Assembly: GCA_016190625.1 (NCBI GenBank)
Contig: JACPQF010000128.1
Coordinates: forward strand, 1 to 38,862
Origin: Chloroflexota bacterium
Lineage (GTDB): Bacteria; Chloroflexota; Dehalococcoidia; JACPQF01
DNA: 38,862 nt
Reading direction: 5' to 3'
Position numbers and translations under genes: made by a program. The notes beneath the pieces are model-generated. The model had not been told where the DNA came from. It did no database searches and worked only from the letters and a program-made list of their open reading frames with translations. Below are positions 1 to 38,862 of the stretch, piece after piece; positions within the stretch are counted from its first letter, which is position 1, and every line of letters starts with the position of its first letter.

Positions 1-1038
1 GACAAGGGCTGGGACTACTTCGCGCAGCATCTCGTCGGCAGCGGGCCGTGGAAGGTCGTGAGTTTCCAGCATAATGTTCGTCTCGAGTTAGAGGCGGTAG
101 AGACTCACTGGCGAGCGGTGCCTAAGTTCAAGAACCTCACGCTTCTAAGTATCAGTGAAGAGGCGACTAAGGTTGCCATGCTCAAGACAGGGGAGTTGGA
201 CATGGCGATGGAGCTCTCGCCTGACTCGGTGGCCGGGCTCAAGGCGGCCGGCCTACGGGTTTTGGGTTATTACGGATCGGGGCAGTGGTATATGCCGCTG
301 CTGTGGGACACGAACAACCCCGAAAAGTACGCCGTGAGCGACGTCAGGGTGCGAAAGGCGCTGTCGCTGGGCATAGACCGGAAAGAGGCAGCCGAAAAGA
401 TATATGGGGGCTATGCCCAGCCAAGTGCGGTCGCCTGGGTGCCCACGAGTGCCTACTTTTTCGACCCTAGCGTGCTCAAGCCGGACCCCTACGATACTGA
501 TCAGGCGAAGAAGCTGCTCGCCGAGGCAGGATATGCCAACGGCTTCACCACAAAGGTCTGGGATTCGGGAGCAGGGGGCATTCTCTCCAGTCTGAATCTT
601 GCCCTGGCGGGCTACTGGCGTAAGATAGGGGTCAATGCGGAAGTAGTGCCCGTAGACTACGCTACTGTGAGCAGAAAGTTCTTTAATCAGGTCCCGACTG
701 CCGAGACGTCGAACACCTTCTTTCCCTTTATCGGCTCAGGGGGCACTTTTGGCTTCGACAGAGTGGTGTTCTATCATTCTGCCAAGGGCATCTTGAGAAC
801 CGTCAAGAACCCTCGCCTGGAGGAGTTGATCGACAAGGTTCCCATGACCGCGGACCCTGGGGAGAAGAAGCGGATAGCGCTGGAGGCGGCGCTACTGGCC
901 AAGAATGGGTACACCATGATAGCTGGCCTGGACGTGGACACAATCTACGCGCTTGGACCGAAGGTCGGCGGTCTGACACCTGTCAAGGGCGTTGTGGGTC
1001 TAGCCGCTTCCTATGAGACCATGACCCACGCCAAGTAG
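1..1038 (+). CDS. ABC transporter substrate-binding protein, family 5 (5' end outside window)
   Basis: C-terminal 345 residues of an extracellular solute-binding protein of the peptide/nickel/opine type (SBP_bac_5). The frame is open from base 1, so the GTG at 58 is internal and the true start lies off the window. Family features seen: GSGPWKV near the left edge (the G-G-PY/W segment), a run in which peptide-bound residues precede DVRVRKALSLGIDRKE (residues about 115-130 of the visible part), and DPYDTDQAKKLLAEAGY, the typical repeat before the closing lobe. Such proteins deliver oligopeptides, nickel or other small ligands to a membrane permease. No permease or ATPase gene follows; the next gene is convergent. 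Substrate cannot be told from sequence. The family call is firm. Confidence 0.9.
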   Translation, partial: DKGWDYFAQHLVGSGPWKVVSFQHNVRLELEAVETHWRAVPKFKNLTLLSISEEATKVAMLKTGELDMAMELSPDSVAGLKAAGLRVLGYYGSGQWYMPLLWDTNNPEKYAVSDVRVRKALSLGIDRKEAAEKIYGGYAQPSAVAWVPTSAYFFDPSVLKPDPYDTDQAKKLLAEAGYANGFTTKVWDSGAGGILSSLNLALAGYWRKIGVNAEVVPVDYATVSRKFFNQVPTAETSNTFFPFIGSGGTFGFDRVVFYHSAKGILRTVKNPRLEELIDKVPMTADPGEKKRIALEAALLAKNGYTMIAGLDVDTIYALGPKVGGLTPVKGVVGLAASYETMTHAK

Positions 1039-1052
1039 TTCGTCACGACCAA

Positions 1053-1073
1053 CCCAATCTCACCATGATTGGG
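1053..1073. other. Inverted repeat between convergent genes
   Basis: A 7-bp perfect stem (CCCAATC / GATTGGG) with a 7-nt loop lies in the 72-bp gap between the convergent solute-binding protein and methyltransferase genes. It is placed where a bidirectional terminator would be, but no T tract follows on either strand, so the terminator role is only a guess. Confidence 0.35.
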
Positions 1074-1110
1074 AGCAAAGCCCCTAAAGGCCGGCCGGAA
1101 AACTTCCGAT

Positions 1111-1941
1111 TCACGGTCGGCCCGAATGTCCTGGCTGCCACCAAACCAGGGCCGATCGCATGCCGTCCGGCCAGTGGTAGAGGCCGTCTTTTAAGGTTAG
1201 CTTCTGCTCCAGTGAAGCGCGGATGCCGGCGTCGTAGGTGTGGTCCTCGCCCAGTCTCAGGTGGTCTCTGGCCCGCTCGAGGGCAGCCTCGAGACTGTCG
1301 TTGGTCCACGGCTTGAGATGCGGCTCCATCATGGCGCTGGCGTAAATGCCGGCGTCGAGAAGGGCGTTGTAGGCCACGACGAAGTTGGGGCTGTCGTGCC
1401 GGTGGCCGTGAATGAGACGGGCTGCCTCGCCCAAGACGCCATCGTGGGCCGGCACCCGAATGAGAAGAAAGCAGATGTCCCGGGCAGCCTGCTCCATTTT
1501 GCGCACGAAGGCGAGAAGGTCGGGGCTGGTGTACATGGCGTGAGCGCAGATGACGACGTCGTGCGGATCGGCCTTTACCTCTTCCCAGCTGCCGCGAATT
1601 ACGTCGACGTTGTTCAGGCCCGCCGCCGCCAGATTAGAAGTCAACATCGAGATCATCGCCGGTGACGGCTCGACGGCCGTCACCCGTCTTGCCATCTTGG
1701 CCAGGGGAATGGTCCAGCCGCCCGTGCCGGCGCCGATGTCCAGGGCCGTCGAATGGGATCCCAACTGGGAGACGACGAAATCGCGCAGCGGGTCGGGGCG
1801 GTTCAGCTTCCGCTTCACAGCAGCATCAAACTGCCTGGCCCGGCCCTGCCAGGTATCCGGCGCCCGGCCATCCTTTGTCTGCTCGGCCCTGAGGAACGCT
1901 GTCGCCAGCTCTCGCCAGAGCTCGAACCAGTCAGTCTGCAT
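1111..1941 (-). CDS. Class I SAM-dependent methyltransferase
   Basis: 276-residue protein with a Rossmann-type methyltransferase core. SAM motif I is LDIGAGTGGWT (residues 67-77), followed by an acidic end of strand 2 (VTAVEPS) and the motif around VVICAHAMY. The N-terminal ~60 residues are helical and could form a substrate lid. The substrate is unknown; nothing points to DNA, RNA or a named small molecule. Start ATG at 1941. It lies 49 bp downstream of the FAD dehydrogenase on the same strand, so the two may be co-transcribed. Family assignment is firm, function is open. Confidence 0.85.
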   Translation of the reverse strand: MQTDWFELWRELATAFLRAEQTKDGRAPDTWQGRARQFDAAVKRKLNRPDPLRDFVVSQLGSHSTALDIGAGTGGWTIPLAKMARRVTAVEPSPAMISMLTSNLAAAGLNNVDVIRGSWEEVKADPHDVVICAHAMYTSPDLLAFVRKMEQAARDICFLLIRVPAHDGVLGEAARLIHGHRHDSPNFVVAYNALLDAGIYASAMMEPHLKPWTNDSLEAALERARDHLRLGEDHTYDAGIRASLEQKLTLKDGLYHWPDGMRSALVWWQPGHSGRP

Positions 1942-1990
1942 AGATCCCCTGTTAGCTATCGTGAAATCCGGGTCCGCAGCGACTTTGATT

Positions 1991-3427
1991 CTACCCGACC
2001 ACCGTACCTTCCGGCGGCGGCGATACGCTCGGTGACTCCCGGCGCATGATCTCTCTGGCGACGACGAGACCCGAGGCGGAGGCCTGAATGAGGCCGCGCG
2101 TTACCCCGGCGCCGTCGCCGATGGCGAAGAGGTTGCCGATCTTGGTCTCCAGCCTCGGGGACAGGTCCAGACGCACCGAGTAGAACTTCACCTCCACGCC
2201 GTAGAGGAGAGTATGCCGCGAATGCACCCCCGGCAGCATCTTGTCGAGAGCTTCCAGCATCTCGACGATCGCAATCAGATAGCGATAGGGCAGGACGAAG
2301 CTGAGGTCGCCGGGAGTGGCGCCCTTCAAGGTGGGCGTGACCAAGCCCCGACTAATGCGCTCCACCGTCGAGCGGCGCCCGGACAGCAGATCGCCCAGCC
2401 TCTGGACGATCACCCCGCCACTCAGGATGTTGGCGAGGCGGGCGATGTAGCGGCCGTAGGCGATGGGCTCCTTGAACGGCTCGGTAAAGTTGGTGGAGAC
2501 GAGAAGAGCGAAGTTGGTGTTCTCCGTCCGCCTCTCGGCGTAGCTGTGGCCGTTGACCGTAACCACCGGATCGTTGCCGCCCGTGTACTCCGTGGTCACC
2601 TCGCCATGAGGGGACACACAAAAGGTGCGAATGCGATCGTCGAAGGCCTTGGTATAGAGCTCGAGCTTGGGCTCGTAGAGGGTGCTGGTGACCTCCTCCA
2701 TGACCGCCGCCGGCAGCTCGACCCGAACGCCCAGGTCGACCGGATTGGCTCGCATGGGTATTCCCAATCGTTTGCCCTCGCCGGCCAGCCAGTCGGCGCC
2801 TTCCCGTCCCGGCGCCACGATCACGTAGCGGGCCTCGACGGTTTCCCCCCGCGTGGTCTCCACTCCCTTAACCTCTCCGTCAGCGACCACCAATCGCTTG
2901 GCCGTGGTCCGCAACCGCAGGTCCAGGCGGGTGGAGAGGTGATCGTACATGGCCTTGAGGATGTCGAAGTTGTAGTCGGTGCCCAGGTGGCGTACCTTCA
3001 TGGCCGTGAGACGAAGGTCGGCTCTAGCTGCCCGCTGGCTGAACTTATCCACAGCCTCCCCCGCGCCGTAAAGTCGTCCGCGGAGCTTCTCCACGTTGCC
3101 ATACTCCAGGTAGGTCCCGTCCACCTCGTCGATGAGGCGGTCCAGCTCCTCGGCGGGAAGATACTCCTTCAAGTAGCCGCCGACCTTGGGCGAGAGCGTG
3201 AGCTTGCCATCGGAGAAAGCCCCCGCCCCGCCAAAGCCGCACACTTGGTGACAGACGGCGCAGCCAATGCAACTGATGGACTTCTCCATGGCGGGGCAGC
3301 GACGCCTCTCCAGCCCCATTCCCTTCTCGAGAAGCGCAACCTTGACCCCGTTCTTCACCAACTCGAGGGCGGCGAATATGCCAGCCGGTCCCCCGCCGAC
3401 GATGATAACATCGTATCTTCCTGCCAT
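1991..3427 (-). CDS. NAD(P)/FAD-dependent dehydrogenase, COG2509 type
   Basis: 478-residue flavoprotein. The N-terminal dinucleotide fold is DVIIVGGGPAGIFAA (residues 6-20). A Cys-rich segment follows (C53, C56, C59, C63), running into GFGGAGAFSDGKL, the signature of the poorly characterised FAD-dependent dehydrogenases of COG2509. Near the C-terminus FAIGDGAGVTRGL is the second FAD contact. The reaction is unknown. The open frame extends to 3640, but those 71 residues are not family-like; the ATG at 3427 has GGAGA six bases upstream and starts directly at the dinucleotide fold, so it is preferred over the ATG at 3433. The cytochrome promoter on the opposite strand lies in the upstream gap. 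Confidence 0.85.
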   Translation of the reverse strand: MAGRYDVIIVGGGPAGIFAALELVKNGVKVALLEKGMGLERRRCPAMEKSISCIGCAVCHQVCGFGGAGAFSDGKLTLSPKVGGYLKEYLPAEELDRLIDEVDGTYLEYGNVEKLRGRLYGAGEAVDKFSQRAARADLRLTAMKVRHLGTDYNFDILKAMYDHLSTRLDLRLRTTAKRLVVADGEVKGVETTRGETVEARYVIVAPGREGADWLAGEGKRLGIPMRANPVDLGVRVELPAAVMEEVTSTLYEPKLELYTKAFDDRIRTFCVSPHGEVTTEYTGGNDPVVTVNGHSYAERRTENTNFALLVSTNFTEPFKEPIAYGRYIARLANILSGGVIVQRLGDLLSGRRSTVERISRGLVTPTLKGATPGDLSFVLPYRYLIAIVEMLEALDKMLPGVHSRHTLLYGVEVKFYSVRLDLSPRLETKIGNLFAIGDGAGVTRGLIQASASGLVVAREIMRRESPSVSPPPEGTVVG

Positions 3428-3578
3428 CGCCATTCTCCACTCAGAACCGAAAAATGATCGATCTCCCGCTATATTATAGCCTGTTTGGGGTTGTGACACC
3501 AACCCGCTGGCCCCTCCCAAATCCCCGAATCCAATAGTGGTAGTCGGAGAAAACATCAAAAACATGTAAACAAAACTA

Positions 3579-3607
3579 TTGCCAGGGGGCGGCGAAAGTG
3601 CTATACT
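3579..3607 (+). promoter_or_regulatory. Sigma-70-type promoter for the cytochrome gene
   Basis: TTGCCA (3579-3584), a 17-bp spacer, then TATACT (3602-3607). Five of six bases match at each hexamer, with ideal spacing. Transcription would begin near 3614, giving a leader of about 230 nt before the cytochrome start at 3843. Confidence 0.75.
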
Positions 3608-3658
3608 AGCCCCGCAACAACAGGGAGCTAACGAAGGCACCCCTCAAATTGTGCGGTG

Positions 3659-3742
3659 ATGAACGCCCAAGCGGACGGCGATGACAATGCCGGTCACATG
3701 GGCGTTTTGTTTTCCCCGACAGGAGAGGAGGTGGTTGCATAG
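3659..3742 (+). other. Possible 27-codon leader ORF in the cytochrome 5' UTR
   Basis: An ATG at 3659 opens a 27-residue frame ending TAG at 3742, which spans the whole terminator-like hairpin at 3662-3713. No clear ribosome binding site precedes it. An AGGAGAGGAGG run lies just inside its end. It may be fortuitous; the overlap with the hairpin is the reason to record it. The rest of the 3428-3842 gap holds only the promoter, this leader and a second weak stem (GCGATA / TATCGC, about 3768-3793). Confidence 0.25.
3662..3713 (+). terminator. Terminator-like hairpin inside the cytochrome leader (candidate attenuator)
   Basis: Arms AACGCCCA (3662-3669) and TGGGCGTT (3699-3706) pair perfectly over 8 bp, and the loop carries an inner CGGC/GCCG stem. 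TTTTGTTTT (3705-3713) follows at once, giving the form of an intrinsic terminator located between a promoter and the gene it serves. That arrangement suggests conditional termination. I could not match the upstream 50 nt to a known riboswitch class. Confidence 0.55.
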
Positions 3743-3842
3743 ACGAGGAAAAACCGGAGCGGTGCAGCGATAGATGTTAACGCTCGTATCGCCAAGCCTA
3801 TTCGCGCATCATCTATCTGAAGGAGGGAGAGATTAAACAAGC

Positions 3843-4682
3843 ATGCGAAGAATTACTATTCTCGGCGGCATCTTAGTGCTACTGCTCCTCGTCCTCGCCG
3901 GCGGGGCAGGACTGAGGCAAACGACTGCAGCGCCAGACGACGTGGTCGTGACCGTCACCGGAACGGCTGCTCGGGCGATTATTCAGTACGACATCACGAT
4001 CTCCAACAAGGGGACGGCTGCCATCTCGGATATCTATGTGGCCGGCTTGATCTCCAGTGGTGCCAAGTTCGATTCAGTGGTCACCACTCCTGCGGGAGCT
4101 ACCTCTCTGGGCGCTCAGGGTAACGTAGTGGCCTGGCTGCTTAATCGGGTTCCCGCCGGTGGGAGCGCCACCCTCTCCTACAAGCTCAACGCCCCCGATG
4201 GCTCAGCGCCGGTAAACGCCTACGTGGCATGGAAGGCCCCCACGGCTGGTTCGGCGTCGAGCGCCGCGATCACCAGAGAACTGGCGGTTGATAATGGAGC
4301 AGCAAAAAGGGGCTGTATGGCCTGCCACTACAGCGTGACTCTCGCCCGCGAGAGCGAGCGGGGCGGACCCAACCATCCCAAGATCGCCAACGAGGCTACT
4401 GTCGACGTCTGCCTCGGCTGCCATAAGGCTGCCGCCGACAGAACCGGATTGGCGCCGAAGATGCTCCGCACCATCGTCCATGCGGCTCACCTGAACAGCG
4501 ATTCTTTCATCACCCGGTACAAGGGCAATTGCTTCACCTGCCACGAGATCTCCGAGACCGGCGCCTGGTTGCTGCTGTACGACAAGGTACATGGGAACCA
4601 GTATAATGTTCCGGCTGCCGAGTCTATCAACGCCAAAGGCTATGCGTCATCTGGCCGACCCATCATCGACGTGAAGCCGTAG
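3843..4682 (+). CDS. Secreted three-haem c-type cytochrome with N-terminal Ig-like domain
   Basis: 279 residues. Residues 1-30 form a signal peptide (MRR, a Leu/Val-rich core, then an Ala-rich end). Residues ~32-145 form a beta-rich CARDB/DUF11-like domain. The C-terminal third has three CxxCH haem sites at 158-162 (CMACH), 190-194 (CLGCH) and 230-234 (CFTCH), with spare histidines at 178, 213 and 216 that could be distal ligands. It is likely exported and involved in electron transfer; partner and direction are unknown. An AAGGAGG-type site lies about 15 nt before the ATG, which is long. No cytochrome maturation genes are nearby. A leader hairpin suggests control by termination. Confidence 0.85.
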   Translation: MRRITILGGILVLLLLVLAGGAGLRQTTAAPDDVVVTVTGTAARAIIQYDITISNKGTAAISDIYVAGLISSGAKFDSVVTTPAGATSLGAQGNVVAWLLNRVPAGGSATLSYKLNAPDGSAPVNAYVAWKAPTAGSASSAAITRELAVDNGAAKRGCMACHYSVTLARESERGGPNHPKIANEATVDVCLGCHKAAADRTGLAPKMLRTIVHAAHLNSDSFITRYKGNCFTCHEISETGAWLLLYDKVHGNQYNVPAAESINAKGYASSGRPIIDVKP

Positions 4683-4731
4683 AAGGATCTCCAACGGGAT
4701 CTCTGCACAAGAGGGTTGGCCTTTCATAGCA

Positions 4732-4763
4732 CTCAGGGGCGGGTTCGTAACCCGCCCCTACTG
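4732..4763. repeat. GC-rich hairpin repeat, copy 1 (CTCAGGG...CCCCTACTG family)
   Basis: GGGGCGGGTT (4736-4745) and AACCCGCCCC (4749-4758) form a perfect 10-bp stem with a 3-nt loop between the convergent cytochrome and thrB genes. The flanks CTCAGGG and CCCCTACTG recur around a different hairpin at 13721-13757. No T tract follows, so this looks like an interspersed palindrome more than a terminator. Confidence 0.7.
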
Positions 4764-4822
4764 CTTCCCAAGAGATTATTGAGATTCAAAACCGTCGTCG
4801 TCCCAAGAATGAGCTTGGTCGC

Positions 4823-5749
4823 TCAAAATCGGCGCGAGCTGCTGTGATCCGGCGATTCGCCCGCCCCCAGGTCACTCGGTCTCGTGGCTAAGATCCGCCC
4901 GCTCAGGCTGGCGCGCCCGGCGGCCGCCGCCAGGGCCGCGCCGATGGCCTCTTCCTTGTCGACGCAGAGGGCGATGACGGTGGAGCCAGCTCCCGAGAGG
5001 AAGGCGCCCAGCGCACCCGCCTCGATCGCTGCCTGAAACAGCAGGGGCATCGCCGGAAATACCGCTTGGCGCGGCGGCTGATGCAGCCGGTCCTCGGTGG
5101 CAGTCCGCAGCAGGTCGAGCCGGCCGGTGGAAAGGGCGGCTACGAGGAGGGCCACCCGGCCGAGGTTGAACACGGCGTCGGCGCGCCGTACCGGATCTGG
5201 CAAGATGGCTCGCGCCTCCTTGGTAGGCATCTCGAAGTCGGGTATGAACAGGACTGTCCTCAGGTTCTCCGGCAGCGGCACGCGAGCGTACGCCACCTTC
5301 CCATCGACCACAGCCGAAGCGACGCAGCCGCCGAGGAGAGCGGGCGTGACGTTATCAGGGTGTCCCTCGAAAGCGTAACCCAGGGCCAGCAGATCGTCCA
5401 TCGACAGGCGACCACCACAGAGGGCGTTTCCAGCCATCAGGCCCCCGGCAACGGCGGCGGCGCTGCTGCCCAGACCACGGGCGAGGGGGATGTCACTGCG
5501 AACCTGCAGGCGAAGGGGGGGTATGGCCACGCCCGCCCGGTCGAAAGCGGTGCGAATAGCTTGATATATGACGTTGTCGGGGCCGCGAGAGATGGCGGCA
5601 GCGCCCTCGCCTTCGACCTCGATGGCGAAATCGTCGGCCACCGACACGGTGAGGGCATTGCGGATGTCGAGGGCCATGCCAAGGGTATCAAAGCCAGGGC
5701 CGAGATTGGCCGTAGTCGCCGGCACGAGGATAGTAACTTTATCCCGCAT
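4823..5749 (-). CDS. thrB: Homoserine kinase
   Basis: 308 residues, the usual family length. It phosphorylates homoserine with ATP to O-phosphohomoserine, the substrate of threonine synthase. It is a GHMP kinase: N-terminal VPATTANLGPGFD (residues 9-21) and the phosphate-binding loop IPLARGLGSSAAAV (87-100). The C-terminal FLSGAGSTVIAL is motif 3. The ATG at 5749 is chosen because it overlaps the thrC stop as TGATG, a one-base overlap typical of translational coupling; a TTG one codon upstream is less likely. It is the last gene of the minus-strand threonine run. Confidence 0.95.
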   Translation of the reverse strand: MRDKVTILVPATTANLGPGFDTLGMALDIRNALTVSVADDFAIEVEGEGAAAISRGPDNVIYQAIRTAFDRAGVAIPPLRLQVRSDIPLARGLGSSAAAVAGGLMAGNALCGGRLSMDDLLALGYAFEGHPDNVTPALLGGCVASAVVDGKVAYARVPLPENLRTVLFIPDFEMPTKEARAILPDPVRRADAVFNLGRVALLVAALSTGRLDLLRTATEDRLHQPPRQAVFPAMPLLFQAAIEAGALGAFLSGAGSTVIALCVDKEEAIGAALAAAAGRASLSGRILATRPSDLGAGESPDHSSSRRF

Positions 5750-6798
5750 CAATAGCCAAGTTCCTTCTCAATGGAGGCAACATCGGCCGGCACGGCAACC
5801 ATGCCCGGAACCGTTTTCATCGCCGTATCCGGGTCTTTCAGGCCGCTGCCGGTGAGAACGCAGACGACGGTCTTGCCCGAGAAGTCCTGGCCCCTGCGGG
5901 CCAGCTTCAGGAGCCCGGCCACGCCAGCGGCCGACGCTGGCTCGACGAAGAGGCCCTCGCCATTAGCCAGCAGATGGTAGGCCTCGATGATCGCATCGTC
6001 GGCAATGGCGTCGATCAACCCGCCCGACTCTTCTCTCGCTTGCTCGGCGCCTCGCCAGCTCGCCGGGTTGCCGATGCGGATGGCCGTGGCGATGGTCGTG
6101 GGCTGGGCGACCGGTTTCCCCCGCACAATAGCGGCTGCCCCCTCGGCCTCGAATCCCATCATACGTGGCAGGCTATCGCTCTTGCCGGTCCGGCGGTATT
6201 CGACAAACCCCCTCCAGTAGGCGGTGATATTGCCGGCGTTGCCAACCGGAATGAACAGGTAATCCGGCGCCGCTCCCAGCGCATCCACGACTTCGAAAGC
6301 CGCCGTCTTCTGACCCTCGAGACGATAGGGATTCAAGGAATTGACCAAAGTGATGGGATGCCGGCCGACGATGGTCCGCACCATTTGCAGCGCCTGGTCG
6401 AAGTTTCCCTCGATAGCCAGCACTTGGGCACCGTGCATAAGGGCTTGGGTGAGCTTGCCCAGGGCCACATAGCCACTTGGCACCACCACCGCGGCGGCAA
6501 GGCCGCAATGAGCGGCGTAGGCCGCGGCAGAGGCGCTGGTGTTGCCGGTAGAGGCGCAGATAATGGCCTTGCTTCCCTCCTCGATAGCCTTCGCCACGGC
6601 CATTACCATGCCCCGGTCTTTGAAGGAGCCCGTGGGGTTGCACCCCTCCAGCTTGAAGTAAAGCTGGTCGCAGCCGATTTCCCGGGCAATCCGCGTGGAC
6701 TGGACTAGAGGCGTGTCGCCCTCGCCCAAAGTGATCAAGGGAGTGCCGGGGTTGACGGGGAGAAAGCTCCTGTACTTCTGAACTACGCCAAAGCGCAT
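5749..6798 (-). CDS. thrC: Threonine synthase
   Basis: 349 residues, a PLP-dependent lyase that converts O-phosphohomoserine to threonine. The Schiff-base lysine is K60 in GSFKDRGM (57-64). [16 protein letters not shown] is the substrate/PLP phosphate segment, and [12 protein letters not shown] the glycine-rich phosphate loop. The length and lack of a long N-terminal domain fit the short bacterial type. ATG at 6798 follows the stop of the coiled-coil gene by one base. The stop overlaps thrB by one base, so thrC and thrB are translationally coupled. Confidence 0.95.
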
Positions 6799-6799
6799 A

Positions 6800-7813
6800 C
6801 TACTGTACCTGCCCTCTCAGCCTGGCGATTCTCTCCTTGAGATCGCTGGCCTGAATCTCCAACTCCGCCACCTGACGCCGTTTATGGCGTTCCGCTAGCT
6901 CCTCGATTCCGATCAGGCTGTTATCGAGCCGGGCGATGTGGTCGAGAAGAAGCTGCTTGACCTCTCTTAGGTCGTCGGCGAGCAACTGCCGACGATCCTC
7001 GACCTGTCTAGTTTCCCGCGCCTGTTCGTCGAGGCGGACACTGTGGACGTCAACCAGCGGGGCGATGTCGACGAACTGCTTCTCCAAACGCTGATGCTCC
7101 AGCTTGACGACCTGAAGACGCTCGCCAAGGTCGACCCTCATTTGCTCTTCAGCCAGCACCGCGACCACCTGCTCGTCGATCTGTTTCACCTTATCGGCCA
7201 ATATTTGGAATCGAGCCACCACCACGTCGTCTTGTCCCCGCAACGCATCAAGTTGTCTGTAGATGCTCTCTATTTCGCCTTCGTTACGTCTGCTTTGATC
7301 GACGGCGATCTGCGTGCGGGCGGCCAGCGTCTCAGTCTGCTGTTTGAGACCATCGACAGTCTTGGCCAGTCCCCCCAGGGCTTCGTCGTGGCGTCTGATC
7401 GAGTCGCTCGTCGTCTGAGCCTTACCCAGCAGGGGTTCGAACTCCTTAAAGGTGCTATCTAACCGCAGCCAGATTTCGTTGATGGCCTGCTTGTTTCGCT
7501 CAATATCCCCCTGCCGCGCCTTGTCGTCCTTATCGGTCTCTTGGGCATGCTGGGAGAAGGACGACTGCAGGCGAGCCACGGCCTCCCGCAACTGTCTGGC
7601 GAGCTCTTCCACCGCCGACACTCTGCCGAGCTGGTTCCGCGCCGCGGCAACCTCCTCCTGGAGGGTGCGGATCTGCCCCGCTTGCTCTCTGGCAAGATTG
7701 ACCAGTTGCTCCAGTTGGTATTGAAGTCTGCCAAGCGCGGCTTTGGTTTGATGATGCTCCTCCTCGAGCCAGCCTAACAGGCTGGAGACGCGCGTTGTTT
7801 CTGTGCCCTCCAC
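6800..7813 (-). CDS. Coiled-coil protein of unknown function inside the threonine operon
   Basis: 337 residues with almost continuous heptad-patterned, charged sequence (many Q, E, R, L) and no signal peptide, membrane segment or Gly/Pro-rich break, so a long alpha-helical coiled coil is expected. No catalytic motif is visible. GTG start at 7813 has GAGGAG six bases upstream. It lies between hom and thrC, and its stop is one base from the thrC start, so it is surely co-transcribed with thrC-thrB. It could be a structural or SMC/tropomyosin-like cytoplasmic protein; a role in threonine synthesis is not implied by sequence. Confidence 0.8.
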
Positions 7814-7834
7814 GGCAGTCTCCTCTCGAACGTA

Positions 7835-7917
7835 GGGTAGAGGGTATAGGGTATAGGGTTTAGGGGGTCCTCTACCCTCTACCCTCTACCCTCTACCCTA
7901 CCCCATACCCTCTACCC
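7835..7917. repeat. Inverted heptanucleotide tandem repeat (GGGTANA / TCTACCC)
   Basis: The left arm 7835-7869 is five 7-bp units of the GGGTAGA/GGGTATA type. The right arm 7869-7917 is seven units of the CCTCTAC type, the reverse complement. The two arms could pair as a long imperfect hairpin between hom and the coiled-coil gene. The stop and last seven codons of hom lie in the right arm. Confidence 0.8.
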
Positions 7918-9202
7918 TAACAAAGTTTCCTATCTCCTTCACCGTAGATAGCTCCCGAAGCTCGCCTAGGGCCTTTTGCATGCCAGCCTCGCGGGCGAGA
8001 TGGGTCATAATGACTATCTCTGCCGTCTTGGCGCTGGCATTGGCCTCCTTCTGGATACAGGAGGCGATGCTAATACTGTTGCGGCCCAGACTGCTGGCGA
8101 TCTGCGCGAGCACGCCTGCCCGGTCATCCACGATCATGCGCAGATAGTACCTGGTTTCGACGGACGACATGGGCCTTATAGGCATACCGGCAGATTGCTT
8201 GGAGCGCCAACGGTTGCCAACGCCAGCCGTGATATCGCTGGCCACCTCGATTACGTCGGCGACGATTGCCGAGCTGGTGGGCAAGGCTCCTGCTCCCTGG
8301 CCATAGAAGAGAACCTTGCCCACGAGGTCTCCTTCCACGTAAATGGCGTTGAACACGCCATCGACTTTGGCCAGAAGAAGACCCTCGGGTAGAAACGCGG
8401 GATGAACTCTCGCCTCGATGGTCCCCTCCACCTCCTTGGCTATGGCCACGAGCTTGATGGTATAGCCAAGCTCTCTAGCGTAGCGGAAATCTCTCGCCGC
8501 CAGTCGGGTAATGCCTTCACAGTGGATATCGGCCGGCCGCACGGTTTGACCAAAGGCCAAGGTGGCAAGAATGGCCAGCTTGTAGGCAGCGTCGTAGCCC
8601 TCGATGTCATTGGTGGGATCGGCCTCGGCGTAGCCAAGGGCCTTGGCCTCCTCCAGCGCCGCCCCGAAATCAAGGTTTTCCTTGGCCATCTTGGTCAGAA
8701 TGTAGTTCGTCGTGCCGTTGATGATAGCGTGGATAGCCGTGATCTTGTTGGCCGTCAAATCGTGCTTGAAGGGGGCGATGATGGGAATGCCACCGCCTAC
8801 GCTCGCCTCGTAGAGTACGTCCACCCCTTTCTCTTTGGCCACCGCCAGAAGCTCGGGTCCATGCTTGGCCATCACCTCTTTATTGGCGGTCACGACGTGC
8901 TTGCCCTTGTTCAAAGCCGCCAGGATGTAGTCGTGAGCCGGAGACTCGCCGCCGATCACCTCGATGACCACGTCTATATCCGGGTCGTCGAGAATGTCCT
9001 TGGCGTCGGTAGTTAGCAGGTCTGACGGCACAGAGACCGCTCGCGGCTTCTTTAGGTCCCGCACGAGCACTCTCTTAATGACCAGCGGGAAGCCGATCTG
9101 CGAGGCCATGGAACTGGCTTTCTGGGGCAGAATCCTCGCCACCCCGCCGCCAACCACTCCAAGGCCCATTAGGCCGATGTTTATGCAGCGCCTCTGCTTC
9201 AC
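7898..9202 (-). CDS. hom: Homoserine dehydrogenase with ACT domain
   Basis: 434 residues. It reduces aspartate semialdehyde to homoserine with NAD(P)H. The N-terminal nucleotide-binding fold is GLMGLGVVGGGVARIL (about 10-25). The central domain has VTANKEVMAKHG and the family segment NGTTNYILTKM. A C-terminal ACT domain begins near RMIVDDRAGVLAQIA (about residue 355), implying feedback control by threonine. GTG start at 9202 is supported by AAAGGAG five bases upstream. The last residues VRVEGMG and the stop are encoded inside the GGGTAGA repeat. The acetyltransferase lies 11 bp upstream. Confidence 0.95.
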   Translation of the reverse strand: MKQRRCINIGLMGLGVVGGGVARILPQKASSMASQIGFPLVIKRVLVRDLKKPRAVSVPSDLLTTDAKDILDDPDIDVVIEVIGGESPAHDYILAALNKGKHVVTANKEVMAKHGPELLAVAKEKGVDVLYEASVGGGIPIIAPFKHDLTANKITAIHAIINGTTNYILTKMAKENLDFGAALEEAKALGYAEADPTNDIEGYDAAYKLAILATLAFGQTVRPADIHCEGITRLAARDFRYARELGYTIKLVAIAKEVEGTIEARVHPAFLPEGLLLAKVDGVFNAIYVEGDLVGKVLFYGQGAGALPTSSAIVADVIEVASDITAGVGNRWRSKQSAGMPIRPMSSVETRYYLRMIVDDRAGVLAQIASSLGRNSISIASCIQKEANASAKTAEIVIMTHLAREAGMQKALGELRELSTVKEIGNFVRVEGMG

Positions 9203-9213
9203 TGTGGCTCCTT

Positions 9214-9741
9214 TCAGCCGAGACTACAAACAAAGTATACGTCTATTTCTCTGTGGGGAAAGCCGCTTTCGTTAAAGCCGCAGAAGGAAAAACCGGACTT
9301 CTGGAAGAAGCTGATGGCCGGATAGTTTCTCGTCTCGGTCTCGGCGACCAGCCCCCGGACTCGCCGTGCTTTCGACCATCTCTTGGCCTCCTCGATCAGC
9401 GCCGTGCCGTACCCCCGACGGCGCTTCTTTCGAATCACGGCGAGATGAATCAGCTTCCCCCAGTTGCGGCGGCGATCGATCTCCAGGCGAAGGTAACCGC
9501 TGAACACTCGATCCTCTTCGACGGCGAGAAGTAGATCGCTGTTCTGCCAGTGAGCAAGCCAATCGTTATCACGCTTGGTCTCTACCATGATGGCCCGGGG
9601 AAGACGGATAGCCCGAAAGGTGGTGCTAACCTCCTCGTCGGCGATCCGGTGGTCCATCTGCCACACGCAATCGGTGGAGAAGGAGGTGTCGAATCCCTCT
9701 ATCTCCTCGAGGTCTTTTGTCAATACCGGGCGAACTATCAT
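9214..9741 (-). CDS. GNAT-family N-acetyltransferase
   Basis: 175 residues with the GNAT fold. Motif A is VIRKKRRRGYGTALIEEA (about 102-119), containing the R-x-x-G-x-G acetyl-CoA pyrophosphate loop. Motif B follows as ETRNYPAISFFQKSGF. Similar proteins acetylate protein N-termini, side chains or small amines; the substrate is not evident. Start ATG at 9741 is two bases from the stop of the AI-2E-family gene, and its own stop is 11 bp before hom, so it is embedded in the threonine run. Confidence 0.85.
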   Translation of the reverse strand: MIVRPVLTKDLEEIEGFDTSFSTDCVWQMDHRIADEEVSTTFRAIRLPRAIMVETKRDNDWLAHWQNSDLLLAVEEDRVFSGYLRLEIDRRRNWGKLIHLAVIRKKRRRGYGTALIEEAKRWSKARRVRGLVAETETRNYPAISFFQKSGFSFCGFNESGFPHREIDVYFVCSLG

Positions 9742-9743
9742 CT

Positions 9744-10814
9744 CTACGCCACCAATTTCCGATAGGTGTACTCGCCGAGGATCTTGATTACCGCCGCCGC
9801 GGGAACGGCGATGAACATCCCCAAGATGCCCGCTATGGCGCCGCCGGAAAACAGGGCAAAGATGATAACTAGCGGGTGCAGGTGGATGACCCGACCGATC
9901 ACGTTAGGGATTACCAGGTAATCTTCCAAATGGCGGAGAATCGTATAGACGATGGCGATCGCGCCGCCGAACACCCAGGGATGCCAGCCGAACACGTTTG
10001 GCTGCAAGACCCCTACCGTTACCGCAATGGCGCCCGCAGTGATCGGTCCGATGATGGGAAACCACTCCAGCACTCCCGTAGCGATGCTGATTACGACGGC
10101 GTACCGGACTTGAAGTATGGGACCAATCACCATCCAGGTAACCGCACTCATAATGATGAAGAGGAGCAGTTGACCGCGGATGTAGTCGCCCAGGGTGCCG
10201 TTTATCTGGTGTCCGAGGGCGAGTATCTCATCCCTGTAAGGGAGAGGTATGAGTTTCTTGAACCCGATCGAGACCTTCTTGGCATCGAGTAGGAGCAGAA
10301 AGGTAGTAACAAAGAATATCAGGAGCTTGCCGAATAGATCGATGGTCCACCTGACGGCTGTTACGGCGCCGCGCGGAAAATCGCCGACCTGCCGCGCCAT
10401 GGCGTCGTTGATGGCCTTGGCCGTGACCGTGTAGCCAAACAAGGTCGGCGGCGCTTCGCCGAAGAGATTCTTCTCCAAGGACTCGACGATGCTCGGCCAG
10501 TTCGTGCGCAGATCTTGAACTTCGCTGACGGCAGCCCCCGTGACGTTGACGATCACCCAACCCAGACCAAGGGCCAGGGCCAGGGCCATGGTCAGCACGA
10601 CCAGGCCGCGCCGCACCCTCGTCCGGAGCGACAGCCAGTTGACCAGAGGGTTCAACACGTAAGCGGCAGCAATTCCCCAAATGAAGGCCGGCAGGATGTG
10701 GCGCACGTAGATCAGGAAGATGATGGTGGCGATTCCCAGAACCACGATGACGGCGATCTTGGTCCGCTTGCCAAACCTGATCTGGGTCAGAGCCTGCTCG
10801 TTCTGCTCATCCAT
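9744..10814 (-). CDS. AI-2E family (PerM/YtfP-like) membrane transporter
   Basis: 356 residues with about seven or eight hydrophobic segments, starting near residue 20 (VIVVLGIATIIFLIYV). The pair of helices around AYVLNPLVNWL and the C-terminal block GFALF-like LVIIFALFSGGAIAGILGMF match the AI-2E exporter family (PF01594). Members export autoinducer-2 or act in Na+/H+ exchange and other fluxes, so the solute is not settled by family. It is in the inner membrane. It follows the solute-binding lipoprotein by 44 bp and precedes the acetyltransferase by 2 bp. Confidence 0.9.
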   Translation of the reverse strand: MDEQNEQALTQIRFGKRTKIAVIVVLGIATIIFLIYVRHILPAFIWGIAAAYVLNPLVNWLSLRTRVRRGLVVLTMALALALGLGWVIVNVTGAAVSEVQDLRTNWPSIVESLEKNLFGEAPPTLFGYTVTAKAINDAMARQVGDFPRGAVTAVRWTIDLFGKLLIFFVTTFLLLLDAKKVSIGFKKLIPLPYRDEILALGHQINGTLGDYIRGQLLLFIIMSAVTWMVIGPILQVRYAVVISIATGVLEWFPIIGPITAGAIAVTVGVLQPNVFGWHPWVFGGAIAIVYTILRHLEDYLVIPNVIGRVIHLHPLVIIFALFSGGAIAGILGMFIAVPAAAVIKILGEYTYRKLVA

Positions 10815-10858
10815 GACAGGGATTTTAGCCGATCAGCCTCCAAAAAGCAACCGAAAAC

Positions 10859-12517
10859 CTATCGGGCGAGGGGATACTGCCACTCCTCAACATTCCAAAA
10901 GAGGTTCCAGGGGTTGGGCCTTAGGCCCTCAAGGGAGGACTTGATCGCTATGTAGCTCTTCTGATAGTAGAGGGGAATCTGGGGAGAGTCGTCGCCGATG
11001 ATTTCCTGAACCTTGAAGTAGATCTGCTTTCGTGCGGTTTGGTCGAGGTTGACCCTGCCCTCGGTCAGCAGCTTGTCGACTTCGGAGTTGCTATAGTGCA
11101 GGAAGTTATGTCCGGTGGGCATCGACTTGGAATGGTAGGAGCGGCTTAGAAGCTCCGGATCGATACCCAGGGCGCCGGAAAGGAAGACAGCCTCAAAACT
11201 GGACTTGAGAACGCGCTCGTTGATGAAGGCGTTAAGCTCCATGAATTGGACGTCCACCTCCATTCCGAGCTGAGACCATTGCTGACGGGCGAACAGGGCA
11301 ACCAGATCGCGCTGCTTGCTGCCTTTGTTGGTGAGGAGAGAGAACTTGAATCGCTGGCCGCCCTTGGTCAGCAGGCCGTCGGCCCCAGGCTTCCAGCCTG
11401 CATCGGCGAGCAGCTTCTTCGCCTTCTCCTTGTCGTAGGGATAACTACTGACGTTGGGATTGAACGCCCAGGAGTTCGGCGTCAGGCTGGAAGTGGCCAG
11501 AGACACCGTTCCCGACATGATCTTGGCGACAATGGCCTGCTTATCGAGGCCATAATTCATGGCCTGGCGAACTCGCTTGTCCTGGAAGAGCGGATTCTCG
11601 TTTTGCAGGCCGATGTAGGAAATGCCTCCTGGCCAATCGTAAACGGCGAAGCGGCCCGCCTGTCTCAGTTGGTCCACAAGCTGCAGCTCGGGGCTGCCAC
11701 CGTCTATCTCACCGGAGACGAATTGAGCGTTCTGCGCGTTACCGTCGGGGAGAAGCTTCCAGACGATCCGCTCTAGCTTAGGTCGCCCCTTGAAGTAGTC
11801 CTCGTTGGCCCGGATGCTGACCTTTTGCGATGGTAACCACTCCTCGAAGGCGAAGGGTCCGCTGCCCACCGGCCGGCGATTGAACTCGGCAGTGGAGAGA
11901 TCCTGCTCGGCCAGCAGATGCTTGGGAACTATTCCAACGTAAAGCTTGGATGGAAAAGCGGCGCTCTTCTCGCTAAAAGTGAATCTTACCGCATACTTGT
12001 CGGCGGCCTCGATAGCCTTGACGTTGGCATAGTCTGCTTTGGCGACTCTGGCGTTCTTGTCCCTCATTATCGTGTCATAGGTGAACTTGACGTCCTCCGC
12101 CGTGAGCTCCTCGCCGTCGTGGAATCGCACGCTCTTCCGCAGCCTGAAAGTCCAGATCAAGCCATCAGGGGACACGTCGTAGCCTTCGGCCAGCTCGGGG
12201 ACCATCTCCAGCCTGTCGTTGACCGCAAAAAGCCCGTCGAACATGGTCCCCACTATGGCTCGGGAAGCCGCGTCGGTCGCCAGGAGGGGGTTGAGAGTAG
12301 TGGGCTGTAAAGTAGTCCCGAGGGTCAGGGTGCCGTCCACCGCCGGTTGGCCCGCCTCCAGTCTAGCCAGGCGGGCCGCCTGAACGGCGCAGCCCGTGAG
12401 AAGAGCGAGAATGACAAGCGCGCCGAGCAGCGCGGTTCCGCGCCACCTTAGAGGGTGAGTTGCGTTGGCATCACGCGATTTCAAACTAGCCAAGCGACAT
12501 CCTCGCGACTCGACCAC
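10859..12517 (-). CDS. Lipoprotein ABC substrate-binding protein, family 5
   Basis: 552 residues, full length for the oligopeptide/nickel-binding family. Hydrophobic stretch 29-42 ends in a lipobox LLTGC with C43, so it is a membrane-anchored lipoprotein. The mature part starts with the family pattern around TLNPLLATDAASRAIVGTMF, then VPELAEGYDVSPDG and SVRFHDGEELTAEDVKFTYD. Ligand is unknown (peptides, opines, metals or sugars occur in the family). No permease is adjacent, so it is an orphan here. The GTG at 12517 has no good ribosome binding site; a TTG at 12493 preceded by GAGGA is an alternative that keeps the signal sequence. Confidence 0.9.
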   Translation of the reverse strand: MVESRGCRLASLKSRDANATHPLRWRGTALLGALVILALLTGCAVQAARLARLEAGQPAVDGTLTLGTTLQPTTLNPLLATDAASRAIVGTMFDGLFAVNDRLEMVPELAEGYDVSPDGLIWTFRLRKSVRFHDGEELTAEDVKFTYDTIMRDKNARVAKADYANVKAIEAADKYAVRFTFSEKSAAFPSKLYVGIVPKHLLAEQDLSTAEFNRRPVGSGPFAFEEWLPSQKVSIRANEDYFKGRPKLERIVWKLLPDGNAQNAQFVSGEIDGGSPELQLVDQLRQAGRFAVYDWPGGISYIGLQNENPLFQDKRVRQAMNYGLDKQAIVAKIMSGTVSLATSSLTPNSWAFNPNVSSYPYDKEKAKKLLADAGWKPGADGLLTKGGQRFKFSLLTNKGSKQRDLVALFARQQWSQLGMEVDVQFMELNAFINERVLKSSFEAVFLSGALGIDPELLSRSYHSKSMPTGHNFLHYSNSEVDKLLTEGRVNLDQTARKQIYFKVQEIIGDDSPQIPLYYQKSYIAIKSSLEGLRPNPWNLFWNVEEWQYPLAR

Positions 12518-12563
12518 GGAGCTTGCGCGTTGCCTTCAACGACGAGCGAGGCGTACCCCGGCC

Positions 12564-12582
12564 GTAGGGGCGAATCGCGGTC
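12564..12582. repeat. Half-copy of a GTAGGGGCG palindrome
   Basis: GTAGGGGCGAATCGCGGTC resembles one arm of the GTAGGGGCG...CGCCCCTAC interspersed palindromes, with the second arm missing. It lies in the 94-bp gap upstream of the solute-binding lipoprotein. Confidence 0.4.
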
Positions 12583-12611
12583 ATCCCGGAGCACCACGCA
12601 GCCCCCAGCCA

Positions 12612-13580
12612 CTATCCACCTTTGAGGCCGGGCACTCCCAATAAGGTCTCGGCTTGCCGGACGGCGCGCAATATGGCGGCTGCCACAACCTCCGCCGCCA
12701 CCGCGCCGAGGGCGCTGAGACTGACGCCCTCCGGTTTGGCCTTGCCAGTAGCCAAGGCAAAGACCGTGTCACCGTCCGCCATGGTGTGACAGGGACGGAT
12801 AGCCAGCGCTAGGCCATCCTGGGCCATCTGAGCCAGCTTGTTAGCCTCTTCCTTGGTGAGGACCGCGTTGGTGGCCACCGCACCGAGCGTGGTGTTGCCG
12901 ACTGGGTTTTCCAACTCTGCGGACCAAAGGCCCACCGCGGCGCCTGCCTCCCTGGCGAACCGAGCCGTGCCCGGCATACGGGCTCCGGCCACGGTTCGGC
13001 CGGTATCGGGGTCGACCACATCGCCCCCGGCGTTGACGGCCACGATCGCTCCGATCACGATGCCGCCTGGCAGCGCTCTGCTCGCCGTGCCGACACCGCC
13101 CTTCATCCTGCCCACGTCACCCTGACTCTTGCCGATCGTGGCTCCCGTGCCGGCGCCCACGTTTCCCTCAGCCACCTCCCCCGAGGCCGCCGTCAGGCAA
13201 GCCCGATAGCCGGCTTCGGCGTCGGGCCTGACCTTGGGGTTGCCAAGGCCAAGGTCAAACAGGACGGCGGCGGGAACGATGGGGACCCTTCCCGCGGGAG
13301 TCTGGAACCCGCGGCCGCTCTCCTCGAGGTAACGCATGACGCCGCCGGCAGCGTCGAGTCCAAAGGCGCTCCCGCCGGCGAGGACCACGGCGTTGACCTC
13401 CTGGACGAGGTTCATGGGCCGGAGGAGTTCGGTCTCGCGGGTCCCCGACGCCGAACCCCTCACGTCCACCCCCGCCACCGCACCCTCTTCGCATAGAATG
13501 ACCGTGCAGCCCGTCCCTGCCTCGAGGTCGGTATGGTGACCGACCTTGATTCCCTCGACGTCGGTGATGGCATTCAGCAT
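12612..13580 (-). CDS. P1 family (DmpA/NylC-like) peptidase
   Basis: 322 residues of the N-terminal-nucleophile hydrolase family P1 (COG3191, L-aminopeptidase/D-esterase). N-terminal ITDVEGIKVGHHTD and AVVLAGGSAFGLDAAGGVMRYLEE are hallmark segments. Autocleavage is expected before a Ser/Thr in VGNTTLGAVATNA (227-239): N229-T230 is the likely scissile pair, giving a beta chain with Thr as nucleophile. Members hydrolyse beta-peptides, D-amino acid esters or cyclic amides; the substrate here is unknown. Start ATG 13580. It is the first gene of the long minus-strand run, 94 bp upstream of the solute-binding lipoprotein, which might feed it peptides. Confidence 0.9.
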   Translation of the reverse strand: MLNAITDVEGIKVGHHTDLEAGTGCTVILCEEGAVAGVDVRGSASGTRETELLRPMNLVQEVNAVVLAGGSAFGLDAAGGVMRYLEESGRGFQTPAGRVPIVPAAVLFDLGLGNPKVRPDAEAGYRACLTAASGEVAEGNVGAGTGATIGKSQGDVGRMKGGVGTASRALPGGIVIGAIVAVNAGGDVVDPDTGRTVAGARMPGTARFAREAGAAVGLWSAELENPVGNTTLGAVATNAVLTKEEANKLAQMAQDGLALAIRPCHTMADGDTVFALATGKAKPEGVSLSALGAVAAEVVAAAILRAVRQAETLLGVPGLKGG

Positions 13581-13720
13581 GCAGCCACCAGGCTAGCGCG
13601 GCTCGTATCGATGGCAGACATCTTCGGTATCCTGAAATAGCCCCTTTGCGCGGAAGAATCATTTCTAATGGCTACCAGCTTAGTGGCGCATCCGGTAAGT
13701 TAGTTGCAAGATCCATCCCG

Positions 13721-13757
13721 CTCAGGGCGTCCTTCAGCGGAAGGACGCCCCCTACTG
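13721..13757. repeat. GC-rich hairpin repeat, copy 2 (CTCAGGG...CCCCTACTG family)
   Basis: GGGCGTCCTTC (13725-13735) pairs with GAAGGACGCCC (13740-13750) over 11 bp with a 4-nt loop. The flanks CTCAGGG and CCCCTACTG match copy 1 at 4732-4763 although the stem sequence differs. It lies in the 268-bp gap between the P1 peptidase start and the acyl-CoA dehydrogenase stop. Confidence 0.7.
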
Positions 13758-13782
13758 TGGTTCAACGTAGCCAAACATGCAG

Positions 13783-13802
13783 GGGCGGCTCGGGAGCCGC
13801 CC
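13783..13802. repeat. GC-rich hairpin, second palindrome in the same gap
   Basis: GGGCGGCTC (13783-13791) and GAGCCGCCC (13794-13802) form a 9-bp stem around two bases, about 25 bp after copy 2. It begins AGGGGCGG like the other members but lacks the CCCCTACTG end. The stem would have to open slightly to form a loop. Confidence 0.55.
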
Positions 13803-13848
13803 ATGACCACCGTTTCTGTTAGTACCACGGATTTACCGGATGCACCAC

Positions 13849-14976
13849 TTAGTCCAACAGCTCTCTCGCCACGATCTTGCGGTGGAAGTCGGCGTCGCCG
13901 TAGGCCATCTCCGCTACCTTCTCCTTGGCGGAGTAGAGGTGCATGTCATGGTCTACGGTAAAACCGAGGCCGCCGAAAATCTGGTGGCCCTCCCTGGTTA
14001 TCCGCCGGAAGGCGTCGCTCACCCAGGCCTTGGTCTGCGACACGTCGGCAGTGGCCGGCATCCCCTCGCTCAGCTTCCAGGCGGCGTAGTAGGTCATGAA
14101 GCGGGAGCCGTCCACGTCCGCCAGCATGTTGGCGCATTTGTGCTGTATGGCCTGAAACGAGCCGATGGGGCGACCGAACTGCACCCGTTGCTTGGCATAG
14201 TCCACCACCCACTCCAGCACCTGTTGCCCGGCCCCCACCATCTCGGCGCATTCCGCCAGCGCTCCCCATTGGACCATCTTCGCCACCAGCGGCCAGCCTT
14301 GGCCAACCGGCCCCAGCACGCTATCCTTGGCCACCCTGACGTTGGCGAGGACTATCTCGCACTGTCGATCGCGGCCGATGGTCTTGAGGGGCGTAATGGA
14401 GACGCCCGCCGTCTTGGGATCGACGAGGAACAGCGTGATGCCCTCCTCCGGAGAAGCGCCACCAGTGCGGGCGACGCAGACGATGCAATCCGCCACGTTG
14501 GCGTCCCGCACAAATAGCTTTGTGCCGTTGATGAGGTAGCCACCGCCATTTTCGGTAGCCGTGGCCTTGACGCCGTCGGCGCTGAAAGTGGCGGTCGGCT
14601 CGGTGAGAGCAAACGAGGCTATTAGGTCGCCGCTGGCTATTTTGGGTAAGAGCGACTTCTTCTGCTCGGCGCTGCCGGCCTCGCCGATGGCCATCGCGCA
14701 GAGGGTCGTCGAGACGAAAGGACTGGGCAGAAGCGCGCGTCCCATCTCCTCCAACAGCACCACCAGGTCGGAGAAGTTGGCCCCGGTGCCATCGTTATCA
14801 GCGGGAACCATGAGGCCCATCCAGCCCAGCTCCGCCATCCGCTGCCAAAGCGCCGGCGAGTGGCCCACCGCCGCCTCCCGCAGCTCTCGAACGAGTGATT
14901 TGGGACATTCCTTGGCGAGAAAATCACGAGCCGATTGTTTCAGCATTTCTTGCGAGCTAGTTAGAGCAAGGTCCAT
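13849..14976 (-). CDS. Acyl-CoA dehydrogenase family protein, likely non-catalytic partner subunit
   Basis: 375 residues with the acyl-CoA dehydrogenase fold: helical N-domain (LGWMGLMVPADNDGTG), the middle beta domain with FALTEPTATFSADGV in place of the usual TEP-GSD loop, and a C-terminal helical domain with RVQFGRPIGSFQAIQHK and FGGLGFT. The EGT-type motif that normally follows is absent, and at the alternative base position (ER in the partner) the sequence is WGALAEC. It therefore probably lacks a catalytic glutamate and works with the upstream gene 30 bp away, as in alpha2-beta2 acyl-CoA dehydrogenases of sterol side-chain catabolism. Start ATG with GGAG upstream. Substrate unknown. Confidence 0.88.
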   Translation of the reverse strand: MDLALTSSQEMLKQSARDFLAKECPKSLVRELREAAVGHSPALWQRMAELGWMGLMVPADNDGTGANFSDLVVLLEEMGRALLPSPFVSTTLCAMAIGEAGSAEQKKSLLPKIASGDLIASFALTEPTATFSADGVKATATENGGGYLINGTKLFVRDANVADCIVCVARTGGASPEEGITLFLVDPKTAGVSITPLKTIGRDRQCEIVLANVRVAKDSVLGPVGQGWPLVAKMVQWGALAECAEMVGAGQQVLEWVVDYAKQRVQFGRPIGSFQAIQHKCANMLADVDGSRFMTYYAAWKLSEGMPATADVSQTKAWVSDAFRRITREGHQIFGGLGFTVDHDMHLYSAKEKVAEMAYGDADFHRKIVARELLD

Positions 14977-15006
14977 TTCTTGTTTCTCCTACCTTTCCCT
15001 TTTCGT

Positions 15007-16164
15007 CTATCGCGGAAGTCCCAGACCCCGGGTGGCCACGATGTTGCGTTGGATTTCGTTGGAGCCGGCGGCGATGGTGCTCACCACGGCGCTGCGATGA
15101 TGAAGTTCCAGCGCGCCCTCGAGAAGAGCGTACTTGGAGCCGTGCTCGAGTGGACCGTACAGTCCAAGGATTTGCGTGCCAAGGTGGCCCAGCTTCTGGG
15201 ACACCTCGGTGGTCACCCACTTCTGCATCGCCGCCTCGTTGGCGGGAACGATCCCCTGGCTTGCCACCCAGGCCGATCGATGGTGAATCAGCTCCACCAT
15301 CTGGATATCGCAGGCGAGGCTCGCCAGCTTTTCCCTGACATCCACATTGTCCTTTAGAGGCTTGCCGTTTCGTTCGACATGCTTCACGTAGTCGACGAGA
15401 AGCTCGAACGTGGCCTTAATGGGCCCGGTGGGAACCACAGCGTGGCGCTCGTAGTCGAGGGCGGTCGCCATGTAGTACCAGCCCTTGTTAGGCTCGCCGA
15501 CTAGGTCCTTCTTTGGCACCCGTACGTTATCCCAGTAGATGGCGTTCACTCGCCAGCCGGCTATGGTCCACATCGGGGCTACAGTGACACCCGGGCTCTT
15601 CATGTCAACCATGAATATGGAGATGCCTTTGTGCTTGGGAACGTTCGGGTCGGTCCTGGCCGCCAGCCAGCACCAATCGGCATGGTGGCCGTAGGTGTTG
15701 AAGATCTTTTGGCCATTGATGACGTAATCGTCGCCATCCTGCACCGCCCGGATCTCCATGGAAGCCAGGTCGGAGCCGGCCGCCGGCTCGGTGTAGCCGA
15801 GGCAGAACTCGACCTCGCCGCTCACGATGCCGGGCAGAAAGCGCTTCTTCTGGTCCTCGGTCCCTACTCTGACCAAGGTCGGCGCCACGATATTGGGTCC
15901 GTGCCCGGGGGTTGGAGCACCGCGATAGGCCATTTCTTCCGCGAAGACGTACTGCTCCATGGCTGAAAGCCCGGCGCCGCCGTATGCCTTGGGAACTGAT
16001 AGAGCCAGCCAGCCCTTCTTGGCCAGCTTGCGCCTGAACTCCTTGGCAATCTTGGGGTCCACGTTGTGCCCGTCAACGCTTGGGTCAGGCTTCCATTCCT
16101 GATCGAGGAACTGACGCACGTCTTGTCGCAGCTTCTCCAGGTCTTCGCCAAATGAGAAATCCAC
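15007..16164 (-). CDS. Acyl-CoA dehydrogenase, likely catalytic subunit
   Basis: 385 residues, FAD-dependent alpha,beta-desaturation of an acyl-CoA. The FAD loop is LGYTEPAAGSDLAS (122-135), and INGQKIFNTYGHHADW follows. At the C-terminus the usual EGT motif is replaced by AAGSNEIQRNIVATRGLGLPR-like sequence, so the medium-chain-type base is missing; E239 in ALDYER is the likely base, as in the isovaleryl/sterol-type enzymes. GTG start at 16164 has AAGGAGG seven bases upstream. The adjacent downstream gene is a divergent homologue, so a heteromer is expected. Substrate not determined. Confidence 0.9.
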   Translation of the reverse strand: MDFSFGEDLEKLRQDVRQFLDQEWKPDPSVDGHNVDPKIAKEFRRKLAKKGWLALSVPKAYGGAGLSAMEQYVFAEEMAYRGAPTPGHGPNIVAPTLVRVGTEDQKKRFLPGIVSGEVEFCLGYTEPAAGSDLASMEIRAVQDGDDYVINGQKIFNTYGHHADWCWLAARTDPNVPKHKGISIFMVDMKSPGVTVAPMWTIAGWRVNAIYWDNVRVPKKDLVGEPNKGWYYMATALDYERHAVVPTGPIKATFELLVDYVKHVERNGKPLKDNVDVREKLASLACDIQMVELIHHRSAWVASQGIVPANEAAMQKWVTTEVSQKLGHLGTQILGLYGPLEHGSKYALLEGALELHHRSAVVSTIAAGSNEIQRNIVATRGLGLPR

Positions 16165-16324
16165 CTGTGGTCCTCCTTCACTGATTATTCGACCGCTTCG
16201 AGGAGATAATCTTCACCGCTGATTCACCCAAAAGATGATGCGCTAGAGATGAGCGCGAAAGCCCAAGCTAATCCTGCTGGCAAAGCCATTATATTGGTAT
16301 CAAACGGGGGTGTCAAGAAAAAGA

Positions 16325-16352
16325 TTGACTATTGTTCCGCAGGCTGTATAAT
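16325..16352 (+). promoter_or_regulatory. Sigma-70-type promoter for the aldehyde ferredoxin oxidoreductase gene
   Basis: TTGACT (16325-16330), a 16-bp spacer, then a perfect TATAAT (16347-16352). Start of transcription is expected near 16359, giving a ~70-nt leader. AAGGAGG (16412-16418) is the ribosome binding site. The rest of the 16165-16427 gap shows nothing else. Confidence 0.75.
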
Positions 16353-16427
16353 TGACTAGCCGTCACCGTGTGGCGATGCGATTGCGTCTCCCGGTCAGAT
16401 GCTAGCTAAATAAGGAGGAACAGGTTT

Positions 16428-18188
16428 ATGCCAAGTGGCTACATGGGAAGGATGCTATTCGTGAATCTGTCGACCGGCGAGCTAAAGGTCGAGGTGCCCG
16501 ATGAGAGACTGCTCAAGGACTACATCGGCGGCTACGGCATCGGGGTGCGTTTACTCTATAGCATGATGAAGCCAGGCATCGACCCGCTCGGGCCGGAGAA
16601 CATTCTCGGCTTCGCCGCTGGCCCCCTGACAGGTACGCCTGCTCCTCACGGCTCTCGCTATACCGTGTTTGCCAAATCTCCACTCACGGGCGGCTGGGGC
16701 GACGCCAACTCGGGCGGCGAGTTCGGGCCGGGGATGAAGTTCGCCGGGTTCGACGCGGTTTTCTTCAGCGGCTTATCCCCCAAGCCGGTTTACCTGCTTC
16801 TCGAATCGGGCAAGGCCTCGCTCAGGGACGCGAGCCATCTGTGGGGTAGGGACACCAACGAAACGGAGGACATCCTGCGAGAGGAACTGGGGGAGAAGGT
16901 CCAGGTAGCCTGCATCGGTCCCTCGGGTGAGAAGCTATCGCTCATCTCCAGCGTGGTAAACAACAAGGGCCGGGCGGCGGGGCGCTCCGGACTCGGCGCC
17001 GTCATGGGGTCGAAGAAGCTGAAAGCAGTGGTGGCCAAAGGCAGCATGGCTGTCCCGGTGAGCGACAGCGCCGGCCTCGCCCAGTTGCGGCGGGAGGCCC
17101 TCAAGTGCATGAACGCACCAGCCGGCCAGAATTTCCAGAAGTACGGCACGGCGGCGATCGTCGCCTCTTCCACCAGAAGTGGCGATGCTCCCATCAAGAA
17201 CTGGGATGGCGTGGGCATCGTCGACTTTCCCAACAGCGCGGCCATCAGCGACGAGTCCGTCATCGCCTATCAGGCCAAGAAGTACGGCTGCTACCGCTGC
17301 CCTACGCCTTGTGGCGGCATCATGAAGGCCGTGTCCGGAAACTACGAGCTCGAGGCCGGATCCCACAAGCCGGAGTATGAGACCTTGAGCGCCTTTGGCA
17401 CGTTGTGCCTCAACGATAACCTCGAATCCATCATCGTGGCCAATGACATCTGCAACCGCTATGGCCTTGACACCATCTCGACCGGCGCCACCATTGGCTT
17501 CGCCATAGAGTGCTACGAGAACGGCCTAATCGACAAGCGGGATACCGGAGGCCTTGAGCTGACCTGGGGCAACCACCGGGCCATCGTCGCCATGACCGAA
17601 AAGCTGGCCAAGCGTGAGGGATTCGGCGACGTCCTGGCCGACGGAGCCATGAGGGCGGCGGAGAAGATCGGCAAGAACGCCGCCGACTACGCCATCCAGG
17701 TGGGTGGGCAGGAGGTCCCCATGCACGACCCCCGGCTGGCCTCCCACTATTTCGCCACCTACAAGTTCGACGCTACGCCCGGCCGCCACACGCAGGGGCG
17801 CGTCGGCATGCACGTCATGAATGCCGCCGGTTTCTGCCTCATCGGGAGTATTATGAGCACCCAGCCGTTCCTGACCAGATATCTGGCTTCGGTCACAGGC
17901 TGGGACCAGACGGACGCCGATCTAAACCTCATTAACGAGCGCATCCTGAACCTGCGCCACGCCTTCAACCTGCGCGAGGGCATAAATCCCGCCGACCGGA
18001 ACATGCCGGGCCGGATCGTGGGCCAGCCACCCCAGACACAGGGGCCGCTTGCCGGGAAGAGCATCGACATGGAGGCAAAGACCGCCGCCTTCCTCGCCGA
18101 GAGAGATTGGGACCCCGTCACGTTCAAGCCATCCAGAGAGAAGCTGGAGCAGCTTGGCCTTGACGACGTGGCCGAGGACCTCCTCTAG
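16428..18188 (+). CDS. aor: Aldehyde:ferredoxin oxidoreductase (tungsten-type)
   Basis: 586 residues. Such enzymes oxidise aldehydes to acids with ferredoxin (or reduce acids) using a tungsto-bispterin and one [4Fe-4S] cluster. Cluster ligands fit C288, C291, C295 in CYRCPTPC plus C470 in NAAGFCLIG; the first three carry the same numbers as the Pyrococcus enzyme. The N-terminal domain (GYMGRMLFVNLSTGE, IGGYGIGVRLLY, and FAKSPLTGGWGDANSGGEFG around 81-100) is the pterin-binding part. It is cytoplasmic. A good promoter and AAGGAGG site precede it. No ferredoxin, MoaD-like or cofactor gene is adjacent, so the electron partner is not local. Whether it holds W or Mo cannot be read. Confidence 0.93.
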   Translation: MPSGYMGRMLFVNLSTGELKVEVPDERLLKDYIGGYGIGVRLLYSMMKPGIDPLGPENILGFAAGPLTGTPAPHGSRYTVFAKSPLTGGWGDANSGGEFGPGMKFAGFDAVFFSGLSPKPVYLLLESGKASLRDASHLWGRDTNETEDILREELGEKVQVACIGPSGEKLSLISSVVNNKGRAAGRSGLGAVMGSKKLKAVVAKGSMAVPVSDSAGLAQLRREALKCMNAPAGQNFQKYGTAAIVASSTRSGDAPIKNWDGVGIVDFPNSAAISDESVIAYQAKKYGCYRCPTPCGGIMKAVSGNYELEAGSHKPEYETLSAFGTLCLNDNLESIIVANDICNRYGLDTISTGATIGFAIECYENGLIDKRDTGGLELTWGNHRAIVAMTEKLAKREGFGDVLADGAMRAAEKIGKNAADYAIQVGGQEVPMHDPRLASHYFATYKFDATPGRHTQGRVGMHVMNAAGFCLIGSIMSTQPFLTRYLASVTGWDQTDADLNLINERILNLRHAFNLREGINPADRNMPGRIVGQPPQTQGPLAGKSIDMEAKTAAFLAERDWDPVTFKPSREKLEQLGLDDVAEDLL

Positions 18189-18195
18189 GCAGCTG

Positions 18196-18223
18196 TCAGC
18201 ACTCAGCTTTCAGCCATCGGCTT
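18196..18223. repeat. TCAGCNN heptanucleotide tract, single arm
   Basis: Four 7-bp units (TCAGCAC, TCAGCTT, TCAGCCA, TCGGCTT) begin eight bases after the stop of the oxidoreductase gene. No inverted second arm was seen before accC. Confidence 0.7.
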
Positions 18224-18306
18224 GGCCAGGAAGGCCATCATCGGCCGAACATCTATCGCGGTGGCTACGTCCTTCCGCAGGCAGGACAGCTGCCGCGAAG
18301 ATATGT

Positions 18307-18329
18307 CACCACGAGTCACGGCCGTGGTG
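18307..18329 (+). other. Hairpin just upstream of the accC ribosome binding site
   Basis: CACCACG (18307-18313) and CGTGGTG (18323-18329) form a 7-bp stem with a 9-nt loop, ending five bases before GGGGAGG (18334-18340). It may influence translation of accC or be chance. Confidence 0.3.
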
Positions 18330-18343
18330 ATCTGGGGAGGGAT

Positions 18344-19843
18344 ATGTTCAGCAAGGTTCTGATTGCCAATCGAGGAGAGATCGCGGTCAGGGTCATCCGG
18401 GCCTGCAGGGAGATGGGCATCCGTACTGTCGGCATTTACAGTGAGGCCGACCGCAACGCCATGCACGTGCGCTTTGCCGACGAGGCCTTTCTGGTCGGGC
18501 CGCCGCCCGCTCGGGACAGCTACCTCAACGTGGACAGAATACTGAAGGCAGCAAAGCAGTCGGGGGCAGAGGCCATCCACCCGGGCTATGGTTTTCTGGC
18601 AGAGAAACCTTCATTTGCCGACGAATGCGAAACCGCCGGTCTGACCTACATCGGGCCGAGCGCGGCTGCCCAGCGAGCGATGGCCGAGAAGACGGCCGCC
18701 CGGCGAACAATGCAGGATGCGGGAATCCCCATCGTTCCGGGAACCACCGAGCCAATCGCCGGTTTCCCGGAAGCGGCGGAGGCGGCCTCCCGAGTCGGCT
18801 ATCCAGTGATCATCAAGGCCGCTGGCGGTGGTGGCGGAAAGGGAATGCGCATCGTCGGGAGCGAAGAGGCCCTCGCCGATGCCGTGCGGCTCGCCGCCAG
18901 TGAGGTCGCCTCGGCCTTTGGCGAGTCCGCCGTCTACATCGAGAGGTACGTGGAGCCGGCCCGGCACATCGAAGTGCAACTGCTGGCCGACAACTTTGGG
19001 AACGTCATTCACCTTGGGGAAAGGGAGTGCAGCGTTCAGCGCCGCTATCAGAAGCTCATCGAAGAATCCCCCTCCCCTGCCCTCGACGACGAGTTGCGTC
19101 GCCGGATCACCGACACGGCCGTCAAAGCCGCGCAAGTAGCGAACTATGACAACGCCGGCACCGCCGAATTCCTTCTGGCCCCTGACGGCAAGTTCTACTT
19201 CCTGGAAATGAACACCCGCCTACAGGTCGAGCACCCGGTGACCGAGTTCGTCACCGGCGTCGACATCGTGAAAGCGCAGATCCACCTCGCCGCCGGAGAG
19301 AAGCTCCGCTTCAAGCAGGAGGATATCCGTCCCAAAGGCGCCGCCATCGAGTGTAGAATCTACGCCGAAGATCCTTACAACATGTTTCTGCCCTCCATTG
19401 GCGTAATACGCGCCATCCAGGAGCCCAGCGGACCCGGCGTGCGTATCGAGACCGCCGCTCACCACGGAATGCCCATCACTGTCTTCTACGACGCTCTGAT
19501 CGCCAAGCTCATTACCTGGGGTAGCACCCGGCGCGAGGCCATCAATCGCATGAAGCGGGCGCTGAGAGAGTACCAGCTCGTAGGTGTCAAGACGACCAAA
19601 CCCTTCCACCAGTTCGCCATGGAGGACGAGACCTTCTGCGTAGGAGCCTACGATACGAAATATGTGCAGAAGGTTTGGGGGGCGCAGACCAAGGAAGTGG
19701 AAGACTTGTTCCCGGTGGCCGCGCTGGCCGCCACCCTGGTGGCTCACGCCGGGCGAGCTACTCGCCATAGCGCCGCTTTGCAGCGAGAGATCGATAGCCC
19801 CTGGAAGTATTTTGGCCGGCGGGAAATGATGAGAAGGACTTAG
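18344..19843 (+). CDS. accC: Biotin carboxylase subunit of an acyl-CoA carboxylase
   Basis: 499 residues. It carboxylates the biotin on the carrier protein using ATP and bicarbonate. The ATP-grasp glycine loop is KAAGGGGGKGM (158-168). Active-site residues line up with E. coli AccC: E275, E288 (FLEMN), R292 and E296 (NTRLQVEH). It is about 50 residues longer than E. coli AccC, with an extra C-terminal helical stretch, which is closer to the BC part of propionyl-CoA/pyruvate carboxylase alpha chains. The biotin carrier gene follows after 9 bp. No carboxyltransferase gene is near, so the acyl-CoA substrate is not fixed. Confidence 0.93.
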   Translation: MFSKVLIANRGEIAVRVIRACREMGIRTVGIYSEADRNAMHVRFADEAFLVGPPPARDSYLNVDRILKAAKQSGAEAIHPGYGFLAEKPSFADECETAGLTYIGPSAAAQRAMAEKTAARRTMQDAGIPIVPGTTEPIAGFPEAAEAASRVGYPVIIKAAGGGGGKGMRIVGSEEALADAVRLAASEVASAFGESAVYIERYVEPARHIEVQLLADNFGNVIHLGERECSVQRRYQKLIEESPSPALDDELRRRITDTAVKAAQVANYDNAGTAEFLLAPDGKFYFLEMNTRLQVEHPVTEFVTGVDIVKAQIHLAAGEKLRFKQEDIRPKGAAIECRIYAEDPYNMFLPSIGVIRAIQEPSGPGVRIETAAHHGMPITVFYDALIAKLITWGSTRREAINRMKRALREYQLVGVKTTKPFHQFAMEDETFCVGAYDTKYVQKVWGAQTKEVEDLFPVAALAATLVAHAGRATRHSAALQREIDSPWKYFGRREMMRRT

Positions 19844-19852
19844 GGGGAGAGA

Positions 19853-20362
19853 ATGCGCTACAACACCGATGTGGGGGAGCGGTCCTTCGAAATCGAGATC
19901 CATGTGGACGATACCGGCGGCCTGTGGGCGACTCTCGACCGAACCCCCTATCAGATCGACCTGCAATGCGTCGACGGCCAGCGGCTTTACAGCCTGATGG
20001 TCGGCAACCACTCCTACGAGCTGTTCGTCGACGAGGTCGATGGTCGCTATCTAGTATCCGTGCAGGGCCAGCTCTACGAGGCAGCCGTGAGAGACGCACG
20101 CAGCTCCACGGCCAAAACCAGGGCCACGCCCCTGGTTCCGGGCACCGGTGAGCTACCGGTCAAGGCGCCAATGCCGGGCATGGTTGTTGCCGTTCACGTT
20201 GCCGAAGGAGACGAAGTCGTTCAAGGTACTCGCCTCGTCATCCTCGGGGCGATGAAGATGGAGAACGAGATAGTTGCCCTGCGAGGGGGAACGGTGACCA
20301 AGGTTCAGGTGAAGCCCGGCCAGCGGGTGGGATACGGCGACCTCCTGTTGGTAATCTCCTGA
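19853..20362 (+). CDS. Biotin carboxyl carrier protein (biotinyl domain)
   Basis: 169 residues. The C-terminal ~70 residues are a biotinyl domain: VKAPMPGMVVAVHVAEGDEV then GAMKMENEI with the biotin-accepting K135. The N-terminal ~80 residues (HSYELFVDEVDGRYLVSVQG and similar) resemble the BT domain that precedes the biotinyl domain in propionyl-CoA carboxylase alpha chains, not classic AccB. So accC and this gene together look like a split alpha chain. ATG at 19853 with GGGGGAGA in front. PhoU follows after 14 bp. Confidence 0.9.
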   Translation: MRYNTDVGERSFEIEIHVDDTGGLWATLDRTPYQIDLQCVDGQRLYSLMVGNHSYELFVDEVDGRYLVSVQGQLYEAAVRDARSSTAKTRATPLVPGTGELPVKAPMPGMVVAVHVAEGDEVVQGTRLVILGAMKMENEIVALRGGTVTKVQVKPGQRVGYGDLLLVIS

Positions 20363-20376
20363 GTTGGGAGGGACAG

Positions 20377-21042
20377 ATGCCCAGACGCGAGTTCGATAGG
20401 GCCTTGCAAGATCTGATCGACGACCTGCTGGAACTGGGCGATATGGTCGATAGGGCCATCGAACGCTCTGTCGGAGCTCTCAGGAATCGGGATATTGACG
20501 GAGCAAGGCAGGTAGCCCATGACGATCGTCACATAAATGCCAAGCGCTTCCAGATCGAAGAGAGATGCCTGCTATTGTTGGCTACTCAGCAACCGATGGC
20601 TCGCGATCTGCGGACGATCGCGGCGGTCATGAACATGATAACCGACCTCGAAAGAATGGGCGATCACGCCGAGGGGATCGCCAAGATCACGATCATGCTG
20701 GGCCACGAGCCCCTCGTGAAGCCCCTCATCGACATTCCCAAGATGGCCGACAAGGCCCGGGATATGCTGCGTCGCTCGCTGAAGGCGTTTGTCGAGGGAG
20801 ACGTAGCAGCAGCCAAAACCATAGCTACCGAGGATGACGAGGTAGATGGGCTGCACGAGCAGGTCTATCGGGAGCTCATCGACCGGATGATCGCTAATCC
20901 CGACAACATCCAGCGGGCGACCTACCTTTTGTGGGTCTCCCACAATCTCGAGCGCATAGCCGACCGCGTCACCAACATCTGCGAGCGCATCGTCTTCACG
21001 GCCACCGGCCGCATGGAAGAGATGAACGTCTCGAAGTACTAG
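20377..21042 (+). CDS. phoU: PhoU family phosphate regulator
   Basis: 221 residues made of two three-helix repeats. The repeated metal-binding motifs are DLERMGDHAEGIAK (about 91-104) and NLERIADRVTNICER. PhoU restrains phosphate uptake by linking the PstSCAB transporter to the PhoR kinase. None of those genes is in the window; the neighbours are biotin carboxylase genes, an uncommon setting. GGGAGG lies 5 bp before the ATG. The stop is followed after six bases by a GTCCTTC/GAAGGAC hairpin. Confidence 0.93.
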   Translation: MPRREFDRALQDLIDDLLELGDMVDRAIERSVGALRNRDIDGARQVAHDDRHINAKRFQIEERCLLLLATQQPMARDLRTIAAVMNMITDLERMGDHAEGIAKITIMLGHEPLVKPLIDIPKMADKARDMLRRSLKAFVEGDVAAAKTIATEDDEVDGLHEQVYRELIDRMIANPDNIQRATYLLWVSHNLERIADRVTNICERIVFTATGRMEEMNVSKY

Positions 21043-21048
21043 CGTTCA

Positions 21049-21066
21049 GTCCTTCGATGGAAGGAC
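21049..21066. repeat. GTCCTTC/GAAGGAC hairpin
   Basis: 7-bp perfect stem with a 4-nt loop directly after phoU. The stem core is the same as in the hairpin at 13725-13750. No T tract follows, so it is not a typical terminator. Confidence 0.55.
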
Positions 21067-21068
21067 CA

Positions 21069-21154
21069 TCAGCCGTCAGACTTCAGCGTTCAGCCGTCGG
21101 CAAGCGGACTTCAAAGCTGAAAGCTGACCGCTGACAGCCAAGATGCTGACAGCT
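21069..21154. repeat. Inverted TCAGCNN / GCTGANN heptanucleotide element
   Basis: Left arm: seven 7-bp units from 21069 (TCAGCCG, TCAGACT, TCAGCGT, TCAGCCG, TCGGCAA, GCGGACT, TCAAAGC). Right arm: GCTGAAA, GCTGACC, GCTGACA (21116-21136) and a further GCTGACA at 21145. The right arm runs into the upstream edge of the next gene and contains one of its possible ATG codons (21143). Confidence 0.8.
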
Positions 21155-21169
21155 ACAAGGATGCCGAAC

Positions 21170-22504
21170 ATGAAGAAAAGGAAATACGCTATTACCAAGC
21201 CGGCGGGCGCGGAGCCTGACGGGACGGTGACCATCGAGGAGATACGTCATATGGCGGCTCAGGCCGTTCTCGAATCGCCGCAGCCAGAGGCCGAGGCGGT
21301 GGCTGAATTGATCGGGCGACTCGAACGCTTGTCGCCGCTCACGGCGGCCCGTGTTCTTATGTCACTGGCTCAGGAAACGGGGGAGAAAGCGCTGCCATTG
21401 TTGGAGAAGCTGGCGCTGGCGCCGGCGGTCCCGCAGACGGGCGGTATTCGTCTGGCGGCCGTTGAGGCCCTGGCCGCCCTGCGTTCGGAGCGGGGGGCGC
21501 AGATTCTCGCCCACATCGCCGATAAGGATGCCGACAAGGACCTACGCAAACGGGCCAAGCGGGCGCTATTCAAGCTGCGAGGCCTGGGCTTGGCTCTGTC
21601 GGCCCCGGCGGCCGGTCCGGCGGAGGTCAAAGAGAAGTTCCCCATCTTGCGCTCCCTTCTGAGCTCCTACGACTACGCGGGGACGCGGGCCATAATGTTT
21701 GGCGTAGAGCGACCCTTTGGCGGCGTCGATCGTATCGTCCTCCTGGCCAATGCCGTGAAAGGCCTGACCGATTGCTCCGGCGTCCAAACGAGCAGGGAAG
21801 CCTTCGCGGAGCAGATGGAGCGGATGAGGAGACTGCCGGATCTCCCTGGGGGACTCTGGGCCGACGCGCCGGCGTCCCATTGCCAGCAGCTCGTGCAAGA
21901 GGCCCTTGCCCTCAATCGAAAGAGCGGCACTCCCGTGCCCAGAGGGTACTACTACTGGAAGGACGAAATAGGGCAGCCGGCCGAATATTACGACTGGCCC
22001 TTGGTCTATCGTGAGATCACCGCCCTTGAAGTGAAGTGGGAGCCGACGCTGCTCGAACAATCCGCTGACCTCCTCGCTAGGCCCGAGTTACTTAGCTGGG
22101 CCTTTGACCCCCATCAGGTCGAGCGTTATTACTTCGAGCTCCAGCAATCCCGAAAGAGCGCCATAGCCTTGCCCGGCTGGTCGCAAAAGGAGCGGGACGA
22201 CGCGACAATGCGACGGCTGTTTGAGGAGGTCGTGCCGCCGGACAGACACGCCGCCTACAAGCGCCAGATGGAGGAGATGGCCTGTATGTATCTTCGCCTG
22301 GACAGGCGGCTAGATGCCAAGCGTGCTCTGGCCGTGGCCGTGGCCCTGGACGAGCACAAGGGCGGTGAGCTAATCAAGATCCCGTTTTTCCGCGAGCTCC
22401 TGAGCAGGACCTTCGCCCTGATCGAGCGAGAGAGGCGGGGTGGGGCGAGGCTCACCCCCAGAGACCTCGGCCTCGTCACGCTCGGCGATCTCTTGCCGCG
22501 CTAG
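21170..22504 (+). CDS. HEAT-repeat-like protein of unknown function
   Basis: 444 residues from the chosen start. Residues ~15-140 contain Ala/Leu-rich helical pairs with HEAT character (LRLAAVEALAALRSERGAQ and DKDLRKRAKRALFKLRG-like). The remaining ~300 residues contain no motif I recognise; they are rich in aromatic and charged residues, and have YYYWKDEIGQPAEYYDWP and a C-terminal helix-rich end. No signal peptide. The ATG at 21143 lies in the heptanucleotide repeat and the ATG at 21161 has no spacing from AAGG; the ATG at 21170 has AAGG nine bases upstream, so it is chosen. Tail-to-tail with the DinB-like gene, 3 bp apart. Confidence 0.7.
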   Translation: MKKRKYAITKPAGAEPDGTVTIEEIRHMAAQAVLESPQPEAEAVAELIGRLERLSPLTAARVLMSLAQETGEKALPLLEKLALAPAVPQTGGIRLAAVEALAALRSERGAQILAHIADKDADKDLRKRAKRALFKLRGLGLALSAPAAGPAEVKEKFPILRSLLSSYDYAGTRAIMFGVERPFGGVDRIVLLANAVKGLTDCSGVQTSREAFAEQMERMRRLPDLPGGLWADAPASHCQQLVQEALALNRKSGTPVPRGYYYWKDEIGQPAEYYDWPLVYREITALEVKWEPTLLEQSADLLARPELLSWAFDPHQVERYYFELQQSRKSAIALPGWSQKERDDATMRRLFEEVVPPDRHAAYKRQMEEMACMYLRLDRRLDAKRALAVAVALDEHKGGELIKIPFFRELLSRTFALIERERRGGARLTPRDLGLVTLGDLLPR

Positions 22505-22507
22505 CTC

Positions 22508-22921
22508 TTACCCCAGCCCCTTTTCGATCATCGAGCAGTACCGCTTCTGGACGTCGAGGATGTGCTGGAGGGTTTGGCGGATGGTCCACTCTCCCTCTTT
22601 GGGCCCCCGGTCCAGGTCCTCGTCGTCAATGGCGGCGAGCATTCCGAGGAGCTCGCCCCGGGCCTGCATCAGCTTGGCCACGGCCATCTCGGCCTCGGTG
22701 AATTGGCGGCCCAGCCACTGGAGGCTCTTGGCCACCTGGATGCCATGCTCGCGATCGTGGTTGCCCACCTGGCCGATGATAAAGCGAATGGTCATCTCCC
22801 GCCCTCCCCAGGCCGTCCTCTTCTCGAGGTCCGCGTCCTGGAGAGCGGCCAGCTTCTCCATGATGTCCTCATGCGAGGCCGCCAGCTCTGCCAAAAGCTG
22901 TCTGACTTGTTCTCTCGCCAT
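22508..22921 (-). CDS. DinB-like four-helix protein
   Basis: 137 residues with the DinB/DUF1572-like pattern: an early helix (LLAELAASHEDIMEKLAAL), H at VGNHDREHG, and the C-terminal signature EWTIRQTLQHILDVQKRY, where a metal-binding His is usually found. Related proteins include thiol-dependent S-transferases (bacillithiol, maleylpyruvate isomerase types), but many are uncharacterised. GAGGAGG precedes the ATG. It is 32 bp downstream of the DNA methyltransferase on the same strand. Confidence 0.8.
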   Translation of the reverse strand: MAREQVRQLLAELAASHEDIMEKLAALQDADLEKRTAWGGREMTIRFIIGQVGNHDREHGIQVAKSLQWLGRQFTEAEMAVAKLMQARGELLGMLAAIDDEDLDRGPKEGEWTIRQTLQHILDVQKRYCSMIEKGLG

Positions 22922-22953
22922 CCTCTTTCCTCCTCAATGTTGTTAGGGTTCAC

Positions 22954-23922
22954 CTAAGAGTCATCGTCTAATCCCGCATGTGACAAAGGCTGCGCCGCCG
23001 CAATTCGCTTGGTCGCTATTTCGATATAGTCGTGATTTGTCTCGTACCCGACCCAGTGGCGACCAGTGGCGATGGCAGCGAGGGCTGTCGTCCCACTGCC
23101 CATGAAGGGGTCAAGTACAAGGTCCCCAGAAAACGTGTAGAGCTCGATAAACCTCCGTGGCAACTCGATAGGAAAGGGTGCAGGATGGTTGATATGTGTG
23201 GCAGATTCCGGGGGAAAATCCCAAATTGAGAGAGTCGAGGTCAGGAAATCCTCTCGACTGATCGTCGGCTTACCTCTGCGAGCTCGGTCGAAACGACCTT
23301 TTGAGAAGCAGAGGCAATACTCGTGCACGTCGCGAATAACCGGATTCACAGGAGATTTCCAACTTCCCCAAGCGCAGTTGCCGTTGGCCCCCTTGGCCTT
23401 CCGCCAGATGATCTCAGCCCGCATGTGGAAGCCGATCTTGAGCATCCGTTCTGTGATCAGGTGTGATAGCGGGATGTAGGGACGTCTTCCCAAATTGGCT
23501 ACGTTGACGACTGCACGTCCACCTGGCTCGAGCACTCGATGAGTCTCGGCCAACACCGCCTCCAGCATCTTGAGGTACTCATCGAACGAAGCGTCTGAAT
23601 CATAGTCCTTGCCAACGTGATAGGGTGGTGAGGTGACCATGAGAGCTACGCTCCCGGATGTCAAGTCGTCCATCTTCTCAGCCGACCCCAGGAGGAGCTT
23701 GTCGACAACCGGGCTGTCGCTAACCGCCGAATCGCTCGTTTCCTCGATCTTGGGCAGACGGTTATAGAAGTCAGAAGAGTCGTGGCTCTCTCGGCGACCC
23801 ACCCCGAAGGATGCTGTCCTTGTGCCCACCAATTGCCTCCCTTGAAGCTCTGGGTCAGCCCAGGTTTTCCCCTCCGTCTGCTGGCTACGGCTGGCATGAT
23901 CTGGGCTGCCGGTAAAGATCAT
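22954..23922 (-). CDS. Orphan DNA methyltransferase, beta class (N4-cytosine or N6-adenine)
   Basis: 322 residues from the chosen start. The catalytic motif TSPPY is at 97-101 and the SAM motif DPFMGSGTT at 271-279; the catalytic-before-SAM order is that of beta-class enzymes. TSPPY is common in N4-cytosine methylases but also in some N6-adenine ones. No target can be read. The frame is open to 24006, but the ATG at 23922 overlaps the stop of the upstream gene as ATGA and gives a start with no extra tail, so it is preferred. No restriction endonuclease is recognisable nearby. Confidence 0.85.
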   Translation of the reverse strand: MIFTGSPDHASRSQQTEGKTWADPELQGRQLVGTRTASFGVGRRESHDSSDFYNRLPKIEETSDSAVSDSPVVDKLLLGSAEKMDDLTSGSVALMVTSPPYHVGKDYDSDASFDEYLKMLEAVLAETHRVLEPGGRAVVNVANLGRRPYIPLSHLITERMLKIGFHMRAEIIWRKAKGANGNCAWGSWKSPVNPVIRDVHEYCLCFSKGRFDRARRGKPTISREDFLTSTLSIWDFPPESATHINHPAPFPIELPRRFIELYTFSGDLVLDPFMGSGTTALAAIATGRHWVGYETNHDYIEIATKRIAAAQPLSHAGLDDDS

Positions 23923-24611
23923 CCCGAGTAACCGCACACGCCCACGCGCGGGGAATTGACTACGGACAAGAACATCCCCTCGTCGCATTCGTGTTTCTCG
24001 ACGCACTCATCCCACAGCCAGCCATCGCCTTCCCACATGCATTGGGTGCACACTTGAGTGGCCGGTTTCCCACACGACTGGCAGAGGATCGCTGGGGGGT
24101 CGTTCCTGGCGAGCAGACGAATGGACTTGCCATCGGAAAGGCCCTTTCGCTCCGCCGTGACCTTTAGGGTGAGCTCGGTGGTGCTGCCGAAGTCGTACTC
24201 GTAGAACGCCTTGTCGCCGGGGGCCAGGACCCTCCCGATCTCGAAGTTCATGGTCCGGCCGCCCAGGTCTCTGGCAGCGCCTGAATAGTACCGCTCCCCC
24301 TCAATCGAAAAAGCGCTCATGTGCCCGCAGCACTCCAGCCAAATGTCTCTGAGGAACCTGTCGACAGCTACGAGCCTTGCGGCGGCGGGCACCTCGAGGT
24401 GAAGCCAGTAGTCCGGGTCATAGCGGCCGCCGACCGTGATAAGGAGGAGTCTTTCCTCGCGCCTTTTCTCTTGAGCGGCCGTCGGCGAAACAGACTGCCC
24501 TGTCCAGCAAGACTGTATATGGCGCGTCATCGCCGCCTTGGCGAACATGCGACCACAGAGATTGCATTTGCCGGTCGAAGTATGTCTCCTCGTGGCTTTC
24601 TCTTCCATCAT
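23919..24611 (-). CDS. Zinc-finger protein with PRiA4_ORF3/IS1096-passenger-like domain
   Basis: 230 residues. Residues 16-35 form a Cys2-His-Cys finger (C16, C19, H31, C35). Residues ~67-155 resemble the plasmid pRiA4b ORF-3-like domain: a YWLHLEVP strand, LRDIWLECCGHMSAF, and the hallmark FYEYDFGSTTELTL. The C-terminus has a second Cys cluster (C177, C180, C188, C191, C203, H207, C209). DNA or RNA binding is likely; no enzyme motif is seen. ATG 24611 (or 24608) has AAAGGAGG ten bases upstream; the longer frame to 24671 lies over the promoter. The stop overlaps the methyltransferase start (ATGA), so the two are coupled. Confidence 0.75.
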   Translation of the reverse strand: MMEEKATRRHTSTGKCNLCGRMFAKAAMTRHIQSCWTGQSVSPTAAQEKRREERLLLITVGGRYDPDYWLHLEVPAAARLVAVDRFLRDIWLECCGHMSAFSIEGERYYSGAARDLGGRTMNFEIGRVLAPGDKAFYEYDFGSTTELTLKVTAERKGLSDGKSIRLLARNDPPAILCQSCGKPATQVCTQCMWEGDGWLWDECVEKHECDEGMFLSVVNSPRVGVCGYSG

Positions 24612-24631
24612 GGCGGGAGGTCCTCCTTTAT

Positions 24632-24666
24632 AGGCCAAAAGTGGCCTCGTAATTATAGACAGGCCA
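24632..24666. promoter_or_regulatory. Candidate operator: AGGCCA/TGGCCT half-sites over the zinc-finger gene promoter
   Basis: AGGCCA (24632-24637) and TGGCCT (24642-24647) form a 6-bp palindrome with a 4-nt centre, and another AGGCCA (24661-24666) lies on the other side of the -10 box. Half-sites flanking a -10 box are placed as a repressor operator would be; the palindrome could also be an RNA hairpin just before the ribosome binding site. Confidence 0.4.
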
Positions 24667-24681
24667 GACATGACCTATCAT
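24652..24681 (-). promoter_or_regulatory. Promoter for the zinc-finger/methyltransferase pair
   Basis: On the minus strand TATAAT (24652-24657) is perfect. ATGATA (24676-24681), 18 bp upstream, is a weak -35 (four of six). Transcription would begin near 24645, about 35 nt before the ATG. Confidence 0.5.
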
Positions 24682-24874
24682 CCTGGACATCGACCAGGGA
24701 CGGTGGCAGAATCATTTCACTCGGGGTTCTCAGCCGCTTTCCCTTCATATTATATCACACGGTGGCAAGCTAGATTGCTCAGCGGCAACTGACACCGCCT
24801 TGGCGCCCCTCAGCTCGCCGTTTGCCCGTCAGACTTCAGGCGTATAGCCGTATTCTGCTAGTACCATCTTGCAA

Positions 24875-24902
24875 TTGAAAACTCAAATGTTTCCTTTATA
24901 AT
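24875..24902 (+). promoter_or_regulatory. Promoter for the chemosensory operon
   Basis: TTGAAA (24875-24880), a 16-bp spacer, then TATAAT (24897-24902). The expected start near 24909 gives a ~120-nt leader that contains the inverted heptanucleotide element. The rest of the 24682-24874 gap holds only degenerate TCAG-rich sequence (around 24775-24855). Confidence 0.7.
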
Positions 24903-24936
24903 GCGATCAGGGACGACCCGGCATTCGATGCGCGTG

Positions 24937-25001
24937 TCAGCTTTCAGCCCTCAGCTTTCAGCCTTTCCGGTCGAAGGCTAGCTGATAGCTGACGGCTGAT
25001 T
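24937..25001. repeat. Inverted TCAGCNN / GCTGANN heptanucleotide element in the operon leader
   Basis: Left arm: TCAGCTT, TCAGCCC, TCAGCTT, TCAGCCT (24937-24964). Right arm: GCTGATA, GCTGACG, GCTGATT (24981-25001). The two arms are reverse-complementary and would form a hairpin in the mRNA ahead of the first response regulator gene. Confidence 0.85.
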
Positions 25002-25027
25002 GCTTGTAACTGCCTTGGAGGTAGGCG

Positions 25028-25402
25028 ATGAGGGAAAGCACGGTTCTGGTCGTGGACGACAGCTCTACGATCCGCAAAGTCGTGGAGACAACGCTCCAAA
25101 AGGAGAACATTCGCGTTTGTGGCGCCCCGGACGGCCTGAGCGCCCTGGCCGGGGTCATGGACGAGAATCCCGACCTCGTCCTCCTCGACATCATGTTGGC
25201 CCATCTCGACGGCTACCAGGTCTGCCAGATCATCCGAAAGAACCCGGATTACAAGCGATTGCCCATCGTCATGCTCAGCGGCAAGGACGGCGTCTTCGAC
25301 AAACTGAAGGGCAGATTGGCCGGCTCCTCCGGTTACATAACCAAGCCTTTCGACCCCAAGCATCTGGTAAGGGTCGTAAACAGACACCTGAACGGGAAGT
25401 GA
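25028..25402 (+). CDS. Single-domain response regulator (PilG/CheY-like)
   Basis: 124 residues, one receiver domain and no output domain. Acidic pocket D10-D11, phosphoacceptor D54 (LLDIM), S84 in LSGK and K106 in KPF are all present. First gene of the chemosensory operon, so it is likely phosphorylated by the hybrid CheA and acts on a motility motor. The order of two receivers, CheW-like protein, PilJ-like receptor and hybrid CheA matches Pil-Chp systems, where PilG drives pilus extension. TTGGAGGT lies 6 bp before the ATG. Confidence 0.9.
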   Translation: MRESTVLVVDDSSTIRKVVETTLQKENIRVCGAPDGLSALAGVMDENPDLVLLDIMLAHLDGYQVCQIIRKNPDYKRLPIVMLSGKDGVFDKLKGRLAGSSGYITKPFDPKHLVRVVNRHLNGK

Positions 25403-25431
25403 CTCAGTCTAGATAGGGAGGCAACACGCCT

Positions 25432-25797
25432 ATGGCCAACGAAAAAGTCCTCGTAGTGGACGATAGTCCCACCGACCTGGCGCTCATGTGCGCCCCTTTG
25501 CGGGCCTCTGGCTTTGTCGTGACGACGGCGATAGATGGCGAGGAGGCGATCGAAAAGGCCTGCAAGGAAATGCCGAGGGTCATCGTCCTGGATATCGTTC
25601 TACCCAAGAAGAACGGCTATCAGGTCTGCCGTTCGCTAAAGAACGACAGCCGGAGCAAGGGCATTCCCATCATCATGCTCAGCGGCAGGTCCCAGCCGTC
25701 CGATAAGTTCTGGGGGCTGAAACAGGGAGCTGACGAGTATTTGGTTAAGCCGTTTGACGGCGAGCAATTGGTCAGCGCCGTGAAGCGGTTCCTGTAG
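25432..25797 (+). CDS. Single-domain response regulator (PilH/CheY-like)
   Basis: 121 residues, a complete receiver: D10-D11, D54 (VLDIV), S84 (LSGR) and K106 (KPF). It is 29 bp downstream of the first regulator and clearly related to it. In Pil-Chp systems the second receiver (PilH) opposes or drains phosphate from the first. That split of roles is inferred from gene order only. Confidence 0.9.
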   Translation: MANEKVLVVDDSPTDLALMCAPLRASGFVVTTAIDGEEAIEKACKEMPRVIVLDIVLPKKNGYQVCRSLKNDSRSKGIPIIMLSGRSQPSDKFWGLKQGADEYLVKPFDGEQLVSAVKRFL

Positions 25798-25821
25798 TGG
25801 TTCGTCGGGGGTAATCTCGCC

Positions 25822-26325
25822 TTGGAAGAGCCGTTCCTGCAAGATCACATCGAGGATGAGCCAGAAGAAGCGGAGCCCGGGGAGCCACACCTGATCTTTT
25901 GCCTTGGCGATGCCGAATGCGCCGCTAGGGTCGATAGCGTGCTGGCCATAGAGCGCGTTCTCCCGACCACGCGTGTTCCCCGGGCCGTACCATGGGTAGT
26001 GGGCATCGCCAATCTGCGCGGCAGCTTGGTCACGATAGTCGATGTCCGCTCCTTAATGGGGATGCCACGCCTCACCCCAACTCAGTACTCTCGCATCGTT
26101 TTTGCCAGCAACGGGGAAGCCGCCATGGGCCTGTTGGTGGATCGAGTGAGCGATATCCATTACTTGCGACAATCGGAAATCCGCTCCCCGCGCGCCGACT
26201 GTCACAATGGGCTAACGCCCTACCTGCGAGGAGTATATCAATCCAGCGATCGAACGCTTCTTGTCATAGATATCATCGCGTTGCTCCGGTGCGAAAAGAT
26301 GAGGGACCTCTGCCTTGTTTGTTGA
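25822..26325 (+). CDS. CheW-like scaffold protein (PilI-like)
   Basis: 167 residues. The CheW SH3-like fold is seen in [20 protein letters not shown] (the NLRG...P/TIVDLR signature) and in [11 protein letters not shown]. CheW couples receptors to CheA. A short acidic N-terminal tail precedes the fold. TTG at 25822 is the first possible start after the in-frame stop at 25795; a G-run lies about 12 bases upstream. It sits between the response regulators and the receptor. Confidence 0.85.
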
Positions 26326-26365
26326 GACAGGGGAAATATCGCGTCGAAAGGGGGCTGGTTATCAG

Positions 26366-28477
26366 ATGTCTCGAATCAGGTATCGTATTAATAGTCTTCC
26401 TCTGTTTGTCAAGTTGCTGGTCTTGATGCTGATTGTTTCTCTCGTACCCCTGGCCATCGCCATGGGCACCATGTCTCAGACCTCAGTTAGCCGCGCCGAA
26501 CGGGAGATGCAAGACCTGAGTGTGAAACAGGCGTCCACCGTCCAGATGTTTATTCGGGAAGAGGGAGAAACTGTCCTCCAGACGGCGCACACATTCGGCT
26601 GGGATTCGAGCCTAACCGCCGCCGTGGCCAAGAAGGACCGCAGCGCGATCAGAGATAGAGTGATGATGATGATTAGAGTTACTACCTATCTAGCCCATGT
26701 GGAGGACGATCAGGGAAGGAATCTCTTCCGCAGTTACGATCCTGGCCCCGACGGGAGCAACGAGGGGTCACTTCCGCTGGTCAAGGCGTCTCTGGCTGGT
26801 GGAACCCCGCCTGCCGATTTGGTTTTTGATAAGTCGCTCGGTCTGTCGGTGCGCGGGTCCGTGCCCCTGATAGAGGACGGAAGGTTGGTTGGCGTGCTTA
26901 CCATCGGACAGCCTATTGCGGGTCGGTATGCGAATCATGTCAGAGAGCTATTTCACAGCTCGGCGGATGTAAGCTTCTACTGGGGGGACCAGCTAACGGC
27001 GACAACTCTCAAGAGAAAAGGATCCGCCGACCCGGTTTCGGGGATCACAGCCCCGCCAGCTATTGCAGACCGGGTTCTTACTGGGGGAACGCCGTATGCG
27101 GCCATTACACCCTTCGAGGGAAGAAATTATCTGATGCGCTACGAGCCAATTGTCACCGGCGGCAAGCCTCAGGGAATGATAGCCGTCGCCTTGGATCGAA
27201 GGTCGGTGGAAGAGGAGTCCGATTTGATCTTGAGGACAGCCCTCCTTACCGGCGGTATCCTGCTGCTCGTCGTAGCCGCCGCCAGCATTCTCTCGGCGAG
27301 GGCCATATCGCGACCTTTGCGGAGCATAATGCGAGTTCTGCGACAAGTCGCTATGGGAGACCACTCGGCTCGCGCTCCTGTGACCAGCGAAGACGAGCTG
27401 GGAGTGCTCGCCGCCAGCCTCAACAACATGCTGAATGCTACTACCGCTCTAATCCAGACGAAAGAGGAGCGCGACACTATCCAGCGCGAGATCGAGCGCC
27501 TCCTCGACGAGGTGAGCACGGTGGCGGACGGCGATCTGACCGTACAGGCCGAGGTGACGGCTGGCCTACTCGGCGCTGTCGCCGACTCCTTTAATTATAT
27601 GATCGATGAGCTGCGGAAGATCATCGCCAATGTCCATACGACCACGGTCGAGGTAACCTCTTCGGCCTCCCAGATTCTGGCGTCGAGCCAGACCCTCGCC
27701 AATGGCTCGGAGGCGCAGGCGCAGGAGATCTCCCAGACGTCGGCCGCTATGAGACAGACGGCCCAGATGCTCCAGCAGGTGGCGGAAAACGCCAGGCTAT
27801 CCTCCGAGGTAGCAATGGAGGCTCTGGCCAACGCCCGACAAGGCAGCCAGGCCGTGGAGAAGACGATCTCGGCCATGGGCGCGATTCGGGACAATGCACA
27901 GGAGACGTCGAAGAAGATCAAGCGTCTGGGTGAGAGCTCACAGGAGATCGGCGAGATTGTCCAGCTCATCGAGGATATCGCCGACCAGACGAACCTTCTG
28001 GCTCTGAACGCCGCCATTCAGGCCGCGATGGCGGGCGAGCACGGCCGGGGCTTTGCCGTAGTTGCCGACGAAGTACGGCGCCTGGCGGAGCGCTCGACAA
28101 GCTCGGCAAAACAGATCGCCACTCTCGTCAAGAGCATCCAATCGGATACGCACGAGGCAGTAGTATCCATGGAGGAGAGCACACGCCAGGTAGTGGCGGG
28201 GTCCCATCTGGCCGACGACGCCGGTCGATCCCTGCAATCCATCGAGGCCGTGGTCGATAGGGTGGCAAAACTGATTCAGGACATCACCGACGCCTCTACT
28301 CAACAAGCGACGGTTTCGGAGGGCATCGCCAAGGCGATGAACGAATTGTCTGAGATCACAAAGCAGGCCAGCATCAGCAACAAGCAAAACGCGGCCAGCG
28401 TCAATTACCTAGACGGATTGGCGGCGCGACTACGCGATTCCGTTTCGACATTCCGGTTGCCGCCAGCGCACACGTGA
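26366..28477 (+). CDS. Methyl-accepting chemotaxis protein, PilJ-like
   Basis: 703 residues. TM1 about 12-35, an extracytoplasmic sensor region (~36-290), TM2 about 292-312 ([14 protein letters not shown]), a HAMP domain, a second HAMP-like linker, then the signalling domain. The hairpin tip is [20 protein letters not shown], with IQAAM as in PilJ receptors, rather than the IEAAR of most chemoreceptors. The ligand is unknown. The frame opens with TTG at 26315 overlapping cheW-like DNA; the ATG at 26366 with AAAGGGGG upstream gives a normal N-terminus (basic residues, then TM1) and is chosen. It is followed by a heptanucleotide element. Confidence 0.9.
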
Positions 28478-28484
28478 GTAGCTG

Positions 28485-28647
28485 TCAGCCGTCAGCTAGC
28501 AGCAGTCAGCTCTTAGCTATCAGCAGTTAGCTTGATGAAGTCGAGGGGCCGGGCCAAGTGAGGCTCAGAAAAGGGCTATCAGATGGTTAGCCCAGGGTAA
28601 ACTATGATCCCTGCCGCGATCGGGCTGATGGCTGAACGCTGAAAGCT
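28485..28647. repeat. Inverted heptanucleotide element between the receptor and CheA genes
   Basis: Left arm: seven 7-bp units at 28485-28533 (TCAGCCG, TCAGCTA, GCAGCAG, TCAGCTC, TTAGCTA, TCAGCAG, TTAGCTT). Right arm: GCTGATG, GCTGAAC, GCTGAAA (28624-28644), then GCTG. The ~90-bp centre has a GGCTA/TAGCC stem near 28575-28595. The right arm abuts the AGGAG site of the CheA gene. Confidence 0.85.
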
Positions 28648-28659
28648 GCGAGGAGTTCC

Positions 28660-31600
28660 ATGGCAGATTCCTTTGACAAATCGAACATCCTTGGCTGCTT
28701 CGTGGCCGAGGCTCGCAGCTACCTGCCCCGCATAAGGGCCAACGTCGAGCGCCTTGCCGCCGACCCGGAGCAGGAACGGCTGCGGGAAGAAGGCCATCGC
28801 CTGGCCCATGCGGTCAAGAACTCTTCCCTGATGATGGGCTACCCCGACCTAAGCAGGGTCGTCCAGCCAATCGAACTGTTTCTGGACGGCAGCGCCGAAG
28901 GGAAAGCCCGGCTTGGCCTGGAGGCCGTGGCCACCATCTGCCGCTCTCTGGACCGCGCCGCCATAATTCTGGATGGGCTGCAGGGGGAATGGATAGACGG
29001 CGAACGGATCATGCAGGAGAACGACGGCGACTTCGAGAGGCTTCAGGACATGCTGAGGAGTCGGGGGTTGGGGAACGGGGGTCAGGGGATGGAGGTCGAG
29101 TCCCTGTCTTCATCTGCGACGGCTGTCAGCCCTGAATTGGCGGACATGCCGGCTGAGGAGCCACCGGCGGAGGCTGAGGAACTGGCCGGGCCAGCTTTGG
29201 TCATGTCCTGGGAGCAGATCGAGGGAATCCTGGCCGAAACCGCGGCGGATGAGGATAGCCAGGTTGGGGAAGAGGCAGGGCCTCTGCCGTCGGCGGGCGA
29301 ACTGTCCGAGGAAACCGGCGGCCTGCTTGACACCATAGTGGTCCTCCCATCGCGGCCGTCTTGGGAAGATGAGACTGTCCCCGCCGTGGCCGTCTTGCCG
29401 TGGCGACCCGACGAGGACCGCGGCGATTCTGCAGTGGCCGACCCTCTGTGGCTGCCACGGCAGGACGAGAGCGAGATCGCTAGTCTTTCCGAGGAATACG
29501 TTGCGGATTCGCCTCCCGATGTGATTTCTAACAACATCGTGGAGGCATCACCGCCAGAGCCAGCCGGCAATCGTTTCGCCGATGCCCTCGCCCAGCTCGA
29601 GGAGGGGAGGGTACGTCTGGAATCCTTCTTCCGCAAGCTGCAGGAACTTTTAGCAGAGGCTGACCAAGCCATCGGTGATCTGGTGACCCTCAAACCTTCC
29701 ACCATGAACATGTCGCTTATCGCCAATCGCCGCTGCGCTCAGGCCTTCTCCGCAGCGGAGAACCTAGCGAGACCCCTGGCCGACATCGTCGCGGAGATGG
29801 ACGGACTAACGCCGGTGAGCCTGGCGATGGAGAACGTTCAGACGGTATTGGAGCAGGCTGCCGACGAGCTAGCTGAGCCTGAAACGGAAGCCATCGTCAA
29901 ACAGGCAGAGCAAGATTCCGACGCCAAGGCTCCTGAATCGCCGACTGAGAGAGGCTCCGCCAGCGAAAGCGAAGTGAGCAAAGCCGTCCCGGTGGACCCA
30001 GCCAGAGGGCTGGGTCGGATGGCGGCTGAGGGGGAGTTTGCGGCCGAGGAGGAGGCCAGGCGCCGGCAAGCATATGAGCAAGAGCTCCATGCCAGGCTAT
30101 CAGCCGAGATCAGAGCGGAGCTGACCGCCCAGTTTGCCCGGGCCGCCCGGGTGCCCATTGGGCGGGATCCAGTGAAGAGCCGCAGGCCCACGGAGGTAGA
30201 CATCAGCGTGGACGAGGAGGATCTTACGGCGGACCTACCGCAGGAGCTTCTGGATACGTTCCGCCTTGAGGCAGAGGATCACCTGCTCGCCATTGGCCGT
30301 GACCTCGTGGCCTTGGAGGTGAGCACCAGCAACGGCGACGCGCTGCGCGACCTTCGTCGCTCCGTTCACACCTTGAAGGGAGCGGCCGCCTCCATGGGTT
30401 TCCGCGTCACGGGAGAAACGGCCCACATCTTAGAGGATCTTCTGGATGCGGCTGACGCAGGTCGCCTGGAAGTGAGCCCTCCTATTCTTGGTTTGATCCT
30501 GGATACTTCTTCCGCCCTCGAGACTCTGGTCGCCAGCGCTTTGGCCAGGCAAAAAGAGGATCGCGCGCTCCTGGCGGCGCTGGAGCCGCGGTATAGAGAA
30601 ATCCTTTCCTCGCTCGACGCCAACGGACAGGAGCGCTGCGCCCCGATTGCCATAGTGGAGACCCGGATAGGCGGCGAGCCGACCCAGACCGCCAAGACGG
30701 GTGCCCTGCAGGTCCACGTGGCTGTTGCCCAGATGGACGAGGCGATGAGCTCGGTGGGCGAGATGGTTACCAATCGCGCCGCCTTCGCGCAGCATACCGC
30801 AAACTTAAAGCAGGCCTTGGTAGAGCTAACGCTCGGCACCAGCCGCCTGAAGCGGCTCAGCCACGACTTAGGCGCCATGCAGGGGACAGCGGGTGCCCTC
30901 GGGGCGCGGGGTCAGGGGTCGGGGGTCAGCCCCCCCTCCCCTCAGCTCCGTCCCCTGATCCCTGACCCTGCGGCCCGAGGGCACTCGCTGTCCTCTGTCC
31001 CCTATGATCGCGCGGATTTCGACGAGCTGGAGCTCGACCGATACACGGCGTTCGACCACCTGATACGGGAGATGACAGAGGCGGTCTCCGATGTTGGCAC
31101 GGTGGGCGGCGAGCTGGAAGCGCTCACCGCCCAACTCGAAATGGTCTCCGCCCGTCAAAACCGGCTCAATACCGAGCTGCAGGATAAGCTCAGGCGGCTG
31201 CGGCTCGTGCCCCTGTCGGGCCTCGCGCCACGATTACACAGAGCCGTTCGGAACACCGCCCTCGCTCTCGGCAAGGAGGTCGAGTTCGCCCTCCTTGGCA
31301 GCGAGGTCGAGGTCGACAAGTTGATCTTTGAGGCCATCGGTGACCCGCTCCTCCACCTAATGCGAAATGCCGTGGACCATGGCATCGAGCCGCCGGCAGA
31401 GCGATTGGCAGTGGGGAAAGCGGCAAGGGGCAAGGTGACGCTCGAGGCCTGCTACGAGGGCAGCGATCTTGTCCTCAAGGTCGGCGACGATGGCCGAGGC
31501 ATCTCCCGCTCCGACGTCTACCAGAGGGCGCTGGCGAGAGGCCTGATTGGTGAAGGAGACCAACTTTCCGATTCCCAACTGGATGGTTTGCTATACCGTC

Positions 31601-32601
31601 CCGGTTTCAGCACGGCGTCGGAGGTGAGCGAAACCAGTGGGAGAGGCATGGGGCTGGATATCGTCCAAGCCCTGGTCACGCAGATGCGGGGGACCGTGCA
31701 GGTGGAGTCGATCGCGGGAGAACGCACTGCTTTCACCATTCGTTTGCCGTTGACGGTGGCGGTAGATAGGGCCTTGCTCGTCAAGGTGGGTAGCGAGACC
31801 TTCGCCGTGCCGCTCGGCCAGATCGAGCGTATCCTCCGACTAGACAAGCAGGACCTAAGCAACAGCGGACCCGACGACCACCTCGACCTGGGCGAACAGA
31901 CTTACCCCCTCCTCAGGCTCGGCCAGGCTCTCGATCTACCGGCATCGGCGAGCGCGGACGCCAAGACAGCGCCCATATTGATCGCCGGGCTGGCAAACCG
32001 GAGGGTAGCCGTGGCGGTTGACGAGGTCATTGGCCAGCAGGAGATCGTGGCCAAAGCTTTGGGAAGCCAATTCCGGTCGCTGGCGGGCTTCAGCGGCGCC
32101 ACGATTCTGGGCAACGGCCAAGTAGTGATGATCCTCGACATCGGGGGCTTCCCGGTCGGGGTGCCTTCTGAGGCCGCCCTCTGGACTCCCCGGGAGGTCG
32201 CCTCTCCACCGTCGCTGGACGGCTTGGTGTCGCTCAATATCCTCCTGGTGGACGACAGTCCCAGCGTGCGCCGGGTCGTGAGCAACATGCTCCGCAAGGC
32301 CGGCTTCGAGCCACAGGTCGCTAGAGATGGAATCGAGGCGCTGGAGACGATTCAGACCAGCCGGCCCAATGCCATCCTTCTCGACATCGAAATGCCCCGC
32401 ATGGATGGCTACGAGCTGTTGGGCATATTGAGAAGTCAGAGGGAATATGAAAACATTCCCGTTGTGATACTCACCTCGCGATCCGGCAACAAGCATCGCC
32501 AAAAGGCGCTGCAACTGGGTGCCAACGGCTATCTAGTCAAGCCGTACAAGGACGAGGAGCTGATCTCTCTCCTCCGCAGTCTGGCCTCCGCCCGACCGTG
32601 A
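28660..32601 (+). CDS. Hybrid CheA histidine kinase with Hpt domains and receiver (ChpA/PilL-like)
   Basis: 1313 residues. Hpt1 at ~5-110 with H50 (HAVKNSS). Acidic, proline-rich linker ~140-300. A possible degenerate Hpt at ~305-410 lacks a phosphoacceptor His. Hpt2 at ~545-640 with H570 (VHTLKGAAASMG). P3 dimerisation, then the kinase: N box HLMRNAVDHGIE (H899, N903), G1 DDGRGI (943-948), G2 GRGMGLDIV (994-1002). A CheW-like P5 domain follows, then a receiver with D1242. It autophosphorylates with ATP and passes phosphate to the receivers. Two heptanucleotide tracts lie inside the gene (29061-29097, 30881-30996). AGGAG precedes the ATG. Last gene of the operon. Confidence 0.93.
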   Translation: MADSFDKSNILGCFVAEARSYLPRIRANVERLAADPEQERLREEGHRLAHAVKNSSLMMGYPDLSRVVQPIELFLDGSAEGKARLGLEAVATICRSLDRAAIILDGLQGEWIDGERIMQENDGDFERLQDMLRSRGLGNGGQGMEVESLSSSATAVSPELADMPAEEPPAEAEELAGPALVMSWEQIEGILAETAADEDSQVGEEAGPLPSAGELSEETGGLLDTIVVLPSRPSWEDETVPAVAVLPWRPDEDRGDSAVADPLWLPRQDESEIASLSEEYVADSPPDVISNNIVEASPPEPAGNRFADALAQLEEGRVRLESFFRKLQELLAEADQAIGDLVTLKPSTMNMSLIANRRCAQAFSAAENLARPLADIVAEMDGLTPVSLAMENVQTVLEQAADELAEPETEAIVKQAEQDSDAKAPESPTERGSASESEVSKAVPVDPARGLGRMAAEGEFAAEEEARRRQAYEQELHARLSAEIRAELTAQFARAARVPIGRDPVKSRRPTEVDISVDEEDLTADLPQELLDTFRLEAEDHLLAIGRDLVALEVSTSNGDALRDLRRSVHTLKGAAASMGFRVTGETAHILEDLLDAADAGRLEVSPPILGLILDTSSALETLVASALARQKEDRALLAALEPRYREILSSLDANGQERCAPIAIVETRIGGEPTQTAKTGALQVHVAVAQMDEAMSSVGEMVTNRAAFAQHTANLKQALVELTLGTSRLKRLSHDLGAMQGTAGALGARGQGSGVSPPSPQLRPLIPDPAARGHSLSSVPYDRADFDELELDRYTAFDHLIREMTEAVSDVGTVGGELEALTAQLEMVSARQNRLNTELQDKLRRLRLVPLSGLAPRLHRAVRNTALALGKEVEFALLGSEVEVDKLIFEAIGDPLLHLMRNAVDHGIEPPAERLAVGKAARGKVTLEACYEGSDLVLKVGDDGRGISRSDVYQRALARGLIGEGDQLSDSQLDGLLYRPGFSTASEVSETSGRGMGLDIVQALVTQMRGTVQVESIAGERTAFTIRLPLTVAVDRALLVKVGSETFAVPLGQIERILRLDKQDLSNSGPDDHLDLGEQTYPLLRLGQALDLPASASADAKTAPILIAGLANRRVAVAVDEVIGQQEIVAKALGSQFRSLAGFSGATILGNGQVVMILDIGGFPVGVPSEAALWTPREVASPPSLDGLVSLNILLVDDSPSVRRVVSNMLRKAGFEPQVARDGIEALETIQTSRPNAILLDIEMPRMDGYELLGILRSQREYENIPVVILTSRSGNKHRQKALQLGANGYLVKPYKDEELISLLRSLASARP
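29061..29097. repeat. GGGGGTC-type heptanucleotide tract inside the CheA gene (linker)
   Basis: Five 7-bp units of the type GGGGGTT, GGGGAAC, GGGGGTC, AGGGGAT, GGAGGTC, in frame, encode a Gly-rich stretch after Hpt1. It resembles the left arm of the tract at 30901-30928. Confidence 0.6.
30881..30996. repeat. Long inverted repeat with heptanucleotide core inserted in the CheA P3 region
   Basis: Left: GGGGCGC, GGGGTCA, GGGGTCG, GGGGTCA (30901-30928). Right: CCCCTGA, TCCCTGA, CCCTGCG (30952-30972). Outward, TGCCCTCGGGGC and GCCCGAGGGCA also pair, as do flanking GGGGACAG and CTGTCCTC. The arms total about 40 bp each. The frame is kept; the product is a Gly/Pro/Ser-rich loop between the two P3 helices. 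Confidence 0.75.
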
Positions 32602-32609
32602 GCTAGCAG

Positions 32610-32637
32610 TCAGCTATCAGCCGTCGGCAATCGGCTT
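32610..32637. repeat. TCAGCNN heptanucleotide tract after the CheA gene
   Basis: TCAGCTA, TCAGCCG, TCGGCAA, TCGGCTT, eight bases after the stop. Single arm. Confidence 0.7.
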
Positions 32638-32661
32638 AGCGACTGCGCTCTAGACGGTGCC

Positions 32662-32730
32662 AAACACAAAGGCCCAAAGGCTTATGAGATTGCTTTGCCC
32701 CTCTTCGCGACCATTGGTGCCTTTGTGTTT
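32662..32730. repeat. Inverted repeat AAACACAAAGGC / GCCTTTGTGTTT
   Basis: 12-bp perfect arms (32662-32673 and 32719-32730) separated by 45 bp, in the gap between the CheA and rubrerythrin genes. GGTGCC precedes both... one on each side of the loop. No T tract follows, so a terminator is doubtful; a small palindromic element is as likely. Confidence 0.6.
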
Positions 32731-32825
32731 CAGTCCACTCCGCTCTTTCTTGGGAAGTTCTCAACGCTGCCGATCCTTGCTTTGTTGGCAATCGATACTG
32801 TATCATGGTTATAGGAGGTGCAACT

Positions 32826-33326
32826 ATGCGAAAGATGACCGAGGCAAACCTGAGCAGCGCCTTTGCTGGGGAGAGTCAGGCTCACATGAAGTACCAGATC
32901 TTCGCAGACCGGGCGGAAGGCGAATACCCCAATCTGGCTCGGCTATTTCGGGCCATAGCTTACGCCGAGCGAGTTCATGCCACCAATCATTTGGAGGCCC
33001 TCGGAGGCGTTGGTGGCACCCTCGACAATCTCCAGGCGGCCTTCGACGGCGAGACCTTCGAGGTCGAGGAGATGTATCCGGCCTTTTTCGAAGTAGCCAA
33101 GCTGCAAGAAGAGAAGGTGGCCATGCGGAGCATTGTTTACGCCAAGGCGGCCGAGAAAGTCCATGCCGGAATGTACCAGCAGGCCAAGGCGGTCGTGAGC
33201 AGCGGCGCCGACCTGCAGATTGCCGGCGTTCAGGTCTGCCCCGTTTGCGGCCACACGGTCATCGGCGAGCCTCCGGACAAGTGCCCCGTCTGCACCCAGC
33301 CCGGTTCGAGCTTCAAGAAATTCTAG
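32826..33326 (+). CDS. Rubrerythrin
   Basis: 166 residues. The ferritin-like domain supplies diiron ligands E16, E48, H51, E81 or E82, E110 and H113 (AERVH and AEKVH motifs). The C-terminal rubredoxin-like knuckles are C138/C141 and C153/C156. It reduces hydrogen peroxide to water in the cytoplasm of anaerobes. ATG 32826 is chosen over the ATG at 32805 because AGGAGGT lies six bases before it and the family begins here. An FAD/NAD reductase follows 56 bp downstream and is a plausible electron donor. Confidence 0.93.
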   Translation: MRKMTEANLSSAFAGESQAHMKYQIFADRAEGEYPNLARLFRAIAYAERVHATNHLEALGGVGGTLDNLQAAFDGETFEVEEMYPAFFEVAKLQEEKVAMRSIVYAKAAEKVHAGMYQQAKAVVSSGADLQIAGVQVCPVCGHTVIGEPPDKCPVCTQPGSSFKKF

Positions 33327-33382
33327 TAGCCGAGGAAGATTTCATGCCCAATGACGGCTGAAAGCTTTCAAAGGAGACTGGT

Positions 33383-34636
33383 ATGACCCTGCGCTATCTG
33401 ATCATTGGCTCCGGCCCTGCCGGCCTGCGGGCGGCGGAGGAGATTCGCGGCCTGGCGCCTGATGGCGAGATCTTCATGGTCAGCGAGGATTCCCGCCCTC
33501 CCTACTATCGCTATTACCTGCCCGACGTGGTGGCCAACACGAAGGGTGAGGACAAGCTGCCGATCCATCCGCCGGAGTTCTACCTGGAGCAGAGGATCGG
33601 CCTCGTCCTTGGCAAGCGGGTAACCTCCGTGGACACTCAGGCGAAGAGCATAGCGCTTGCCGATGGGTCGTCGCTGGCCTACGATAGCCTTCTCATCGCC
33701 ACCGGCAGCTTCTCCAGACCTGGCGTCTGGCCCGGAGCGGACCTCGACGGCGTGGTCTATCTCCGCCACTGGGACGAAATGGTGGACATTTTGGACCGTC
33801 TGGCGCGGTCGAAACGGGGCGTGGTAGCTGGCGGGGGCCTTCTGGGCATCGAACTGGCCTGGGGCTTTCGGGCGCGGGGCTTGGCAGTGGACTGGCTCAT
33901 ACGCGACAGCCGCTTCTGGCCCCAGATGATGGACGCGCCGGCGTCGCGGATTCTAGAGGAGAAGGTCGAGGCTGCCGGAGTATCTATTCGCAAGGACGAG
34001 GAGATAAAGGATATCCTCGGCGTCGGCGGCAAAGTGGTGGCGGTCCGCACGGCGAGAGGAGAGGAGATTCCCGCCGAGGTGGTTGGCGTAGCCATCGGCG
34101 CAGTCCCTTCACTGCAATTTTTGGCTGGCAGCGATGTCAAGATAGATCGAGGAATTCTTGTCGACGAATACCTCCGTTCCAGCGTCCCCGACGTTTACGC
34201 CGCCGGAGATATCGCCCAGATCTACGACCCGGTCCACGGCGACTATCGTGTCCATACAAACTGGGACAATGCCGAGCGACAGGGTAAGGTGGCGGGAGCC
34301 AACATGGCCGGCCAGAGTCGCAAGCTCGAGGGCGGCATAGACCACAACTTGATGAAGCTCTATGAGGTTCCCTTCGTCTCCATGGGTCTGGCCAATCCCA
34401 CGGGCGAGGGCTTCGACATTCTGACCAAGGAGGAGCCGGGCACGTACCGCAAGCTCGTGCTCAAGGACGGCCGGATCGTCGGTGCGGCTCTGGTCGGCGA
34501 CATAAAAGGCCAGCGCGCCGTCCACGACCTCATCGTCAGCCAAATCGACGTGAGCGCAAACCGCGACCACCTCCTCGACCCGGGGTTCTCCATCGCCTCT
34601 CTGGTTCCGAAACCTGCTGCTATCAAGGTCGGTTGA
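33383..34636 (+). CDS. FAD/NAD(P)-dependent oxidoreductase (rubredoxin/nitrite reductase-like)
   Basis: 417 residues with two dinucleotide folds. FAD: LIIGSGPAGLRAAEEI (6-21). NAD(P): RGVVAGGGLLGIELAWG (about 149-165). Near the end VYAAGDIAQI binds FAD. It lacks the CxxxxC redox pair of disulfide reductases, so it is of the NADH:rubredoxin/ferredoxin reductase type. Next to rubrerythrin it would pass NADH electrons to rubredoxin or rubrerythrin; this role is inferred from context. GGAGA lies five bases before the ATG. In the 56-bp gap upstream is a lone GGCTGAAAGC unit (33355-33364). Confidence 0.88.
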   Translation: MTLRYLIIGSGPAGLRAAEEIRGLAPDGEIFMVSEDSRPPYYRYYLPDVVANTKGEDKLPIHPPEFYLEQRIGLVLGKRVTSVDTQAKSIALADGSSLAYDSLLIATGSFSRPGVWPGADLDGVVYLRHWDEMVDILDRLARSKRGVVAGGGLLGIELAWGFRARGLAVDWLIRDSRFWPQMMDAPASRILEEKVEAAGVSIRKDEEIKDILGVGGKVVAVRTARGEEIPAEVVGVAIGAVPSLQFLAGSDVKIDRGILVDEYLRSSVPDVYAAGDIAQIYDPVHGDYRVHTNWDNAERQGKVAGANMAGQSRKLEGGIDHNLMKLYEVPFVSMGLANPTGEGFDILTKEEPGTYRKLVLKDGRIVGAALVGDIKGQRAVHDLIVSQIDVSANRDHLLDPGFSIASLVPKPAAIKVG

Positions 34637-34650
34637 CGCGCTAACAATAA

Positions 34651-34680
34651 ATCCGCGTCGATCCGCGTTCATCCGCGGTG
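34651..34680. repeat. Three 10-bp tandem units ATCCGCGTCG-type
   Basis: ATCCGCGTCG, ATCCGCGTTC, ATCCGCGGTG in perfect tandem, between the reductase stop and the end of the broken peptidase gene. Single-copy here. Confidence 0.7.
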
Positions 34681-34683
34681 CAA

Positions 34684-35269
34684 TCAGCGATCTGTTTCAC
34701 ATCTGCGCGGCATTGCCGCCGACGCCAACCAGCCAACGACACGAAGGGCGCGACCGAGAGGACGACAGAGGAAGCCGCCCATCAAGGAGGACGCCCGCAA
34801 ATGGCACCGGGAAAGCAGGGCGATGATCGCACCCGCCAGCTTCGCCCACGCCGACCGCAAGTCCAGCCTGCTCCCCCGCCGCTCCACGGCGACCACCACA
34901 CCCAGCAGTTGGCCGGCGCTCCAGGGATTGTCCCCCTCGGCGCAGTTGTCCCCCTTGGTGAGGAGCAAAGGACCCTCGATCGGACCGATCCGACCGATCG
35001 GTCCAATCTGTCGGATCAACCGGTGGATCACCCTGCCGCTGGCAGCCCGCAGCACCACGACGTCCCCCCGGGCGCGGCTCCTCCGCCCGCGCTGCCCGCA
35101 CGACGACGCGATCGCCTGGCCGGAGCGCAGGCCACATGCTGTTGCTGGCGACGGCCAGGCGGACGGAACGGCCGGTCTCCACCAGGGTCTCGATCAGATC
35201 GCCGACCGTATCGCCGAGGAATAGCTCGGGCCCGCTCTCGCCGGAAACTAGCTTTGTCTTCTTGTTCAT
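34684..35269 (-). pseudogene. S24/S26 signal-peptidase-like gene with a frameshift
   Basis: Two frames give one protein of about 194 residues. First part, from ATG 35269: VGDLIETLVETGRSVRLAV, then ASNSMWPALRPGDRVVV with the nucleophile Ser in SMWP. Second part: GDVVVLRAASGRVIHRL then LLLTKGDNCAEGDNPW and LGVVVAV, matching SipW-like Ser-His-Asp enzymes. The frames join at a G6 run (C6 on the plus strand, 35064-35069); five Gs would restore PGDVVV. So it is a real inactivation, slippage-switched expression, or a sequencing error. A 9-bp repeat lies in the loop. It is 73 bp downstream of the C25 protease and probably in the same operon. Confidence 0.75.
34976..35018. repeat. 9-bp palindromic repeat inside the peptidase frame
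   Basis: GGACCGATC (34982-34990) and GATCGGTCC (34996-35004) are inverted arms with a 5-bp centre, part of a run with 9-bp period (GACCGATCC, GACCGATCG, GTCCAATCT, GTCGGATCA). In the second frame it encodes QIGPIGRIGPIEG, a loop insertion after HRL. Confidence 0.65.
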
Positions 35270-35342
35270 CCTACCCCCGAGATATTGAAATCCCGCGCCC
35301 GGAGGGCAGCCGGGTGAATCGGCGGTTGAGGCCAGCACCTCT

Positions 35343-38300
35343 TCATCTCACGATGATCGGCAGGTATGTCCGGCTCGCGGCGGTAGCGCTGGCCGGGAGG
35401 GCCAGTCGGGTGGCCGGATCTCCCAACAGCACGAACGTGTCGATCAGGTCGCGGTTGCCGCCTCCGCCATTGGTCCAGAGATTGGCCTTCCCCAGCATTG
35501 TCGCCGTGCCGATTTGTCGCACGCTCTGCTGCACGACGGCGGCGAAGAAGCCGCGGTCGAGGTAATCGTGCCCGGTGGCCACTCCCAGGCCGGTGGCCGA
35601 CCAACTGGCCACTGCTCCCCTTCCCGCCAGACGTACGTTCACCTCGCCCAGGCTCGGATTGCCCGGATAGTGAAAGAACCCGTCGTAGCAGGTCATGTCC
35701 AGCATCACCGGCGTCTTGCGGCCGTTGGCCAGTGAATTGAGCTCGGGGTCGATCCGGAAGATCTGATCCTTGCCCCAGAAGGCGATGGACGAGTGGCCGA
35801 TGAAGTTGACGATGAGCCGGCCCCCGTTTATGGCGTCGACTATTCCCTGGCGAATCGCCGCCGCGCTCGGCAAGGTTGGATAGGGAAGCGCACATTGGGG
35901 ATACACATTGGCATCGCACGAGTTGTAGTAGGTGCGCGCGGAGGTCAGGGTCGTGGTGACATAACGCGGGTCGCTAACTACGCCATCGGAGAGCGACCAG
36001 AAATTGCCGGCGCTGTCGGAGATGCCGGCAGCGTCGTAGGCGCGGTCGGCGATGAAGCCGATGGTCGTACGCCAGTCGCCGCCGGGTGGGTTCTGCTCGT
36101 AGGCGAGGATCTTGCCGACCATCGCCTCGACGTCCGCCGCGCTGCCGGCGGGAAGCCGCCCGATGGCCATCTGCGGCAGAGCGTTGCCGGCGCCGTCCTC
36201 GAAGGCGACCAGCCGGCTGTCGCTGGCGGTCTCGCCCAGCCAGGGGTCCACCATTCGGAGGTAGGGCGGGATAAAGGTTGGCTCCCCTACCCCCATACGA
36301 TTCTTGAGGTCGAAGGTGCCGTCGCCGACGAGGAGCACGAAATAGGGCGCGGGCCTCTGCCAGTTGGCATAGGCATAGGCGAGAAAATCGCGAATAGCCT
36401 GCGCGTCCATCAGGCCGTCGCTGAACTCGTCGTAGACGTCCTGCACGTCCACCACCTTTACCCGCATCCCCTGCGAGGCGCGAAAACTGGCCAGCGGCGC
36501 GACGTTGGTAATGAATGCCCCGTAGGCGATGGCGATGTAGTCGGCGCCGTTGGCCGTGCTGCGCAGGTCCGAGGGCGAATCGCGGGCGATGCTGACCGGT
36601 GCGCGTCGCTGCCCCGCGGCGATGGCGAGATACTCGGCGGTCGTGGTTAGGGCGCTGGCAAAGCCGAGGGCGCAGGGGCAGGGGGATGACACGGTGGTGC
36701 TCACGACGCGGGCGACGTTTGCCGGATTGGTAATGTCAAAGGCTTCTAAGGTCGATTGGCTAAAGCCGGGAATATCGTACTGCCAGCTCCCGGCCGGCTG
36801 GCGAAAGCGCAGGGTATCAGTAACCGCCCGGAAGGATCGCACGTAGGTGACGTCGAAGCTGTCGACAAACACGAGGCTGCCGGAAGGGCCGAGCTCGCTC
36901 ACCCGGATCTGGTTCTGCCCGGCGCTCAGGTAGGACCCGGAAAAGGAGACCATGGTCCGTCTCTCACCGCTGCCGTTCCAGGACGCATCGTCCACCGGAT
37001 TATCGTTGACGGAGACGAGCGTGCGATGGTCGCCGCCGTAGCCGACCAGATTGGCCTGCACCGTGGCCGGGAAAGCGCCGGCGACGGGATCGTCGAGGTT
37101 GAAGGCGAAATCGGCGCTGGCGGAGCCGCCGTAGGGCAGGAAGCGCCAGAACCAGTGGTCGGCGTGCTCGGCTCGCGGCGCGTAGGGCCGGTAGAGGCGG
37201 TCCTCTTCCAGATGAACGGTATCGGTGAAGGCCGAAGCCACTGCGCCGCCGCTGCTGCCGTCGCGCCTGTCCATCCGCCGGCCCGCCGCTCCCCCGAAGG
37301 TCAGCCAGTAAACATTCGTGTCGGTGTACATAGTCTGCGCCATCTGGCCGAAGAACTCGACGTAGTCGCCCTCGTCGCACCGTCCATCATCTTGGCCGGC
37401 TACGTCGACGGCCAGCTCGACTCCTCCTTTGAACAGCTTCAGCGTCCGGGGGTCGAGCGAGGCGAGGTCGGCCCCGACGCTGGCCAGGCGCGAGCAGTCG
37501 ACCTGATAGATGCCGTCGCCGTCGACCGCCACCTTGTACCACGGCAGCGCTTCCGAAAGGACTGACGGATATGCGGGACCAGGTGGGCTGGCAGGCCTGT
37601 TGTCGGTCCGCCAGCTTTTCGCCGTGTCGTGATTGACCAGAGCGTTTTGGAGAAAGGGCCCGGCTAAGGAATCCGGTGTGAATGCCCCGTTCTCTGCCGG
37701 AAGGAAGGGATAGCTGAAAAGGATCTCCACCCGCAGTCGCCGGTGGAACACGAGCTGGCGGGCGGCAGGATCGTACTGTAGGGGGGAGAACTCGACCCTG
37801 GCGTATCGCTGGCCGCGCCAATTCCCGATTTCTGTGATGCGAGCGACCTCGCCGGGATACAACCGGTTCCCGCCATAGATCGACGGATCGGGCGCGTAGG
37901 CAAGGTCCGGCTGCGGCAACAGGATCTGCGCCGGGTCCGCCTGAGCTGTGGCTGTGGGAACGGGAAGGGGCGGATGGACGATCGAGTCACGCCGCCAGTC
38001 GTCGGCGAGCACCCGCAGCGACGCCCGGGCTTCTGGCGGGATGCCTACCATCGCTCCCCGGACCGGCAGTTGGGGCTGGCCGGCCAGGCCGCCAGGGCTC
38101 AGGCCGGGCGCCACGATTGCGGCGTAAACCGTCTCTCCCATGGATTGCTCGTCAGTGGTGTAGCCGGGCACGTCGAGCTCGAGGACGACGTGGCGGGTAT
38201 CGGACTCGACGACCCGGAGCCCTTCTTGCGTCTGCGCGAGCCCCCGGGCGTCGGTCTTTACCGGGAGGATAGCCGGAGCCGGAGGCGCCAGCACGGCTGT

Positions 38301-38369
38301 GATCGACACGATCGATAGCAGTCTCAGCCAGCGGCGCTTGACGCCGGTGGAGATAGCGCGTTTTCTCAT
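35343..38369 (-). CDS. Secreted C25 (gingipain-like) cysteine peptidase
   Basis: 1008 residues from the chosen start. Signal peptide ~1-32 (RRWLRLLSIVSITAVLAPPAPA). Large N-terminal beta-rich region with pro-domain-like repeats, then the C25 domain: NFIGHSS with H859 and MLDMTCYDGFF with C894, 35 residues apart as in gingipains, plus LLVGDGTFDLKNR and AIGRLPAGS. The protein ends TYLPIIVR, a Chloroflexota-type exported-protein tail. The frame is open to 38576, but ATG 38369 overlaps the upstream fragment stop (ATGA) and starts the signal peptide. It is likely released or surface-held, cleaving Arg/Lys-type or other sites; specificity unknown. Confidence 0.88.
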   Translation of the reverse strand: MRKRAISTGVKRRWLRLLSIVSITAVLAPPAPAILPVKTDARGLAQTQEGLRVVESDTRHVVLELDVPGYTTDEQSMGETVYAAIVAPGLSPGGLAGQPQLPVRGAMVGIPPEARASLRVLADDWRRDSIVHPPLPVPTATAQADPAQILLPQPDLAYAPDPSIYGGNRLYPGEVARITEIGNWRGQRYARVEFSPLQYDPAARQLVFHRRLRVEILFSYPFLPAENGAFTPDSLAGPFLQNALVNHDTAKSWRTDNRPASPPGPAYPSVLSEALPWYKVAVDGDGIYQVDCSRLASVGADLASLDPRTLKLFKGGVELAVDVAGQDDGRCDEGDYVEFFGQMAQTMYTDTNVYWLTFGGAAGRRMDRRDGSSGGAVASAFTDTVHLEEDRLYRPYAPRAEHADHWFWRFLPYGGSASADFAFNLDDPVAGAFPATVQANLVGYGGDHRTLVSVNDNPVDDASWNGSGERRTMVSFSGSYLSAGQNQIRVSELGPSGSLVFVDSFDVTYVRSFRAVTDTLRFRQPAGSWQYDIPGFSQSTLEAFDITNPANVARVVSTTVSSPCPCALGFASALTTTAEYLAIAAGQRRAPVSIARDSPSDLRSTANGADYIAIAYGAFITNVAPLASFRASQGMRVKVVDVQDVYDEFSDGLMDAQAIRDFLAYAYANWQRPAPYFVLLVGDGTFDLKNRMGVGEPTFIPPYLRMVDPWLGETASDSRLVAFEDGAGNALPQMAIGRLPAGSAADVEAMVGKILAYEQNPPGGDWRTTIGFIADRAYDAAGISDSAGNFWSLSDGVVSDPRYVTTTLTSARTYYNSCDANVYPQCALPYPTLPSAAAIRQGIVDAINGGRLIVNFIGHSSIAFWGKDQIFRIDPELNSLANGRKTPVMLDMTCYDGFFHYPGNPSLGEVNVRLAGRGAVASWSATGLGVATGHDYLDRGFFAAVVQQSVRQIGTATMLGKANLWTNGGGGNRDLIDTFVLLGDPATRLALPASATAASRTYLPIIVR

Positions 38370-38721
38370 TCGACGCCGGTCCCGACCGGCCTGACAGCGC
38401 TCAGGTGCCGGGGAACCGGATAATCCTGCGGCAGCGCGCCCTTCTCCATCAGCACCTGGCGCCGCGCCAGCGCCTCGGTACACTTGGCCCGCGCTGGGCC
38501 GCGCAAGTCTCCGTCCTCCAACCGGGCCAGGCCGTGGCAGCGCAGGCATAGCGACTGCAGCTCGCAGGTCCGGCAAATGTCCAGATCGTTCATGGTCAGA
38601 TGCATCAGCTCCAGCCAGAGCGGCGATTCCTCCCAGATCTGGCGCAAAGACCTCTCGCGCAGGTTGCCAGCGGGCAGGCGCAACTGGACGCAGGGAAACA
38701 CCTCGCCGCTGGGGCCGATAG
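38366..38721 (-). pseudogene. C-terminal SPASM-domain remnant of a radical SAM enzyme
   Basis: About 118 codons read as the end of a radical SAM/SPASM protein: IGPSGEVFPC, then NLRERSLRQIW, then the cluster CRTCELQSLCLRC and a later Cys (AKC). The radical SAM core is missing. Upstream the frame is closed by a stop at about 38780, inside sequence that starts a transposase on the other strand, so an insertion has cut the gene near 38720. The stop overlaps the C25 peptidase start as ATGA, so the two were one operon. Radical SAM/SPASM enzymes modify peptides or activate sulfatases; the natural target is unknown. Confidence 0.8.
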
Positions 38722-38743
38722 TTAGGAGTCTATACAGAATAAC

Positions 38744-38773
38744 TTGAACACAACATAGGGCATCTGCTATGCT
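38744..38773 (+). promoter_or_regulatory. Promoter for the transposase gene
   Basis: TTGAAC (38744-38749), an 18-bp spacer, then TATGCT (38768-38773). The start would be near 38780, leaving almost no leader before the ATG at 38783, and no ribosome binding site is visible. Confidence 0.4.
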
Positions 38774-38782
38774 TTACGTGTC

Positions 38783-38862
38783 ATGGATGCTAGTGCCCTG
38801 CATGCGAAATATGAGACCCTTGCCGATAGATTGGACGAGCGGGCGCTTCGGTTGTGCCTCGC
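38783..38862 (+). CDS. Transposase, N-terminal fragment (ISAzo13-like)
   Basis: 26 codons to the window edge. The N-terminus (YETLADRLDERALRL) has the helix-forming ALxxKYexLxxxLDERxxRL pattern that opens ISAzo13-family transposases. The catalytic region is outside the window, so the family is a similarity judgement. Confidence 0.55.
   Translation, partial: MDASALHAKYETLADRLDERALRLCL

Follow-up and report, generated by a model that had tools for sequence, protein, structure and literature searches.

The TCAGCNN tracts that lie between genes of this Chloroflexota contig probably belong, as arms, to gene-less ("MITE-like") elements of a widespread family whose complete members carry an S23 gene. 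The tracts are a real repeat family and belong to a known class of heptanucleotide repeats, that of the STRRs, the heptanucleotide tandem repeats of heterocystous cyanobacteria. The partner of such heptad arms appears to be the S23/23S_rRNA_IVP gene. This is a joint explanation for several observations: the association of S23 with the arms, the enclosure of S23 genes by them, a core that follows the S23 lineage, an arm of fixed length and empty orthologous sites. The strongest evidence for the S23 link lies outside the window (the whole stretch of 38,862 nt analyzed here), which shows arms alone. No S23 (PF05635) gene lies inside its tracts, and a search of the window for Rfam families returned no match.

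All five TCAGC tracts reported in the preliminary description are present where it placed them. Its second, GCTGANN arm occurs in three of the five (those at 21069, 24937 and 28485), and the tracts at 18196 and 32610 are single arms. The first single arm (18191..18223, + strand; AGC-TG-TCAGC-AC-TCAGC-TT-TCAGC-CATCGGC) starts 2 nt past the stop codon (18188) of an aldehyde:ferredoxin oxidoreductase gene. The first pair, a left arm at 21069..21094 (+) with its partner at 21116..21138 (-), occupies the gap between a phoU-like gene (stop at 21042) and a HEAT-repeat gene. A left arm of four cores (24937..24962, +) and a right arm of three (24981..24999, -) lie 5' of the first chemosensory gene (a response regulator, 25028); the right arm stops 28 nt short of the start codon, leaving the Shine-Dalgarno sequence intact. 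Behind the stop codon of a methyl-accepting chemotaxis gene (28477), the left arm at 28480..28524 (+) has its first full core at exactly +7 nt, and the matching right arm (28624..28648, -) lies 17 nt 5' of the start of a CheA-type histidine kinase gene (28660). The last single arm (32610..32637, +) begins 8 nt past the stop codon of the CheA-type gene (32601). A separate hairpin repeat, GTCCTTC-GATG-GAAGGAC, adjoins a TCAGC arm at 21049..21066; repeats of the form GTCCTTC-N3..6-GAAGGAC, sometimes inside heptad tracts, number 46 copies in 1.02 Mb of the window's own genome, including those at 13729 and 21049 of the window. The tract-rich region is also adjoined by a DNA N6/N4 methyltransferase gene (PF01555; 22957-24006, minus strand), and the window holds a large C25 (gingipain-type) peptidase gene with a propeptide domain (35343-38576, minus strand).

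The preliminary description had made an excess over chance the test of whether the family is real, and that excess is large. TCAGCNNTCAGC has 14 matches in the window versus 0.15 expected from shuffles, and TCAGCNNTCAGCNNTCAGC, which asks for three cores in register, has 116 in the whole genome (3.18 Mb in 160 contigs, 65% complete) versus 0 for a reversed-pattern control. In 346 kb, an excess of 5-mers repeated in tandem three times is seen at period 7 alone (236 vs. 0-8). In a few other genomes (G115, G217, G296 and G044) this control, a CGACT core at period 7, is abundant in its own right (142+165 matches in G115), which hints at yet another heptad core. A second family built in the same way, AGGGTNN...NNACCCT, which the preliminary description did not list, lies at 7833-7918 of the window. 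Its left arm (7833..7865, +) is in the gap beside a homoserine dehydrogenase gene and its right, ACCCTNN arm (7869..7918, -) overlaps the end of that gene. This family has 214 matches genome-wide and is densest on contig C12, where an AGGGT-flanked S23-type gene is found (C12:4229-4426, locus L345).

The anatomy of the arms was measured in about 1.02 Mb of the same genome, mostly stretches around repeats, with genes called by a hexamer model. The placement of the tracts at gene ends was borne out: 66 of 68 TCAGC tracts are intergenic, and in 19 of 49 cases behind stop codons the first full core stands exactly 7 nt after the stop, the 7 nt being taken up by a truncated unit, NxAGCNN, at the head of the array. 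Whichever way the gene is oriented, the TCAGC strand nearly always runs from gene into gap. Opposed arms less than 300 bp apart are convergent in 24 TCAGC pairs and divergent in none, and are convergent in 27 of 28 AGGGT pairs. The outer edge is sharp (A 70%, G 89% and C 89%, with little signal before it), giving inverted arms with the sharp outer ends of terminal inverted repeats, while right arms end 8-51 nt 5' of start codons and spare the Shine-Dalgarno sequence. In one genome the arm is locked 2 nt behind the stop codon, and in others the stop codon overlaps AGC.

The length of the TCAGC arm was examined in four datasets (the cross-phylum matches listed, the window's own genome G000, G026 and G158), in which the selection fixes units 1-3 but not units 4 and 5. 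Among arms opened by AGC, an exact core is present at unit 4 in 57-78% and at unit 5 in only 5-14%. The TCAGC arm is therefore a fixed motif and not an open-ended array: 31 nt, AGC-NN-(TCAGC-NN)x3-TCAGC, with an AGC triplet every 7 nt, five in all, common to more than ten phyla among the matches listed. Arm ends abut the stop codon of a sense ORF at 65 of 168 boundaries, compared to 5.8 under random placement. These features also bear on G-quadruplex elements, as have been proposed for GGGAATC heptamers. The AGGGT family could form quadruplexes and the preferred unit number is four, yet TCAGC, which lacks a G-run, matches it in period, polarity, placement and preference for four units, and we give the quadruplex explanation virtually no credence.

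The variable NN linkers argue against the suggestion in the preliminary description that the tracts might move by slippage. In the window's own genome the TCAGC linkers are unevenly distributed, without homogenization between neighbors: identical neighboring linkers number 10 versus 13.1 expected (an identity of 0.103 vs. 0.134), and the counts are 2 versus 4.9 in G026 and 12 versus 18.4 in G158. Neutral microsatellites, extended by replication slippage in 7-bp steps, would fit the AGGGT linkers, which are homogenized (64 identical neighbors vs. 37.5 expected), and the long arrays of identical units seen in some genomes (G050, L294). However, such microsatellites do not fit TCAGC neighbors that are no more alike than random ones, a unit number fixed at four plus a partial unit, polarities of 24:0 and 27:1, or the link to S23, and we regard this origin as very improbable. 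Copying of a fixed sequence was rejected as well, since linker strings from different loci of the window's own genome are no more similar than shuffled strings; those of G026 and G158 have a modest excess of likeness, part of which is local duplication. Mutation of A by a diversity-generating retroelement was discarded because the core A is invariant. Linkers that seem random from the outset also count against the S23 explanation, because merely transposing one set sequence would not account for them.

Paired arms do form strong RNA hairpins, as the preliminary description foresaw (median z of -5.1), and 18 of 20 TCAGC pairs fold at z<-3 relative to shuffles. Selection could have favored hairpins where they stand, at the 3' ends of mRNAs, for protection, attenuation or termination, and the stop codons abutted by arms well beyond random placement, together with the small number of divergent gaps in the window's own genome, would be in keeping with this. 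However, the linkers of paired arms are not complementary and do not covary (p=0.91 and 0.54), which gives no indication that the hairpin is under compensatory selection, and base 7 weakly avoids pairing in the cross-phylum set. Single arms are also common, the arms are not kept at orthologous gaps, and a hairpin does not need a universal TCAGC core; selection of hairpins in place thus seems improbable. Intrinsic terminators were rejected for the lack of a T-run after the arm, and Rho-type RNA sites do not fit the G-rich AGGGT family. The heptad operators of ribbon-helix-helix proteins (delta/omega) were also considered. With linkers that look random between neighbors, between loci and between paired arms, neither slippage nor the copying of one set sequence can account for the arms. 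The TCAGC arms thus did not arise by slippage, are for the most part not recent copies of each other and do not act as compensating stems, strongly though they fold.

A candidate partner emerged from clustering the proteins encoded near cross-phylum elements, which gave one short recurrent family, PF05635. This is the 23S_rRNA_IVP / S23 four-helix-bundle family. S23 is familiar chiefly from ribosomal RNA, where its gene occurs in insertions. A point against S23 elements is that the protein has no known nuclease, transposase or reverse-transcriptase domain. PF05635 is present in 45 of 50 genomes picked solely by the TCAGC inverted element (over ten phyla, among the matches listed) and in none of 14 control genomes. 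It is also present in all five TCAGC-rich relatives from the class (p=8e-4) and, across the phylum, in 20 of 23 genomes with at least 10 TCAGC matches compared to 98 of 377 others (p=6e-9, with genome size controlled only in part). S23 was not found in a few TCAGC-rich genomes (G187, G295, G360; 5 of the 50), several of which are incomplete.

S23 genes are also enclosed by the arms. At locus L277 an S23 gene sits between a TCAGC arm and a GCTGA arm, and TCAGC arms likewise enclose S23 genes of Stenomitos and G128. Inverted heptads that share one core and stand within 200 nt enclose 40 of 83 S23 genes, in 30 cases with at least six cores; the other 43 genes fail this strict test. The same search with periods 5, 6 and 8-12 gives 1-3, and swapped (mismatched) flanks give 5.8. 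The flanking core words are diverse, about 29 in all, and include AGGGT (L345 in the window's own genome and L356 in G024); no TCAGC-flanked S23 gene was seen in the window's own, 65% complete genome. The core follows the S23 lineage: TCAGC-flanked S23 proteins of many phyla group together (6 changes vs. 15.9 when shuffled, 0/500), and the exceptions within the group have the near-TCAGC cores TCAGT, ACAGC, ACAGT, TTAGC and AAAGC. On cyanobacterial plasmids, S23 genes are found between the operon partners cas6/cas4, cas10/cmr3 and nrdB/nrdA, flanked by STRR-type heptads (e.g., GGGAGTA, GGGAACA and ACAGGTG) whose first unit coincides with, or lies close to, the end of the neighboring gene. Those at L428, L434 and L436 place S23 within CRISPR operons (cas6/cas4, cas10/cmr3). 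Since arms of the same kind flank S23, the repeats may be the termini of a selfish element that is widespread but has been overlooked.

Another possible partner is the REP-associated Y1 transposase (RAYT), which would mobilize the tracts as REP/BIME-like repeats. The inverted pairs behind stop codons do look like BIMEs, and RAYT genes occur in several TCAGC-rich genomes; however, the Y1 transposase genes (L146, L150-L164) are flanked by other palindromic repeats and not by heptads, and we consider this partner extremely unlikely. For S23, a structure search identified two solved relatives, XCC0516 (2gsc) and 2rld, with five chains each. Warrier 2016 (PMC4990558) refers to the S23 of X. campestris as a homopentameric toroid. 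The Coxiella S23 IVS has tandem heptamers before the S23 ORF (Warrier 2016, PMC4990558). In the literature outside subscription papers and preprints we found no link of S23 to heptamer repeats in general. To our knowledge the S23-heptad link is new, and it would explain the heptamer class.

The distribution of the tracts is patchy. TCAGC matches occur in 9 of 60 relatives from the class and, phylum-wide, in 64 of 400 genomes, and within genus g57 the count per genome ranges from 1 to 129. Six tracts of G158 lie behind valS, ispB, nuo, ilvE, an aldolase gene and a deaminase gene. In up to seven congeners no tract was found at the orthologous sites (the ispB flanks being left out of the comparison), the exception being a single unit, TAGCCGTCAGC, in G128. 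The empty orthologous sites indicate that tracts are gained and lost within a genus. Some intergenic islands of G158 (L166 5800-6900, L171 12500-14200) are mosaics of several repeats, among them a CAGTNNN heptad family that follows a TCAGC arm in many same-strand copies. When GTDB genomes were scanned for a tight TCAGC inverted pair, the matches listed included Nitrospirota, Planctomycetota, Elusimicrobiota, Acidobacteriota, Verrucomicrobiota, Bacteroidota, Omnitrophota, Cyanobacteria, Pseudomonadota, Deltaproteobacteria, Myxococcales, Armatimonadetes and Chloroflexota.

It may also be that heptad arrays are pre-existing regulatory or structural sequences at gene ends that S23 elements use as insertion targets, a target preference then explaining why core and S23 lineage match. 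In keeping with this, the arms of a heptad pair mostly enclose no S23 gene, and S23 is found inside otherwise ordinary convergent pairs. However, it leaves unexplained why arrays are absent from most genomes without S23, why orthologous sites can lack any array and why arm length is fixed across phyla. We consider pre-existing targets unlikely and favor the tracts as arms of S23 elements.

A complete element would consist of an arm, an S23/IVP four-helix-bundle gene (PF05635) and the same arm inverted. The S23 homopentamer may act as a sequence-specific ring, each subunit reading one heptad core, with the 2-nt linkers as mere spacers. The substrate could be the arm as RNA or as DNA, five subunits matching the five AGC sites. 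TRAP, an 11-subunit ring that reads triplets, offers a parallel for such a putative reading of heptads. Binding to the arm might let the element insert or spread between genes. Gene-less arm pairs would then be dependent copies of S23 elements, and gene ends the places that tolerate such insertions. Any effect on host mRNA, such as that of a stable hairpin behind a stop codon, would be secondary. More speculatively, S23/IVP pentamers may make up an extensive family of rings that read nucleic acids sequence-specifically, with one subunit for each heptad, and that drive mobile elements lacking a recognizable transposase, recombinase or reverse transcriptase. STRR, GGGAATC, AGGGTNN, TCAGCNN and other repeats would all be their arms, with fresh random linkers that are written and not copied; we offer this extension tentatively, as less likely than not.

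If the S23 explanation is correct, it joins three puzzles: the accumulation of heptamers in bacteria, the role of the orphan pentameric S23 protein and the origin of 23S rRNA intervening sequences. It also predicts an exact binding sequence for each S23 protein. A common bacterial selfish element would now be annotated merely as a "four helix bundle protein" beside unremarked repeats.

Among known systems, cyanobacterial STRRs are likewise degenerate intergenic heptad tandems, and the cyanobacterial S23 genes examined carry such flanks, but the cores differ; the literature found does not describe STRRs as S23 arms. REP/BIME repeats with RAYT share the hairpins and inverted pairs behind stop codons but have no heptads. 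The TAACTGA repeats of Beggiatoaceae (MacGregor 2015, PMC4679880) are heptamers near gene starts, similarly patchy over distant phyla, with almost no inverted pairs reported, and have been proposed as sites of a translational regulator. Like the elements described here, the 23S rRNA IVS of Coxiella and Leptospira (PMC4990558) has an S23-family gene between inverted repeats and is a proposed mobile element; however, it is located in 23S rRNA and excised by RNase III, whereas the present elements lie in protein-gene gaps, reach a hundred or more copies and are mostly gene-less. A close likeness is to the heptamers of Rehm 2015 (PMC4692102), convergent pairs of GGGAATC / GGGGA(C/T)T units in Xanthomonas and Nostoc. 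Both have period 7 with variable positions, occur only as convergent pairs, run outward beside the 5' ORF, overlap stop codons, prefer four units and are depleted in divergent gaps; the TCAGC core differs and cannot form quadruplexes. Since convergent pairs at gene ends were already known in Xanthomonas (Rehm 2015, PMC4692102), the inverted-arm arrangement that the preliminary description thought unfamiliar is not itself new. What stands of that description's interpretation is the STRR-like repeat family and the RNA hairpins, while slippage as the source of the TCAGC tracts and the novelty of the arrangement fall. Neither it nor Rehm 2015 (PMC4692102) proposed a protein partner, and the solved S23 protein XCC0516 comes from X. 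campestris, the species in which GGGAATC-type repeats were found.
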